Positions 1-64,000 of a stretch of 64,000 nt of DNA are shown here, piece after piece (position 1 is the first letter of the stretch; the number at the start of each line of letters is the position of its first letter). A model generated the notes under the pieces. That model was not told the DNA's origin. It saw nothing but the letters and a program-made list of their open reading frames with translations, and did no database searches. Source of the stretch: Sneathiella sp. HT1-7 (GTDB lineage Bacteria; Pseudomonadota; Alphaproteobacteria; Sneathiellales; Sneathiellaceae); assembly GCF_020731145.1 (NCBI RefSeq), contig NZ_JAJFZN010000003.1:434001-498000 (forward strand), in the 5' to 3' direction. A program made the translations under genes and the position numbers.

Positions 1-1
1 T

Positions 2-319
2 CTGACGGCGGTGCGCTGCGGTCTTGAAATGTCCCGTGCCGCCCGGGAGATGGAGCCGAACTGGGAAGTGCGCATCGGCCTGCATTTTGGGCCCGTCGTG
101 GCCGGTATCGTCGGCAAGCAGCAGTTCCTGTACGATGTCTGGGGGGACACCGTGAATATCGCGGCGCGACTCGTCGAACATAGCTCGCCCGGAGCAGTTG
201 CCATGACCGCCGCCGCCTGGCAGGAAATACAAGATGAATGTGAGGCTCGCTCGCTCGGGGTCATCGATATTAAGGGAAAAGGAAAGCTTGATGTTGTCGA
301 GGCCTTCGCGGTTCGTTAG
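2..319 (+). CDS. Class III adenylate/guanylate cyclase, C-terminal part (5' end outside window)
   Basis: The reading frame is open from the left edge, so only the last ~105 residues of a class III nucleotide cyclase are visible. These enzymes turn ATP (or GTP) into cAMP (or cGMP). The visible part holds the second half of the catalytic fold: a GLHFGPVVAG strand-turn and YDVWGDTVNIAARL, where Asp and the Asn...Arg pair match the purine- and transition-state-binding residues. The Asp favours ATP as substrate. The metal-binding aspartates and any sensor domain lie upstream of the window. The next gene, a superoxide reductase, starts 42 bp downstream on the same strand and could be cotranscribed. 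A second cyclase lies at 39283-40338. Confidence 0.88.
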   Translation: MTAVRCGLEMSRAAREMEPNWEVRIGLHFGPVVAGIVGKQQFLYDVWGDTVNIAARLVEHSSPGAVAMTAAAWQEIQDECEARSLGVIDIKGKGKLDVVEAFAVR

Positions 320-361
320 CCTTTGAAGGCGCCTTGATTTAGCAGATAGAGAGACATCAAA

Positions 362-787
362 ATGCATAGACGGCTGTTTTTGAAGGGATTAGGGTTGATC
401 GGAGTTGCGTCTTCCATGGCGTTGCCGAAAATCGCGATGGCGGGTGGCCTGCTCGATCCTATGAACTCGAAACTGGCGGGGTCTCTGTTCTACACGATGG
501 AGATGCCGGGTCGCTGGACCGGGAAGGAGGCGGGGCATGTCCCGATGATTGAACGGAGCGGCAATATGATTGAAGTCACCACCGGTCATGAAATGGATGG
601 CTACACCCATTATATCGTCAAGCATATCCTGCTCGATGAAAATCTTGATTTTGTCGCCGAAACCATATTCGACCCGGATGTCGATGCACCAATTTCGACA
701 TATGATGTCACCGGTATGAGGAGTGCTCTTTATGCGGTATCGCTCTGTAACAAGCATGACGCCTGGCTCAATCGGCTGGCGCTCTAA
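362..787 (+). CDS. Superoxide reductase (desulfoferrodoxin/neelaredoxin family) with Tat signal
   Basis: Predicted 141-residue superoxide reductase, which reduces superoxide to peroxide at a non-haem Fe(His)4Cys centre. The five expected ligands are visible: His59 (in KEAGHVP), His76 (TTGHEM), His83 (THYI), Cys129 and His132 (CNKH). The N-terminus starts MHRRLFLKGLGL, a twin-arginine motif followed by a hydrophobic stretch and AMA, so the mature protein is probably exported folded to the periplasm. There is no N-terminal rubredoxin-like desulforedoxin domain, so it is the one-iron type. It follows a cyclase gene by 42 bp. Family assignment rests on ligand spacing and the HYI and CN.H motifs; the Tat export is inferred from the motif. 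Confidence 0.8.
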   Translation: MHRRLFLKGLGLIGVASSMALPKIAMAGGLLDPMNSKLAGSLFYTMEMPGRWTGKEAGHVPMIERSGNMIEVTTGHEMDGYTHYIVKHILLDENLDFVAETIFDPDVDAPISTYDVTGMRSALYAVSLCNKHDAWLNRLAL

Positions 788-821
788 TAATGCAACATAG
801 TTGTTTATGAGATAACGCTTT

Positions 822-2372
822 ATGTCGATGCGAGAAATCGAACTGAAATTAACTCTGTCAGAGGGGGATATTCGCGCGCTTGCGGGTACCCCTGCTTTTA
901 TGGAACTGACCGGTGGGAAGGCTACCACGCGACTGCTCATATCCGTTTATTTTGATACGCCGGACGGCGCCCTTGGTCGCCAAAGAATGTCTTTGCGTAT
1001 CCGCGATAACGGCGAGAAACGGGTCCAGACGGCCAAGCTGGATGGCGGGCTGAGTAAGGGACTATCACAAACGCTGGAATATGAGAGTGAGATCGCGGGC
1101 GATGCCCCGGATTTGAGCCTGATAGGTGACAGAGAAGTCATACGCCGAATAGAGAATGTCCTGGCGGGGGAGGCACCCGTTCCGCTTTTCGAGACATATA
1201 TCAACCGCACGGCCGCCCTTATCGATATCGCGGGTGAGGGGACAGTCGAACTCGCTATTGATATTGGGGACGTCCGGGCCGGAGCCAAACGAGCTCCGCT
1301 TGATGAGGTGGAACTGGAGCTTAAATCGGGTGCGCCTTTCGCTATGTTAAGCGCAGCGGAGAAGTTGTTCGCGGGTGTCGCGGTGACACCGAGTAAGCTG
1401 CATAAGGCGCGGCGGGGTTTTGCGCTGATTGGTCTTGGCGAGACGGAAAGTCCACTTGAACCCGCCTATTCGGAAAAGACGGAAATTACGCGCAATATGT
1501 CAGGCATAGAGGCGTTGCGATCTGTCGGGAATTCGGCGGCGGAGCAGATCCTGCAAAACTGGGATTTTGTGATTGCCGACCCTGCACCAGAGGGACCGCA
1601 CCAGCTTCGGGTCGGCCTACGGCGCTTGCGGACGGCGCTTCATATGCTGAATGCGAAGAAGCTGGGGGCGGAGTTTTTGGCACTCGAAGAATTGGCGCAG
1701 AAGTTGGCGGGCGTGGTTGGTGCGCTCCGTGATGCGGATGTCTTGCTGAGCGACATTTTTGAACCTGCCGCTGTCCGCCTTGATGAAATTCCCGACTGCG
1801 GCGCGTTGAGGGAGGCTCTCAATGATCATATTGCCAAACAGCGTGTGGCCGTGCGTAAGAGCCTGCTAAGCGCTGACTGGACCCAATTGAAACTATCCTG
1901 TTTGTTTTTCGACTTTTTAATCGATCGGGCACTTGCGCGGGCGGATGGAAATTTTGTTGATCTCAAGGTCCAAAAGCATGCGGATAAAGCGCTGGCGAAA
2001 ACGTGGCGAAGGGCCGCCAAATGGGGAGAGCGGATTGACGACCTCACCATCGAGGAACGCCACAGCATGCGCAAAAAATTGAAGTCGCTGCGCTATGTGA
2101 CGGAATTTTTTATGCCACTTTATGCCGCGAAGGAGGCGAAGCCGTTTCTAAAGAAACTGCAGCGTTTGCAGGATGCGTTTGGTTATCTCAATGATGTCGC
2201 GATGAGCCGGCAATTATTCGACATTGCTGAGCAAAATAAGGAAAAGGGGGGAGATCTCGCTGCGCAAGCCTCGGCCATTTATAACTGGCATCTCGCCCGG
2301 GCGGACGCATCCTGGAAGGATGCCCGGAAATGCTGGAAAAAGCTCAAGAAGGCAGAGCGTTTCTGGGAATGA
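822..2372 (+). CDS. CYTH-CHAD domain protein (inorganic triphosphatase-like)
   Basis: 516 residues. The N-terminal half is a CYTH (triphosphate tunnel metalloenzyme) domain with the signature ExExK at residues 5-9 (EIELK). The C-terminal half (about 230-515) is a CHAD domain, all-helical and rich in His, Arg and Lys, with the typical HQLRVGLRRLRTAL entry motif and a second MRKKLKSLRY motif. CYTH-CHAD proteins such as E. coli YgiF hydrolyse tripolyphosphate, and CHAD domains bind polyphosphate. Cytosolic. It converges on the histidine kinase gene, with the ends 12 bp apart. Substrate is inferred from the family. Confidence 0.88.
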   Translation: MSMREIELKLTLSEGDIRALAGTPAFMELTGGKATTRLLISVYFDTPDGALGRQRMSLRIRDNGEKRVQTAKLDGGLSKGLSQTLEYESEIAGDAPDLSLIGDREVIRRIENVLAGEAPVPLFETYINRTAALIDIAGEGTVELAIDIGDVRAGAKRAPLDEVELELKSGAPFAMLSAAEKLFAGVAVTPSKLHKARRGFALIGLGETESPLEPAYSEKTEITRNMSGIEALRSVGNSAAEQILQNWDFVIADPAPEGPHQLRVGLRRLRTALHMLNAKKLGAEFLALEELAQKLAGVVGALRDADVLLSDIFEPAAVRLDEIPDCGALREALNDHIAKQRVAVRKSLLSADWTQLKLSCLFFDFLIDRALARADGNFVDLKVQKHADKALAKTWRRAAKWGERIDDLTIEERHSMRKKLKSLRYVTEFFMPLYAAKEAKPFLKKLQRLQDAFGYLNDVAMSRQLFDIAEQNKEKGGDLAAQASAIYNWHLARADASWKDARKCWKKLKKAERFWE

Positions 2373-2384
2373 ATTTCCGTTATC

Positions 2385-3704
2385 TCAGGCGGCTTCAGGC
2401 AGAGTGAAACGGAAAGTTGTTCCTTTCTCCTGCTCGCTTTCTACCCGGATATGACCTTTGTGAAGCTCAATCATTTCTTTGCAAAGCGGTAGTCCGAGTC
2501 CTGTCCCGATCTCTCCGTCCGTGCCGAGTGTTGTGGTCTTTTTATCGATGGCAAATGAATCCACCATGATATGCGGCGCAATACCTACGCCTGTATCAGA
2601 GATAGAAATTTCGACCATTTCTCCAGTGCGCTCAGCCTTTACTTCGATAGCTCCACCTTCGGGGGTGAATTTAATGGCGTTCGTAATCAGGTTTCGAATG
2701 ACAAGAAGGATCATATTCCGGTCGGCATCAACCGTTAGATCAGGAACTTGGCTGGATAATGATACATTCTTGTTGGCCGCCAAGGATTTTAACACGTGCA
2801 TGCTTTCCTTCACAATATCCGGCAGATTGAGGTGCTCGGAGTGCATGTCGCCTTTTTCCATCTGAAAACGGCCCCATTCGAGAAGATTTTCAAGTAGTTC
2901 ATAGAGGGTCTTACTGGAGAGATTGATCATCGAGGCATACTCCATGATATCCTTCGCGGTAAGTTTGTCCGCGCGTTTCGCCAGAAATTCGGAAAACCCG
3001 AGAAGCGCATTAAATGGACTTTTCAAGTCATGGGCAATGATAGAAAAGAAGCGATCCTTGATCGCAATTTCCTGGGATAACGCGCTTTTTAGCTGCGCTT
3101 CTTTTTCAGCAAGCTTGACGAGTTCTTTGCCCTGAATTTCAAGCCGCGCCTGCGTATCCATGAGTTCAGAAATCTTTTTATTAAGGGTCTCGTTGTTTTT
3201 AAGAACATCTTGACGGGCTTTGCGCAGCTCCATCTCGTCAATCACGATATCGGCAAGATCCCTCAGCAAAAGTTTATGGTCATCGTTTAGCTTATGCGGC
3301 TTGCGATCGATGGCGCAGAGCGTCCCAATCTTGAAGCCATCCGGCGTGATCAACGGTGCGCCAGCATAAAAGCGGATATTCTTAGGCCCGGTAACCAGCG
3401 GATTGTCGAAAAAGCGTTCATCTTCCAGCGTATTTTCGACCACCATGATATCTTCAGAGTGAATTGCATGAGCACAGATTGCCATATCGCGCGGCGTTTC
3501 ACGCACATTAATGCCGAAATGAGACTTGAACCATTGACGTTTTTCATCCACCAGGCTCACCAGGGAAATAGGCACACCGATGGATTTTGAAATAATCCGT
3601 GTGATACTGTCGAAACTGGCTTCCTGCGCAGTATCGAGAATATTATACTCCCTTAGGCGCTCTAGCCGTTCTTCTTCGTCTTTTGGCAACGGGGCAATTT
3701 TCAT
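2385..3704 (-). CDS. GAF-domain sensor histidine kinase
   Basis: 439 residues, no membrane segment, so a soluble sensor kinase. An N-terminal GAF domain (about 20-160) follows a LREYNILDT start typical of this group. A coiled-coil linker (160-215) leads to the HisKA dimerisation helix with phospho-acceptor His225 (FFSIIAHDLKSP). The ATPase domain has the N box (NLITNAIKF, Asn342), D370TGVG and GTGLGL at 400-405. There is no receiver domain and no response regulator gene beside it, so it is an orphan kinase. The start is supported by GGAGG 5 bp upstream. A CtrA-type site lies about 130 bp upstream of the start. The GAF ligand is unknown. Confidence 0.9.
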   Translation of the reverse strand: MKIAPLPKDEEERLERLREYNILDTAQEASFDSITRIISKSIGVPISLVSLVDEKRQWFKSHFGINVRETPRDMAICAHAIHSEDIMVVENTLEDERFFDNPLVTGPKNIRFYAGAPLITPDGFKIGTLCAIDRKPHKLNDDHKLLLRDLADIVIDEMELRKARQDVLKNNETLNKKISELMDTQARLEIQGKELVKLAEKEAQLKSALSQEIAIKDRFFSIIAHDLKSPFNALLGFSEFLAKRADKLTAKDIMEYASMINLSSKTLYELLENLLEWGRFQMEKGDMHSEHLNLPDIVKESMHVLKSLAANKNVSLSSQVPDLTVDADRNMILLVIRNLITNAIKFTPEGGAIEVKAERTGEMVEISISDTGVGIAPHIMVDSFAIDKKTTTLGTDGEIGTGLGLPLCKEMIELHKGHIRVESEQEKGTTFRFTLPEAA

Positions 3705-3835
3705 AACGCCTCCTTGAACTCAACCTTTGCAAATTGAATCATGCACATTCATTTGCCTTGGTTGCTCATAAAAAATCCCTGACCAATAGTCCCACTCAAC
3801 AGGATTTCGTGCCCATGATTATGAATTTGAAATGG

Positions 3836-3850
3836 TTAAGTATTGGTTAA
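3836..3850. promoter_or_regulatory. CtrA-type binding site TTAA-N7-TTAA
   Basis: TTAA GTATTGG TTAA matches the TTAA-N7-TTAA box of the alphaproteobacterial cell-cycle regulator CtrA. It lies 132 bp upstream of the histidine kinase start on the opposite strand. A short match like this can occur by chance in AT-rich DNA; binding is inferred. Confidence 0.4.
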
Positions 3851-3938
3851 AAATAACCAGTAGGGAAATCTTCAAACCCAGGTTGCATGCGGCTTTCCGG
3901 GGTTTTTGAAAGGTACGATAGTGCCCCTGAGCTGAGCT

Positions 3939-3952
3939 CCGGTAATTACCGG
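3939..3952. repeat. Perfect 14-bp palindrome CCGGTAATTACCGG
   Basis: The sequence CCGGTAATTACCGG is its own reverse complement and is followed by a further partial copy (ATATTACCG). It looks like the operator of a dimeric regulator, but no regulator gene is adjacent and the target gene is unclear. Confidence 0.45.
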
Positions 3953-4101
3953 ATATTACCGATAAATTACAAGGATGTAATGTATCTTAGCTGGCAAATT
4001 ATTTTCATCAATTGCTCACCCCGGATAGGTGTATTTAACTGCTGCGACCCGAAAATTATCAACTCGCTGGCTCCGTCAGGTTCTTGGTTGATTGTCTTTG
4101 T

Positions 4102-4542
4102 TTATTTTATCCATTCGGCGAGTTCGACGGTGATGCCTTCGGGGCCGGTAATGAAGAACAGCTGGCGGCTGTGGAAGTTTTTAAGCTCACTCCTGACCTC
4201 AACGCCACGGTCCTTGAGATGGCGGACCATCGCCTCCGCATCCGTTACCGCGAAGCAGATATGATTGAAGCCGAGCTTGTCGAGGCGTGGGTCGTTCTTC
4301 GCCATCGCCTCGGCCTCTGGTGTCCGGTAATGGAGAACCTGAACTTCGAAACGTGGCGTAACACCCGGAATGGCGAGGGTGACATGATCCGCCTCGATAT
4401 CCCGAACGCCCATATAGCCCGCAAATGGCTCATCCTTGATGACAACTCTCTTATCCTCCGCAAAGCCGAGAAGTTCGAAGAAATCAATCGCCGCCTGAAG
4501 GTCGCGCACGGCGACGGTGACATGGTCGAAATGGGTAATCAT
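4102..4542 (-). CDS. VOC-family (glyoxalase/dioxygenase-fold) protein
   Basis: 146 residues with two paired beta-alpha-beta-beta-beta modules. The first begins HFDHVTVAVRDLQAAIDFFELLGF and the second GFNHICFAVTDAEAM, and the protein ends with ITVELAEW, where the Glu is a usual metal ligand. His6 and the His in GFNH are the other likely metal ligands. VOC proteins include glyoxalase I, dioxygenases and resistance proteins; the substrate cannot be told here. It has a GGAGA ribosome site and lies 52 bp downstream of the DUF1772 gene on the same strand, so the two probably form an operon controlled by the divergent TetR regulator. Confidence 0.85.
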   Translation of the reverse strand: MITHFDHVTVAVRDLQAAIDFFELLGFAEDKRVVIKDEPFAGYMGVRDIEADHVTLAIPGVTPRFEVQVLHYRTPEAEAMAKNDPRLDKLGFNHICFAVTDAEAMVRHLKDRGVEVRSELKNFHSRQLFFITGPEGITVELAEWIK

Positions 4543-4594
4543 CTGCTTTTCTCCTTGTGCTCGGGACTGATACTACGCCGGGGAATTTCTGTCA

Positions 4595-5128
4595 TCAACC
4601 CTTACCCCCTCGCAATGTCAGGAACGCACATCCGGTCAGGAGGAGTGTTATGCCGCTCGCGATAGTCCGCATGATGTTCCAGAACTGCCAAGGTTCAGAG
4701 TATTCCTGCCAGATTTGCCGCGCTTCTTCGATGCTTTCGGGGATGGTCACAAGGGCGAGGGCCTCGTTCATCTGGACATTCACGGTGAAAGTCAGGACCA
4801 CGCCGCCAAAGAAATAGATCACCCCGGCCAGCGCTAAGAGGAGAGCGCTTCTGCGGCTACTGGTCCAGGCGATCGCGGCGGTTACAATAAGGATAAAGGG
4901 CGTCCCGAAAAAGGCCGGAGCGAAGACTGCGTTCCGGACCGAGGCATTCATGGCCTGCATCGCGGCGATGGCGACTTTCGGGTCCGCCGCATCCAGCCCC
5001 CACATGGTTGAGCAGATCCAGGCGTAAAAGAAGCCGAAGATCGCGCCACTAAGCAAGAGCGAAAGGAAAGCAAGGGGGATGAGGAGGATATTTTTGCGAG
5101 TGGGCTCCGGCTGTTCAATGGCGGTCAT
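4595..5128 (-). CDS. DUF1772 (anthrone oxygenase-like) membrane protein
   Basis: About 177 residues with four predicted membrane segments: PLAFLSLLLSGAIFGFFYAW, APAFFGTPFILIVTAAIAW, ALLLALAGVIYFFGGVVLTF and TIASGITLLLTGCAFLTL. The TVNVQMNEAL motif and the WQFWNIMRT motif before the last helix are typical of DUF1772 proteins, a family that includes fungal anthrone oxygenases. The start chosen is the ATG at 5128, which has AGGA 7 bp upstream; a TTG two codons earlier is less likely. It is divergent from the TetR gene, and a predicted operator at 5144-5161 sits just upstream of its start, so repression by that regulator is likely. Confidence 0.8.
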   Translation of the reverse strand: MTAIEQPEPTRKNILLIPLAFLSLLLSGAIFGFFYAWICSTMWGLDAADPKVAIAAMQAMNASVRNAVFAPAFFGTPFILIVTAAIAWTSSRRSALLLALAGVIYFFGGVVLTFTVNVQMNEALALVTIPESIEEARQIWQEYSEPWQFWNIMRTIASGITLLLTGCAFLTLRGGKG

Positions 5129-5143
5129 CGTCAAATCCTTTAG

Positions 5144-5161
5144 GCGTAATTATATGTACGG
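5144..5161. promoter_or_regulatory. Predicted TetR operator, copy 1
   Basis: GCGTAATTATATGTACGG matches the perfect inverted repeat at 5172-5189 in 13 of 18 positions, including CGTAATT and TACGG at the two ends. It lies 16 bp upstream of the DUF1772 start. Centre-to-centre spacing of the two copies is 28 bp. Confidence 0.55.
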
Positions 5162-5171
5162 TTGTCTTTAT

Positions 5172-5189
5172 CCGTAATTTAGTTTACGG
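5172..5189. promoter_or_regulatory. Predicted TetR operator, copy 2 (perfect inverted repeat)
   Basis: CCGTAA-TTTAGT-TTACGG is a perfect inverted repeat in the divergent promoter region between the DUF1772 and TetR genes. Both the symmetry and the position fit autoregulation plus control of the divergent operon. Confidence 0.6.
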
Positions 5190-5217
5190 TTGTTGTCAAC
5201 GAATTCAGGAGATAAAT

Positions 5218-5820
5218 ATGCGCGAAGAGACGAAGCTCATCCGGCAACAGCAGATTGCGCAGGCCGCTTATGAGGTACTGGAAGGGAAGGGCTACGTGGG
5301 CGCGTCGATGCTTGCCATCGCAAAGCGGGCCAAGGCCTCGAACGAGACGCTCTATAACTGGTATGGCGATAAGCAGGGGCTGTTCAAGGCGCTTGTGGTG
5401 CGCAACGCGGAGGAGGTGAAATCTTTGCTGGAGGCGGAGCTGGCCTCGGATCAGGATCCGATCGAGACGCTTGGCCGACTGGGGCCGAAGCTGCTGAGCC
5501 TGCTCACCGGTGCGCGGGCCGTGGCGCTCAACCGCGCGGCGGCGGCGGACCCCAGCGGGGAGCTTGGCGCGGCGATATCAGAGGCCGGACGGGAGACTGT
5601 GATGCCCCTGATCGCAGACGTGTTGGGCGCTGCGAAGGCGCGGGGGCAGCTTGCGTTTGAGACGGTGGGGGAGGCGGCGGAGCTATATCTCAACCTGCTG
5701 ATTGGCGACCTGCAAATCCGCCGCGTAATCGGCCGCGCGCCAATCCCGACGAAAGAGTTTTGCAACAGCCGTTCCGCAAAAGCGCTCGCGTCACTGGAAA
5801 AGCTGCTCGGAGGTAATTAG
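5218..5820 (+). CDS. TetR/AcrR-family transcriptional regulator
   Basis: 200 residues. The N-terminal helix-turn-helix (about 10-55) has the TetR pattern QIAQAAYEVLEGKGY...SMLAIAKRAKASNETLYNWYGDKQGLFKALV. The rest is the helical ligand and dimer domain, resembling the AefR/TetR_C_7 group. GGAG 7 bp upstream supports the start. It is transcribed away from the DUF1772-VOC operon, with two operators in between, so it probably represses that operon and itself. The inducing ligand is unknown. Confidence 0.9.
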   Translation: MREETKLIRQQQIAQAAYEVLEGKGYVGASMLAIAKRAKASNETLYNWYGDKQGLFKALVVRNAEEVKSLLEAELASDQDPIETLGRLGPKLLSLLTGARAVALNRAAAADPSGELGAAISEAGRETVMPLIADVLGAAKARGQLAFETVGEAAELYLNLLIGDLQIRRVIGRAPIPTKEFCNSRSAKALASLEKLLGGN

Positions 5821-5970
5821 CTAGGAGGGTAGAACAAATTTATAGTGCATGATTTAGGGTAACCGAAAATAACCTTCATGTGGTTATATCAAATGTAGAT
5901 TAGCACAAAAATACCATATGATTGAATGTATGCTTGCCTAAATACGCTTTTTGGATAAATAATTCTAAAT

Positions 5971-6669
5971 ATGGAAGAATTTGAACCAATCCCTGGAAAT
6001 CTTTGTAATTGGGCAAGCCGGCGTGCCGAGGATTTAACTAAGCGCGCAATGAACGGGGCTTTATATCAAATAGAATTGGATCAGTTTCAAAATCGTGTCA
6101 TTTCTCTGAGTAATATGTACCGCAATGAAAATGAGTATTCGGAAGAAATAGTCCAAGATGCCATAAATGCGGAACTTCGATTAAAGGGTTATCTCGAGCA
6201 AATATTCAAAACTAGAGAAAATAGATCAAATTGGCTTCAAGATATTGAGAATAGCTTATCTCACAATCTTGTTGTTCTGAGGGAAACAGGTCAACAAAGC
6301 ATTAAATATGTACTGCTTGGATATGGTGTTGTGTTTATTACTCTTTTTGGCACTCTATTTTCTCAGAAAATTAACAATGAATTTTTCCCAGCCATTTTTT
6401 ATGCATTAAAAGTTTTCGCGTTTGGTTTTTCGCTTATTATTGTTGGCCTTTCCATAACTCATGTAGCGACTCGACTGTTGATAGAAAACTTAAATGTTCT
6501 TAAGCGTAGCAATAATATTGACAAAGACCGAAAGCCTTGGATTTTCAAAATGAGCTTGATAGGAGAGTCCCTAATAATATTGTCTGGGATTTTTATAATT
6601 ATTGGTATTTTGGTGTTTGTTTTTCAATCTAGTAATATTTACTTAATAAATATTCAAACGCCCAAATGA
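5971..6669 (+). CDS. Hypothetical AT-rich membrane protein
   Basis: 232 residues, not recognised. The first ~105 residues are soluble and largely helical with many charged residues. Three hydrophobic segments follow: about 109-128 (YVLLGYGVVFITLFGTLF), 138-165 (FYALKVFAFGFSLIIVGLSI) and 195-222 (ESLIILSGIFIIIGILVFVF). Base composition is far more AT-rich than the neighbours, which suggests recent transfer. It sits beside the tRNA-Pro remnant at 6817-6893, which fits a recombination hot spot. Function unknown. Confidence 0.65.
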   Translation: MEEFEPIPGNLCNWASRRAEDLTKRAMNGALYQIELDQFQNRVISLSNMYRNENEYSEEIVQDAINAELRLKGYLEQIFKTRENRSNWLQDIENSLSHNLVVLRETGQQSIKYVLLGYGVVFITLFGTLFSQKINNEFFPAIFYALKVFAFGFSLIIVGLSITHVATRLLIENLNVLKRSNNIDKDRKPWIFKMSLIGESLIILSGIFIIIGILVFVFQSSNIYLINIQTPK

Positions 6670-6816
6670 TATCATTTATCCAAAACCTAAGCTAGATTGT
6701 GAAGCATATATTAGTTTAAGGTGTGGGCTCATAAGCGTCAGATACAATTTCTTTGTATAAATGCCTATGCGACTAAGTTCTATAATTATACGATATTATC
6801 AGTATATAAAAGAAAA

Positions 6817-6893
6817 TGGTCGGGGTGAGAGGGTTTGAACCTCCGACCCCGTCGTCCCGAACGACATGCGCTGCCGGACGCGCTGTGACATTG
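6817..6893 (-). pseudogene. Decayed second copy of tRNA-Pro(CGG)
   Basis: Reading on the minus strand, about 60 bp from the encoded CCA end through the T-arm and anticodon arm match the intact tRNA-Pro at 7834-7910, with only a few transitions. Homology then fades through the D-arm and acceptor 5' strand, so no cloverleaf can close. The copy lies in the same orientation 1,017 bp away and brackets a PAP2 phosphatase gene. It may be a relic of site-specific integration into the tRNA 3' end or a decayed tandem duplicate. Confidence 0.75.
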
Positions 6894-6948
6894 CTGACGC
6901 GATTGCTCACCAACGCCTAATGTTAAAATGACACGAAATTACACCGCA

Positions 6949-7665
6949 TCAATTCTGAAGCCATCTGCCTTTGGAAAGCCGGCTCTTGAACACCAGAAAA
7001 TGCAAACTACAGACAATTATCCAGCTTAGCAGCATTGTGACGAGGGTATGAGAAAGAAAATGGCGGCCATTGAGCATCTGATAGCCGCCCATGACCCATC
7101 CGGCAGTCATCGCTGCAGCAATGACCATAATCATCCGTTTCCTCGTTCGAGCCAAGGGTACGAAAAGGAGAAGTGCGAAGCCGGCGGAGGCGTGACCTGC
7201 GGGAAAACACTTGCCGCTATCGCTCAAATCTCCCCTTTCAAAGGGCTGTAGATGTGGTTTTGTTCCACCATATTCCGTTAGCTGATAGGGGCAATATACG
7301 TCGGTAATCTTTTTCCCGATGCCTACGGTTAGCGGGACAAGAATGGCGCACAGGATAATGAAAAGATATTTGCGCTTGCGAAACCTTGCAAAAGGTCTGA
7401 GGACAAAGGAGAGCATGAACAATATGCAGAGGCCGCCCCCATAGGTGATTAATAGCCATCTTGGGAGATTATAAAAGAAAAACCGTGGAACCGGTTGATT
7501 TGCATCGATAATCCAAGCAGCGCCGTCAAAAAAATGATTTGAAATATGAAAATCAAGCCGAGCGACGTCAAAAACAATGACCACAAGGATGAGGAGGATG
7601 GCTGAAATCGACAGCTGATATCCGGTATTAAGGCCAAGGCCTGATTCTTGCGTTCCATTTTCCAT
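6949..7665 (-). CDS. PAP2-family membrane phosphatase
   Basis: 238 residues with about six membrane helices. The phosphatase motifs are present: KKITDVYCP near 118-126, FPAGHASAGF at 154-163 (the PSGH-type motif with His158) and GRHFLSHTL at 200-208. This pattern is found in inner-membrane PAP2 enzymes acting on undecaprenyl pyrophosphate or lipid A phosphates, with the active site facing the periplasm. It lies between the tRNA-Pro gene and its decayed copy, so it may have arrived by integration there. Exact substrate not determinable. Confidence 0.82.
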   Translation of the reverse strand: MENGTQESGLGLNTGYQLSISAILLILVVIVFDVARLDFHISNHFFDGAAWIIDANQPVPRFFFYNLPRWLLITYGGGLCILFMLSFVLRPFARFRKRKYLFIILCAILVPLTVGIGKKITDVYCPYQLTEYGGTKPHLQPFERGDLSDSGKCFPAGHASAGFALLLFVPLARTRKRMIMVIAAAMTAGWVMGGYQMLNGRHFLSHTLVTMLLSWIIVCSLHFLVFKSRLSKGRWLQN

Positions 7666-7833
7666 TATAACGAACTCTCATGATCAACGAAGATGTTCAT
7701 AGAGGGCTTAAAAGCGAGTACTTTTCGCGGTATATGTTCCGGAACATTTTGATTATGAAAAAGATGGCCCGGAATCGCATCAAAATCTGTTGGAGAATGT
7801 ATGGCAAATCACATCCAAGCCGCCCTTTAATTT

Positions 7834-7910
<77 letters not shown>

Positions 7911-8021
7911 ACCGTGCCGGCCCGTGGTAAAATGGGCTCGGCGAGAGCAGAAGCGTTATAATCAGGTTTGGGCGGGTTCTGCAAGGGCGAAATGATACCG
8001 CCGCCCAAAATCTTTTAAAAA

Positions 8022-9059
8022 CTAGAACGCCCGTTCGATGGAGAAATCAACGGCCTCCAACAAGGCTTCCTTGGTCTCGCTCTCCTCAAAGATACCGAGG
8101 GCGTCTTTCGCCATCGCGCCGTAGTGGCGCGCGCGCTCGATGGTGTCCTCAAGCGCGGAATGCTTCTTGATGATTTCGAGTGCCTGCGCCAGATCGCCGT
8201 CCTGCTGATCGCCATCCTCGACAACCCGTTTCCAGAAAGCCCGTTCCTCCGCATTGCCACGGCGGAAGGAAAGAAGGATGGGCAGGGTGACTTTACCTTC
8301 ACGGAAATCATCACCAATGGCCTTGCCAAGTGCTTGCTGCTCGGCGGAATAATCAAGCGCGTCATCAACAAGCTGGAAGGCAATGCCGAGATTACGGCCA
8401 TAGCTTTCAAGTGCCTGCGCCTCGGCTTTGGGGCGATCCGCCACCACGGCACCGACCTCGCAGGCAGCGGCAAAGAGCGCGGCAGTTTTGGAGGCAATCA
8501 CCTGTAGATAACTGTCTTCGGTGGTGTTGGTATCGCCGACATTCATGAGCTGCATCACTTCGCCCTCCGCGATCACGGCGGAGGCGTTGGAGAGGATCGC
8601 GAGTACCTCAAGCGAGCCATCCTCGACCATCAGCTGGAAGGAGCGGCTGAACAGGAAATCGCCGACGAGCACGCTCGCCTGATTGCCCCAGAGGACATTG
8701 GCGGTTTCGTTCCCGCGCCTCAAATCACTTTCGTCCACCACATCGTCATGCAGCAAAGTGGCGGTATGGATAAACTCGACACAGGCCGCGAGCTTCTTCG
8801 CGCGGTCGCCCTGGTAGCCGCAGAGCTTGGCCGCGCCGAGGGTGAGAACCGGGCGCAATCGCTTGCCGCCCGCCGCGATCAGATGCTTCGCTAGCGTCGG
8901 GATCAGCTCCACCTCGCTATGCATCCGTTCCAGGATGATCTCGTTAGTATCGGCCAGATCCGCCTCGACAATGTCGAGCAGGCGTTTCAGGGTCGCTTTT
9001 GCGGGCTGTTCTTTTCTGTCGTCCAAGTTTACGATAATGGCCAAAGCTGCCTCGTTCAA
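8022..9059 (-). CDS. ispB: Long-chain polyprenyl diphosphate synthase (octa/decaprenyl type)
   Basis: 345 residues. A trans-prenyltransferase that extends farnesyl diphosphate with isopentenyl diphosphate to make the ubiquinone side chain. Both aspartate-rich motifs are present: DDVVDESDLRRG in the first half and LVDDALDY in the second, with GGKRLRP for substrate binding upstream. The length fits the family. The longest frame begins with TTG at 9059; the true start could be slightly further in. Followed by the tRNA-Pro gene on the same strand and divergent from the DUF2007 gene. The product chain length is not readable from sequence alone. Confidence 0.92.
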   Translation of the reverse strand: MNEAALAIIVNLDDRKEQPAKATLKRLLDIVEADLADTNEIILERMHSEVELIPTLAKHLIAAGGKRLRPVLTLGAAKLCGYQGDRAKKLAACVEFIHTATLLHDDVVDESDLRRGNETANVLWGNQASVLVGDFLFSRSFQLMVEDGSLEVLAILSNASAVIAEGEVMQLMNVGDTNTTEDSYLQVIASKTAALFAAACEVGAVVADRPKAEAQALESYGRNLGIAFQLVDDALDYSAEQQALGKAIGDDFREGKVTLPILLSFRRGNAEERAFWKRVVEDGDQQDGDLAQALEIIKKHSALEDTIERARHYGAMAKDALGIFEESETKEALLEAVDFSIERAF

Positions 9060-9160
9060 AGGGTCGCGGGATCGTTTAAATTATTCGGCAGAGCATAGCT
9101 TAAGATGACAGCGGGTCAAGTGATGGCGGTCATATCCGGGCCGCGAGTTAGGGGAATTTT

Positions 9161-9379
9161 GTGAAAGAACTTATAAGGTGTAATGATCCGGTACTGATCT
9201 CCTATATTGTTGCCGTCCTGAAGGACGAACAGATTGAGGCGATTGTGCTGGATGAACACACATCGATACTGGAAGGGAGTATCGGTGCCATCCAGCGGCG
9301 GATCATGGTGACGGAGGATGATCACGCCGCGGCGCAGCAAATTCTCGTGGATATCGGTGAGGCGGAGGCAAAGAGCTGA
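9161..9379 (+). CDS. DUF2007 small protein
   Basis: 72 residues starting at GTG with AGGGG upstream. The pattern of an N-terminal strand-helix (ELIRCNDPVLISYIVAVLKDEQI), a middle EHTS...GAIQRRIMV strand and a C-terminal helix DDHAAAQQIL fits DUF2007, described as putative signal-transducing proteins with a ferredoxin-like fold. The methyltransferase gene starts 2 bp after its stop, so the two are surely cotranscribed. No biochemical role known. Confidence 0.8.
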   Translation: MKELIRCNDPVLISYIVAVLKDEQIEAIVLDEHTSILEGSIGAIQRRIMVTEDDHAAAQQILVDIGEAEAKS

Positions 9380-9381
9380 AC

Positions 9382-10194
9382 ATGGGACTGGAGCGCGGAA
9401 ATATCTCCGTTGAGGGGGCGGCCGAATACACGGAAGACCGGTTTCTTGGTAACGCGTTGAGTATCACACAGCCGAGGGAAGGATTTCGCGCCGGATCGGA
9501 TGCGGTACTGCTCGGCGCGGCGGTTGAGGCAAAAGCAGGGGAGAGCTTGCTGGATGTCGGCTGTGGCGTTGGCACGGCGGGCTTCTGCGCACTTCATCGC
9601 CTGCCGGAGTGTCACCTTTGGGGGATCGAGTTACAGGCGGAGCTTGCTGCGCTTGCCCGGCTGAACATAGAAAAGAACGGCTTCGAGGATAAAACATCTG
9701 TTGTCGAGGCCGATATCGGCAACCGGAGTTCTTTCGCCGGGGTGACGGGCCCGGGCGGCAAACCGTTTCTGGAGGCAGGGTTCGATCATATTCTCACCAA
9801 TCCACCGTTCTATGGTAAGGGACGGGCACGCAGCGCCAAGACAGAAAATAAAACTCTTGCGCATATCGAAGGGAGCGTGGCCCTCCCTGAGTGGCTGCAA
9901 TTTTGTGTCGCGCGGGCGAAATCGAAAGGAACCGTAACGGTTATTCACCGGGCTGATCGGCTCGGCGATATTCTGGCTGTTCTTCAGAAAGGATGCGGAC
10001 GGCTGAAAGTTGTGCCTCTCTGGCCGGAGGCGGGACAATCGGCGAAACGGGTGATCGTGCAAGGTATCAAGGGGGACAAGAGCCCGCTGGAACTGATGCG
10101 AGGGCTGGTACTGCATGAAAAGGACGGAACACCGACAGCAGCCGCCACCGCCATCGCCCGCGAAGGCGCGGCGCTCAAATCCATGTTATCATGA
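9382..10194 (+). CDS. TrmN6-like methyltransferase (tRNA1(Val) A37 N6-methyltransferase family)
   Basis: 270 residues. A class I SAM methyltransferase with motif I LLDVGCGVGTAGFCAL, acidic residue GIELQ after strand 2, and the catalytic NPPF motif (ILTNPPFYGKG) used for exocyclic amine methylation. The N-terminal ITQPREGFRAGSDAVLL block is characteristic of the YfiC/TrmN6 group, which makes m6A37 in tRNA-Val. Two base pairs follow the upstream DUF2007 stop. Substrate inferred from the family. Confidence 0.87.
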   Translation: MGLERGNISVEGAAEYTEDRFLGNALSITQPREGFRAGSDAVLLGAAVEAKAGESLLDVGCGVGTAGFCALHRLPECHLWGIELQAELAALARLNIEKNGFEDKTSVVEADIGNRSSFAGVTGPGGKPFLEAGFDHILTNPPFYGKGRARSAKTENKTLAHIEGSVALPEWLQFCVARAKSKGTVTVIHRADRLGDILAVLQKGCGRLKVVPLWPEAGQSAKRVIVQGIKGDKSPLELMRGLVLHEKDGTPTAAATAIAREGAALKSMLS

Positions 10195-10235
10195 AAAGAC
10201 TTGTACAGAGCGGTTAAATCCTTACCTTTACGGCC

Positions 10236-11102
10236 ATGAATATAGTCAATCTTCTCAAAAAAACACCGCTCAAGCGGTTTTTCGATAAAGCGCCTCAAGT
10301 GGCTGTTTTGCCGCTTTATGGCGTGATCGCGCCCGGCGGCAACAAGCTGCGCGGCGAACATCTCAATCTAGCCAATCTTGCGGACCAGATAGAGGCGGCA
10401 TTCGACACCAAGCGGTTAAGTGCCGTAGTGCTCGCCATCAACTCGCCGGGAGGATCGCCGGTGCAGTCCTCGCTCATTTTTGACCGAATTCGTCAGTTGG
10501 CGGACGAGAAGGGCGTACCGGTTTATGCTTTCGCCGAAGATGTGATGGCATCGGGCGGTTACTGGCTGGGCCTTTGTGCAGATGAGATTTATATCAACAA
10601 GAATTCCGTGGTCGGCTCCATTGGGGTGGTCTCGGCGGGCTTCGGCTTTCCGGCGTTGCTGGAGAAAGTCGGCGTGGATCGGCGGCTTTATTCGGCGGGG
10701 GAGAACAAGATCAAGCTTGATCCCTTCAGCCCTGAGAAGGAAGACGATATTCTCTGGCTCAAGAAAATCCAGGGCGATATCCATAACAATTTCAAGGAGC
10801 TGGTGAAAACCCGGCGCGGCGAACGGCTTAAAAAACGCAAAGACAAGGAGTTGTTCTCCGGTGATGTCTGGATCGGGGAAAAGGCAGCGGAACTCGGCCT
10901 TGTCGATGGCATCGCTGATCTGCGATCCTTCTGCCGCGAAAAGTTTGGCGAAAAAGTTCGCTTTAACCTTGTTGAGGGACGACAGGGCTTCCTTGCCAAG
11001 AAACTTGGCCTCGCGCAGCAGCAGGCTATCGGCGCCGATGCGGTCGATGCTCTGATCACCGCTGTTCGTAACCAGTCCCTCTGGGGACGGTTCGGTTTAT
11101 GA
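10236..11102 (+). CDS. S49-family signal-peptide peptidase-like serine protease (SppA/SohB type)
   Basis: 288 residues. A crotonase-fold serine protease with INSPGGSP, ASGGYWLGLCADEIY and the nucleophile block VVGSIGV. The general-base lysine probably lies in the GENKIKLDPFS segment downstream. There is no obvious N-terminal signal anchor, so it is shorter than classic SohB and may associate peripherally with the membrane. The next small membrane protein gene starts 32 bp after the stop. The family trims residual signal peptides and other membrane peptides. Confidence 0.88.
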   Translation: MNIVNLLKKTPLKRFFDKAPQVAVLPLYGVIAPGGNKLRGEHLNLANLADQIEAAFDTKRLSAVVLAINSPGGSPVQSSLIFDRIRQLADEKGVPVYAFAEDVMASGGYWLGLCADEIYINKNSVVGSIGVVSAGFGFPALLEKVGVDRRLYSAGENKIKLDPFSPEKEDDILWLKKIQGDIHNNFKELVKTRRGERLKKRKDKELFSGDVWIGEKAAELGLVDGIADLRSFCREKFGEKVRFNLVEGRQGFLAKKLGLAQQQAIGADAVDALITAVRNQSLWGRFGL

Positions 11103-11134
11103 TTCGCAAGTCTCGGAAAGAGTAGGGCAGACGG

Positions 11135-11356
11135 ATGTTTTCACCGGTTAAAATCATTCTGATCGTTTTGGTGCTGATCGGTGTCTTTTTTGCCCATCGC
11201 TTTTATCGTAGTACGATTGCCCCAACCCTCGATAAATCAAGGAAGAACCGGGAATTCAAGGGCCAGTCGTCCGATAAAATGCTCGATCTGGAGGAATGCC
11301 CGCGCTGCGGCGCTTTCGTCGCGGACCTTGGCGATCACAGTTGCAAGGATAAATAG
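11135..11356 (+). CDS. Small membrane protein with C-terminal Cys-rich motif
   Basis: 73 residues. A single N-terminal membrane helix (VKIILIVLVLIGVFFAHRFY) is followed by a basic linker and a short zinc-ribbon-like end ECPRCGAFV...DHSC with Cys-x2-Cys plus His and Cys. The stretch MLDLEECPRCG resembles small uncharacterised proteobacterial proteins. It follows the S49 peptidase by 32 bp, so a membrane-quality-control link is possible but unproven. Confidence 0.7.
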   Translation: MFSPVKIILIVLVLIGVFFAHRFYRSTIAPTLDKSRKNREFKGQSSDKMLDLEECPRCGAFVADLGDHSCKDK

Positions 11357-11444
11357 AGCAAAGCGGGCTGTGGCCGGTTGACCCGCTCGTTGCGGGGCTT
11401 TATGTTGCACCGCAAATTCTCTCTTAGCAGTGTGGTCTGTAATT

Positions 11445-12338
11445 ATGGCGGGTAATCTGGCCTCCGCGCCGTCCAATTCCTTTCAGGATCTGATCCTGAC
11501 CCTACAACATTTCTGGTCATCGAAGGGCTGCGTTATCTTGCAGCCCTATGACATGGAAGTGGGCGCCGGAACGTTTCATCCGGCGACGACCCTGCGCGCA
11601 CTCGGCCCGGAGCCGTGGAAAGCCGCCTATGTGCAGCCCTCGCGCCGCCCGACCGACGGCCGCTATGGCGAGAACCCCAACCGCACGCAGCATTACTACC
11701 AGTTCCAGGTACTCCTGAAACCGTCCCCGGATAACATTCAGGAACTCTATCTTGAAAGCATCTATGCCCTCGGGATTGACCCTAAGAACCATGATATTCG
11801 CTTTGTCGAAGATGATTGGGAAAGCCCGACCCTGGGCGCCTGGGGCCTCGGCTGGGAAGTCTGGTGCGACGGGATGGAAGTGAGCCAGTTCACCTTCTTC
11901 CAGCAGGTCGGCGGCTATGAATGCAGCCCGGTCTCCGGCGAACTGACCTACGGGCTTGAACGTCTTGCCATGTATGTGCAGGGCGTCGATCGCATGTTCG
12001 ACCTGAAATGGAACAGCGAAGGCGTCACCTATGGCGATGTCTTTCTGCAGAACGAGAAGGAATTCTCCGCCTATAATTTCGAGCATTCGAATGTGGATAT
12101 CCTGCTTCGTCATTTTGAGGATGCGGAAGTCCAGTGCCAGGAGATTCTGGCCGAGGGGCTTGCGCTGCCGGCCTATGACCAATGCATGAAGGCGAGCCAT
12201 CTTTTCAACCTTCTCGATGCGCGCGGCGTCATCAGCGTGACTGAGCGCGCCGCCTATATCGGGCGGGTGAGGGCGCTTGCCAAGGGCTGCGCGACGGCCT
12301 GGCTCAAGGGCCGCGGACATCTGGCGGAGGAGGCATAA
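11445..12338 (+). CDS. glyQ: Glycyl-tRNA synthetase alpha subunit
   Basis: About 297 residues from ATG 11445 (a GTG at 11430 would add five). The catalytic subunit of the bacterial alpha2beta2 glycyl-tRNA synthetase. Conserved blocks are visible: [13 protein letters not shown] at the start, [56 protein letters not shown] and [12 protein letters not shown]. It ends next to glyS with adjoining stop and start. No clear ribosome binding site precedes either start, so the exact N-terminus is uncertain. Confidence 0.96.
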
Positions 12339-14396
12339 ATGGCGGAATTGTTGCTGGAGCTTTTCTCCGAGGAAATCCCTGCGCGCATGCAGAACAAGGC
12401 GGCGGACGATCTGGTTCGCTTGGTGAGTGCTGGGCTGAAAGACGCCGGACTCGCATTCGAAAGCGCTCGCGGATTTGCGACGGCGCGGCGCCTTGCGCTT
12501 GTTATTGATGGCTTGCCGGTCGCTCAGCAGGATACGTCAGAGGAACGGCGTGGCCCCCGTGTCGGCGCCCCGGACAAGGCAGTGGAAGGTTTCCTGAAAT
12601 CCGCCGGGCTCTCCCGTGATCAACTTGAGGAACGCGAGACGGAGAAGGGCAGCTTTTACTATGCTGTGATTGAGAGTAAAGGTCGGTCGACGATTGAGGT
12701 GCTGCCTGCGCTCCTGAATGCGGCGATCTCCGCCGTGCCCTGGCCGAAGCCGATGAAATGGGGCAGCTACACCGCCCGCTGGGTGCGTCCGCTCCACAAT
12801 ATTCTCTGCCTGTTTGACGGCAAGACGGTCCCTTTGAGCTGGGAGCATCTGACGGCCAATGACCAGACCTTCGGTCATCGCTTTATGGCACCGGCGGCAA
12901 TTTCTGTGAAGGATTTTACCGATTATCGGGCGCGGCTTAAAACCGCCTATGTTGTGCTGGATGCCGCAGAGCGCGCGAAGATTATCGCGGCGGATGCGAC
13001 GCGGCTGGCTGTGGATGAGGGGTTGACCCTTATTGATGATCCGGCGTTGCTCACGGAAGTTGCGGGCCTCGTCGAATGGCCGGAAAGCCTGATCGGCTCG
13101 ATCGATACCAGCTTCCTTGAAGTGCCTCAGGAGGCGTTGATTTCTGCTATGCGCAGTCATCAGAAGTATTTCTCTCTTGCCGGGCCGGATGGCAAAATGG
13201 CCCCGCGCTTTATCGTGGTGGCGAATTTGCGTGCGGAAGATGGCGGCAAGCTGATCACCGCAGGGAACGAGCGGGTCCTGAGTGCGCGCCTGTCGGACGC
13301 GAAATTCTTTTGGGACAAGGATCGCGAAAAAAACCTTGAGGCCCGCGTACCCGATCTCGACAAGATCATTTTTCATGCGAAGCTCGGCACGGTGCGGGAT
13401 AAAGTTGAACGGATCATTAAGCTGACCGCAGAGATTGCGCCCTATGTGCCGAACTCTGATGCCGATATGGCAGCACGGGCGGCCTTGCTTGCGAAAGCTG
13501 ATCTCAGCACCGAAATGGTGGGTGAGTTTGCCGATTTGCAGGGGTTGATGGGCCGGTATTATGCGGCACATGACGGGGAGAATGAGGCCGTCGCGACAGC
13601 CATTCAGGAGCATTACTCCCCGCTCGGTCCGAACGATACATGCCCGTCCGAACCGACAAGCGTTATCGTTGCGCTCGCGGACAAGATAGATACCCTTACC
13701 GGCTTCTTCGCTATAGATGAAAAACCAACTGGATCTAAAGACCCATATGCGCTTCGCCGCGCAGCTCTGGGCGTGATCCGTTTGGTGCTGGAAAACAACC
13801 TGCGCCTGCCACTCTTGGAGATTTTCGAGAAATCAGGGGCGCTGCAATCAATACAGGAAACACTCAACGCGGATGAGCTACTCGCCTTTTTTGCCGACCG
13901 GTTGAAGGTGCATCTGAAAGAGCAGAATATCCGCCATGACTATATCAGCGCCGCCTTCGGTGAGGGGGGGGAAGACGATCTCGTCCGTCTGATGGCGCGG
14001 GTTGAGGCACTCTCAAATTTCCTCGGCTCCGATGATGGGGCGAATTTGTTGATTGCCTATCGCCGTGCGGCCAATATCCTCCGGATTGAGGAGAAGAAGG
14101 ACGGAACCTCCTATGACCAGCCGGTTGATGAAAGCCTGCTGGAAGACGGGGCGGAGAAGGCCCTGCATGAACGTATGCATGAAGTTTCTAACCTTGTTTC
14201 GGGAGCGATTTCTCATGATGAGTTTGAAGCGGCGGGAACAGCGGCGGCGGCGTTGCGCAAACCCGTCGATGCTTTCTTCGACAAGGTGACGGTGAATGCT
14301 GATGACGCGGCACTCCGGGCGAACCGGCTCCGGCTTCTTTCCACAATCCGCAATCTTTTGGACCAACTCGCGGATTTATCGAAAATAGAAGGCTAA
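12339..14396 (+). CDS. glyS: Glycyl-tRNA synthetase beta subunit
   Basis: 685 residues, usual family length. It begins [18 protein letters not shown], the classic GlyS N-terminus, and contains [45 protein letters not shown]-like sequence and a C-terminal HD/anticodon-binding region with [15 protein letters not shown]. The beta subunit binds the tRNA. It follows glyQ directly and precedes ppdK by 78 bp. Confidence 0.96.
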
Positions 14397-14474
14397 TTTT
14401 TACTTTTTACGCGTATGAGCATCTGTATGACTCTAAAAAGTGAGTGAATTTAACATCAGAAGGGCGATATCGAG

Positions 14475-17153
14475 ATGACGAAGTGGGTATATTCTTTTGG
14501 CGATGGCAAGGCGGATGGCACAGCGGAGATGCGTAATCTGCTGGGCGGTAAGGGTGCGAACCTGGCAGAGATGAGCAATCTTGGCCTTCCGGTACCGTCG
14601 GGCTTTACCATCACGACGGAAGTCTGTACGGCCTTTCTGGAAAATAATGAGATCTATCCCGATACACTTGCCGGACAGGTTGATGCGGCGATTGCCGAGA
14701 TTGAAGATTCCGTCGGCGGCGGTTTTGGTAATGCGGAAAAACCGTTGCTGGTGTCGGTACGCTCCGGTGCGCGGGCGTCGATGCCGGGTATGATGGATAC
14801 GGTCCTTAATCTCGGACTTAATGATGAGACTGTGAAGGGGCTGGAGGCACAAAGTGGCGACAAGCGCTTTGCCTATGACAGCTACCGCCGCTTTATCCAG
14901 ATGTATTCCGATGTCGTGCTCGGCGTGGATCACTATCATTTTGAAGAACTTCTCGAAGTTTTGAAAGAAGAAAACGGCTTTCATCTCGATACCGATCTCG
15001 CGGCGGATGACTGGGAAAAGCTCGTCGGGCAATATAAACAGAAAGTTGAAGAAGAACTCGGCCGACCATTCCCACAGGATGTACAGGATCAGCTCTGGGG
15101 TGCCATTGGCGCCGTGTTCAGCTCCTGGACGAACCAGCGTGCGATCACCTATCGCCGCCTTCATGATATCCCGGCAAGCTGGGGCACGGCCGTCAATGTA
15201 CAGGCAATGGTTTTCGGTAATATGGGGGATGACAGTGCGACCGGCGTCGCCTTCACTCGCGATCCATCTACGGGTCAGAAGATCTTCTACGGTGAATTCC
15301 TCGTGAATGCGCAGGGCGAGGATGTGGTTGCGGGTATCCGCACACCGCAGAACCTGACCAAGCAATCGCGTCTTGATGCGGGCTCTGAGGCCCCATCTAT
15401 GGAGGAGGTCTTCCCCGAAGTTTTTGCCCAGCTTGTTGAGGTCTATAAAAAGCTCGAAGCGCATTATCACGACATGCAGGATATCGAGTTTACCGTCCAG
15501 CAGGGCAAACTCTGGATGTTGCAAACCCGGTCTGGCAAACGCACGGCGAAAGCGGCGCTTAAAATTGCCATCGACATGGTGAACGAAGGGCTTATCGACA
15601 AGAATGAGGCGATCAAACGCATTGATCCGGCCTCTCTCGATCAACTCCTGCATCCGACGCTCGACCCGGCTGCGGAACGCAATGTCATTGCACGTGGCTT
15701 GCCGGCGAGCCCCGGGGCCGCCTCTGGGCAGATCGTCTTTAATAGTGATGAAGCGGAAGCCCTCGCGGGCGAAGGAAAATCCGTCATTCTGGTTCGTATT
15801 GAAACAAGTCCCGAAGATATTCACGGCATGCATGCGGCGAAAGGCATTCTCACAAGCCGTGGCGGCATGACCAGCCATGCGGCGGTTGTTGCGCGCGGCA
15901 TGGGCCGGGCCTGCGTCTCAGGTGCGGGATCGCTCAATATCGATTACAAGAACGAGACACTGAGTGTGCTCGGCGAAACCTATAAAAAGGGCGATATCGT
16001 CACCATTGACGGTGGCAGCGGCGAGGTGATGCTAGGCTCGGTCGATATGATTATGCCGGAACTGTCCGGGGAGTTTGGTGAGTTGATGTCCTGGGCCGAT
16101 GAAATCCGCCGCATGAAAGTGCGCGCCAATGCGGAAACGCCGCTCGATGCGGAAACCGCGCGGAAATTTGGTGCGGAAGGTGTCGGCCTATGCCGGACCG
16201 AACATATGTTCTTCGATGCGGAGCGGATTGTCTCCGTTCGTCAGATGATCCTGTCTGAAACAATAGAGGAACGGCGGGACGCGCTGGCCAAGCTGCTCCC
16301 TTATCAGCGCGGTGACTTTATCGAGCTGTTCCGCATCATGGCGGGGCTGCCGGTGACCATCCGGCTTCTCGATCCGCCGCTCCATGAATTCCTGCCCAAA
16401 ACGGATGAGGAAATCGACGATCTGGCCAAAGCACTTGGTGCGGAACCAGCGAAACTGCGTCACAGGGCGTTACAGCTTCATGAGTTTAACCCGATGCTCG
16501 GCCATCGTGGTTGCCGCCTCGGTATTTCTTTTCCGGAAATATACGAGATGCAGGCCCGCGCGATCCTTGAGGCCGCCGCGGAGGTTAGCAAGGAACTTGG
16601 CGCGACTGTGATTCCCGAGATCATGATTCCGCTGGTCGCTACAGAACGTGAGTTGGAAATCCTGAAAGACAAAATTAAGGCTGTTGCCGACGCGATCCAT
16701 GACGAGACCGGCAAGGAGATTGAATATCTCATCGGCACGATGATCGAGCTGCCACGCGCCGCACTCCGGGCGGGGGATATCGCGAAAGAGGCTGAGTTCT
16801 TCTCCTTTGGGACGAATGACCTCACCCAAACGACCTATGGCATCAGCCGGGACGATAGTGGCTCCTTCCTGGAAGATTATGTGAACCAGGGGATCTATGA
16901 AACCGACCCCTTTGTTTCCCTCGATCAGGAAGGCGTTGGCGAACTGGTGCAGATTGCTGTCGATCGTGGCCGCGAGACGCGTGCCGATATCAAACTCGGC
17001 ATATGCGGTGAACATGGCGGCGATCCGGCCAGTATCGATTTCTGCGAGCGGGTTGGCCTCGATTATGTCTCCTGCTCTCCTTACCGTGTGCCGATCGCAC
17101 GCCTTGCGGCGGCTCAGGCTGCGCTGGGATTACTGCGGGTCTCCGAAGCCTGA
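14475..17153 (+). CDS. ppdK: Pyruvate, phosphate dikinase
   Basis: 892 residues. Interconverts pyruvate, ATP and phosphate with phosphoenolpyruvate, AMP and pyrophosphate. Domain order is as expected: N-terminal ATP-grasp (GGKGANLAEM, SVRSGARASMPGMMDT), central swivelling phosphohistidine domain (TSRGGMTSHAAVVARGMG, with His in the TSHAA block) and C-terminal PEP/pyruvate TIM barrel (GLCRTEHMFF, GTNDLTQTTYG, KLGICGEHGGDP). Position after glyQS is common in alphaproteobacteria. A Rho-independent terminator follows. Confidence 0.97.
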   Translation: MTKWVYSFGDGKADGTAEMRNLLGGKGANLAEMSNLGLPVPSGFTITTEVCTAFLENNEIYPDTLAGQVDAAIAEIEDSVGGGFGNAEKPLLVSVRSGARASMPGMMDTVLNLGLNDETVKGLEAQSGDKRFAYDSYRRFIQMYSDVVLGVDHYHFEELLEVLKEENGFHLDTDLAADDWEKLVGQYKQKVEEELGRPFPQDVQDQLWGAIGAVFSSWTNQRAITYRRLHDIPASWGTAVNVQAMVFGNMGDDSATGVAFTRDPSTGQKIFYGEFLVNAQGEDVVAGIRTPQNLTKQSRLDAGSEAPSMEEVFPEVFAQLVEVYKKLEAHYHDMQDIEFTVQQGKLWMLQTRSGKRTAKAALKIAIDMVNEGLIDKNEAIKRIDPASLDQLLHPTLDPAAERNVIARGLPASPGAASGQIVFNSDEAEALAGEGKSVILVRIETSPEDIHGMHAAKGILTSRGGMTSHAAVVARGMGRACVSGAGSLNIDYKNETLSVLGETYKKGDIVTIDGGSGEVMLGSVDMIMPELSGEFGELMSWADEIRRMKVRANAETPLDAETARKFGAEGVGLCRTEHMFFDAERIVSVRQMILSETIEERRDALAKLLPYQRGDFIELFRIMAGLPVTIRLLDPPLHEFLPKTDEEIDDLAKALGAEPAKLRHRALQLHEFNPMLGHRGCRLGISFPEIYEMQARAILEAAAEVSKELGATVIPEIMIPLVATERELEILKDKIKAVADAIHDETGKEIEYLIGTMIELPRAALRAGDIAKEAEFFSFGTNDLTQTTYGISRDDSGSFLEDYVNQGIYETDPFVSLDQEGVGELVQIAVDRGRETRADIKLGICGEHGGDPASIDFCERVGLDYVSCSPYRVPIARLAAAQAALGLLRVSEA

Positions 17154-17175
17154 TCGGATTGGAGTTTCAATCAAA

Positions 17176-17206
17176 AGAAAAGCCCGGATTGCTCCGGGCT
17201 TTTTTA
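17176..17206. terminator. Bidirectional Rho-independent terminator between ppdK and apbC
   Basis: Stem AAGCCCGGA / TCCGGGCTT (17180-17188 and 17193-17201) is followed by a T run on the plus strand and preceded by an A-rich run, so it can serve both convergent genes. Confidence 0.88.
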
Positions 17207-18337
17207 TTATTCGATGACGATCTTGGGGCCAGATGAAGAACTGAGGCTTTCCTCGATTTTCCCTTGAACCTTCGCCGCCAGATCGCGGTAGATTTTGGCG
17301 TGCGGGCTGTCCGGTTCCGTTGCGGTGATTGGTGTGCCCGCATCAGAGGTTTTGCGGATATCCATATGCAGTGGCACTTCGCCCAGGAAGTCGACGCCGA
17401 GTTCGTTCGCAGTTTCATGAGCACCGCCATGTCCGAAGATGTCGGACCGCTCCCCGCAGGACGGGCAGAGGAAATAGCTCATATTCTCGATAATGCCGAA
17501 CACAGGCACGTCGACTTTTCGAAACATATTCAATCCCTTACGGGCATCGATTAATGCTATATCTTGTGGTGTCGAGACGATTACAGCGCCGGCGAGTGGT
17601 ACGCGCTGGGCCAACGTCAATTGCGCATCGCCGGTGCCGGGGGGCATATCGACGACAAGCACGTCCAATTCTCCCCAATCCACATCGAATACCATCTGTT
17701 GCAGTGCGCTCATGATCATGGGACCGCGCCAGATCATCGGCGTGTCCTCCTCTACAAGGAAGCCCATGGACATGACCTTCAGGCCCCATTTTTCCATCGG
17801 GATGAGCTTTTTGCCATCTTTTGAGTCTGGTTTGCCTTTCAGGCCGAGCATCCGCGGGAGGGAAGGGCCGTAAACATCGGCATCGAGCATCCCGACTTTT
17901 AGGCCGAGCGCGGAAAGCCCAAGTGCAAGATTAACGGCGCAGGTGGATTTACCTACGCCACCTTTACCAGAGGCGACGGCAACGATGGCGGCAACGCCCG
18001 GTACTTCCGGCTTTTGCGCAGGTTGTTGCGGCGCCTGTTTTTGCTGGGGTTGGCGGGGCGGGGCCGAAGGCGCAGCTTCCGGCGCAGCCTGTTCCGCCGT
18101 CAATACAACACTTGCCGATTTGACACCGGGTAGATTGAAGACCGCATCTTCACATTTCTTGCGAAGGAGTTCCATCTCACCCGCGTCTTTCGGGTTGATT
18201 TCAAGCGCGAAACCGACATTGCCTTCCTTGATCACCAGGCCGGCAATCAGGCCAAGTGCGACCACGCTTTTGCCTGACTTTTCGTCGATAACCTGATCGA
18301 GGCAATTGAGGATGGTTTGCTCATTTATTGCTGACAT
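17207..18337 (-). CDS. apbC: Mrp/NBP35-type Fe-S cluster carrier ATPase
   Basis: About 376 residues from ATG 18337, which has GGAG 10 bp upstream; a frame extension to 18460 has no such signal. The N-terminal MIP18/DUF59 domain is followed by a Pro/Gln-rich linker and the ParA-like ATPase with the deviant Walker A GKGGVGKST, VDMPPGTGD and a CPSC motif (NMSYFLCPSCG) that holds the bridging Fe-S cluster. Carries Fe-S clusters to apoproteins in the cytosol. Divergent from hflK. Confidence 0.94.
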   Translation of the reverse strand: MSAINEQTILNCLDQVIDEKSGKSVVALGLIAGLVIKEGNVGFALEINPKDAGEMELLRKKCEDAVFNLPGVKSASVVLTAEQAAPEAAPSAPPRQPQQKQAPQQPAQKPEVPGVAAIVAVASGKGGVGKSTCAVNLALGLSALGLKVGMLDADVYGPSLPRMLGLKGKPDSKDGKKLIPMEKWGLKVMSMGFLVEEDTPMIWRGPMIMSALQQMVFDVDWGELDVLVVDMPPGTGDAQLTLAQRVPLAGAVIVSTPQDIALIDARKGLNMFRKVDVPVFGIIENMSYFLCPSCGERSDIFGHGGAHETANELGVDFLGEVPLHMDIRKTSDAGTPITATEPDSPHAKIYRDLAAKVQGKIEESLSSSSGPKIVIE

Positions 18338-18526
18338 GCTTGAAAACTCCGCTTCGGACACAAAATGGTAGGCATAGACTAAAAATCTGCACGAATGCGG
18401 ATTGAGAGAAATAAAGCGTTCTCGACCCGTGTTCCGTTGCAGAATGTTGCAGGGTGTCATATAACGCGACTACGTAAAGTTAGCAAACGCGCAAAATCAG
18501 CGCAGAAATGAAGGAGAGGCGACCAT

Positions 18527-19621
18527 ATGCCTTGGAACAATCAGGGTGGTAATGACGGAGGCTGGCAAGGCGGCGGTGGCAATCGCGGACCTTGGGGGTC
18601 AGGACCGAGCGGTCAACAACCCCCTAATCTCGAAGATATTATCAAGAAGGGCCAGGACCGGCTAAAAGATATCATTCCCGGCGGTGGTGGCGGCAAGATC
18701 GGCATCATCATTTTGTTGTTGGTTATCCTTTGTGCATGGCTGATCAGCGGCTTTTACAAGGTTGAGACCACGGAGCAGGGCGTTGTGCTTCGCTTTGGCA
18801 AATGGTCTGAAACAACCCAGCCCGGCCTGAACTATCATCTGCCTTATCCGATTGAGACGGTGCTGACGCCTGAAGTGACGAAAGTCAACAGTGTTGAGAT
18901 CGGCTTCCGTCCGACACGCGGTGGCGGTTCAACTCCGGTTGAGGCGGAAAGCCTGATGCTCACCGGTGATGAGAATATCGTCGATGTCGGCTTTACCGTG
19001 CTTTGGCGGATCAGCGATGCAGGCAAGTTTCTCTTTAACGTCGATCAGCCGGAACTCACTATCAAAGCGGTGGGTGAAAGCGCAATGCGTGAGGTGATTG
19101 GCCGAACAGAACTGACGGCGGCCATTACGGAAGGTCGGTTACTGGTTGAGACAGAAGTGTTGAAACGGCTTCAGGAAGTGCTCGATGAGTATGGCGCCGG
19201 TGTCACGATCCTTCAGGTACAGCTTAAAAATGCGGAACCGCCGAGCCAGGTGATTGCCGCGTTCCGCGATGTGCAGGCCGCTGAGGCCGACAAGGAACGG
19301 GCGCAGAACGAGGCGCTAGCCTATGCCAACGACATCATTCCCCGGGCCCGTGGTCAGGCGGAAATGATCCGTCAGGAAGCAGAAGGCTATAAGCAGCGCG
19401 TGATTGCTGAAGCTGAAGGTGAAGCCGCGCGCTTTATCTCCATCTATAACGAATATGCCAAGGCGCCTTATGTGACGCGCCAGCGTATCTATCTTGAGAC
19501 GCTGCAGGAAGTGTTCACGGGTAAGCAGAAAATGATCATTGATATTGGCAAGGACGGAGCGCAAGGCGTTGTTCCCTACCTGCCGCTCAATGAACTGCAG
19601 AAAGGGGCGACCAAGAAATGA
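18527..19621 (+). CDS. hflK: HflK, FtsH-regulating membrane protease modulator
   Basis: 364 residues. A Gly/Trp-rich N-terminal tail (GGNDGGWQGGGGNRG) precedes one membrane helix (IGIIILLLVILCAWLISGFY) and a periplasmic SPFH/band-7 domain with VETTEQGVVLRFGKW and a coiled coil (AQNEALAYANDIIPRARGQA). With HflC it forms a cage around FtsH at the inner membrane. GGAG upstream supports the start. It overlaps hflC by 4 bp (ATGA). Confidence 0.95.
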   Translation: MPWNNQGGNDGGWQGGGGNRGPWGSGPSGQQPPNLEDIIKKGQDRLKDIIPGGGGGKIGIIILLLVILCAWLISGFYKVETTEQGVVLRFGKWSETTQPGLNYHLPYPIETVLTPEVTKVNSVEIGFRPTRGGGSTPVEAESLMLTGDENIVDVGFTVLWRISDAGKFLFNVDQPELTIKAVGESAMREVIGRTELTAAITEGRLLVETEVLKRLQEVLDEYGAGVTILQVQLKNAEPPSQVIAAFRDVQAAEADKERAQNEALAYANDIIPRARGQAEMIRQEAEGYKQRVIAEAEGEAARFISIYNEYAKAPYVTRQRIYLETLQEVFTGKQKMIIDIGKDGAQGVVPYLPLNELQKGATKK

Positions 19622-20502
19622 ATAAAACATTCCTGACAGTTATCGCCATTTTGCTGGTGGCAATTGGTGTTGTTGCTTCAAGTGCACTTTTCACAGTTTA
19701 TCAGACAGAGCAGGCGATCGTCATGCAGTTCGGTAAACCGCAAAAGGTTATTCAGGAACCCGGCCTGAACTTCAAGGTGCCCTTCGTGCAAGACGTGGTT
19801 TTTGTAGATAAGCGTGTGCTATCCATCAGCACACAGCGTGAAGAAGTTGTGACACGGGATCAGAAGCGCTTGATGGTGGATAGTTTTGCCCGATTCCGTA
19901 TCGCTAACCCGCTGCAGTATTACCAGTCCTATGGTAATATCCAGATCGCCTATACGCGACTGGAAACCATCCTGAACTCACAGCTCCGGCAGAATCTTGG
20001 TCGCCAGTCTCTGAACAATATTGTTTCGGGCGAGCGGTCCAACCTGATGAACCAGATCCGGGAACAGGTAAACAAGGAAGCCAAGGCATCCGGCATTGAT
20101 GTGATTGACGTGCGTATCGTCCGCGCTGACCTGCCGAAAGAAAACAGTGAGAAGGTCTTCGACCGTATGCGGTCCCAGCGTGAGCAGGAAGCCAAGGAAA
20201 TCCGGGCAACGGGTGCGGAAATCGCCCAACGGATCACGGCCAATGCGGATAAGGAACGCACGGTCCTGATCGCCAATGCCCGGAAGGATTCAGAAATCCT
20301 GCGCGGTGAGGGCGACGGCGAGAAAAACCGTATCTTCGCCGACGCGTTCGGTAAGGACGAGGATTTCTTCGCCTTCTACCGCTCCATGCAGGCCTATCGC
20401 GGGTCGATGTCGGACTCGGACACAACCATGGTGCTGTCGCCGACATCGCAGTTTTTCAAATATTTCGATCGACAGAGTGTCACCTCTGAAGAAGACAAAT
20501 AG
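19618..20502 (+). CDS. hflC: HflC, FtsH-regulating membrane protease modulator
   Basis: 294 residues. An N-terminal membrane anchor (FLTVIAILLVAIGVVASSALF) and an SPFH domain (VYQTEQAIVMQFGKP...EPGLNFKVPF). The partner of HflK in the FtsH-HflKC complex. Translationally coupled to hflK by the ATGA overlap. A terminator follows, then a DUF2065 gene. Confidence 0.95.
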   Translation: MNKTFLTVIAILLVAIGVVASSALFTVYQTEQAIVMQFGKPQKVIQEPGLNFKVPFVQDVVFVDKRVLSISTQREEVVTRDQKRLMVDSFARFRIANPLQYYQSYGNIQIAYTRLETILNSQLRQNLGRQSLNNIVSGERSNLMNQIREQVNKEAKASGIDVIDVRIVRADLPKENSEKVFDRMRSQREQEAKEIRATGAEIAQRITANADKERTVLIANARKDSEILRGEGDGEKNRIFADAFGKDEDFFAFYRSMQAYRGSMSDSDTTMVLSPTSQFFKYFDRQSVTSEEDK

Positions 20503-20513
20503 GTAACAGTTTT

Positions 20514-20547
20514 AAAACGGCCCGTATCAGATTGCGGGCCGTTTTTT
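20514..20547 (+). terminator. Rho-independent terminator after hflC
   Basis: Stem AACGGCCCG / CGGGCCGTT (20516-20524 and 20535-20543) followed by six T residues. It precedes the DUF2065 gene by 16 bp, so that gene depends on readthrough or its own signal. Confidence 0.85.
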
Positions 20548-20563
20548 ACAAGAGGCGGGACGC

Positions 20564-20752
20564 GTGGTAACGGATATTATGCTGGCGGCGGCGTTGGTGC
20601 TGTTTTTTGAAGGTGCGCTCTATGCCCTGTTTCCCGACGGCATGAAGCGGATGATGGCGTCGGCGCTGACGATGCCAAGTCATGTTTTACGGATTGTCGG
20701 CCTGGCGGCGGCCATTCTCGGTGTTATTTTTGTCTGGCTTATACGAGGATAA
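20564..20752 (+). CDS. DUF2065 small membrane protein
   Basis: 62 residues from GTG with GAGGCGGG upstream. Two membrane helices: DIMLAAALVLFFEGALYALF and LRIVGLAAAILGVIFVWLI. The FFEGALYALFP and LRIVGL blocks are typical of DUF2065 (YjeT-like) proteins, which are commonly encoded after hflKC. Function unknown. Confidence 0.85.
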   Translation: MVTDIMLAAALVLFFEGALYALFPDGMKRMMASALTMPSHVLRIVGLAAAILGVIFVWLIRG

Positions 20753-20984
20753 CGCAAAGTTTCACCTTGAAATTTAAAGGAATTTTGCATTTAACCAACA
20801 AAATTTCAAAAACAGGTTTCATTTGCACATTTCTGCCTTAATTGATTTCTAGGTACATACAGCGCAATGCATCGGAGATATAAAAACCGGTGGATGAAAC
20901 AAGAGGGGAATATATTGTCAGTTGATCCTCTGCTCGCGATCTTTGGACCCCGGCAGAGAATCGAATTATAGAAGGAAGATAGTC

Positions 20985-22511
20985 TTGTATAACCGATACT
21001 CAGCACTGCCAAAATCGGCGGAGATTGTTGCTCGGCCTGTCGCGAAACCGGCGCCGAACGCATATAAAATGGGCGCGATCGCCATTTCAACATTGACAGT
21101 TTTCACCCTGATGATGGTGTTTGCTGTGGGCGCGAAGGCGCGGGGTGCCCCGGACAGCTTTGCGGATCTTGTGGAAAAACTGTCGCCAGCAGTTGTCAAT
21201 ATTTCGACAACACAGACTGTGAAGGGCCCGAGCGGCGGGTTCCCGAAACTACCCGACGGCCATCCGTTTGAAGATTTCTTCAAGGAATTCGGCAATAAGG
21301 ACAAAAACGGGGAGCAGCGTGAACGCAAAGCCACCTCTCTCGGTTCCGGCTTCGTGATTGATGCGGGCGATGGCTATGTCATCACCAACAATCATGTGAT
21401 TGACGGCGCGGATGAAATCAAAGTTATTTTCCAGGATGGCGAGAAAGTGTCGGCGACCCTCGTGGGGACGGATCCGAAAACCGATATCGCGGTTCTGAAA
21501 ATCGATCCTAAAGATCATCCGCTTGTGGATGTCGGCTGGGGCGACAGTGATAAGTCCCGTGTTGGCGATTGGGTGCTGGCAATCGGCAATCCCTATGGTC
21601 TTGGTGGTACAGTGACCGCCGGTATCGTCTCGGCGCGCGGCCGTGATATCCGCTCTGGTCCCTATGATGACTATATCCAGACTGACGCCTCCATCAACAA
21701 GGGTAACTCCGGTGGTCCCCTGTTCAACATGGACGGCGAAGTCATTGGCATCAACACCGCGATTTTCTCTCAGTCCGGCGGCAGTATTGGAATCGGCTTT
21801 GCCGTTCCCTCTGAACTTGCAGTACCGGTTGTTGAGCAGTTGATCGAGTTTGGCAAGACCAGTCGCGGTTGGCTCGGTGTTGTGATCCAGCCGGTGACAG
21901 AGGAAATTGCCGAAGGGCTTGATCTTTCCGATACGGATGGCGTTCTGGTTGCGGGCGTTCCGGAAGACGGTCCGGCGTTCAAGGCCGGTGTCAAGGCGGG
22001 CGATGTTATCCTGAAGTTCAATGGCGAAGAGGTCAGCGAACCACGTGAACTGTCCCGTCTGGTGGCGGAATCCAAGGTGGGCTCCAAAGTCTCCGTGGAA
22101 CTGTGGCGCGGTGGCAAGACCGAGACATTGGACGTGACACTGGGCGAGCTTGAAAAAGCGGAGACTGCCATGGCGAGTGCGTCTCCAACTAAGGGCAGCA
22201 GCGACAAGATTGACTTGTTGGGTATGGAGTTGGCGGCGATTGATGATGCCGCGCGTGAGCAGTTCAATATCAGCCCGGATTTAAACGGCGTCTTGGTAAC
22301 GGATGTTGATCCGGACTCTGAAGCCGCTGAAAAGGGCATTCGTGCCGGGGATGTGGTTGCCGAAGCGCAGCTTGAGCCGGTCTCGAACCCTGAACAGATG
22401 AAGGAGCGGATTGCGGAAATAAAGGCGACGGACAAGAAGTCTGTCCTGCTTCTGTTGAAGCGTGGCGATAATTCCCGCTTTATCGCCTTGAAGCTGAATA
22501 AGGAAAGCTAA
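20985..22511 (+). CDS. degP: Do/DegP-type periplasmic serine protease
   Basis: About 508 residues from the TTG at 20985, which has GAAGGAAG upstream; an internal ATG at 21069 is an alternative. A signal anchor (MGAIAISTLTVFTLMMVFAVGA) leads to the trypsin-like domain with His in NNHVIDGADEI, Asp in TDIAVLKID and Ser in GNSGGPLF. Two PDZ domains follow (about 270-360 and 400-500). Degrades or refolds misfolded envelope proteins. The hflKC-degP neighbourhood is a conserved membrane-quality-control cluster. A terminator shared with serB follows. Confidence 0.93.
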   Translation: MYNRYSALPKSAEIVARPVAKPAPNAYKMGAIAISTLTVFTLMMVFAVGAKARGAPDSFADLVEKLSPAVVNISTTQTVKGPSGGFPKLPDGHPFEDFFKEFGNKDKNGEQRERKATSLGSGFVIDAGDGYVITNNHVIDGADEIKVIFQDGEKVSATLVGTDPKTDIAVLKIDPKDHPLVDVGWGDSDKSRVGDWVLAIGNPYGLGGTVTAGIVSARGRDIRSGPYDDYIQTDASINKGNSGGPLFNMDGEVIGINTAIFSQSGGSIGIGFAVPSELAVPVVEQLIEFGKTSRGWLGVVIQPVTEEIAEGLDLSDTDGVLVAGVPEDGPAFKAGVKAGDVILKFNGEEVSEPRELSRLVAESKVGSKVSVELWRGGKTETLDVTLGELEKAETAMASASPTKGSSDKIDLLGMELAAIDDAAREQFNISPDLNGVLVTDVDPDSEAAEKGIRAGDVVAEAQLEPVSNPEQMKERIAEIKATDKKSVLLLLKRGDNSRFIALKLNKES

Positions 22512-22531
22512 CCTATAGCTGATCCTGAAAA

Positions 22532-22566
22532 GGTGGCGCCCCTCGGACGAGGGGGCGCCATTTTTT
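22532..22566. terminator. Terminator between degP and serB
   Basis: Stem TGGCGCCCC / GGGGCGCCA (22534-22542 and 22552-22560) followed by TTTTTT. It lies between two convergent genes. Confidence 0.87.
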
Positions 22567-23473
22567 ATGCCTGGACGAATTCGCTTTGCCGGTAACCCTG
22601 ATAGTAGAGGAGGGTGGTTAGGTCGCCGAAGCGGATGGTCGCATCTGCCGCGGCCGCAGCTTTCGCTTTGGCGTGATAGGCAACGCCAAGTCCCGCTGCT
22701 TCAATCATGGGGATGTCGTTCGCGCCGTCACCGATTGCCGCCGTTTCTTCTCGGCGAAGAGAATATTCATGGCGCAGGGATTCCAGCGTGTTGAGCTTGG
22801 CGGCTGAATTCAGGATCGGCTCTACCGCGACACCGGTCAGCGCGCCATTTTCGAACAAAAGCTTGTTGCTCATATCCATATGGAAACCAACAAGGTCCCG
22901 CACACGGCCGGTGAAAAAGGTAAAGCCGCCGGAGACGAGCGCAGTATAAGTGCCATTTGATCGCATGGTCTGCACCAGCGTGCGGGTGCCGGGAGTGAGG
23001 GTGACGCGTTCGTCAAAAACTTGCTGCAGGATGTCTTCGCGGAGACCCTTCAGCATGGCCACGCGGGCGCGAAAGGCCTCGTTAAAATCCAGTTCACCGT
23101 TCATCGCCTGTTCGGTAATCTCTGAGACTTCCTCCCGAAAGCCTGCGAAATCCGCAAGTTCATCGATGCATTCGACGGTGATGATTGTGCTGTCCATATC
23201 GGCAAGGAAAAGCTTTTTGCGCCGGAACTCCCCGGGTTGCAGGCAAAAATCGACGGTTTCGAGGAGTCCCGCGTTCTTCAGGCTCTCCTCTGCCACGTTT
23301 CTCTCCAATTCGTCAAAGGCGATATCGACGGCGTGGTCCTCTTTCAGCCAGTCCGTCGCGGCGCAGTTGGCCCCGGCGTCGATAAGAGTTTTCCGGGCTA
23401 TATCGGCGATATTGCGAATTGAACTTTGCGCTGTATGATCAGCGACAAGGGTGAGAACCGATTTCTGTGTCAT
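22565..23473 (-). CDS. serB: Phosphoserine phosphatase
   Basis: About 302 residues from ATG 23473; the frame stays open to 23620 but that part overlaps miaA and has no ribosome site. The last step of serine synthesis. A HAD-family catalytic motif LFLADMDSTIITVECIDE is followed by SGGFTFF and GDGANDIPMI. The ~100 N-terminal residues form the small domain usual in proteobacterial SerB. Divergent from miaA with only ~19 bp between starts. Confidence 0.94.
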   Translation of the reverse strand: MTQKSVLTLVADHTAQSSIRNIADIARKTLIDAGANCAATDWLKEDHAVDIAFDELERNVAEESLKNAGLLETVDFCLQPGEFRRKKLFLADMDSTIITVECIDELADFAGFREEVSEITEQAMNGELDFNEAFRARVAMLKGLREDILQQVFDERVTLTPGTRTLVQTMRSNGTYTALVSGGFTFFTGRVRDLVGFHMDMSNKLLFENGALTGVAVEPILNSAAKLNTLESLRHEYSLRREETAAIGDGANDIPMIEAAGLGVAYHAKAKAAAAADATIRFGDLTTLLYYQGYRQSEFVQA

Positions 23474-23492
23474 AACGTGAGGCCACAATTCC

Positions 23493-24470
23493 TTGACGGA
23501 TAAAAATGCATTGCCGATCCAGCGCCAGACGGGGACGGTCCTGTTGGCCGGGCCCACCGCCAGCGGCAAATCCGCGTTGGCCATTGCCATAGCAGAGGAA
23601 TTTGACGGTGTCATCATCAATGCGGACAGTATGCAGGTTTATAGTGGCCTGCGCGTTCTGACCGCCCGCCCGAGCGTGGAAGAGGAAGCGAGTGCCCCTC
23701 ATCGGCTGTATGGGGTGCTGGACCCGGCGGATTATTGCAACGCGGCGCGTTGGCGGGATATGGCACTCAAAGAGATCGAGGATGTGCAAAGCGAGGGTAA
23801 GCTACCTGTCATCGTCGGCGGGACGGGCCTTTATTTTGATATCCTGACCAAGGGCATCGCCGAGGTGCCGACTATCTCCGACGAGGTGAGGAAACGCCTT
23901 CGTGATCTTCATAAGCGGGAAGGCAATACCGTCATCCATAAAATGCTGGCTGCGAAAGACCCAGACATGGCAGCCCGGCTTCATGAAGGAGATAGCCAAC
24001 GCATTCTCAGAGCGCTGGAGGTGGTGGAGGAAACCGGCGTGACACTGGGCGAGTGGCAGAAGAGTGCGCCGTCAGGCGATATATTGCAAGGACCGCGGGC
24101 TTGGCTCGCCCTGACGCCCGAACGGGAATGGCTTTATGATCGCTGCAATCGTCGTCTCGCCTGGATGGTGGAGGAAGGCGGCGCGCTGGAAGAGGTGAAA
24201 ACACTGATGGAACGCAAGCTCGATCCGGCACTTCCGGCAATGAAAGCGCTTGGCGTCCCGGAACTAATTGCGGTTCTTGACGGAACACTGGAGCGGGATG
24301 CGGCGTTGGAGCGAATTAAGACGCTCACCCGGCGCTATGCGAAACGTCAAATGACATGGGTTCGGAATAAGATGTGCGAAGCAAATCGATCTTCTGCGCA
24401 AGATTTGGAAAGTTTAAAAGAGGAATTCTTTCCATTTATTCGTCGATTTTTGTTGACGGCAGGGGAATGA
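23493..24470 (+). CDS. miaA: tRNA dimethylallyltransferase
   Basis: 325 residues from TTG 23493 (another TTG lies six codons in). Transfers a dimethylallyl group to A37 of tRNAs reading U-starting codons. The P-loop GPTASGKSALA and NADSMQVY, DPADYCNAARWR, GGTGLYFD and RRYAKRQMTWVRN match the family. The gene nearly abuts the divergent serB start, so their promoters must overlap each other's 5' ends. Confidence 0.95.
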   Translation: MTDKNALPIQRQTGTVLLAGPTASGKSALAIAIAEEFDGVIINADSMQVYSGLRVLTARPSVEEEASAPHRLYGVLDPADYCNAARWRDMALKEIEDVQSEGKLPVIVGGTGLYFDILTKGIAEVPTISDEVRKRLRDLHKREGNTVIHKMLAAKDPDMAARLHEGDSQRILRALEVVEETGVTLGEWQKSAPSGDILQGPRAWLALTPEREWLYDRCNRRLAWMVEEGGALEEVKTLMERKLDPALPAMKALGVPELIAVLDGTLERDAALERIKTLTRRYAKRQMTWVRNKMCEANRSSAQDLESLKEEFFPFIRRFLLTAGE

Positions 24471-24517
24471 AGGTCTAGTTTCCCCAATCGGTGTCAAGCT
24501 TTACGGCCCGAAAGTAA

Positions 24518-24546
24518 CGCCCGGCAATGCGCCGGGCGCTTTTTTT
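24518..24546 (+). terminator. Rho-independent terminator after miaA
   Basis: Stem CGCCCGGC / GCCGGGCG (24518-24525 and 24531-24538) with loop AATGC and a run of seven T residues. It lies 50 bp upstream of ilvB. Confidence 0.87.
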
Positions 24547-24595
24547 CTATTGATACGCAGCTAAAACAGCCAAGCAAAAGATTAGGATCAGGCAG

Positions 24596-26359
24596 ATGGC
24601 GAACGAGGAATTGACAGGAGCAGGAATTGTTATCAAAGCGCTGAAGGATCAGGGCGTGGAGGTGATTTTCGGGTATCCTGGGGGCGCCGTGCTTCCGCTT
24701 TATGATGAAATCTTCAAGCAGAACAGCATCCGCCATATCCTTGTCCGTCAGGAAGGCGGCGCGGTTCATGCGGCGGAAGGGTATGCCCGTTCGACCGGCA
24801 AGCCCGGCGTCGTTCTGGTGACATCCGGCCCCGGCGCGACCAATGCGGTGACAGGCCTCGCCGATGCACTGATGGACAGTATTCCGATTATCTGCCTGAC
24901 CGGGCAGGTGGCGACCCATATGATCGGCAATGACGCCTTTCAGGAGGCCGATACCGTGGGTATCACGCGCCCCGTCACTAAACATAATTATCTCGTGAAG
25001 GATGCGAATGATCTCGCCCGTGTGATGCATGAGGCCTTTTATGTCGCGACAAATGGCCGTCCCGGCCCGATCGTGATCGACCTGCCGAAGGATGTGCAAC
25101 TCGCGCCGGGTAAATATGTGCCGCCGTCGATGGTCAAGCACAAGAGCTATCAACCGCAGATCAAAGGCGACCTGAAGGCGATTAAGGCGGCGGTCAAGCT
25201 GATTGCGAACGCCAAGCGGCCGATCTTCTATACGGGCGGTGGTGTTATTAATTCCGGCCCGAAAGCATCGAAGCTGTTGACCCAACTCGTCCGGCTGACC
25301 GGTCATCCGATCACCAATACCCTGATGGGGCTGGGTGCTTATCCGGCGTCTGATAAGCAGTTCCTCGGGATGTTGGGGATGCACGGCACTTATGAGGCGA
25401 ACCACGCCATGCATGATTGCGATGTCATGGTTTGTATCGGGGCGCGTTTCGATGACCGGATCACAGGGCGTCTGGATGCCTTCTCGCCGAATTCAAAGAA
25501 AATTCATGTTGATATCGACCCGTCTTCCATCAACAAGAACATACGGGTGGATATCCCGATTGTCGGCGACGTTGCCCATGTGCTTGAAGACATGATCAAG
25601 GTTTGGAAATCGGAAGTTCATAAGCCGGAGGCGTCGGCGACTAAAAAATGGTGGGCGCAGATTGAGGGATGGCGGGCAAAGGACTGCCTGAAGTTCGAGC
25701 AAAAGGGCAAGGCGATCAAGCCGCAATACGCCCTGTCCCGCCTGAACGAACTGACAAAGGATATGGACCGCTATTTCACTACGGAAGTGGGGCAGCATCA
25801 GATGTGGGCGGCGCAGTATCTGCAATTTGACGAGCCGAACCGCTGGATGACTTCAGGCGGGCTTGGGACCATGGGCTATGGTCTGCCGTCGGCAATGGGC
25901 GTGCAGATTGCTCACCCGGATGCGCTGGTGGTTGATGTTGCTGGCGAAGCCTCAACCATGATGAATATTCAGGAGCTGTCGACCATCCTGCAATACCGCC
26001 TGCCGGTGAAGGTTTTTATCCTCAACAATGAATATATGGGCATGGTACGTCAGTGGCAGGAACTGCTGCATGGCGGGCGCTATTCGGAAAGCTACATGGA
26101 AAGCCTGCCCGACTTTGTGAAGCTGGCGGAGGCGTTCGGCTCCACGGGCCTGCGTTGCTCTGATCCGGATAAAGTTGATGACTGCATCAAGGAAATGATC
26201 TCTATCAAGGGACCGGTGGTTGTCGATATGATTGTCGATAAAGCCGAGAATGTCTTCCCAATGGTTCCCTCTGGCGCGGCGCATAATGAAATGCTGCTCG
26301 GCACCGAGGCGGACGACGCGGGGCCGAAGGTTACATCCGATGGGCTGTCGCTGGTCTAG
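24596..26359 (+). CDS. ilvB: Acetolactate synthase, large (catalytic) subunit
   Basis: 587 residues. Joins two pyruvates, or pyruvate and 2-oxobutyrate, in the first common step of valine, leucine and isoleucine synthesis, using TPP and FAD. Visible blocks: [13 protein letters not shown] with the catalytic Glu in [16 protein letters not shown], the FAD-domain GARFDDR, and the TPP-binding VAGEAST...[11 protein letters not shown]. The first gene of ilvB-ilvH-ilvC. Confidence 0.96.
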
Positions 26360-26448
26360 CGGCGGTCAAATTTCCTTCGAAAAGCTATGGATTTAACGCT
26401 AATGCTGGTTTACAAAAGACCCGCGCTTGCAAAGAGGTTGTCTGGATA

Positions 26449-26961
26449 ATGACTGAAGATACCGAAATATTCCGCCATACCATCTCCGTTCTCGTCGATA
26501 ATGAGTTCGGTGTGTTGGCGCGCGTGGTCGGCCTTTTCTCCGGTCGCGGATATAATATTGAAAGCCTGACCGTCGCCCGCGTGGACGAGGAAGAAAATCT
26601 TTCTCGGATTACCATCGTCACTACGGGAACGCTTATGGTTATTGAACAAATCAAGGCTCAATTGGGTAGGTTGGTGCCTGTGCACAAAATTGCCGATCTG
26701 ACCATCGACGGCCCAAGCGTAGAACGCGAAATGGCGCTGGTGAAGGTGGTCAGCAAGGGCGAAAAACGGGTTGAGGCATTGCGCATGGCGGATATTTTCC
26801 GCGCCCGCGCAGTTGATACAACAGAGGATTCCTTTGTCTTTGAAGTCACGGGTGTTCCTGACAAGGTCAAGGCCTTTATCGGCCTGATGAAGCCGCTCGG
26901 CAAGGCGGAAGTTTGCCGGACAGGGGTTGTTGCGGTCCATCGCGGCACCGATGTCTTTTAG
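26449..26961 (+). CDS. ilvH: Acetolactate synthase, small (regulatory) subunit
   Basis: 170 residues. The N-terminal ACT domain (RHTISVLVDNEFGVLARVVGLFSGRGYNIESLTV) binds valine for feedback inhibition, and the C-terminal domain contacts the catalytic subunit. Usual family length. It lies 90 bp after ilvB and 61 bp before ilvC. Confidence 0.96.
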   Translation: MTEDTEIFRHTISVLVDNEFGVLARVVGLFSGRGYNIESLTVARVDEEENLSRITIVTTGTLMVIEQIKAQLGRLVPVHKIADLTIDGPSVEREMALVKVVSKGEKRVEALRMADIFRARAVDTTEDSFVFEVTGVPDKVKAFIGLMKPLGKAEVCRTGVVAVHRGTDVF

Positions 26962-27003
26962 GGCGGTTCACCACAGAATTTGAATACAGATAGAAGTTTA
27001 TAA

Positions 27004-28041
<1,038 letters not shown>

Positions 28042-28063
28042 CCGTTCTTAACGTCTCAAACTG

Positions 28064-28092
28064 AAAAGCCGGCCGTTGCGCCGGCTTTTTTT
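28064..28092 (+). terminator. Rho-independent terminator after ilvC
   Basis: Stem AAAAGCCGGC / GCCGGCTTTT (28064-28073 and 28080-28089) with loop CGTTGC and a continuing T run. Confidence 0.9.
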
Positions 28093-29504
<1,412 letters not shown>

Positions 29505-29544
29505 ACCCTTGGGCAAACGGAATTCTGGTCCGGAGGGCAGATAG

Positions 29545-30438
29545 ATGGCACCTCGACAGGGGAAGGTATTTAAGCTGGCATGGCCGCTGAAGACAATTAT
29601 TCAGCGTTCGGCATTTCTTGCGCTTATTTCCCTCGCCGTCGCGCTTCTCTTTCTTGGCAAGGCTAATGTCGGCGTGGTCGAGAAAATGCGCACCGCGGCC
29701 ACCGATTTTCTTGCCCCGATCCTTTCCACCATCTCCGAACCCGTCGATGCCTTTCACAAGGGCGTTGCGCGCGTACGGAAACTGACCAGCCTGATCGAGG
29801 AGAATGAGCGACTGCGTGAAGAGAATGCGCGCCTTCTCAAATGGCAGTCTGCAGGCCGCACGTTGGAGCAAGAAAATGAGAATTTCCGCCAACTTCTGAA
29901 TGCACTCTCTGATCCGCTGGTGCTGCCGATTACGGCACGTGTGGTCGGGGATGCCGGCGGTCCCTTTGTCCGCACGCTGTTATTGAACGCCGGACGGCGG
30001 GACGGCATCCGAGTCGGGCAGGCCGTTGTGGCTCCGCTCGGTCTGGTTGGCCGTATCGCTGAAGTAGGGGAGCGCTCTGCGCGAGTGCTGCTGCTGACGG
30101 ATCTTAACTCCCGTATTCCCGTGGTGATGGAAAAATCACGCCATAAAGGCATCCTGATTGGCGATAACTCTTCCTTGCCGCTGCTCGACTTCCTGCCGAC
30201 CAATGCGAAAGTTGCGCCGGGCGATCGCGTGGTTACGTCTGGTGATGGCGGTATGTTGCCAGCGGGGCGGCCTATCGGTTTTGTCTCCTCGATCAGTGAC
30301 AGAGGTATCCGCGTGCAGGCCTATGCCGACTGGACACGTCTGGAATATGTCAGCGTATTACGCTATGATTTGCCGGGCATGAGCAGCCCGGAAATGAACC
30401 CCGGCGATCTTGGTGAAAGCAGATTGGATGCAAAGTGA
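29545..30438 (+). CDS. mreC: Rod-shape-determining protein MreC
   Basis: 297 residues. A bitopic protein with one membrane helix (SAFLALISLAVALLFLG), a coiled coil (about 85-115, ENERLREENARLLKWQ) and two beta-barrel domains in the periplasm that contact PBP2. GGAGG upstream supports the start. Its stop overlaps the GTG start of mreD. Confidence 0.93.
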   Translation: MAPRQGKVFKLAWPLKTIIQRSAFLALISLAVALLFLGKANVGVVEKMRTAATDFLAPILSTISEPVDAFHKGVARVRKLTSLIEENERLREENARLLKWQSAGRTLEQENENFRQLLNALSDPLVLPITARVVGDAGGPFVRTLLLNAGRRDGIRVGQAVVAPLGLVGRIAEVGERSARVLLLTDLNSRIPVVMEKSRHKGILIGDNSSLPLLDFLPTNAKVAPGDRVVTSGDGGMLPAGRPIGFVSSISDRGIRVQAYADWTRLEYVSVLRYDLPGMSSPEMNPGDLGESRLDAK

Positions 30439-30950
30439 GCCCGACACTCGCCTATCAGTTTAACCGGTTTCTTCGCGGCAGTGTGCCGTTCGCGATAACG
30501 GTGCTGCTGGCGTTGATGAGTGTCGTTCCGATTGGAATTTCCGGATATGCTATCGTCACTCCGTCTTTCGCTGCTATTTCTGTCTTTTACTGGAGCATTC
30601 ACCGGCCCTATCTGATGAGTGCGCCGCTCTGTTTTGTGCTGGGGCTACTGTCGGATTTCCTGACGGGAGCACCGCTTGGTCTGTCATCTTTCCTCTATCT
30701 GTTGATACACGCCATCGCGGTTTCGCAGCGTCGGATTTTTATCGGCAAGGCATTTGTCCTCACCTGGTTTGGCTATTTCCTGATTGCCTTTATCATCGCT
30801 ATGTTGAGCTGGATTATCGCCTGCTTCTATTCGCTGGCCTTCCTGCCGCTCACGCCGATCCTCGTGCAATATGCACTATCCTTATTGGTCTTTCCGCTGT
30901 TTGCCTGGGGCTTCGGGATGCTTCAAAATAACCTGCTGAGGCTGACCTGA
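30435..30950 (+). CDS. mreD: Rod-shape-determining protein MreD
   Basis: 171 residues from GTG 30435, which overlaps the mreC stop by 4 bp. Five or six membrane helices including SVPFAITVLLALMSVVPIGI and a PLCFVLGLLSDFLTGAPLGLSS block typical of MreD. Bridges MreC and the PBP2-RodA synthase. Confidence 0.9.
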   Translation: MSPTLAYQFNRFLRGSVPFAITVLLALMSVVPIGISGYAIVTPSFAAISVFYWSIHRPYLMSAPLCFVLGLLSDFLTGAPLGLSSFLYLLIHAIAVSQRRIFIGKAFVLTWFGYFLIAFIIAMLSWIIACFYSLAFLPLTPILVQYALSLLVFPLFAWGFGMLQNNLLRLT

Positions 30951-32863
30951 TGGCAGGTGATCAACATAAGGAAAAAGGCAAGACATTCACCCGTCGCTCC
31001 CTTCTGATGGCAGGCGGGCAGGCGGTGCTGATGTCGGCGCTGGCCGGTCGGCTCTACTATTTGCAGGTCATTCACTCGGATGAATATTCGACAATGGCCG
31101 ATGAAAACCGGATGAACCTCCGGCTGCTGCCGCCACTTCGCGGCCGGGTCGTTGATCGTTTCGGGTTAGAGATCGCCAGCAATCGCCATAATTACCGCGT
31201 CGTGTTGATACCCGAACAAACCAACAGTATTGAGGCTACTCTCGATGCACTGGAAGAATTTGTTCCGCCGGAAATGATCGACCGGGAACGCGTGCTGAAA
31301 GATGCCAAGCGCAAGCGGAGCTTCGTGCCCATCCCGGTTGTCGATAACCTGACCTGGGAGCAGTTCGCCCGCATCAATGTCAACAGCCCGAACTTGCCGG
31401 GCATCCAGATGGATGTCGGCTCGACCCGGGATTATCCCTATGGCCGACTGTTTGGCCATATTGTTGGATATGTCGGCGCAGTGTCGGAAAAAGATCTTCA
31501 AAATCAGGAGTATGATCCGCTTCTTGAACTCCCGGAGTTCCGCATTGGCAAGAGCGGGATCGAGAAATATTACGATAAAACCTTGCGGGGCAAGGCGGGC
31601 CTCAGCCGGGTGGAGGCCAATGCCTATGGCCGGGTCATCCGGGAGCTGAACCGGCAAGAAGGCGTGCCGGGAAATGACGCGGTCCTCACCATCGACAAGC
31701 AGCTTCAGGATTTCGTGGTGCGTCGCATGGGAGAGGAAAGCGCCGCGGCGGTGGTGATCGATATTCACTCGGGCGATATTCTCTCCATGGTGTCAGTGCC
31801 ATCCTTCGATCCGAATACCTTCGCACGGGGCATCAGTTCTGCCGAATGGAAGGCTTTGATCGAGGACCCCAAACGCCCGCTCGGAAACAAGGCAATCGGC
31901 GGACAATATCCCCCGGGCTCTACTTTTAAAATGATTGTTGCTCTTGCCGCTCTGGAATCCGGGGTGGTGACTGCCGGGCATGAAGTTTTCTGCGGGGGAC
32001 ATACACAGCTTGGCAAGCATCGGTTCCATTGCTGGAAACGTGGCGGTCATGGCAAACTCAATCTGGAAAACGCCATTTCCCAGTCTTGCGATATCTATTT
32101 TTATGACATTGCCCGGAAAGTTGGCGTCGATAAGATCGCCGAGATGGCGCATCGCTTTGGCCTTGGCGAGGAACTCAATATCGATATGTTGGGGGAGCGC
32201 GATGGCCTGATCCCGACAAAGGCCTGGAAGTTGGCAGTGCAGGGTGTGCCTTGGCAACTAGGGGAGACTTACAACACTGGTATTGGTCAGGGCTTTGTAC
32301 TGGCGACCCCGTTGCAACTTGCGGTGATGACGGCACGGCTTGCCAATGGTGGCAAGAAAGTATCGCCGCGTCTTGTGCGCTCGATAACCGGTGAAGCCGT
32401 CGAAGGCGCGGTTCTACCGCATCCGGAACCGGAACTTGAAAATCTCGATTTAGGTGTCAGCCAAAAGGCCTTAAAGCATGTTCTTAATGGCATGTATAAA
32501 GTGGTCAACGGCCCGCGCGGATCGGCTCGCGCCGCAAAAATCCGGATCGAAGGCTGGGAAATGGCCGGCAAAACCGGTACCGCGCAGGTGCGCCGTATCT
32601 CCCGCAAGGAACGTATCGAAGGGGTGCGCAAATCCGATGAGAAACCGTGGGAGGAGCGGGATCACGCTCTTTTCGTCGGTTTCGCACCCTTTGATGATCC
32701 GCGTTACGCAGTCTCGGTGATCATTGAACATGGCGGCAGCGGGTCTGGCGCGGCGGCACCGATTGCCCGCGACCTTTTGCAGGAAACGCTCCGTCTGGAT
32801 CCACTCCGTAAGCCCAGCTACGATATCGCCATCCGCAAGCCAGTAGGGGGCGAGGATGCTTAG
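30950..32863 (+). CDS. mrdA: Penicillin-binding protein 2 (elongation transpeptidase)
   Basis: 637 residues. A class B PBP. N-terminal anchor and pedestal region (LRLLPPLRGRVVDRFG), then a transpeptidase with SxxK nucleophile in PPGSTFKMIVAL, SxN in SQSCDIYFYD and KTG in EMAGKTGTAQV. Cross-links lateral-wall peptidoglycan with RodA. It overlaps mreD and rodA at its ends, which shows tight coupling. Confidence 0.95.
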   Translation: MAGDQHKEKGKTFTRRSLLMAGGQAVLMSALAGRLYYLQVIHSDEYSTMADENRMNLRLLPPLRGRVVDRFGLEIASNRHNYRVVLIPEQTNSIEATLDALEEFVPPEMIDRERVLKDAKRKRSFVPIPVVDNLTWEQFARINVNSPNLPGIQMDVGSTRDYPYGRLFGHIVGYVGAVSEKDLQNQEYDPLLELPEFRIGKSGIEKYYDKTLRGKAGLSRVEANAYGRVIRELNRQEGVPGNDAVLTIDKQLQDFVVRRMGEESAAAVVIDIHSGDILSMVSVPSFDPNTFARGISSAEWKALIEDPKRPLGNKAIGGQYPPGSTFKMIVALAALESGVVTAGHEVFCGGHTQLGKHRFHCWKRGGHGKLNLENAISQSCDIYFYDIARKVGVDKIAEMAHRFGLGEELNIDMLGERDGLIPTKAWKLAVQGVPWQLGETYNTGIGQGFVLATPLQLAVMTARLANGGKKVSPRLVRSITGEAVEGAVLPHPEPELENLDLGVSQKALKHVLNGMYKVVNGPRGSARAAKIRIEGWEMAGKTGTAQVRRISRKERIEGVRKSDEKPWEERDHALFVGFAPFDDPRYAVSVIIEHGGSGSGAAAPIARDLLQETLRLDPLRKPSYDIAIRKPVGGEDA

Positions 32864-33992
32864 GGAGCTTGGCGCGAAGAATGAACAACTCTCTTTCTCA
32901 CGGAAGTTATGGGATATCAACTGGGGCTTCGTCCTGCTGATTTGCGCGACCGCTTCCATCGGTTTCCTGATGCTATATTCGGCGGCCAACGGCAATCTGG
33001 AGCCTTGGGCCTCTCGGCAAATGATGCGCTTCGGTGCGGGCCTGGTCCTGATGTTCGTGGTAGCCCTTGTGGATATCCGTATCTGGCTCAACCTCGCTTA
33101 TCCCCTGTACGGTATCGCGCTCGCACTGCTTGGCGCGGTTGAGGTGATGGGGGTGATCGGTATGGGTGCACGGCGATGGATCGACTTGGGTCCGTTTCAG
33201 CTCCAACCGTCCGAAGTGATGAAAATTGCACTTATAATGGCGCTCGCCCGCTATTTCCATAATATCGGGCTGGACGATGTGCGGCGTATTCGATGGCTGG
33301 TCCCGCCTATCTTACTGGTGCTCGCGCCGGTGGCGCTGGTGCTGCGTCAGCCTGATCTTGGCACAGCGCTTCTGCTTGCGGCCGGGGCGGGGATTGTTTT
33401 CTTTGTCGCCGGGGTGCGGCTCTGGAAGTTTGCTGTGGTTGTCGGGACGGCGATCCCGGCGGGGTTCTTTGCCTTTCAGTTTCTGCATGAATATCAGCAA
33501 AAGCGCGTGCTGACCTTCCTCAATCCCGAAAGTGATCCCCTCGGCGCAGGATATCATATTCTGCAATCGAAAATTGCCCTCGGCTCTGGCGGGGTGTTTG
33601 GCAAGGGGCTTTTGCAGGGCACGCAGAGCCATCTCAATTACCTGCCCGAAATGCGGACAGATTTTATTTTCAGCATGCTGGCGGAAGAATTCGGCATGGT
33701 TGGCGGGCTGCTGCTTTTTGCGCTCTATATTCTGTTGATCGCCTATGGCTACGCCATCGCTTACCGATCACGCAATCACTTCGGCAAGCTGCTCGCCATC
33801 GGTATGACGGGCATTTTCTTCCTCTATATCTTCATCAATATCGCCATGGTCATGGGGATGGTGCCGGTGGTCGGTGTGCCGCTGCCGCTGATCTCCTACG
33901 GCGGCACGGCGATGCTGACCCTGCTCATCGGCTTTGGCCTGATCATGAGCGTTTATATCCACCGTGATATCGATATCCCCGGTAAGCGCTAA
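32856..33992 (+). CDS. rodA: RodA peptidoglycan glycosyltransferase
   Basis: 378 residues, about ten membrane helices. A SEDS-family polymerase that works with PBP2. Conserved blocks: GARRWIDLGPFQLQPSEVMKIALI, RQPDLGTALLL, LNYLPEMRTDFIFSMLAEEFG (with the catalytic Asp) and PLPLISYGGTAML. It overlaps mrdA by 8 bp and ends the cell-shape cluster. Confidence 0.95.
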   Translation: MLRELGAKNEQLSFSRKLWDINWGFVLLICATASIGFLMLYSAANGNLEPWASRQMMRFGAGLVLMFVVALVDIRIWLNLAYPLYGIALALLGAVEVMGVIGMGARRWIDLGPFQLQPSEVMKIALIMALARYFHNIGLDDVRRIRWLVPPILLVLAPVALVLRQPDLGTALLLAAGAGIVFFVAGVRLWKFAVVVGTAIPAGFFAFQFLHEYQQKRVLTFLNPESDPLGAGYHILQSKIALGSGGVFGKGLLQGTQSHLNYLPEMRTDFIFSMLAEEFGMVGGLLLFALYILLIAYGYAIAYRSRNHFGKLLAIGMTGIFFLYIFINIAMVMGMVPVVGVPLPLISYGGTAMLTLLIGFGLIMSVYIHRDIDIPGKR

Positions 33993-34180
33993 GCCTTTCT
34001 GCTTAATCCATTTTCTTCTTTTTTTGGCTCTTTTTTGAGAATTCTCTCGGTTGGGGTAAGTAATTATCCTAAGTCAGGATGATATATCTGCATATTTACC
34101 AATATTTATTCACAAGACTAAAATAAATACGTCTCCTTATTTCTTGGTTTTACTTAATGAATAAGGAAAGAAAATTCATC

Positions 34181-37054
34181 ATGTCAAGCAACACGAACGC
34201 TGTTGATTTTAAAAATGCGCCAAACGTACCGAGTTCAGTGCAAGCGCTGATTCAGCTAATGAAGGATGATGGCGACAAAGCTTCAAACGCTTATTATTGC
34301 AATTCATATAAATTGTTCAAAAAATTAAAGAAAAATGTGATCCCTCCATCAAACGAGAATAAGCTATTTGGGAAAGCTAACCCAGCCTATAACAATGCTG
34401 CTCAGAAATATGCAGAGCAAAAAAATGTAACTATTAAAGATCTAAAAATTAATAACCCAAATGATAACGACATTCTTGTGGGCTTGATGGTTACCTGCGC
34501 GGAAGCGATTTTTAATCCAGACGTGGAATTAAAAAAAGACAAGAAAGTTAATCCCAAATTGGTAAAACTGGATCGGCTTTCCTTCCAGATTGTCGAGGAT
34601 TTCAAATGGGTTATTTGGCAATCGAAATTCGAGACAGAAAAGTTCGTGGAATACAAGAGCCTAAAAAATGCGCGTCTGGCGCAAGAAAAGCGACTGATGT
34701 CAAATATCCGCGCGCGGGATATAAAAAATGCCTTTAAGCCGGAACTAGATATATTGCGGGAACCGCAACTTAGATACTCGCTGGAAGCATTATTCCAATA
34801 TTGCTTTGCCGAAGCTCAGAAAATTACCTTTGAAAGAAATTATGTTTTCAATTTAGACTTGAACGAGGTTGCAAATCCAAAAACAACAAACAATAGGAAT
34901 CCACAAATATATGATCGGTTTGCGGATAATCTTATTTCTGTAGTTGATCAGGTATTTACTGCGATCTGCCTTGTTAATCCGAAGGAAAATTTCATCAAGC
35001 AATGTGAATATGAAGCTATCAACGATCTGCTTATGGGTAGTCTGCACCGTCTTGATCCGACGATCGGCGATGCCGGTTGCCAGTTCCGCATTCCGATGGT
35101 TCTAGATTCTCATGAGGCTCTCGTAAAAAAATTTATGAGCGATAATGCAGCCAAGGAAACTATGTTGGCACTCGGCGAATATTATCAATATCTGGCAACG
35201 AATAGCCGCCTGGACACCATGTGCTATATGGCGCGGAATCATATTGAAGATCCTATAAAGACTTTCGTGAATATTTATAAGGAGTTTGACATCAATTGGA
35301 ATGAGGACGAGGAGAAAACCGATAACAGGCCCGGTAACAAAAATCTGGAAGTTAATATTAAATGGCAGGGTCCAGACTATAGCAGATTCAAATATTTCGA
35401 GGCGATAGATTTGGACAAAATTCCAAATTATAAAAAACTCTATAACAAAGTCGTGGAATATATTTCAAAGCTTAACGAAGTGGATGTGCGAGGGTTTAGT
35501 AATTCGTTAGAGATTAAAAACAGTCACCAAGTTCCATTTGATGATTCTTTCAATGAAATCAACGGGGAGCAGGCACATTATCTAAACTCCAAGAACGAAA
35601 AGCGTAGCATCCGTTCACCAATTGCGTTACGGGCGCTTACTCTTTGCAAGGCGCTTACTGTTCGCCAGCTCCGTTGTATGGATCGTTTTTGTCTTCCCAG
35701 CCATGATCCCAGCCTGGATTTACCGTTTTGTGATCTCAGTGATATGAGTGAGTTGAAAGCGGAAATGGCGTGGTACTCTGTTGCCTATCTGACTAACTCA
35801 TTCAGAAATATGGCTTATTCTAAATATGCCGAGGACATGACGGGTTATGAACACACGGATGATAAAATTCCGGAAATGGCCTATCATCTGACGGACACAT
35901 TGGAATCGACCCGGTTTTATTACAGGGCAGATACAGCCAAAGGTCTGGCAATAGACAATTACGAGAACAGACGTCTCCTCTATATGTACTGTTTTGTACG
36001 GGGATGGCCGATCGTTGTCGATCTGAAGCGGATCCAGTGTACGTCAGGGGATAAGGCTGAGATTGGGGTATCCGTCAAAAGTAGAAACAATTCGAATAAT
36101 AGTGAGCGCAAGAGAGTCAGTATAGTTGATGCGTCCTACGAAGTTCTTGGCCGCGAAGTATTTTGCTTCATACCTAACAAGAACACCATGACATATGACT
36201 ATGTCCCGGATAATGAAGTCAATGACTGGGGCAACAAGCCCGCCCTGACATATGAGGGATACAGTATGTATAACCCGGCAACGGACAAAACGGATACGGA
36301 CATTGCCGAGGCCACAGATTTTGAAGATTTCAAGAAGCTGTTCTTAAAGAAGTATGACATCTTCGACATGATGTTTATCGCCGCCCATTCCCACAAATCG
36401 TTTCCATCCAATTCGATACGACCAAATGGTTATGAAATTTATGGCAATGAAGCAACGCAGAATGCTGATGAAAGTCTTCAAGCTAGGCCTGTCTCGCGGA
36501 ATGAAGACGAGATGAACGAACTTGCAGCAACTCAGCCGCTTGCTTCAAATAACACAGCGTATACTAGCGTTCTCAGGGAAGAGAGTACAGATGCTGACAG
36601 AGTGACCGTTTATGATAAAGCTCTTCAGTTCACTTGGGACAGATATGTAGGTAACGATGATGTCGAAGAGATCAATGACGATTCTGATAATTTCGATATT
36701 TACGGGTCCTGGGATGAAGATAATAAATTGAGGAGCCCGCTTCCCCTGTTCGGTAACCGTCTTGATGGCAAGACCTGGACTATCATGGAGGAACAGAAGT
36801 CACTCAAAAAACTTGATTCCAAGGTAGGGTACACAAACTACGCATACCGCGCACGCGCGGACCAGAACCAGACAGAAGATGTGCGTATTCGCACGGACAG
36901 CACCTATGTTCTGGCGTCCATTCACATGTATGGGTGCACCTATAATGCCAGAAAAGAAAATCATAAAGTTTTCTGGCAAAACTGGGGTCAAGAAAAACTG
37001 AAAACCCGAGTGATTAACGATGATCCAAAAGAGAGAACCGTGTTGATCTATTAA
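34181..37054 (+). CDS. Large hypothetical protein, no family recognised
   Basis: 957 residues from ATG 34181, which has AAGGAAAG about 10 bp upstream; an in-frame ATG at 34157 lacks a ribosome site. I recognise no domain. There is no signal peptide, no clear membrane helix and no repeat array. The first ~330 residues are Lys/Asn-rich and AT-rich in DNA; the later part is more acidic (DDVEEINDDSDNFDIYGSWDEDN). The C-terminus (KERTVLIY) is hydrophobic, loosely like type I secretion signals, and the next gene is a likely type I secretion substrate, but this is weak. It stands alone, bounded by tandem terminators downstream. It could be foreign DNA. Confidence 0.75.
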   Translation: MSSNTNAVDFKNAPNVPSSVQALIQLMKDDGDKASNAYYCNSYKLFKKLKKNVIPPSNENKLFGKANPAYNNAAQKYAEQKNVTIKDLKINNPNDNDILVGLMVTCAEAIFNPDVELKKDKKVNPKLVKLDRLSFQIVEDFKWVIWQSKFETEKFVEYKSLKNARLAQEKRLMSNIRARDIKNAFKPELDILREPQLRYSLEALFQYCFAEAQKITFERNYVFNLDLNEVANPKTTNNRNPQIYDRFADNLISVVDQVFTAICLVNPKENFIKQCEYEAINDLLMGSLHRLDPTIGDAGCQFRIPMVLDSHEALVKKFMSDNAAKETMLALGEYYQYLATNSRLDTMCYMARNHIEDPIKTFVNIYKEFDINWNEDEEKTDNRPGNKNLEVNIKWQGPDYSRFKYFEAIDLDKIPNYKKLYNKVVEYISKLNEVDVRGFSNSLEIKNSHQVPFDDSFNEINGEQAHYLNSKNEKRSIRSPIALRALTLCKALTVRQLRCMDRFCLPSHDPSLDLPFCDLSDMSELKAEMAWYSVAYLTNSFRNMAYSKYAEDMTGYEHTDDKIPEMAYHLTDTLESTRFYYRADTAKGLAIDNYENRRLLYMYCFVRGWPIVVDLKRIQCTSGDKAEIGVSVKSRNNSNNSERKRVSIVDASYEVLGREVFCFIPNKNTMTYDYVPDNEVNDWGNKPALTYEGYSMYNPATDKTDTDIAEATDFEDFKKLFLKKYDIFDMMFIAAHSHKSFPSNSIRPNGYEIYGNEATQNADESLQARPVSRNEDEMNELAATQPLASNNTAYTSVLREESTDADRVTVYDKALQFTWDRYVGNDDVEEINDDSDNFDIYGSWDEDNKLRSPLPLFGNRLDGKTWTIMEEQKSLKKLDSKVGYTNYAYRARADQNQTEDVRIRTDSTYVLASIHMYGCTYNARKENHKVFWQNWGQEKLKTRVINDDPKERTVLIY

Positions 37055-37076
37055 TCATCGGAGATTATTGATTCCC

Positions 37077-37105
37077 CCCCCGCGTCTCAGGCGCGGGGGT
37101 TTTTT
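37077..37105 (+). terminator. Terminator after the 957-residue protein gene
   Basis: Stem CCCCCGCG / CGCGGGGG (37077-37084 and 37092-37099), loop TCTCAGG, then six T residues. Confidence 0.88.
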
Positions 37106-37124
37106 GTGGTCTCGATAAACTCGT

Positions 37125-37150
37125 AAAGGTGGAACAAATCACCTTTTTTT
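37125..37150 (+). terminator. Second, weaker terminator-like hairpin
   Basis: Stem AAAGGTG / CACCTTT (37125-37131 and 37140-37146) running into seven T residues. With the hairpin at 37077-37105 it isolates the peroxidase gene from upstream transcription. Confidence 0.6.
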
Positions 37151-37262
37151 CCTTATTTGCGCCTTTCTTGGACCACAAAGTCGGTCGAGGCTAATCCCAT
37201 AAAACTTACAAGCATTTAGTTTCTCCGGCCCGCCGGGGAAGCGCAATTAACAGGAGATAACG

Positions 37263-39281
37263 ATGAGAGTACGCAATCCATTTCTAGATCCTCGTCCGAA
37301 TTCACGTGATCGCGACGACCGTCCGCCGCGCAACGAGGACCGCCAGCGCGATCCGGCCAATGATGATGATCTTCGTGAGAATGATCCGCGAGAGCCAAGA
37401 GAGCAGCGCGGCTCCCGTAATCGCGATGACCGCCCGCCACGAGACGAAGATCTTCTGGAAACGCCGGTGCGTCCTGTCGATGGCACAGGCACGGTTGAAG
37501 AAAACCCCGACTGGGGCGCGGCGGGCCAGACCTTGCTCCGGCTGGGAGAGGCGAATTATGCCGACGGTATTTCCGAGATGAATGATGACCTGCCAAGCGC
37601 CCGGGACGTCAGCAATGCCATCGCGGCACAAACGGAGGATGAACCCAATTCCTTCGGTGTCAGCGATCTCTTTTATGTTTGGGGCCAGTTTATCGATCAT
37701 GATATCGACCTGACCCTCTCCGGTGGCGATTCTGCACCCATTGACATCCCGGAGGGTGATGAATGGTTTAACCCGGATATCGATATGGCCTTCACCCGCG
37801 CCGTTCCTGTGGAAGGAACGGGGGAAGACAGCCCCGCCCAATATGCCAACAGTATCACCGCCTTTATTGACGGCTCGATGATTTATGGTTCGGATGCGGA
37901 GACCGCCGCCGCGATCCGGACGGAAGACGGCAAGCTGCTTCTCAATGAGAGCGGGCTCGTCACCTTCGATGAGGAAGGGGGCGTCCTTGCCGGCGATATT
38001 CGCGCTGCGGAAAATGCCGGGCTCTATTCGATACAGAGTCTGTTCGCGCGGGAGCATAACCGCTGGGTCGATGAGTTGTCTGAAAAGAACCCCGACTGGA
38101 CGGCGGATGAGCTGTTCGATGCCGCCCGCGTCCGGGTGGAGGCGGAAATCCAGGCGATTACCTATAATGAGTATCTCCCGGTCCTGCTGGGGGAGGATGC
38201 TATCCCTGCCTATGATGGCTATGACTCCGACGTAAACCCCGGCATTGCCATTGAATTCTCCACGGCGGCCTATCGCTTTGGCCATAGTCTGGTCTCGGCG
38301 GCGACGGCGCGGCTGGAGGAAAATGGACAATCCATCGAGGCCGGTGAACTGTCCCTTCGTGATGCTTTCTTCAACCCGGATGCAGTTGCCGCGAATGGCG
38401 GGGTAGAGCCGTTGCTCCGGGGGCTTGCCAATGACGTCGCGCAGGAACTGGATCCGCAGATCGTCGATGATCTGCGGAATTTCCTGTTTAGTCAGGATGG
38501 CGATGTCGGGCTTGATCTCGGCTCGCTCAATATCCAGCGGGGGCGCGACCTTGGTTTACCGAGTTACAATGACCTCCGCGAGGCTGTGGGGCTGGAGCGG
38601 GCAGAGGATTTCTCCGATATCACCTCCGATGCCGCCCTCGCCGAGGCGCTGGCCAGCGTCTATGACAGCGTTGATGATATCGATGCCTGGATCGGTGGCC
38701 TGTCGGAGGATCCGTCCGGCGGCGGGATGCTGGGCGAGCTTTTTGCAACCATCGTCACCGACCAGTTTATCCGCATCCGCGACGGCGATCCCTTCTGGAG
38801 CGAGAATTCAGATCTGCCGCAGGATCTGATCGATGAGCTTTGGGATACGACCCTCGCCGATATCATCGAGCGGAACAGCGATGTCGATGCGATCCAGGAT
38901 AACACGATGCTCGCCTATGACCGGATTGGCGGCGATGACGGGGATAATATTCTGGAAGGGGGGGAGGAAAGCGACCTGCTCCTCGGTCTCGACGGCGATG
39001 ATACCCTCATCGGTGGCGGGGGAAATGACCAGCTTGAAGGCGGGGAAGGCGATGATCTGTTTGTCTTCGACAATCTCTTCGGCGAAGACCTGATCAAGGA
39101 TTTTAACAACCGTCAGGATACCCTCGATTTCACGCTGCTGGAACTCGCCGCGCTCGACGAGGTGATCGATGCGGCGGAACAGGTGGGCGAGGACGTGGTG
39201 ATCGATTTCGGCGCGGACGGCATTCTCACGCTAGAAGATATGCACCTACGCGATATCGATTCCGATAATGTCCTGATCTGA
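37263..39281 (+). CDS. Secreted animal-type haem peroxidase with RTX calcium-binding repeats
   Basis: 672 residues. The N-terminal ~60 residues are an Arg/Asp-rich, low-complexity tail. Residues ~75-545 are an animal haem peroxidase (peroxinectin/myeloperoxidase-like) domain with distal His in WGQFIDHDIDL (~146), SLFAREHNRW, proximal His in AAYRFGHSLV (~341) and the signature LNIQRGRDLGLPSYNDLR (~423). Residues ~555-603 are RTX nonapeptides (GGDDGDNILEGG, GLDGDDTLIGG, GGNDQLEGGEGDD). The end DNVLI fits a type I secretion signal. It is therefore probably exported in one step and folds with calcium outside the cell, where it would oxidise halides or organics with peroxide. No ABC exporter genes are adjacent. 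GGAG supports the start. Convergent with the cyclase gene, 1 bp apart. Confidence 0.92.
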   Translation: MRVRNPFLDPRPNSRDRDDRPPRNEDRQRDPANDDDLRENDPREPREQRGSRNRDDRPPRDEDLLETPVRPVDGTGTVEENPDWGAAGQTLLRLGEANYADGISEMNDDLPSARDVSNAIAAQTEDEPNSFGVSDLFYVWGQFIDHDIDLTLSGGDSAPIDIPEGDEWFNPDIDMAFTRAVPVEGTGEDSPAQYANSITAFIDGSMIYGSDAETAAAIRTEDGKLLLNESGLVTFDEEGGVLAGDIRAAENAGLYSIQSLFAREHNRWVDELSEKNPDWTADELFDAARVRVEAEIQAITYNEYLPVLLGEDAIPAYDGYDSDVNPGIAIEFSTAAYRFGHSLVSAATARLEENGQSIEAGELSLRDAFFNPDAVAANGGVEPLLRGLANDVAQELDPQIVDDLRNFLFSQDGDVGLDLGSLNIQRGRDLGLPSYNDLREAVGLERAEDFSDITSDAALAEALASVYDSVDDIDAWIGGLSEDPSGGGMLGELFATIVTDQFIRIRDGDPFWSENSDLPQDLIDELWDTTLADIIERNSDVDAIQDNTMLAYDRIGGDDGDNILEGGEESDLLLGLDGDDTLIGGGGNDQLEGGEGDDLFVFDNLFGEDLIKDFNNRQDTLDFTLLELAALDEVIDAAEQVGEDVVIDFGADGILTLEDMHLRDIDSDNVLI

Positions 39282-39282
39282 T

Positions 39283-40338
39283 TTAGCGAATAGGTTCGCG
39301 GCTGTCCTTGAGTTGGAAGATATCCTGCTCATCGAAGCCGCGGATCTGCTGTTTGCCCTTATAATCAAAGCGGAAAGATTCCCGCAAGACGTCATAGACC
39401 GGTGCATTTGTTGTGATTTCCATCGCCTCGGAACAATCCTGCAGTCGGGAGGCGAGGTTCACAGCGGGCCCGAAGATGTCGTAGACATATTTTTGGATAC
39501 CAATAACAGAGCCAACAACGGCGCCACTTGTTATTCCAATGCGGCAACGCCACTGGTTCGGATGCCCTTCGTTCCGCCGCTCCAGATAGCGGATAAAGCG
39601 GATCGCAGCATTGGCAACGGCGCGGGCATGATCCGGTGTTGGGTCGGGCAGGCCGGCGACAGTGATATAGGCGTCCCCCATGGTCTTGATCCGCTCGCAT
39701 CCATATTGCTCCCCGATGCGGTCAAATGCGCTGTAGATATCATTGAGCTCGCTCACGGTGACCGCGGGATCGGCAGAGGCCGCCATTTGGGTAAAGCCAA
39801 CGAAATCGAGCATCAGCACCGAGACAGGATCATAGAGCTTGGGGATGACCACGCCGAACGTCTTGAACTCGTCATAGACCGAGCGGGGCATCATATTGAG
39901 CAGGAGCTTTTCCACCTGTTCCTTCTCGCGCTTGATTTCGCGAGTGTTCCGCTCGACCATTTGAGAGTAGCTGTCGATCATCGATTCCAGCTCGCGGATA
40001 CGGGAAATATTCTGGCAGACGAGAATGATAAGCTCGATATCATTCTCCTGTGTCAGGGTAAAATCGATGGCAAAAGTGCGTTCGCGCCGTTTTTTCTTAT
40101 TTTTTATTTCTGCGGTAAAGCGGCCGTTTTCTTTCAGCTCCGCCATCAGGCCGGCGAAATCCAGTTCCGGCAGCAGGTTTTCCAGCTTGTCCTGTTTCCC
40201 GTCGCCCTCAAACCATTCGGTGAAGGTCTCGTTTCGGAAAATGAAATGATGGTCCGCCAGATTGAGCACGGCAACGCCGACGCCGATCGCGCGCAGTAGT
40301 TGTTCGTTAATGGCTTCAATCGACATTTTGGCTAACAA
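39283..40338 (-). CDS. Class III adenylate cyclase with PAS-like domain and signalling helix
   Basis: 351 residues from TTG 40338, which has GGAGA 7 bp upstream; an ATG four codons in is further from it. Residues ~10-110 look like a PAS domain. Residues ~112-160 form a coiled signalling helix ending EKLLLNMMPRSVYDEF, as in soluble guanylate cyclases. The catalytic domain has metal aspartates Asp178 (LMLDFVGFTQM) and Asp222 (KTMGDAYI), with Lys218, Asp287, Asn294 and Arg298. The Lys/Asp pair points to ATP as substrate. It overlaps the upstream globin gene by 23 bp, so the two are cotranscribed and probably linked in function. Confidence 0.93.
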   Translation of the reverse strand: MLAKMSIEAINEQLLRAIGVGVAVLNLADHHFIFRNETFTEWFEGDGKQDKLENLLPELDFAGLMAELKENGRFTAEIKNKKKRRERTFAIDFTLTQENDIELIILVCQNISRIRELESMIDSYSQMVERNTREIKREKEQVEKLLLNMMPRSVYDEFKTFGVVIPKLYDPVSVLMLDFVGFTQMAASADPAVTVSELNDIYSAFDRIGEQYGCERIKTMGDAYITVAGLPDPTPDHARAVANAAIRFIRYLERRNEGHPNQWRCRIGITSGAVVGSVIGIQKYVYDIFGPAVNLASRLQDCSEAMEITTNAPVYDVLRESFRFDYKGKQQIRGFDEQDIFQLKDSREPIR

Positions 40339-40687
40339 TTACAGATCTCCTCTGCTCAAGTTCGTCGTTAACCTGGGCTATATCTGCGACGCTGAAGCCA
40401 TGCCTTGCGAGGGTTTTGCTAAGAGTCTCCAAAACCTCGTCGAAATGCTGGTTTTCAAGTTTCAGCCGTTCGTGCAGCCGGTAAAGTTGTTCATCGGTGT
40501 AGGAGGCAGGGCCTCCCAAAAGCGAGGCTATGAATTTCGTCTGGTGATCGATTAGCCGAGCCATTTCCACATCGTCGAAAAAGGGGCCAACTTCGTCGCT
40601 ATCGAGCAGGACGTCGTAAAAATCGAGGACAATTTTACTGACGGTGGAGAAACCACCATACTTTTCAAATAGTGACTGCTTGGCCAT
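40316..40687 (-). CDS. Truncated haemoglobin (group 1-like)
   Basis: 123 residues from ATG 40687, which follows GGAGAAGGA; upstream in-frame codons are unlikely. The 2-on-2 globin pattern is clear: LFEKYGGFSTVSKIVLDFYDVLL with B10-type Tyr24, VGPFFDDVEMARLIDHQTKFIASLLGGP, and proximal His81 in LENQHFDEVLETL. Binds haem and therefore O2, NO or CO. It overlaps the downstream cyclase gene by 23 bp (TTG start inside its 3' end). This suggests a haem-based sensor or NO-scavenging partner for cAMP signalling; that link is inferred from the operon. Confidence 0.85.
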   Translation of the reverse strand: MAKQSLFEKYGGFSTVSKIVLDFYDVLLDSDEVGPFFDDVEMARLIDHQTKFIASLLGGPASYTDEQLYRLHERLKLENQHFDEVLETLSKTLARHGFSVADIAQVNDELEQRRSVIVSQNVD

Positions 40688-40890
40688 TAAAAAAGGTCCT
40701 TCTCCGACAAGCATATGGCAGAAAGCACAAGTAATTGGAGAATCGACAATAAAGTGCAGAAATTTCCTTGTCGAGCGATTACTGTCTCCTTCGCCTCTTG
40801 TCGAGCCGGATTTCCTGTGCTAAACAATCGCTCCCGGCGCGGATCCAGACAGGCTCCGTACCGGAATACCGCGATATATGAACCTATTGT

Positions 40891-40968
<78 letters not shown>

Positions 40969-41034
40969 CAAACCCTTGAAAATAAATAATTTTCGAGGGT
41001 TTTTGATTTCTAGATTAATCGCCAATAATTTTCA

Positions 41035-41052
41035 GGTAAGCATTGGGTAAGC
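41035..41052. promoter_or_regulatory. Left arm-type integrase sites (two GGTAAGC copies)
   Basis: GGTAAGC at 41035-41041 and 41046-41052, starts 11 bp apart. The same paired arrangement occurs at 50047-50064 near the right end, and an inverted pair at 49917-49933. This is what arm-type integrase binding sites look like. Confidence 0.65.
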
Positions 41053-41085
41053 AATCAAATCCGGAAATTGTGGTAGGTAGGAGTA

Positions 41086-41694
41086 TTAAGCGCGAATAGC
41101 ATTGAACTCTGTACCTATAATGTATGAATTTCCAATCTCGAGTACCTCTAATTTTGGATAGTCCACGTACTCGGAACCAGTCCATAATTTTGGCGTGCTT
41201 TTGTTCAATGGGCTAAGTCTAATACTTTTCTTTTCTAAGGCATTAATAATCGCTGATGCAATGGTTTCAGGAAACCGACCTAATAGGCCAAAACTGGAAC
41301 TTACAATTCCATGGACCGTAGGTTCTTGATTTATGAACCTATGAATATAACGGCTTGATCCAATATTTTCCACACAGCAACTTAGCACTATCCCTAGCAA
41401 TTCCGCCGGATGGATATTGTTTTCGTTAAACATCAATTCAACATGAGGCTCTTTGAATGGCATCAATAGCGGTGAATCAAATGATAGAGATATTGTTTCC
41501 GCATATTCGGAAGCGATTTGTTCCTCAATAACGCCAGAGCAAGAAATTTCCCAAAGTTGCGGAGAGCATTCTTCATCGAAAGAGATGGCTAAGTATATGC
41601 GAAGATCGTCCGAGTACCAATCAGCGTCTACAATTCGCAACCAGCCATCGGCGGCATCAAAATTTATTTCTATTATATCGAGAAGCTTTTCCAT
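41086..41694 (-). CDS. Hypothetical protein in the integrated element
   Basis: About 202 residues from ATG 41694; nine upstream codons are open but less likely. Not recognised. It is acidic, soluble, and rich in beta-strand-like stretches (GWLRIVDADWYSDDLRIYLAISF) in the first half and a helix near the C-terminus (ETIASAIINALEKKSI). It has no partner gene in the same orientation nearby. Its position at the element's edge suggests cargo. It resembles immunity-type small proteins in general character only. Confidence 0.6.
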   Translation of the reverse strand: MEKLLDIIEINFDAADGWLRIVDADWYSDDLRIYLAISFDEECSPQLWEISCSGVIEEQIASEYAETISLSFDSPLLMPFKEPHVELMFNENNIHPAELLGIVLSCCVENIGSSRYIHRFINQEPTVHGIVSSSFGLLGRFPETIASAIINALEKKSIRLSPLNKSTPKLWTGSEYVDYPKLEVLEIGNSYIIGTEFNAIRA

Positions 41695-41958
41695 CGGTTT
41701 ATCCAAAACTCCCTGTCTCAAAGATAGGGCTTGTAATAGGCGATACCTTCAACCTTCCTAATTTCACATTCGTATCGTGACGTTACGTTACGTAGAGTGA
41801 AGTTGATCAAAAATTCTCTTAACTCTGTATGACATTATTTCACATCGTTCCCTATCAAATTGTTTACTTTTATTCCCGCCATGAGTTTATTTTTACGCTG
41901 ATTTCCGATACGGTGCGTTTTCTCTATATTGCGCTCGATCAAGTGAGGGTCTGCGAGA

Positions 41959-42651
41959 ATGGATAATTGGGAAGTATGGAAGAAGGGTATCCCGCTTGAA
42001 AAGGCGCATATCCATTTTGGAGATCGAGAGAAGGTTGAAGCCTTTAATCGATACAGAAATCAAACAACCATGATGGATGTTATAACTCGTATCGAAGCAA
42101 ATGCTGATAGGGGATTGGAAGGCTTTGATATTTTAAAAGGCGTCGTCAATCCGGATGCGGAGAGAAGGAAGAAGACAGACAACCTAAATCGGCAATTAAA
42201 AACCGAGTTCTTGCAGAATATTAAAGCTGGTTTGTTGTTCGCGTATGGATTTTCTGTTCCGAGGAGAGCTGACGAGACACCGCAGGCAGTTCCCGACGAT
42301 TTATGGGATGTATACCCTTATTCGTCTGGAAATGTATTGAAATCTAAAAGCCTGAAAATGGAATCCATTCGGGTGCTACATTTGAATAGCTTAAGGGGAA
42401 CTGACGCAGTTCCTCCTAAAACTGCAGGCAGGCCAACCCGGCAAGAGCATATTATCGAGGCATTCGAAACTCTGGCTGATCAAGGGTTGATAGATTTTTC
42501 TCGATCAGCATCGGAATGTTATGAGCTTGTGCGTCTGTGGGTTCTCAAAAATTACCCTGATCCGGAAAACAGTGATAGCGGGCTAAGTGTCAAAGCTATG
42601 GAAAAGCACGTAAATCCGATGTTCAAGCGCTATAAAAGTTCCTCCCTATAA
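41959..42651 (+). CDS. Hypothetical protein, possibly element-specific regulator
   Basis: 230 residues, not recognised. Mostly helical and charged (EKVEAFNRYRN, AERRKKTDNLNRQLKTEFL), with a C-terminal part (TRQEHIIEAFETLADQGLIDFSRS...LRSAMEKHVNP-like) that could form a winged helix or replication-associated domain. It lies immediately upstream of the AlpA-like gene, and repeats at 42641-42691 overlap its 3' end. The upstream gap (41722-41958) holds a repeated CGTTA(C) stretch near 41780. Confidence 0.6.
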   Translation: MDNWEVWKKGIPLEKAHIHFGDREKVEAFNRYRNQTTMMDVITRIEANADRGLEGFDILKGVVNPDAERRKKTDNLNRQLKTEFLQNIKAGLLFAYGFSVPRRADETPQAVPDDLWDVYPYSSGNVLKSKSLKMESIRVLHLNSLRGTDAVPPKTAGRPTRQEHIIEAFETLADQGLIDFSRSASECYELVRLWVLKNYPDPENSDSGLSVKAMEKHVNPMFKRYKSSSL

Positions 42652-42691
42652 ACTATAAATTGCCTCCCTATTTATAGGGTTATTAATAGGG
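42641..42691. promoter_or_regulatory. Clustered CCTCCCTAT / ATAGGG repeats upstream of the AlpA-like gene
   Basis: CCTCCCTAT occurs at 42641 and 42663. The second forms the palindrome CCCTAT-TT-ATAGGG (42666-42679), and a further ATAGGG lies at 42686-42691. A short hairpin ATGCC-TTTC-GGCAT follows. The spacing and symmetry fit an operator for the AlpA-like protein or another element regulator. Confidence 0.55.
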
Positions 42692-42745
42692 AATGCCTTT
42701 CGGCATGATGCCTCCATTAACAATGTCAACTTATGGAGGACACAA

Positions 42746-42994
42746 ATGACTCAAACCAATATCAAAGAAAACTCTGCGGATATTAACGACGGCCTGATCA
42801 ATGAAAAGCAGGCTGCCGAGTATCTCGGCTACACGGTGCGTGCCTTGCAGAACTGGCGCGTGCGGGGCGGCGGGCCAAAATTTGTGCGGATTTCGCCGCG
42901 CTCCATTCGCTATCGCCTTCGCGATCTGGACGCATGGATTGATGAGCGCACGGTTGCGAGTACTTCGCAGCCTTCGCCGTATCTCGCGGGTTAG
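42746..42994 (+). CDS. AlpA/excisionase-like helix-turn-helix protein
   Basis: 82 residues with a GGAGG ribosome site. The MerR-like winged helix NEKQAAEYLGYTVRALQNWRVRGGGPKFVRIS...IRYRLRDLDAWIDERTV matches the HTH_17/AlpA family. Such proteins act as excisionases or activate integrase expression in prophages and satellites. The repeats upstream may be its sites. It precedes the Rep gene by 172 bp. Confidence 0.88.
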   Translation: MTQTNIKENSADINDGLINEKQAAEYLGYTVRALQNWRVRGGGPKFVRISPRSIRYRLRDLDAWIDERTVASTSQPSPYLAG

Positions 42995-43046
42995 CGCCGC
43001 GTAGCGGGCGCTGCGCCCCTCCCTCAAAACCCATAAAAACTTCCCC

Positions 43047-43134
43047 GGCGCGGAGCGCGCCAATTCAACAAATAGAAATGCCATGAAATATAGCGGGACA
43101 AATCCGTAAAGGGGGGGTCCTCGTAACACCCCCC
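43047..43134. other. GC-rich hairpins upstream of Rep (candidate replication/nick origin)
   Basis: Two strong inverted repeats: GGCGCG-GAG-CGCGCC at 43047-43061, and GGGGGGT / ACCCCCC at 43112-43118 and 43128-43134 with a 9-nt loop. No T run follows, so they are poor terminators. They lie just upstream of the Rep_trans-like gene, where double-strand origins or oriT hairpins are often found. Function inferred. Confidence 0.45.
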
Positions 43135-43166
43135 TCTAGAATTTCCTGGCGTAAAGGAGAGTAATT

Positions 43167-44324
43167 ATGGAAATACAGAATTTATATGCGGGGTTTGACA
43201 CTCTCGAAGTCTCGTTTCAGGGAGCACTCCCCAAGGAAACTTTGATCGAACTGGCGGAAGCAAAAAAGATCGCCGTTAAAAATCATGAGAACGAACTGAT
43301 CACGATTGGACCGGGCGAGATCGAAGGGCATGTTGGTGAAAGTGGAATGAAGGGCGGTTATGCCTTCACCTTCGGCACCGGGCCGCTAGGCGAGCTATGG
43401 AGCTTTAAAGACAACGCCAATCCCAGTGAATGGAATATAGGAGTAAAGGTCTATGCTGAGGCGCTTGCAGCCTATTCTTATTGGGAAATAAAGGAGCGGT
43501 TATACCAGCGATTAAAAGATATGGGCTGCACCTATGGCAAGGAAAGCCTTCGGCGCGTCGATTTCGCCATGGATTTTCTGATGCCTGATACATTTAGTAT
43601 CTCTACTGAGCAATTCGTGGTGCACCACCGCTCGAAAATATCTCCATATCTCAAATTTGAAGAGGAATATTACGATACTGGCAAGAGTGATGGCACCTAT
43701 GTGTTTAGTGGAGGGAGGATAGAGACCGTAACTGTGGGGAAAATGCCGGGACGTCAGGTATGCGTTTATGACAAACGAAGAGCGGCTATTAGTCTCGGTA
43801 AACTGTTCTGGTTCACATTATGGCGTATTGACCCGAAAGATAGAACAAAGAATGTCTGGCGGGTCGAGCTGCGCGCTGGAAAAAAGGAGTTAAAAGATCG
43901 TTGGAGCATCCGAACCTTTGCCGATCTTGAAAATTCCATTGGCGACGTCTTCGTCGAAATGGCCAATAAAATTCGCTATCACGACGAAATCCAGACCGAC
44001 GCCAATGTAACCCGCCAACGGCAGCACCCTTTGTGGGATGCCGTTCATGAGGTTCTTGATCGCAATTTGACCGACTACCGCTCCGGCCTCCTGCCAAATC
44101 AAGTGAAAATGGTTGTCGCAGAAGAACAGCGAGAGATTTACATAACTCAAATAATGGGTCTGGTTGCTGGCATTGCTGTGATTGATGGTCTTGAAAAGGA
44201 GGAGATACTAAACATCTTGCCTTCGCAAGTGGCTGATATAATAGCTGGCCGGGTAGGTGCCCCGAATACGAAATTTTTTGAAAGCGTAATTAGAGCTCAG
44301 AGAAGGCTCCTATTCATAAATTAA
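43167..44324 (+). CDS. Rep_trans-like replication initiator or MobT-type relaxase
   Basis: 385 residues, GGAG ribosome site. It has the layout of Rep_trans-family rolling-circle initiators: LRRVDFAMDF (129-137), VTVGKMPGRQVCVYDKR (188-204, with candidate catalytic Tyr201 in YDK) and WRVELRAGKKELK (231-243). Family members start rolling-circle replication of small plasmids and filamentous phages, or act as MobT relaxases in integrative elements. GC-rich hairpins upstream could be its origin. The remainder (about 260-385) is helical. It converges on the 930-residue protein gene. Confidence 0.7.
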   Translation: MEIQNLYAGFDTLEVSFQGALPKETLIELAEAKKIAVKNHENELITIGPGEIEGHVGESGMKGGYAFTFGTGPLGELWSFKDNANPSEWNIGVKVYAEALAAYSYWEIKERLYQRLKDMGCTYGKESLRRVDFAMDFLMPDTFSISTEQFVVHHRSKISPYLKFEEEYYDTGKSDGTYVFSGGRIETVTVGKMPGRQVCVYDKRRAAISLGKLFWFTLWRIDPKDRTKNVWRVELRAGKKELKDRWSIRTFADLENSIGDVFVEMANKIRYHDEIQTDANVTRQRQHPLWDAVHEVLDRNLTDYRSGLLPNQVKMVVAEEQREIYITQIMGLVAGIAVIDGLEKEEILNILPSQVADIIAGRVGAPNTKFFESVIRAQRRLLFIN

Positions 44325-44383
44325 ATTTTGCGATATTTTCGGAGGAAGGGGATATTCTTTGGAAATATTGTAGTTGAAAAAAG

Positions 44384-47176
44384 TTATTCAAAGCTATTGA
44401 GGATATGCCTTGGACGTTCTTCTCCTCGTTTGGCGTATTCACTTACAACGTCTCTTGCGATACGATCTCCTTCCTTCCCACTTTTGACCAAGTTTTTCAA
44501 TAAAGCTTCAATAGGTTCAATTGGGTAGCACGCAGCAGAGTTTCTTGAAAATTCTAGCCAAATTTCTCCTGACTTGATTGGCTGATCGTTACTTAGTCGT
44601 GACAAGCTTTTTAAAAACTCGTGCGAATTAAAATCATATTCGGCATATCTAGCGAGCGTTAAAAGGAAGCGATAGGAGTTGTCGTCTATGTTTTTTATAA
44701 AGACTGTCCATTGACTCAAACTTGAAGCCAAAGATTTTCCGTCTTTGCTTTTAAAGTCAATTTTTTCATAGATAAGCGGCCATAATTGATGGACCTTTTC
44801 GTGTATCTTTGCGCTATCTTCTTTTCGCAAAATCCATAGGAACCAAATTAAGTGCTTAGTAAGTGGAGAAAATTTCCCACTTACTAAAATAGAAATTAAG
44901 CTATCGTCGCTCTCCAGTTTCTCAAAATCATTGATAAAAGCATACGCAACATACTCAACCGCTGTTTTCTTTAATTCATGTCTAAATTTTGAATTTTCAA
45001 TAATACGTTTTAACACCCCCGTATCTCTCAAATATTTGTAGGCTTCTTCATAAACACTATTAGAATGAAAAAGACCATCGATTGCGCAATGCCATTTTAA
45101 TTCATCTTTCTGATTAAAAAGTGTGCTTAAGTTTTCAATCAACCATTCTCGAGACATATAACGAAAATTTGGATAATACATTGCAATCAAGGTGGCAAAT
45201 TCACAGTTTCGGGATTTTAAGCCACTATCATAGTATGATCTGAAATGTGCCCAAGCGGCGGTATGGTCGCCATTATTTTGTTTATTTTCTAATCTACAGC
45301 TTCTTAGCGACAGGTTTATTAATGCCTCTACACATTGTCCAAGAGGGCTATTTATGGCAATTGATACCGCGTCGCTTTCTTGTTTAAAATTTTCACCAGC
45401 CTGCTTTTCGAAAATAATAGCAAGGATATTTTCAACTGAACTATGAATTGATTCTGGAAATGCGTGGGCGTCAGATTTTGCACCTGCCTCGAAAAGCCTA
45501 CCAATTGCACTAACGATCCAGTTTTTGTTAGCAACAAATTTTTCCTCTGAAACACTATGCTCGCCTGACCAGAATTCGTCTGACTTCACTAAACTTTCGA
45601 TGAAGTTCACTAAATTCTTCCATACTTCATCCCAAGGGAGACTAGCTTTTTCTCCCCAAAGTTCATCATAGGCTTTGATGATGGAATAAACATAAGGCAA
45701 CTTCAAACCATAAAATGCTCGGAGCTGTGAATAATATCTTGAGGGTTCGGTCTTGATCAGTTCTTCAAAAGCTTTGGATAACCCTTCTACGTCGGGAGAT
45801 TCCCACTCTTCTGTTCCTTTAAAATTATTTAGTTTGAGAACTAAGTCATCCAAATCAAGAGATTTGAGTTCTTCTACAGAAAAGGGTGAGTTGTGAACTC
45901 TCCAGCCACTTGTCATGTAACTGGAGAAATCTGGGTGGTCAGGTTCCGTTTTTGCAATCGAGATTGCTTGCTGATATATGGACTCTTCCCTGTCACCAAA
46001 CTCTCTAATCGCAGAAAGCCAAATAGCCTTGTGATAGGCAGTGGCGCCTTCCTGTATGACACCGTCGTCCCGTATTTCTATTTCGTCAATTATTCTTAAG
46101 ACTTTCTCTTGCTGCTTATCGTCGAGCCCAGGATAGCGATTTTTCAAGAACCACCACATTTCGTGGCGATAATTACTGCTAAAATATTGGCTATCAATTA
46201 TCCTGTCAGAGAGTGTTTTTTGAAGATTTTGGGAGGTTCCAGCAAAATATATGGCAGCTCTTTTAATTGTTTCGAATGGAGAATCTAGGAGTTTCGTTAT
46301 CATTTTCTTCGAATGGTCTGAGTTTTGATCAAGATAACCTTTCAAGCAATCGCGAAGTCCAAATAACAGAATATTTTCGGGGCTATCTTTATACTTATTT
46401 TGCTCGTGATCCTCTATTGCTGGATGCCAAATAGAAGACCATCTGTCATTTCCAAGTTCAGTTAACGCTTTTTCTAAATTTGATTGAAATACTTTGACTG
46501 CTTTAAGTCCAATAGTGTTTCCAGCAAGCCCTGATAATTTATTTTGAATTTCTCCCATACGATGCTCGTCAGCGAGAAAAATAGATTCTTTTATTGTATC
46601 GTTAGCAAATTTTTTTTCAGTAAATTCGACATTAAACAAAATCTCTAACAATCGTGTTGCCAGATTTAACGACTTTTCAGTTTTCTCTTGAACAAGTTGC
46701 AATAGCCAACGCTCACCAATTGTTTTGGTGACCAATCCGGCCTCTGCTCTATCAGAAAGCCAAAACTGTATCGCTTTCAAGAATCCCGGTTTAACAAATT
46801 CAGTTGGGATACTGAGTAAAATTTCACTGAACTGCCACCAAACTCGATAGTTACTAAATCCATGTTTTTGGGCATATCTTGTGGAATTTTGGATTATCTC
46901 TATTATTTGGGGAATGTATTTTGATTTTTCTTCCTTGGGAATGTTAGGGGTCAATTTTCCGAGATAAATCATCGCTTTCCAGCTCGGTATTGTTACGTAA
47001 CCTTCCTTATTAGCTGGAATAGGAGCCGGAATTTTATCCGCGTCGAAATACCCCTTTTCCTTGAGTGGAATGAACCATTTTAAATTGCTAATTTTGGAAA
47101 AAAACGCATCTTGCAGTTCCTGATTTTCTTCTATTCGTTTGATTAAATCTACTTCTTTAAAATTGAGATTATTCAT
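44384..47176 (-). CDS. 930-residue helical protein partnered with SIR2 protein
   Basis: 930 residues, clearly AT-rich. No catalytic motif seen; the sequence looks all-helical, like HEAT/ARM-type repeats, throughout. The C-terminal ~180 residues (from about SLISILVSGKFSPLTKHLIWFLWILR to the end) may correspond to DUF4020, a domain found with SIR2; this is a tentative recollection. Its ATG overlaps the SIR2 stop (ATGAATAA) and is preceded by GAGG, so translation is coupled. In SIR2 defence proteins such as DSR1/DSR2 a long helical region senses the phage and the SIR2 part depletes NAD; here the two would be separate chains. Role inferred. Confidence 0.75.
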   Translation of the reverse strand: MNNLNFKEVDLIKRIEENQELQDAFFSKISNLKWFIPLKEKGYFDADKIPAPIPANKEGYVTIPSWKAMIYLGKLTPNIPKEEKSKYIPQIIEIIQNSTRYAQKHGFSNYRVWWQFSEILLSIPTEFVKPGFLKAIQFWLSDRAEAGLVTKTIGERWLLQLVQEKTEKSLNLATRLLEILFNVEFTEKKFANDTIKESIFLADEHRMGEIQNKLSGLAGNTIGLKAVKVFQSNLEKALTELGNDRWSSIWHPAIEDHEQNKYKDSPENILLFGLRDCLKGYLDQNSDHSKKMITKLLDSPFETIKRAAIYFAGTSQNLQKTLSDRIIDSQYFSSNYRHEMWWFLKNRYPGLDDKQQEKVLRIIDEIEIRDDGVIQEGATAYHKAIWLSAIREFGDREESIYQQAISIAKTEPDHPDFSSYMTSGWRVHNSPFSVEELKSLDLDDLVLKLNNFKGTEEWESPDVEGLSKAFEELIKTEPSRYYSQLRAFYGLKLPYVYSIIKAYDELWGEKASLPWDEVWKNLVNFIESLVKSDEFWSGEHSVSEEKFVANKNWIVSAIGRLFEAGAKSDAHAFPESIHSSVENILAIIFEKQAGENFKQESDAVSIAINSPLGQCVEALINLSLRSCRLENKQNNGDHTAAWAHFRSYYDSGLKSRNCEFATLIAMYYPNFRYMSREWLIENLSTLFNQKDELKWHCAIDGLFHSNSVYEEAYKYLRDTGVLKRIIENSKFRHELKKTAVEYVAYAFINDFEKLESDDSLISILVSGKFSPLTKHLIWFLWILRKEDSAKIHEKVHQLWPLIYEKIDFKSKDGKSLASSLSQWTVFIKNIDDNSYRFLLTLARYAEYDFNSHEFLKSLSRLSNDQPIKSGEIWLEFSRNSAACYPIEPIEALLKNLVKSGKEGDRIARDVVSEYAKRGEERPRHILNSFE

Positions 47177-48101
47177 CTTTTAAAACCTCATCCAGATAGT
47201 CTAACTCATCAACGAATGGAGGAGCCTTAATTTTTATCTCACTAACCCATGATTTAATATTAGTTGCTAAACCTTGGTAATCTTCAAAATCTCTAGCAAA
47301 CCCAAGCAAATGAACGCCAAAGCTTTCTTTGTAATAGTTTGAAAGTTTGTTGAAGAGAGGTTCTTGGCTTTTGAAGTATCCTTGAATTGCGAAGTAACGT
47401 CGATCACTTGTTTTGCTAGCTCGCCCTTTCCTTAAAATGTATTCCAATATTTCAGCTTCTTCCAATCCGTATCCCAGAAAAAGTACTATTTTTCTCTCAA
47501 ATAATTCACTAAGAAAGCCTTTTATATTATCGTCTTCATAATGGTCTAAATAATCTTTGGTCGTAACAACCATTGTATCCTGATCTTCTATTGATCCATG
47601 CAGATGAACAACAGTCCCGGGTTTGTTCAAGAGGTTAGGAAAAATCTTACTTTTTTCGTAGATGCGGCTTATTTCGGCGGCAGTTTTGGAACCATCCGAC
47701 TCTTCTATAAACTGCGGCGCTAAGTAAGTATCATAATTTGTGGTTACGCAGGCACATCCCAATTTGTTGATAAATTCGTATACGCCATGCGCTTTCTTTT
47801 TATCTTGTTTTAAATATTGGGCGAGATTCAAATCATGACGTTTTTGGTTTGCAATTATTTTTGATATTGAAAGCTTTTTTTTAGCATCTAAAAATTTTAA
47901 TTGATCTTTTTCTGAATAATCAATCAAGTTTTTATCGCAGAGGTCATTTAGGGCAAAGTCAGCTAGCTCATCCCATGAAGGCAATCCTAATAATCTTGAA
48001 ACACCAGCACCTATAAAAAGAATTAAGCTACCGCTTAATGCGGCATCGTTAATTTCATCGGGTACTGGTATATCTTTAAATAGACTCATACCATTCGCCA
48101 C
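47169..48101 (-). CDS. SIR2-fold (SIR2_2) protein, candidate NADase effector
   Basis: 310 residues. The NAD-binding fold of SIR2 is visible: LFIGAGVSRLLGLPSW (28-43), CVTTNYDTYL (118-127, Asn122), VVHLHGS (164-170, His168) and VLFLGYGLEEAEI (206-218). These match SIR2_2-type domains of defence proteins rather than histone deacetylases; no zinc-binding cysteines are seen. The longest frame begins at GTG 48101, with an ATG four codons in. Downstream gene overlaps by 8 bp; upstream membrane-anchored protein ends 37 bp before. A likely abortive-infection NADase. Confidence 0.85.
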   Translation of the reverse strand: MANGMSLFKDIPVPDEINDAALSGSLILFIGAGVSRLLGLPSWDELADFALNDLCDKNLIDYSEKDQLKFLDAKKKLSISKIIANQKRHDLNLAQYLKQDKKKAHGVYEFINKLGCACVTTNYDTYLAPQFIEESDGSKTAAEISRIYEKSKIFPNLLNKPGTVVHLHGSIEDQDTMVVTTKDYLDHYEDDNIKGFLSELFERKIVLFLGYGLEEAEILEYILRKGRASKTSDRRYFAIQGYFKSQEPLFNKLSNYYKESFGVHLLGFARDFEDYQGLATNIKSWVSEIKIKAPPFVDELDYLDEVLKDE

Positions 48102-48138
48102 GTCATTTGAGGTTTATGCAATAAGCCAGAAACGTATT

Positions 48139-48690
48139 TCATATGCTTTTGAGTTCGTTTGAGATAGATAGTTTTAATTTTTCTGCTTCTTGCTCGACAT
48201 TCTTCAAGGCATCTTGAAATAGCTTTAAAAAGCGAATTCCATCTTCTCCATTTTTGTATGCTACTTTGTGCTTAAACGTAATATTGTTAAGATGTTCACG
48301 AGCGTCTAAAATGGCTTCATATTCTTCTCGAATATTTGGAAAATAAACATCAATCAGCATTTCGATACGCATCAATCCTCTGTTATCGCTGGTACTAGAA
48401 TTGATGGATAGATCAAGATGGTCATTATACGATATTTCGTTATTCATGACTTTTATTAACGAAATGTTATGGGAAAACAAATTGTTAGCCCAAATAGCCG
48501 TAGTTTCAAATAGTTCTTCGCCTCGACTTCTCAATAAGCTCAGGTGTTCGGCTTCGCTTTTAAGATCAAACTGTTGGGAAATGGCCCTTAAGCTGGCTCT
48601 GGTTGACATATATGTGCCCGCGAGAGTGAAGAAGCCGACTGATGCTGATGAAATTAAAGCTATTAAAACAGTATTCCAAAAATCATCCAT
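48139..48690 (-). CDS. Membrane-anchored coiled-coil protein in the SIR2 operon
   Basis: 183 residues, AT-rich. One N-terminal membrane helix (TVLIALISSASVGFFTLAGTYM) followed by a helical soluble domain with heptad-like stretches (LRAISQQFDLKSEAEHLSLLRSRGEELFE and LKNVEQEAEKLKLSISNEL). Not a recognised family. It is upstream of the SIR2 gene on the same strand with a 37-bp gap, so it is probably part of the same operon. It might anchor or trigger the SIR2 pair at the membrane, or be unrelated cargo. Confidence 0.65.
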   Translation of the reverse strand: MDDFWNTVLIALISSASVGFFTLAGTYMSTRASLRAISQQFDLKSEAEHLSLLRSRGEELFETTAIWANNLFSHNISLIKVMNNEISYNDHLDLSINSSTSDNRGLMRIEMLIDVYFPNIREEYEAILDAREHLNNITFKHKVAYKNGEDGIRFLKLFQDALKNVEQEAEKLKLSISNELKSI

Positions 48691-48757
48691 TTTTCTGCCA
48701 ATTTCAGAATTCCTAGGTTATGTTGAAGCGTACAATTAATGATCGTATAAGGCCATG

Positions 48758-49900
48758 TTAAAATTTACCGTACATTTTATTGGCAGCTTCCCGCAACGGA
48801 TCATCGGCTAAATGCGCGTAACGTTGGGTCGTTTGTGGCTGGGTATGGCCTAGGAGTTTTCCTACGATAGGTAACGATACGCCACTTGATACAAGATGCG
48901 AGGCAAATGTGTGTCGGAGATCGTGGAGCCGCACGTCTGGCAGATTGGCGGCGGCGCGCACCTCATCCCAGAAGCGTTTGATTTCTGTCACCGGTTGACC
49001 GGCCCTTTTGCCGGGGAAGGCGTATTCCCCAATTTCTGGTTGGCCGTCTCGCCAGTCTGTCATGATACGTATCGCGTCATCTGATAGGGGGACATATTCC
49101 GTTCGTTTCTGCTTGGTGGTATGAGCGGGTTTTGTCCATACGGCGCGCTCAAAATTAAAATCCTCCCATTTTGCAGACATTAATTCACCCCGCCTTGCGC
49201 CTGTAAGGATCAACATTCTTACGATGGTAACGGCGCGTTCGTTCGGGTGGTTTTCGAGAACAGTGGCAAGTCTTTGAAGTTCACCCTCTGATAGCCAACG
49301 GTCTCGCTTCTGCTCCTGAAATTTAGGAATACCGGTTACCGGGTTCTTGTCTGACCAACCCCAATGACCGGCGAGATTAAACATCTTTGATGCGAGTGCG
49401 CGGACACGGTTGGCGCGATAAGGGGTCTCCCGCAGTTTCAGGATAATCTGTTCTAAATCTCGTTGGCGGATATTCTGTACCTTCAAATTGCCAAGTTTCG
49501 GCAGAAGGTAATTATCCAGCATGGACTGGTCATCTTTAACCGACTTTGGGCGTTTGTTCGGGAGGGCATGGCGCTTGATATAGTCTTCCGCAAGATGCGC
49601 GAAAGTGGGAGCCTTACGTTGCTGTTGCCGATCTTCTGCCGGGTCTTCCCCTTTCGCGACGTTACCAAGCTCGATACGGGCGCGCTGCCGCGCCTGATCT
49701 GCGGTAAGGGCTCCATGTTTGGCCAAGGTGAGCCGACGGGACCGCCCGTCCTTTCGATACTGTACGAGATAGCTTTTAATACCCGTATGCTTGATCCTTA
49801 GGCCAAAGCCTTTCAACTCACTATCCCAATGAAAAATATCTTTTTCGCCGGGCGAGGGGAGGGCTGCAAGATCAACAAATCGTTTCGTAAGTTTGGGCAT
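48758..49900 (-). CDS. Tyrosine-type site-specific integrase
   Basis: 380 residues from ATG 49900 (CGGAGA 6 bp upstream); five in-frame codons beginning with GTG precede it. P4-like layout: N-terminal DUF4102-type arm-binding domain (KLTKRFVDL...[19 protein letters not shown]), core-binding domain, and catalytic domain with Arg236 (GARRGEL), His326 and Arg329 (HDLRHTF), His352 (LLGHTQ) and nucleophile Tyr361 (TTQRYAHL). It catalyses recombination between the tRNA-Lys 3' end and the element. An inverted GGTAAGC pair lies over its start, which suggests autoregulation. Confidence 0.96.
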
Positions 49901-49916
49901 GTCTATCTCCGGCACT

Positions 49917-50064
49917 GCTTACCCGCGCTTACCCGGGCAGAAAACCTAGGATTATTTGTGGCATATCGCTCTATCAAATGCCTTGCCTAATACCAACCGC
50001 TTTAAATCAACTCTCATTTGCTGATCTTATAGTCAGAAAACATATAGGTAAGCATTAGGTAAGC
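49917..50064. promoter_or_regulatory. Right arm-type integrase sites
   Basis: GGTAAGC copies occur at 50047-50053 and 50058-50064 (plus strand, starts 11 bp apart, as at the left end) and inverted at 49917-49923 and 49927-49933. The stretch from 49901 to 50195 holds no gene and presumably contains the integrase promoter. Confidence 0.65.
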
Positions 50065-50195
50065 AAATTATCGAGAATTGGAGCGTAATCTCTTCGGCGG
50101 CTTTCGTAAAGAAAAATACAAAAATATTATATAAAACAGTATATTGATGTAATGTGGAGTAGAATATAAAAAATCGGAGAAAGGGCTGTTTTGAG

Positions 50196-50244
50196 GACTC
50201 TTAATCAGCGGGTCACAGGTTCGAACCCTGTAGCGCCTACCATT
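50196..50244. repeat. attR: 49-bp direct repeat
   Basis: Identical over 49 bp to 40920-40968. It is a 3' fragment of tRNA-Lys lacking the acceptor 5' strand and D-arm, so it is not a functional tRNA. Confidence 0.95.
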
Positions 50245-50725
50245 TTCGGATATTCAAAAGGTTGCCGGTAAGAGATTTTTCCTTGCTGGCATTCACCAGT
50301 TCGATCAATTTTGATTTTACAAATTCCTCGGCTTCGACAAAAATTGTGGTGGAGACCAGTTCAACCTCGAAATTTTCGGCGCGCGCCTTGGCCTTGGCGA
50401 GGGAAACCAACAGGCTATAGGCGACGTCCAGAGTGACAACTCCGCCACGTACATAGCGAATGCCGCCATCATAGAGCAGCGCATTGAGGTAAGTCATGTC
50501 GGCGGGGGAGAGTTCGATCTCGAAGCCGCCCCGGTTATCCAGGATATAGAAGAAGTTGCCTGTATCGTTAATTTTCAGGATTTCACGAAAGACGATCCCA
50601 CGTTGCCGACGGTCAATCGGGCCTGTCGCTTTTATCAGGTTTAACTGCTCTTTACCATAATCCCGCACCTGCAGATCGCAGTTGTCGAAAGATTTTTCCA
50701 ATATTATCCGGAATTTTGATTTCAT
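50237..50725 (-). CDS. Hypothetical protein whose stop lies in attR
   Basis: 162 residues, not recognised. A mixed alpha/beta pattern (FFYILDNRGGFEIELSPADMTYLNALLYDGGIRYVRGGVVTLDVAYSL-type) with a C-terminal helix could suggest a STAS- or roadblock-like fold, but I cannot assign it. The stop TAG is read from the minus strand of the CCA-flanking bases of the tRNA-Lys repeat. So before integration the gene already ended inside the tRNA 3' end, and the element's repeat preserves its reading frame. No convincing ribosome site. Confidence 0.7.
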   Translation of the reverse strand: MKSKFRIILEKSFDNCDLQVRDYGKEQLNLIKATGPIDRRQRGIVFREILKINDTGNFFYILDNRGGFEIELSPADMTYLNALLYDGGIRYVRGGVVTLDVAYSLLVSLAKAKARAENFEVELVSTTIFVEAEEFVKSKLIELVNASKEKSLTGNLLNIRKW

Positions 50726-51081
50726 ATCGCGTCGGTTGCCAGTCTTCGTAGTTTAGATTTTTATAATCTTACCTAAAAATCTCCGTTTCGCAACGAAACT
50801 TCATATGCGAACGGAAACTAGGTGCGTTAAAGGGGACCATCTACACTGCTGGCGCGGTAGTTCAAGGGATTGATGGGAAAAAGAAGCGCGAGTGTGATAT
50901 ATATCTCATTTTTGGGTGTGACGTGGAACCTGATGCCTATGGCGTCTACGCTGCCACTGGCTGGCGGGCTTTCAAGTCATGGAATAACCGAAATACCGGA
51001 TACTGATTTGACTATGAAAATCCCGAGCATCGTGTTTAGCTTGCGACAAGCAAGAGGGTACTCAAACATGTGTAAGATACA
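50726..51081. other. Intergenic region upstream of the DUF2254 gene
   Basis: About 355 bp without a credible gene. It holds a hairpin-like inverted repeat GTTTCG-CAA-CGAAAC at 50785-50799, near the promoter of the 162-residue gene. Nothing else is recognised. Confidence 0.5.
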
Positions 51082-52383
51082 ATGAATTTTGCATTCCTGC
51101 GCCATCCGTTCGTGATGCTGCAAACCATTCCGGCGGGGATTGCCCTGTCGATTGGCGCCTTTGCATTAGTAATTGGCTATGGAGAGAGTTTCTGGAGTCT
51201 CCGGGCGCTTGATCCGTATTTGCAGGACCTGGCGCCGGAAACGGCCCGCACAATCCTCTCGGTGATCGCCGGTGGGGCGATGTCGGCTCTGACGCTGACC
51301 TACTCAATCGTTCTTGTGGTGTTTGCCCTGGCGGCGGGCAATCTCGCGCCGCGAATGCTGAAACGATTTACCTCTGATATCGTGAACCAGGTGACGGCCG
51401 GCATCTTCGGTGGAACCTTTATTTATGCCCTGCTGGCCACGACCTTCGTTAAGAGCGACTTTGTACCGAACCTCACTATCCTCGGGGCTGAGGTTCTGGC
51501 GACGCTCTGCGTGATGCAGCTTATCTATTTTGTCAGAAATGTCTCTGAAAGCGTTGCCATCGATGATGAAATCGCCGCCATCACGAAAAAACTGAAGGCC
51601 GCCCTTGATGCCCGGAACAAGAGCCGGGGAGAAGAAGAGAATAAGGAGCGTAAAAAAGCCGTGGAAAAGGTCGATGACTTCGTTTTCGACATTACCGCCG
51701 GTAAACCCGGTTATCTCGGGTCCCTCAATGAAGACAAACTGACGGAAATCGCGACAAAGGCTGACGTAACGCTGGAGATCCAGAAAGCGCGCGGCGCTTA
51801 TACCCTTGGCGAGGAAGTCATGATTAAGGCGACGAAGGAGCTGGATGAAGATACCGTGGATTCCATCCAGAAGCAGATCTCGATCCGCCCCTCCCGCTCG
51901 GAAGACAGCCCGATTGAGTTCTCCGTCAATCTGCTGCTGGAAATTGCGCTCAGGGCGCTGTCGCCCGGCGTCAATGATACTTACACGGCCATTGCCACGG
52001 TTGATGGCATTTCGGACGCCCTGTCTCAGGCGGACACGCAGGAGGCCGCCACCGCTTCCATCCACAAGGATGAGGAGGGTAACATCCGGCTTATGATCCC
52101 GCAGCTGTCTATCGGCAACCTGATCAACCAGGCGTTCCATCCGCTGCGTCAGGCCTCGGGCGGTAATATCCTGATGGCGATCTGTATCGCACGGGCCTAT
52201 GCGCGGCTCTGCGCGACCTGTGGGAAGGGGGTCCAGAACCTGCTAACTGAACACGCACTCTTGCTGATACGAGAAGTTGAAAAGTCAAACCAATTGCCCG
52301 AAGATATCGAGAGTGTGGTCGAGGTGCTGCCGCCCGCCATCCGTAAAGCTGTTCGGGAGCAGCAAGAGAAGGGCGCGAAATGA
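51082..52383 (+). CDS. DUF2254 membrane protein
   Basis: 433 residues. Four N-terminal membrane helices (MLQTIPAGIALSIGAFALVIG, ILSVIAGGAMSALTLTYSIVLVVFALAAG, TAGIFGGTFIYALLATTF, ILGAEVLATLCVMQLIYFV) and a long soluble C-terminal part with the conserved LLEIALRALSPGVNDTYTA block of DUF2254. The LTLTYSIVLVVFALAAGNLAPRML segment is also typical. Function unknown. It overlaps the MscS gene by 4 bp (ATGA), suggesting a joint role in membrane or osmotic homeostasis. Confidence 0.88.
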   Translation: MNFAFLRHPFVMLQTIPAGIALSIGAFALVIGYGESFWSLRALDPYLQDLAPETARTILSVIAGGAMSALTLTYSIVLVVFALAAGNLAPRMLKRFTSDIVNQVTAGIFGGTFIYALLATTFVKSDFVPNLTILGAEVLATLCVMQLIYFVRNVSESVAIDDEIAAITKKLKAALDARNKSRGEEENKERKKAVEKVDDFVFDITAGKPGYLGSLNEDKLTEIATKADVTLEIQKARGAYTLGEEVMIKATKELDEDTVDSIQKQISIRPSRSEDSPIEFSVNLLLEIALRALSPGVNDTYTAIATVDGISDALSQADTQEAATASIHKDEEGNIRLMIPQLSIGNLINQAFHPLRQASGGNILMAICIARAYARLCATCGKGVQNLLTEHALLLIREVEKSNQLPEDIESVVEVLPPAIRKAVREQQEKGAK

Positions 52384-53402
52384 ATAATACCGAACCTCTT
52401 GCCACAGGGGTAACTCTCGCACAGGAGACGATCAGGAACTGGGCGGACACATTCTACGGGCTTGTTCCCAATATGATTGTCGGCCTGCTTGCGATGATCC
52501 TGTTCAGCCTTCTGGCATATATGGTGAAGCATCTGGTGGTGGCGTATTTCCGTCGCACGGACCGGCGGGACCTTGGGCTCATCCTTTCCAGTTTCAGTTT
52601 CTGGGGGGTGATTGTTTTCGGCCTTCTTTTGTCAATGACCATTGTCTTTCCCTCCGTCAAGCCTGCAGATATGCTGGCAAGCCTTGGCATCGGCTCACTC
52701 GCACTCGGTTTCGCCTTCAAGGATATTCTGCAGAACTGGCTGGCGGGATTACTGATCCTGCTCAGGATGCCGTTTCGGCGCGGTGATCAGATAAAAGTCG
52801 GTGATGCGGAAGGGACAGTCTTGCGCATTGAACCGCGGGCGACAGTTATTCGGACCTATGATGGCCGGGATATTGTCGTTCCGAACACGACAATCTATAC
52901 CGGCACCGTCGTTGTCCATACCTCGCAGAAGAAGCGCCGGGTCGAGATCGACCTGACGGTCGGTTATATTTATGATATTGGCAAGATGACCACTATCATC
53001 GAGAATTCGCTAGAGCAGGTGGATGAAATCCTGACCGATCCGCCGCCACAGATCCTCTGCTGGAACCTGGGCTCAACCTCCCTCGCGATGAAGGTCCGCT
53101 GGTGGATTAATTCCGAACGCTCCGCCGAGGTGGTGACCCGTTCACGCGTGGTCCGCGCCATCAAGGAAGCGTTTGAGGCAAATGACATTGATCCGACTGA
53201 TCCACAGCTGATCTATTACCAGAGTACCGATGGCACGCCGAAGCTGGGGGGCAGCCCCACCGCCGCTACAACCACACCACCAGAGACTGAGGAGGTGGTC
53301 GCAGGCCCGCCGCCGCCAAAGCTGACCATCAGCCAGAATGACCCGGAAGCAGAAAAGCCGCGAGACAATTCCAAGTCGGGTACATTGCTGATTGATAAGT
53401 AA
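52380..53402 (+). CDS. MscS-family mechanosensitive channel
   Basis: 340 residues. Three N-terminal membrane helices; the pore helix ASLGIGSLALGFAFKDILQNWLAGLLILLRMPFRRGD carries the Gly/Ala-packed TM3 of MscS. The beta domain (DQIKVGDAEGTVLRIEPRATVIRTYDGRDIVVPNTTIY) and alpha/beta C-terminal domain follow, then a Pro/Thr-rich tail of ~60 residues that is unusual for the family. Opens under membrane tension. Translationally coupled to the DUF2254 gene. Confidence 0.93.
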   Translation: MNNTEPLATGVTLAQETIRNWADTFYGLVPNMIVGLLAMILFSLLAYMVKHLVVAYFRRTDRRDLGLILSSFSFWGVIVFGLLLSMTIVFPSVKPADMLASLGIGSLALGFAFKDILQNWLAGLLILLRMPFRRGDQIKVGDAEGTVLRIEPRATVIRTYDGRDIVVPNTTIYTGTVVVHTSQKKRRVEIDLTVGYIYDIGKMTTIIENSLEQVDEILTDPPPQILCWNLGSTSLAMKVRWWINSERSAEVVTRSRVVRAIKEAFEANDIDPTDPQLIYYQSTDGTPKLGGSPTAATTTPPETEEVVAGPPPPKLTISQNDPEAEKPRDNSKSGTLLIDK

Positions 53403-53465
53403 GCGCAAAAGTCCCATAGAGGATCGATCACTTTAAAACTCGGGAAAATGGTTGAGGCAACATTC

Positions 53466-54380
53466 ATGAAGATACTGATCGTAGGCGCCGGGGGCGTGGG
53501 CGGATATTTTGGCGCGAAACTGATGCAGGCGGGGGCGGATATTACCTTCCTCTTACGCGACAAACGGCACAAGCTGATCTCTGAAAATGGCCTCACCATC
53601 GAGAATGATGGCGGCAGCTTCACCATACACCCGAAATCACTGACCGCCGATCAATTGACGCCCGATTATGACCTGATCATGCTCGCGCCGAAATCATATG
53701 ACTTGAGGGACTCGCTGAACTCTCTTGAAAAGGCGAGCGGGAAGGGGCTGTTTCTGCCGTTCCTGAATGGCTACAACCATCTTGAATTTCTGGATGGCAG
53801 ATATGGCAAAGATCGGGTAATGGGCGGCGTTGCCCATATCGCGGCGATGATTACGGAGACGGGCGCGGTCAAGCGTCTGGGCGATCTTGGCGGGCTCATT
53901 GTTGGTCATCGCACAACCGCACAGGAAGCGACCGCGCGGGAGTTTGCCGCGCTTTGCGAGAAGGCAGATTTCAACTTCACCTATAGCGAAGATATCGAGC
54001 AGTCCCTTTGGGAGAAATGGGTGATGCTGGCGACGCTTGCGGCCATGACAACGCTTTGCCTTGGCTCCATCGGGGAGATTGTCGCGACCCGCTACGGCGC
54101 GGAGATGTCCCGCCGCACCCATGCCGAGGCCTGCGCCATTGCCGCCGCGAACAGCCATCCGATCCCTGAGAAAGTGCAGGCCGGGCAGCTTGCCATGCTG
54201 ACAAAAGAGGGCTCGATCTTTACCGCCTCAATGATGCGCGATCTTGTCGGCGGCCTCCGCACGGAGCATGAACATATTCTCGGCGACCTGATCGAAAAAG
54301 GCGCGCCAGAGAACATCGATTGCCCCCTCCTAAAAATCGCCTATACCCATATGGCGGTAGTGCAGGGGCGGGGGGATTGA
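53466..54380 (+). CDS. Ketopantoate reductase family (2-dehydropantoate 2-reductase)
   Basis: 304 residues from ATG 53466 (GAGG upstream); six codons before it are open. N-terminal Rossmann domain with GAGGVGGYFGAKLMQAG and C-terminal helical domain with EKWVMLATLAAMTTL and a SMMRDLVGG block similar to the SM..D...G of PanE. NADPH-dependent; PanE makes pantoate for coenzyme A, but many paralogues act on other 2-oxo acids. Family sure, pathway likely but not proven. Confidence 0.87.
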   Translation: MKILIVGAGGVGGYFGAKLMQAGADITFLLRDKRHKLISENGLTIENDGGSFTIHPKSLTADQLTPDYDLIMLAPKSYDLRDSLNSLEKASGKGLFLPFLNGYNHLEFLDGRYGKDRVMGGVAHIAAMITETGAVKRLGDLGGLIVGHRTTAQEATAREFAALCEKADFNFTYSEDIEQSLWEKWVMLATLAAMTTLCLGSIGEIVATRYGAEMSRRTHAEACAIAAANSHPIPEKVQAGQLAMLTKEGSIFTASMMRDLVGGLRTEHEHILGDLIEKGAPENIDCPLLKIAYTHMAVVQGRGD

Positions 54381-54425
54381 ACTTCGTATATCAGAGTGTG
54401 CTGGGTATCGCTGAACCGTTATAAA

Positions 54426-55016
54426 TTAGGCTGCCGTGCCCATACTTATCTTCAGTACTTTTACTTTAATATCTTCACGCATTTTGCTTCGGCATTCTCT
54501 CCCTTTTACGTCGAGATACCCGAGCAGTTTTGCTTGCCTTACCGGCGCGGTTATTCCCGCAAAGGTACTTAATATTTTATCAAGCTCCGGCTCTGGAAGT
54601 GACGTTCCTGGCCGGAGTTTTCCGACCTTTACCGCGTTGATCTTGCCAGCGGAAATCTCAAAAACCTCTAGTATAGGTGAATAGCATTTGTGATTTACAT
54701 AACGTCTAAAGCCGACTTGGCTTGTCGTTGTAATAGCAACAATCGAATAAACTCCGGGAGGAAGCTCCTTCATATGAAATGCAGGCGTACTCGTGGTTTT
54801 GTTGTCACCTAGAATTAAAGCTCTACCGAAAAGCTCGCCTGTTGCCATATTAACTTTGCGTATGGTAACAGTCGCGCCTTTCTTTATTCGATAGTCACGC
54901 ACAGCAATCATTGCATTCGGACTTGCCGCTGAATAGATGAAGTTCTGGTCTAATTTTGGCGCAGCGCACGCATTGAGAAGAACCAGACACAAGACAGCAA
55001 AGATGCCAGATTTCAT
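54426..55016 (-). CDS. Hypothetical lipoprotein
   Basis: 196 residues from ATG 55016. A signal peptide ends with lipobox LLNAC, so the mature N-terminal Cys is probably lipidated. The mature part shows a beta-rich domain (GATVTIRKVNMATGELFG...FHMKELPPGVYSIVAI), like small carbohydrate-binding or DUF2846-type folds. Not recognised. It lies just downstream of another lipoprotein gene on the same strand. Confidence 0.72.
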   Translation of the reverse strand: MKSGIFAVLCLVLLNACAAPKLDQNFIYSAASPNAMIAVRDYRIKKGATVTIRKVNMATGELFGRALILGDNKTTSTPAFHMKELPPGVYSIVAITTTSQVGFRRYVNHKCYSPILEVFEISAGKINAVKVGKLRPGTSLPEPELDKILSTFAGITAPVRQAKLLGYLDVKGRECRSKMREDIKVKVLKISMGTAA

Positions 55017-55101
55017 GGTCTCAAACCGGATTTTACAATACACATAGGCGGGAGCGATCATTGTGGTTTACCACGCGAAATTTCTTGCCAATGATATAAT
55101 A

Positions 55102-55689
55102 TTATTCAATGCCAGCCTTGTTAAATTCAACATCGGTAACAACATTGGTTGCGGGACTATAGGTTACGATGAGTTCTTTTCTTTTTGATGAAACTTCCAG
55201 TCCTGTTACGGTCGTCTGTGAATGTATGTATACTTTGGCTCGCTCTCCTTCATTGGCGACAAAGGGATAGATATACTCACCGTTCGGTTGTCCGAAAAGC
55301 GCGACCAATTCGTCGACCGTTGTCGAACCCTTTTTAATCATGTCGATTTTACTCTCGTCAAAATTGGTTGAGTCGCTTTCCCAGGAACTCGTAAAGTCGC
55401 TCCCTACCAAAATATCATCTTTGAAATAGAAAGTTTGCCCACGAGCTGGCGTCACATTCTCTGTATCGGGTTTGCCACCAGCATCTGCGAATACATAGGC
55501 AACAAAGTCAAAGGACGTTCCATTTTTTGTTGTTGTTCCCGTGTTAGTTGGTGAGCCTTGTTTCTGGACGACGTCAACAGAGGTGCTTTTTCCATAGGCA
55601 AGTTGATCCGGTCCCAATTTCTGAAAATTTGTCCCGGCGGCGCAAGCGGTGAGAGCCAATGCAAAAGCGACAACAGCAAAGTATTTCAT
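55102..55689 (-). CDS. BamE/SmpA-like lipoprotein with two repeats
   Basis: 195 residues from ATG 55689 (an open extension upstream has no signal). Signal peptide with lipobox LTAC. Two segments resemble the BamE/OmlA pattern: YGKSTSVDVVQKQGSPTNTG and KKGSTTVDELVALFGQPNGEY, each 'G-x-T-x2-[DE]V/L...GxP'. BamE belongs to the outer membrane assembly complex, but this looks like a paralogue of unknown role. Same strand as the next lipoprotein gene, 85 bp apart. Confidence 0.75.
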   Translation of the reverse strand: MKYFAVVAFALALTACAAGTNFQKLGPDQLAYGKSTSVDVVQKQGSPTNTGTTTKNGTSFDFVAYVFADAGGKPDTENVTPARGQTFYFKDDILVGSDFTSSWESDSTNFDESKIDMIKKGSTTVDELVALFGQPNGEYIYPFVANEGERAKVYIHSQTTVTGLEVSSKRKELIVTYSPATNVVTDVEFNKAGIE

Positions 55690-55992
55690 ATCCCGATCCT
55701 GATTTATTATTGTGGAGCAATAAAAATTGAGTGTTGATTCATATATTTTTCTACTTTTTCGATAAAGTATCGGGAGGCGGTCCGCAAGGTCTAATCCATT
55801 TATGGATGAATTTTCACCTGTTTTACATAGCCTGCAGTTATTCAAAAAAGATCAGTTTTCACCGATCCTCTTTATCTTTTTCTCAGGCGAAGCGAGAGTT
55901 ACGACAATATAGCCTGTTGCATCCCGCATCGAACATCGTATTCTCGAATGATAATAAACAAAAACGGCGCAAAGGCCGGTGAGGGAGGGATT

Positions 55993-56787
55993 ATGAACGA
56001 TACTTGGGAAATATACGCGCTACGCTATGCGGCGAAGGAAAACCGGACGCGGCGGGAATCTTTTCTGTTCGCCGATGATCACGATGCGCCGCACCCTATC
56101 GATTTCTATGTCTGGGTTCTGAAGAATGGCGGTCAGACTATTCTTGTCGATACCGGCTTCGATGCGGAGGAGGGGAAGCTCCGCAACCGACCGATCATAC
56201 AGACACCGGCGCAGATGCTGACCGATTTCGGCCTGCCGCCATCGAGTATCGACAAGGTCATTGTGACCCATATGCATTATGACCATGCCGGATCGCTCTA
56301 TGAATTTCGCAACGCCAAACTCTATGTGCAACCGGCGGAGATTGAATATGTCACCGGCCCCTGCATGTGCCATGACGCGCTGCGCCATCCTTTCACCGGG
56401 GAGCATGTGATCGAGATGGTTCGCTCTCTTTATGCGGGTAATGTCGAGTTCTGCGAGGGGGCAAGGGAAGTCGCGCCGGGGGTGGAGGTCCATCTGATCG
56501 GCGGGCATACACGTGGGCAGCAATGTGTGCGCGTGCGGACCCGGCGGGGCTGGGTGGTGCTGGCTTCCGACAGCAGCCATTTTTATGAGAATTACCGCAC
56601 CGGAAAGCCGTTCCCCATCGTTGTGGATATGGAACAGACATTGCGCGGCTACGATACGCTGCGCTCGCTTGCTGATAGCGATAATCATATCATCCCGGGG
56701 CATGATCCCTTAACCCGTGCGTGGTATCCCATCATTGACGGCGGATCGGAGAATATCGTTCAGCTCCATGCGGAACCGAAATTATGA
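55993..56787 (+). CDS. Metallo-beta-lactamase-fold hydrolase (N-acyl homoserine lactonase-like)
   Basis: 264 residues from ATG 55993, which has GGAGGG 6 bp upstream. The metal motif HMHYDH (His93, His95, Asp97, His98) is complete, with His172 (GGHTRGQ), Asp193 (LASDSSHFY) and His237 (IPGHDP). Domain layout and the GGHTRGQ and ASDSSHFYEN blocks resemble AttM/AiiB-type N-acyl homoserine lactonases. A lactonase would quench quorum signals; other lactones are possible. Confidence 0.87.
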   Translation: MNDTWEIYALRYAAKENRTRRESFLFADDHDAPHPIDFYVWVLKNGGQTILVDTGFDAEEGKLRNRPIIQTPAQMLTDFGLPPSSIDKVIVTHMHYDHAGSLYEFRNAKLYVQPAEIEYVTGPCMCHDALRHPFTGEHVIEMVRSLYAGNVEFCEGAREVAPGVEVHLIGGHTRGQQCVRVRTRRGWVVLASDSSHFYENYRTGKPFPIVVDMEQTLRGYDTLRSLADSDNHIIPGHDPLTRAWYPIIDGGSENIVQLHAEPKL

Positions 56788-56846
56788 GTGGAGTGCGCGG
56801 TATTTCGCGCTAGGTCGGCGGTGAGACATTTGCTATTCTCCCGCGC

Positions 56847-58049
56847 ATGGAAACGACAACAATAACAAAAAAACCTTTTCCGCTCTGGGCGTTAGTGTCG
56901 CTCAGCTCCGCCTATTTCATGGTCGGCACATCCAGTCTTTCGGTTATTGCGCTGACCTGGCAGATATCGGGCGGGCTTCAGGTGCCGCCCTCGGATATTG
57001 CCTTTCTGGTGACAGTCTTTGCGCTCGCCTTTGCCATTGCCGCGCCGCTAACACAGGTGATTTTCAGCGGGTTTGCGCGAATAAAAATACTTTGTACGGG
57101 GCTTGGCCTTCTGGCGCTCGCATTGGTATTGGGGGCGGCATCTACAAGTTACGAGATGTTGTTTATTTCGCGCGGGCTGATGGGCCTCAGCGCAGCCGCG
57201 ATCAGTCCGATGTGCTCCGCCATTGGCGCTGGCCTCGCCCCACCGGAGCAGCAGGGCAGGGCCATGGGGATCGTCTTCGCCGGACTGACCTTCGCTTCTG
57301 TTCTCGGAACGCCGATTTCCGCTTATCTCGGCACTTTAATGAGCTGGCGTCTGGTGCATCTTTTACTGGCTTTGGTGGCGCTGAGTTCCATGGCGTCTAT
57401 CCTTTATTTTGTGAAGGACCGGCAGGCCGGCGCGCCGATCCGGTTCTCTCATATTGTTGAGGCGCTGACGCGCGTTCGTTCCTCCTTTGCGGTGTTCACC
57501 ACCTTTCTGCAGATGACCGCGATTTTCAGCACCTACGCCCTGATCGCGCCTTTTATGTCGCATAAATTTGGCCTCGCTGAAGACCTGATCGCGCTGGTAC
57601 TCTTGGCTTATGGGATCAACGGGGTGCTGGGCAATGTCTTTGCCGGGCGGCTGAGTGACCGCTTCGGACCGGACAGGGTTATTTTCATCACCCTTATCGG
57701 GCTTGGTGCGGGTTTTTTGATGATCTGGGCGATTGGCCCGAACTTGTGGCTCGCTTTTTTCGCCATCGTGATCTGGTCTGCCTTTGGGATGATGTTCCAC
57801 TCACCGCAGCAGCAGCGCATCGCCAATATCGACCCAGAGCGGCGTAGCCTGCTGCTCGCGCTCAATGCCGCGGCACTTTATCTTGGTATTTCTGTCGGCT
57901 CCTGGATTTCGAATTTCGTCTCCGTGCGCTGGGGATATGATGATCTGCCGCTGGTCTCGCTTGGCGTTCTCGCGGGTTGCGCGCTCATTTTTATCACGTC
58001 CGTCGTTGCGATGCGGCAGGGGAAACATACAACAGGAGGGCAGGGCTAA
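56847..58049 (+). CDS. MFS transporter (drug/arabinose-efflux type)
   Basis: 400 residues, twelve membrane helices. Motif A-like GRLSDRFGPDRV lies between helices 8 and 9, and the ISRGLMGLSAAAISPMCSAIGAGLAPPEQQGRAMGIVFAGLTFASVLGTP stretch carries the motif C pattern of antiporters. Probable proton-driven exporter of small molecules. The DUF2332 gene starts at its stop (TAATG), so they are cotranscribed. Confidence 0.92.
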   Translation: METTTITKKPFPLWALVSLSSAYFMVGTSSLSVIALTWQISGGLQVPPSDIAFLVTVFALAFAIAAPLTQVIFSGFARIKILCTGLGLLALALVLGAASTSYEMLFISRGLMGLSAAAISPMCSAIGAGLAPPEQQGRAMGIVFAGLTFASVLGTPISAYLGTLMSWRLVHLLLALVALSSMASILYFVKDRQAGAPIRFSHIVEALTRVRSSFAVFTTFLQMTAIFSTYALIAPFMSHKFGLAEDLIALVLLAYGINGVLGNVFAGRLSDRFGPDRVIFITLIGLGAGFLMIWAIGPNLWLAFFAIVIWSAFGMMFHSPQQQRIANIDPERRSLLLALNAAALYLGISVGSWISNFVSVRWGYDDLPLVSLGVLAGCALIFITSVVAMRQGKHTTGGQG

Positions 58050-59101
58050 TGGCCAGATCGATACGGGAAATTTTCAGCGATCAAGGGGAGGCCTGCGAGA
58101 AGCTTGGTTCTGATTTTACCGCAAGAGTGTGCCGCCTCGCGAGCGCCCGGCTCGGTGGTGGCGCTGTTGCCGGTACCATCCTCGGCTGGGAGGGGGACGC
58201 CTCCGCGCTCGGGGATTCAGTCCCGCTCCGTCTTTGCGGCGCGTTGCATGCGCTGGTGCTGACCGGGAAAAGCAAGGCGCTCGCCGCCGTCTATCCGCCG
58301 CATCATGGCGGCGTTTCCGATGACGATCTTTGGGCTGCTATCGCGGGGGCGCTGGTTGACGAAGAGTCCTTTATTCTCCATCGCCTTCAGGGGCCGCCGC
58401 AAACGAATGAGGTGCGCCGCGTCGGCGCGACCCTGCCAATGTTTCTGGAGGTCATGCACCAGACCGGCCTGCCGCTTGTCCTGTCTGAGGTCGGGGCGAG
58501 CGCGGGACTTAACCTTTTCCTCGATGAATTTCATATCACACTAGGCGAAGACAGTTTTGGTAATCCTGCATCGGCTGTTCATATCGCGCCGAAATGGCTG
58601 GGCGGTGCGGCGCCTGACGTCGCCCTCGATATTCACACGCGGGCCGGATGCGATCTACTTCCCGTCGATCCGGGTAATGCCGCTGATCGGGAGCGAATGC
58701 TGTCCTTCATCTGGCCGGATCAGGCGGACCGTTTGCAGCGCACCCGCGCGGCCTTCGATATTGCCGCGCATCAACCAGAGAAGGTGGAGAAGGCCGACGC
58801 CCTCGACTGGCTTAAAACGCGCACAGCGGAGCCGATGAAAGGTGTCGCCCATGTTATCTACAGCACGATTGCCTGGCAGTATCTGCCGGAGGAGGCCCGG
58901 GCACGGGGAGAGGAAATCATCCGCGCCGCCGGGGCACGGGCGACGAAGGACGCGCCGCTCGCCTGGGCACGCATGGAGATTGACGGAAAGTCTCCCGGCA
59001 CCGGCCTCACCCTCATCCTCTGGCCGTCAGGAGAGGAGCATCTGGTCGGGCGTGCCGATTTTCACGGCCGCTGGATCGATTGGCAGGGCTGGCCGAAGTA
59101 A
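58049..59101 (+). CDS. DUF2332 protein
   Basis: About 350 residues from ATG 58049, which overlaps the MFS stop and has GGAGG upstream. The sequence IREIFSDQGEACEKLGSDFTARVCRLASARLG, the LSEVGASAGLNLFLDEF block and the C-terminal VGRADFHGRWIDW match DUF2332. The SEVGASAGLNL motif resembles a SAM-binding loop, so a methyltransferase-like fold is plausible. Function unknown. Confidence 0.85.
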   Translation: MARSIREIFSDQGEACEKLGSDFTARVCRLASARLGGGAVAGTILGWEGDASALGDSVPLRLCGALHALVLTGKSKALAAVYPPHHGGVSDDDLWAAIAGALVDEESFILHRLQGPPQTNEVRRVGATLPMFLEVMHQTGLPLVLSEVGASAGLNLFLDEFHITLGEDSFGNPASAVHIAPKWLGGAAPDVALDIHTRAGCDLLPVDPGNAADRERMLSFIWPDQADRLQRTRAAFDIAAHQPEKVEKADALDWLKTRTAEPMKGVAHVIYSTIAWQYLPEEARARGEEIIRAAGARATKDAPLAWARMEIDGKSPGTGLTLILWPSGEEHLVGRADFHGRWIDWQGWPK

Positions 59102-59220
59102 GCCTTTGCCATTGACTATGGATGGCCTGATCCTACATGGCAGGACAAGCCAAAATCGACATACAGAATAGCAGCTCTCAACTCAAAGCAATGAAAATGA
59201 CATTGCATCCGGAGGAACCC

Positions 59221-60224
59221 ATGACCCTACCCACCAAGATGCAGGGCGTTGTCCTCACAGGACATGGCGGACCTGAGGTTCTTGAATGGCGGGAGGATCT
59301 CCCCATGCCAAAACCGGGCCCGCAAGATGTTCTGATCCGGGTGTCGGCAGCAGGCGTCAACAATACGGATATCAATACGCGGCTTGCCTGGTACTCCAAG
59401 GGAAGTGCCGATAGCGAAGATGCCAGTTGGTCGGGAAAACCGCTTTCTTTTCCGCGTATTCAGGGAGCGGACGTCTGCGGGCATATCGTTGCTGTCGGTG
59501 ACGCTGTCGATTCCGCCCGCGTGGGCGAGAGGGTTTTGATTGAACCCTGTATCCGAGAAGCCGACGGCGACTTGCTGGATCCGCCGTGGTATTTCGGCTC
59601 CGAATGTGACGGCGGGTTTGCGCAATATACAAAAGTTGCCGCCCGTCACGCCTATGCAATCGACAGCGAATTGACAGATGTAGAATTAGCTTCCTTTCCC
59701 TGCTCCTATTCCACCGCCGAAAATATGCTGACCCGCGCTGGCGTCAAGGAGGGGGAGACGGTTCTGGTGACTGGCGCCTCCGGCGGTGTGGGGTCGGCCA
59801 CGGTGCAGCTCGCCCGTGCCCGCGGCGCGAAAGTCATCGCAGTGACAAGCCCGTCCAAGGCGCAGGCGATTACTGATCTTGGCGCCGAAAGAATTCTTGG
59901 TCGGAACGATGATTTTGTTGCCGAACTTGGCCAAAACAGCGTGGATGTGGTTGTCGACCTCGTTGCGGGTGAGAAATGGCCCACCCTGCCATTGGCGGAC
60001 CGATTGTCGAGCTGGATATCCGCACTCTTTATCTCAAGGATTTAAGCTTTTTCGGCTGCACTGTTCTTAACGCCGAGGTCTTCGGCAATCTGGTCCGCCG
60101 GATAGAACGCAAGGAGATACGACCGCTGGTGGCCGAGACATTCTCCTTGCGCAATATCGGCGGCGCACAGGCAGTCTTTGGCGAGAAGGGCTATGTCGGC
60201 AAGATTGTCCTGACGGTGCCTTAG
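59221..60224 (+). pseudogene. Frameshifted zinc-type alcohol dehydrogenase/quinone oxidoreductase-like gene
   Basis: The gene starts at ATG 59221 with GGAGG upstream and reads normally through the GroES-like domain (GADVCGHIVAVGDAV, GSECDGGFAQYTKVAARHAYAI) and the Rossmann motif (TGASGGVGSATVQLARARGAKVIAV) to WPT near 59980. There the frame changes: the expected downstream sequence (IGGPIVELDIRTLYLKDLSFFGCTV to the end at 60224) continues in another frame, and about 15-20 conserved residues between WPT and AIGGP are missing. This fits a ~50-bp out-of-frame deletion. The left frame ends early at 60045. The product would lack its nucleotide-binding half's end and is probably inactive. Confidence 0.85.
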
Positions 60225-60955
60225 GCCATTTTCTCCATCCAGGGGCGCAGATCCATCTCATGAGTCCATGCGGAACGGTTCTGGCTGTGGAGGTTCCAGT
60301 AATTCTCGGCGATATCTTCGGGCTGTAAGATGCCATCTTTCTCGCGAAGTGCATAGCGTTCGGGGAAGCGTTCCGCGACAAACTGTGTATCGATGGCCCC
60401 GTCGATAATGATATGCGCGACATGAATGCCCTGCGGCCCCAGTTCCCGTGCAAGACTCTGGGCGAGGGCGCGGAGCGAATGCTTGGCGCCGGCGAAGGCA
60501 GAATATCCCGCCCCACCACGGATTGAGGCCGTTGCCCCGGTAAAGAGGATGGTGCCTTTTCCACGCGGCAGCATGGCTTTCGCCGCCTCCCGTCCGGTCA
60601 GGAAGCCGGCAAAGCTGCTCATCTCCCAAACCTTGCGATACACACGGCTGGTCATTTCGGTGATCGGGAAATTGACATTGCCACCGATATTGAAGATGAC
60701 GGCCCCAAGCGGGGCGACGTCCTTCTCGATCTTCGCGAACAGATCGATCATTTCGTCCTCATCGCGGGCATCGACACCGAAGGCATGTGCACTGCCGCCA
60801 TCCTTGCCAATATCCTCGGCAAGCTTGTTCAGGTCATCGATATGCCGGGCGCGACGGACGATGCAGGTTTCAAACCCTTCGCGGGCAAATCGTCTGGCGA
60901 TGGCACCGCCGGTCGCATCTCCCGCGCCGACGACAAGACAGGATTGTTTCGTCAT
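60221..60955 (-). CDS. Atypical SDR-family oxidoreductase
   Basis: 244 residues. The N-terminal motif VVGAGDATGGAIARRFAREG replaces the classical TGxxxGIG, and the NIGGN block replaces NNAG. The catalytic Tyr of YxxxK is Phe154 (FAGAK, Lys158); a Tyr lies three residues earlier. The Ser in GATAS is present. A subgroup of SDRs has this FA.AK pattern with LARELGPQGIHVAHIIIDGAID, so it is probably a family trait rather than decay. Activity may be altered. Convergent with the pseudogene, ends overlapping by 4 bp. Confidence 0.88.
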   Translation of the reverse strand: MTKQSCLVVGAGDATGGAIARRFAREGFETCIVRRARHIDDLNKLAEDIGKDGGSAHAFGVDARDEDEMIDLFAKIEKDVAPLGAVIFNIGGNVNFPITEMTSRVYRKVWEMSSFAGFLTGREAAKAMLPRGKGTILFTGATASIRGGAGYSAFAGAKHSLRALAQSLARELGPQGIHVAHIIIDGAIDTQFVAERFPERYALREKDGILQPEDIAENYWNLHSQNRSAWTHEMDLRPWMEKMA

Positions 60956-61016
60956 ATTATTATCCTTATGTTGACGGTACTGCGCCGAAAAAGGCTAGGC
61001 CCTGTGGGGATATCTG

Positions 61017-61355
61017 TCAATAATCGTTGGCACTTATTAATGAACATAAGGTCTCAGCTACTTGCTCACCTTTAGAGGTCAGGAAAACAATCTTGCGACG
61101 TCTCTCTCCCGGATCTTCCGAAGCGTAAACTAAGTCATGTCCCGGTTTGTTGAGCCGGTGCCATTTCGACAATGCCGCCACATTTCTTGAGCATGAAGCT
61201 TGGGAGATACCAAGTGTTTTTGAAAGCTCTTTCATTGTTATTCCTTGCTTATTGGCCACAAGAATTAACGTTGCGGCCATTTGCAGCTGCATCTCCGGAT
61301 CTATCTTTCGTAGTTCCTCAAGAACTCGTAGTATCTTGTTCAATTCTTTTGACAT
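61017..61355 (-). CDS. MarR-type winged-helix regulator
   Basis: 112 residues from ATG 61355; 15 open codons upstream are unlikely. The winged helix is ITMKELSKTLGISQASCSRNVAAL, followed by a wing with EDPGERRRKIVFLTSKGEQVAE, as in MarR proteins. It is divergent from the sarcosine oxidase-like gene with ~120 bp between starts, so it may control that operon. GGAGA lies upstream, somewhat far from the start. Confidence 0.8.
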   Translation of the reverse strand: MSKELNKILRVLEELRKIDPEMQLQMAATLILVANKQGITMKELSKTLGISQASCSRNVAALSKWHRLNKPGHDLVYASEDPGERRRKIVFLTSKGEQVAETLCSLISANDY

Positions 61356-61476
61356 TTCTTTTCTTTTATATCTCCTTGGAGAACACCAAATGAATGCCAC
61401 AATATGTACTATAATCCTGTGTAGTGTAAAACTGTCCGTTCCTGTTAGAAAGGAAGCGGAATAAGGATGAGTAGTG

Positions 61477-63810
61477 ATGGCGCGTATCTGGCCAATTAAA
61501 TTGAGAATTCCGGGTGGACAAGCCCAGCCTGTCTACAGGATCGGCGGTGGTGCGGTAGATCGCAGCCGGCTGGTGCCGTTTCGCTTTGGCGGGCGTGGCT
61601 ATCGCGGATTTTCGGGGGATACGCTTGCCTCTGCGTTGCTCGCCTACGGGATTAACGTACCGGAGAATGTCTCTCTCCTCCGCGGCGGAGAAAAACCTGC
61701 CGCCACCCGTCCCGTGACACAGGAACTCTATGACGATCTTGCGGCCCGGCAGCGGACCAACGGCCATTTTCGCCGTTTTCTGCCGGGCTATGCACCTTCT
61801 GCAGAAACGGATGCGGAACTGGAAACGGAATATGTCTATGACCATACGGATTGCCTTGTTGTTGGCAGTGGTCCGGCCGGGTTGACCCTCGCGCTGGAGA
61901 AGGCAGAGGCCGGGCAGGATGTAATTTTGGTAGAGAGGGATTTCGATTTCGGCGGCAGTTTGCTTTATGATGATGAATGGATTGATGGCCTTGCGCCCGG
62001 CGAATGGCGGCGGCAGGCGCTCGCGCGCCTCTCAGTTCTATCGAATGTCCGGATGCTTTCCCGGACCACGGCTTTACAGAGAATAGGGGAAAGACGTCTT
62101 CATGCGGAGGAACGTCCGCAACGGCATTTATCAACACGCAATCCGCATTTACCGGATCGCCGCTTCCGCCAAATTGAGGCGCGGGAAATGATCATCGAAA
62201 CTGGATATGAAGATCAGATTTTTTCTTTTCAAAATAATTTATTGCAGGGAATTTTTAATCTAGAATATGCTCTTTCCCTGATCGGTCGCTATGCTGTTTT
62301 ACCGGGGCATTGTATGGTGCTTTATGTCGGGCATACGGACGGGTATCGGCTCGCGGCGTCGCTGCTTGCGCGAGGGATAAAACCCACTGCGATTATTGAT
62401 GCGCGCGAAAACGTCCCCTCCGTCTGCCATCATTTCGCGCGCCGTGCTGGCATCCCGCTCTATCCGCATCACCGGGTTGTTCGCGCCATCGGGTTCCGGC
62501 ATATTCAGGGCATAGTGATCCAAAAGGCGGGATCCGATCCACTTAACCGCGATATCCATCTTGAGTGTGACAGCCTGATCCAGTCAGCAGGCGTTTTCCC
62601 GCGCGTCATACCGGAAAACGCTGAAGGGGAGGATATGGTCAATCCAAGGCCGGAAACCCTCTCTCAAATTCGGCGCGGCCCGCTTTATGAGGCGCAGAAG
62701 CGAGCGGGGGCTTTGCATCGTCCTTCGCAAGGCTGGCAACTCGCTGCTGCGTACCCTGCAAAAGATGAGACCTTGAAAGCGGCGCGCCATCGGGAGGCAC
62801 GGGCCGCGTGGACGGATGTTGCCATGGCGGACCTTTCCCATCTTGGCAAGATCGATCTGCAGGGGCCTGATGCGGCTGGATTGCTCGCCCGCGCTTTCGG
62901 GGAACGGGCGGAACTTGCGCCGGGGCGGATGCGTCCTGCTTTGCTGACGCAGGAAAACGGAATTGTGCTTGCTTCTGTTCTTGGTTGGTGCCTCGCGCCG
63001 CAGCACTTCATGCTTTCCACGACGGCGGGGTCATTGCTGACCGTGCGCAACCGGCTCGACACTTTGGTGGCCACTTCGGAAAGGCCACTGCGCTTGCAGA
63101 TGACGGACGTGACGGATGAATGGGGCGGTGTCGCCCTGATGGGGCCGAAGTCGGAAGCTTTGCTGGCCGATAGTCTGCCCATGTCGGTGATGGGGGAGGC
63201 GTTACCACGGATGGCGTTCCGCGATTTTACGCAGGATGAATTGCCGATCCGTCTTGCCCGGATCAATCTCGCCATCGGCTCAGGTTTCGAGATTTATACG
63301 CGTTCGGGCTATGCGGATATCCTCTGGAACCTGCTGCTGGAGAAAGGAAAAGCGCAGGGTTTAACCCTTGCCGGCACGGCAGCGCGGGAGACTTTGCGGA
63401 TTGAGGCGGGGCGCCCCGGCCCGCGTGAGATGAATGGCACAGCCACTGCGGCTGACCTCGGCCTTGCGCCACCGGAACGGCTGGAAGGGCGGCATCGCGC
63501 TCGGTGGCAGCTTGTCGGATTGAAATCTGTCTCCTATGAGGTGGAGGGGAAGGCGACTCCGCCACTCAGCGTCAGAATGAACCTCTATGAGGGTGACGGC
63601 ACGGAGGCAATGGGTCCGGGCATCGGGGAGATTACCTCTGCTTGCTACAGCCCCAGCCATGATCGGGAGATTGCGCTGGCGCTTTTGAGTGACGGTCGTG
63701 CGCGGGAGGGAACCCTGATCCGCGCCGCCACGGCAGACGGGCAAGCAGTGATCGACGTCAAGGTGCAGTCGCCGCGTGTCCTACCGCGACGGGAGATAGG
63801 CCATGGTTGA
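61477..63810 (+). CDS. Sarcosine oxidase alpha subunit-like protein, reduced form
   Basis: About 777 residues from ATG 61477 (a GTG codon precedes it), against about 1,000 in typical SoxA. The N-terminal ferredoxin-like part keeps GGGAVDRSRLVPF and FSGDTLASALLAYGI but lacks the RSFKYHRPRG region. The FAD/NAD domain has VVGSGPAGLTLALEKAEAG; the following ATGAxERP motif is changed (ETGYED). The C-terminal aminomethyltransferase (T-protein) domain is recognisable (LGKIDLQGPDAAGLLARAF, TRSGYADILWNLLLEKGKAQGLTLAGTAARETLRIEAGRPGP). It keeps one frame and overlaps the next gene by 8 bp. SoxA oxidises sarcosine to glycine with formation of 5,10-methylene-THF. No soxB or soxD precedes it here. Confidence 0.8.
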   Translation: MARIWPIKLRIPGGQAQPVYRIGGGAVDRSRLVPFRFGGRGYRGFSGDTLASALLAYGINVPENVSLLRGGEKPAATRPVTQELYDDLAARQRTNGHFRRFLPGYAPSAETDAELETEYVYDHTDCLVVGSGPAGLTLALEKAEAGQDVILVERDFDFGGSLLYDDEWIDGLAPGEWRRQALARLSVLSNVRMLSRTTALQRIGERRLHAEERPQRHLSTRNPHLPDRRFRQIEAREMIIETGYEDQIFSFQNNLLQGIFNLEYALSLIGRYAVLPGHCMVLYVGHTDGYRLAASLLARGIKPTAIIDARENVPSVCHHFARRAGIPLYPHHRVVRAIGFRHIQGIVIQKAGSDPLNRDIHLECDSLIQSAGVFPRVIPENAEGEDMVNPRPETLSQIRRGPLYEAQKRAGALHRPSQGWQLAAAYPAKDETLKAARHREARAAWTDVAMADLSHLGKIDLQGPDAAGLLARAFGERAELAPGRMRPALLTQENGIVLASVLGWCLAPQHFMLSTTAGSLLTVRNRLDTLVATSERPLRLQMTDVTDEWGGVALMGPKSEALLADSLPMSVMGEALPRMAFRDFTQDELPIRLARINLAIGSGFEIYTRSGYADILWNLLLEKGKAQGLTLAGTAARETLRIEAGRPGPREMNGTATAADLGLAPPERLEGRHRARWQLVGLKSVSYEVEGKATPPLSVRMNLYEGDGTEAMGPGIGEITSACYSPSHDREIALALLSDGRAREGTLIRAATADGQAVIDVKVQSPRVLPRREIGHG

Positions 63811-64000
63811 CCGTAATTCCACACTACGCGGGGAGCGTATTCATGGACGCTTTGGCAAGCTGGATAAGGTGCCGGGCGTCACTCTTTTAGAGATAAAGGA
63901 TTTCTCCTATCTGGAGGTTACCCTCTGGGATTGGAGGCAGGACAGCCTTCGCTCCAAACTCGCGGAACTGCTGAGCATTAGCGATTTACCAGAAGAAGGT
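63803..64000 (+). CDS. Sarcosine oxidase gamma subunit-like protein (3' end outside window)
   Basis: The first 66 codons of a gene that starts at ATG 63803, overlapping the alpha-like stop by 8 bp. The sequence RIHGRFGKLDKVPGVTLLEI followed by DFSYLEVTLWDWRQD fits the start of SoxG, where 'GVTLRE' and a 'LQVSAW'-like strand are usual. Assignment rests mainly on position after the alpha-like gene, as in soxBDAG. Confidence 0.6.
   Translation, partial: MVDRNSTLRGERIHGRFGKLDKVPGVTLLEIKDFSYLEVTLWDWRQDSLRSKLAELLSISDLPEEG

Follow-up and report, generated by a model that had tools for sequence, protein, structure and literature searches.

Within the window, the 64,000-nucleotide stretch of DNA analysed here, a 49-nt perfect direct repeat bounds an element of 9,276 bp (measured start to start), which contains ORFs of 211, 230, 82 and 385 amino acids, a cassette of three genes and the gene for a tyrosine integrase (Table 1). 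The original prediction had set the cassette in a mobile element, and this setting is borne out by the repeat, whose first copy lies in a tRNA-Lys gene, and by the integrase. With att repeats at both ends and a slot of variable cargo, the element has the features of a tRNA-integrated cargo element. All three cassette ORFs are found at the positions predicted for them, on the minus strand. The 183-aa ORF lies upstream of the SIR2 gene on the same strand, at a distance of 37 nt, while the SIR2 gene and the gene for its helical partner (HEL) are, as had been proposed, separate and overlapping, and the 8-nt overlap likely couples their translation. The description of the operon as AT-rich also holds, the three genes having GC contents of 0.375, 0.356 and 0.362, whereas the Rep-like gene next to them is at 0.469 and the integrase gene at 0.518. 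Scans for promoters and terminators were uninformative (15 promoter-like sites against 12.8 expected); the terminator scan picked up an inverted repeat of 13 pairs at 44855-44888 on the minus strand, within the 930-aa coding sequence. A second AT-rich stretch (GC 0.36-0.46) lies outside the element, at 34157-37054 of the window, and carries a 965-aa ORF with no PADLOC match at E 1e-8.

Table 1. The integrated element and its cassette, by position in the window
Feature	Position	Strand	Basis
tRNA-Lys (CTT), integration site	40891-40966	plus	ARAGORN
att repeat, copy 1	40920-40968	plus	49-nt perfect repeat, 3′ part of tRNA-Lys
230-aa backbone protein, function unassigned	41959-42651	plus	55.7% identity in sister L086
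82-aa ORF, AlpA-type excisionase/HTH look by eye	42746-42994	plus	Translation
385-aa backbone protein ("Rep-like", a name of convenience)	43167-44324	plus	No Pfam match
HEL, helical solenoid chain, 930 aa, predicted sensor/regulator	44384-47176	minus	PADLOC Dsr1 profile; AF2 model
8-nt overlap, SIR2 stop/HEL start	47169-47176	minus	ORF coordinates
SIR2_2 chain, 310 aa, GTG start, predicted NADase effector	47169-48101	minus	Pfam; PADLOC; AF2
183-aa ORF, one N-terminal transmembrane-like stretch	48139-48690	minus	ORF list; hydropathy
Tyrosine integrase	48758-49915	minus	Pfam PF00589, E 1.3e-28; PHROG integrase
att repeat, copy 2	50196-50244	plus	49-nt perfect repeat

Of 60 related genomes, the window's own included, 14 have a match to the Rep-like protein, with three in the window's own genome (contigs C5, C6 and C8), and the protein appears to mark small integrative elements of an undescribed family. 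The Rep-like gene is present in all 12 sister-element regions and an integrase match in nine of them. In the closest sister element (L086, in genome G406), the 230-aa, Rep-like and integrase genes stand at 55.7, 71.4 and 73.1% identity to those of the window, and the slot between the Rep-like gene and the integrase is occupied by a type III-A retron (G406:C238, 4623-7087) with a PRTase (E 5.9e-86), a winged-helix protein (E 3.6e-11) and a reverse transcriptase (E 6.8e-136). The SIR2 cassette of the window therefore sits in a cargo slot, and at least one sister has an anti-phage system there. Among the 12 regions, L086 alone combines the same layout with a cargo recognised as defence; of the remaining cargo, a few ORFs were scanned, of 299 aa (L087, with Pfam only), 212 aa (L089) and 377 aa (L093), and gave no clear defence match.

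The 310-aa chain is the sole SIR2_2 protein of its genome. Pfam assigns it to SIR2_2 (PF13289, E 3.9e-19), and four motifs can be read directly from the chain, GAGVS (31-35), TTNYD (120-124), HLHG (166-169) and GYGLEE (210-215), which agrees with the SIR2_2 fold and complete NAD motifs first ascribed to it. DSR1, too, is marked by a SIR2_2 NADase domain that carries TTNYD and HG motifs. Asn122 aligns to the Asn of the ThsA TTNYD motif and His168 to His146 of KomC, the residue altered in the solved mutant KomC(H146N), and on these alignments the two are putative catalytic residues; the divergent SIR2 chain of one relative (L039, below) has an Arg at the position of His168. The best sequence match in the PDB is KomC (E 1.2e-11), and the best PDB fold matches of the AF2 model (pLDDT 82.2) are KomC, ThsA and DSR2.

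The partner chain had been described as a helical protein, and its AF2 model (mean pLDDT 79.3, pTM 0.50) predicts just this, an almost all-helical solenoid of the HEAT/ARM type. A fold search of the PDB with the model returned generic importin/PP2A-type solenoids among the matches listed; DSR2 is absent from the best 50 listed, an absence that excludes nothing. The HEL sequence gave no match to PDB chains, or one chance match at E 0.71, and none to DSR2.

What joins the two chains is a single PADLOC profile, Dsr1 PDLC04166, with 1227 positions. The SIR2 chain covers positions 6-303 (E 7.8e-61) and the 930-aa chain positions 310-1218 (E 1.6e-120), so that both chains span one profile in order, and the pair corresponds to one DSR1-type protein cut at its domain boundary. 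A known-system call thereby extends over two of the three cassette genes and leaves out the 183-aa ORF, which has no match. It also answers the view in the original prediction that the combination was not a recognised one, DSR1 having been named there among the known systems. The homology of the long helical part to the DSR1 arm is seen from the other side as well, since a HEL profile matches the arm in six of nine canonical fused DSR1 proteins examined (E 7e-5 to 4e-14). The DSR1 feature that the window lacks is the presence of both parts in one polypeptide, their place being taken by two overlapping ORFs. Against the NCBIfam Dsr1 equivalog (NF041818), the two chains score 32.7 and 24.8 bits where the cut-off is 1400 bits, and because they miss it by so far, the pair is filed as DSR1-related. 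Canonical fused DSR1 proteins fit PDLC02183 and PDLC04167 far better than PDLC04166, and a SIR2 tree of 40 rows separates the window clade (support 99/98) from canonical DSR1 (100/100); judged by profiles and tree, the window pair is a separate branch of the DSR1 family. The founding DSR paper is reportedly that of Garb et al. from 2022. Among the papers listed by literature searches, no title or abstract opening described a two-chain DSR1.

Canonical DSR1 genes in several pieces were also seen. One region (G495:C1:18000-38000; L042, L098) has three nearby DSR1 copies, one an intact ORF of 1242 aa and the others each divided, within the helical part, into two ORFs (645+618 aa and 705+492 aa), and a further genome (G354, L041) has DSR1 in three ORFs. 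These genes are broken-looking, and they may be either broken or naturally split.

The pair of SIR2 and HEL, in that order, recurs in seven other loci: on a Vibrio coralliilyticus plasmid (L002, where the annotation has two genes), in an uncultured Vibrio (L035), in Shewanella electrodiphila (L036), in Marinicella sediminis (L038), in two MAGs (L037, the most diverged complete pair at 27/26% identity, and L039, in which HEL runs off the contig), and in a genome of the window's class (G1067, L106), which holds the pair closest to that of the window. The two Vibrio loci are near copies (97% DNA identity), which leaves seven distinct pairs, the window included. The DNA match between them takes in the two genes with 182 nt before and 119 nt after, and the L035 contig ends 75 nt further upstream. 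Both chains are under constraint in these copies (dN/dS 0.0055/0.076 and 0.017/0.060). The SIR2 and HEL genes overlap by 8 nt in the window, in L002 and in L035, by 11 nt in L036, 14 nt in L038, 1 nt in L037 and 17 nt in L039, and by 29 nt in L106 when counted from the first possible HEL start.

Could the window simply hold a one-chain DSR1 gene that was interrupted by a frameshift or by a mistake in the assembly? DSR1 as a rule forms one chain, some canonical genes, those of G495 and G354, do look broken, and the frames at the junction differ by one base. The split, however, lies at the same domain boundary in the seven other loci, down to the 27/26% identity of L037, and both ORFs are intact and constrained. 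To the extent that sequence can decide, conservation of the split together with constraint on both chains excludes a mere local frameshift or a faulty assembly, and we hold this explanation to be highly improbable. A related proposal, that frame slippage within the overlap also yields a fused DSR1-like product and that the split is only partial, draws on the offset between frames, which is alike in six of the seven loci examined (an overlap of 2 modulo 3). L037 has a different offset, however, and in six of the seven loci examined a stop closes the HEL frame 1-2 codons before the first possible start (10 codons in L039), which makes slippage extremely unlikely. The gene pair is probably a two-chain relative of DSR1, a naturally occurring variant within a known family of defence systems, and not a new system.

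One relative has the two parts fused. On a viral contig (L054), a single ORF comprises SIR2 (19-324) and the start of HEL (336-508), followed by a frame break and the contig end; the genes upstream look prophage-like by eye. The fusion is at the same point as the split, with a PDLC04166 match that crosses the junction (18-488 on profile positions 15-474, E 8.8e-76). L054 falls within a clade (98/98) that takes in all but one of the eight split pairs. The data do not reject one common origin for the eight (p-AU 0.153), and either fusion or fission may have come first.

The pair is rare in the collections searched. A genome-collection scan with the SIR2 chain alone returned nothing and one with a two-row HEL alignment five loci, the plasmid scan gave one record, and neither the phage scan for the pair nor a DNA search of E. 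coli genomes found any. Among viral contigs, scans with HEL found no relatives, and a scan with a SIR2 alignment found eight loci, of which one (L054) has HEL. The HEL profile has one other strong match among 385 genomes of the window's class, which is the G1067 pair, and no strong match among 369 genomes of another class of the phylum, where the single weak match is a canonical DSR1; HEL was absent from the other 59 related genomes. Another genome (G342), second best in one search, was rejected as a relative, as it matches in SIR2 only and runs off its contig.

The 183-aa protein has the membrane feature first described for it, in the form of a single hydrophobic stretch at its N-terminus (residues 8-26, mean Kyte-Doolittle 1.85). 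The original prediction made it the third member of a three-gene system, in which the membrane protein would anchor the SIR2-HEL complex or be a second effector. Its gene shares the strand of the other two, lies close upstream of SIR2 and is equally AT-rich, and a distant HEL-like gene elsewhere (L107) likewise has the gene of a small single-TM protein just before it, the two overlapping at their ends. The TM proteins of the window and of L107, however, have no detectable similarity (E 3.1), and the 183-aa ORF is not found beside the seven other SIR2/HEL pairs (L035 shows only 248 nt upstream); in L106 nothing but the two genes separates an EamA transporter gene from a gene for an FAD-binding oxidoreductase. 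Co-occurrence in other genomes holds, then, for the SIR2 and helical genes and fails for the 183-aa ORF. No relatives of the protein were found in Pfam, PADLOC, NCBIfam or PHROGs, in plasmids, phages or viral contigs, or in 59 related genomes and 397 other genomes of the phylum sample, and among the ORFs of 109 loci its matches are copies of the window itself only. A true three-gene system is, on this evidence, unlikely, and the 183-aa ORF is probably a passenger or a local accessory of a two-gene core.

The L107 locus (G803:C37:35000-45000, 2222-6706) holds a full-length HEL-like protein of 958 aa with no SIR2 ORF beside it, matching the HEL profile at E 4.3e-18 and PDLC04166 at E 1.5e-13. 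It is flanked upstream by the single-TM protein, of 169 aa, and downstream by a subtilase-family protein (PF00082, E 1.3e-6), and could possibly be a new defence module with a swapped effector. A broader reading is that the solenoid is an exchangeable phage sensor that works in trans with various effectors, the SIR2 NADase being the effector of the split clade and the membrane ORF of the window a recruited second effector or anchor. We regard this reading as tentative and rather doubtful; were it true, the splitting of SIR2 from the arm would be what permits the mixing of effectors.

The surroundings of the relatives bear on what the pair acts against. Among 20 neighbour genes of six pairs, chosen from the ORF lists as a part of all neighbours, 11 have PADLOC matches at E <= 1e-8, against two of ten control genes of the window (Fisher p 0.12), and at E <= 1e-40 the counts are six of 20 against none of ten (p 0.074), so the enrichment in defence genes is not significant at either cut-off; the neighbours of L106 were scanned with Pfam only, and this closest pair lies between two ordinary genes of metabolism and transport, which speaks against a defence setting there. 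The matches include SIR2-HerA (L002), a type III methyltransferase (L037), a type III-A retron and an HNH nuclease (L038, with the retron PRTase and RT downstream of the split pair at 12084-14701), and DrmD-like and methyltransferase genes (L039); there were none among the L036 neighbours examined. The pair might instead act mainly against competing mobile elements, or serve to stabilise the element that carries it. It is the cargo of an integrative element, and plasmids are known targets of other SIR2 systems. Its relatives, however, sit on unrelated carriers (a Vibrio plasmid, chromosomal contigs and a prophage-like contig), and anti-phage genes adjoin several of them, which makes a main role other than phage defence quite improbable. 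As far as sequence comparison can tell, SIR2 and HEL probably form a real, functional and mobile SIR2 defence pair, and the idea of a predicted SIR2-type defence cassette on a mobile element is supported.

For the DSR2 protein, excerpts of one study describe the SIR2 domain alone as an inactive monomer, and a C-terminal part that senses the phage tail tube protein, after which the SIR2 pocket opens (PMC10973363). In the two-chain relative of DSR1, the 310-aa chain corresponds to the N-terminal SIR2 NADase and the 930-aa solenoid to the C-terminal arm. The products of the overlapping genes would most likely assemble into one complex, in which HEL, by analogy, would hold and assemble SIR2 chains that are kept inactive or unassembled before the trigger. 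Binding of a phage component by the solenoid would then open the SIR2 pocket in trans, and destruction of NAD would stop phage production through cell death or growth arrest; part of a review text has DSR1 stopping the phage without killing the cell (PMC10952713). The core system is expected to work without the 183-aa membrane ORF.

In the excerpted text, DSR2, and by extension DSR1, is discussed as a single-gene system whose helical arm senses phage and regulates its own SIR2 (PMC10973363). A natural two-chain version would allow a direct test of how sensing is linked to NADase activity, since each chain can be expressed, mutated, titrated or exchanged on its own, unlike the parts of a fused protein, and the fused L054 within the window clade offers a natural comparison of fused and split forms. 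Annotation rules that expect one protein of 1,200 aa may miss split pairs.

Several known SIR2 systems resemble the window pair in part. Kongming has in KomC a stand-alone SIR2 chain with separate partner chains, as here; those partners are KomA/KomB-type enzymes, whereas the window partner is a 930-aa solenoid. Thoeris differs in the SLOG domain of ThsA, which Pfam did not find in either window chain, and a scan of eight proteins of the element and its flanks found no SLOG or TIR (ThsB-type) family. SIR2-HerA (Nezha), going by part of one paper, is likewise a two-gene SIR2 system (PMC11559045), but HEL matches no ATPase family, the HerA type included, in Pfam or PADLOC. From DSR2 the window pair differs in having two chains, and HEL gave no sequence match to the DSR2 chains in the PDB. 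With DSR1 the pair shares the order of its parts, a SIR2_2 NADase first and a long helical stretch after it, and it differs in dividing between two chains what DSR1 holds in one.
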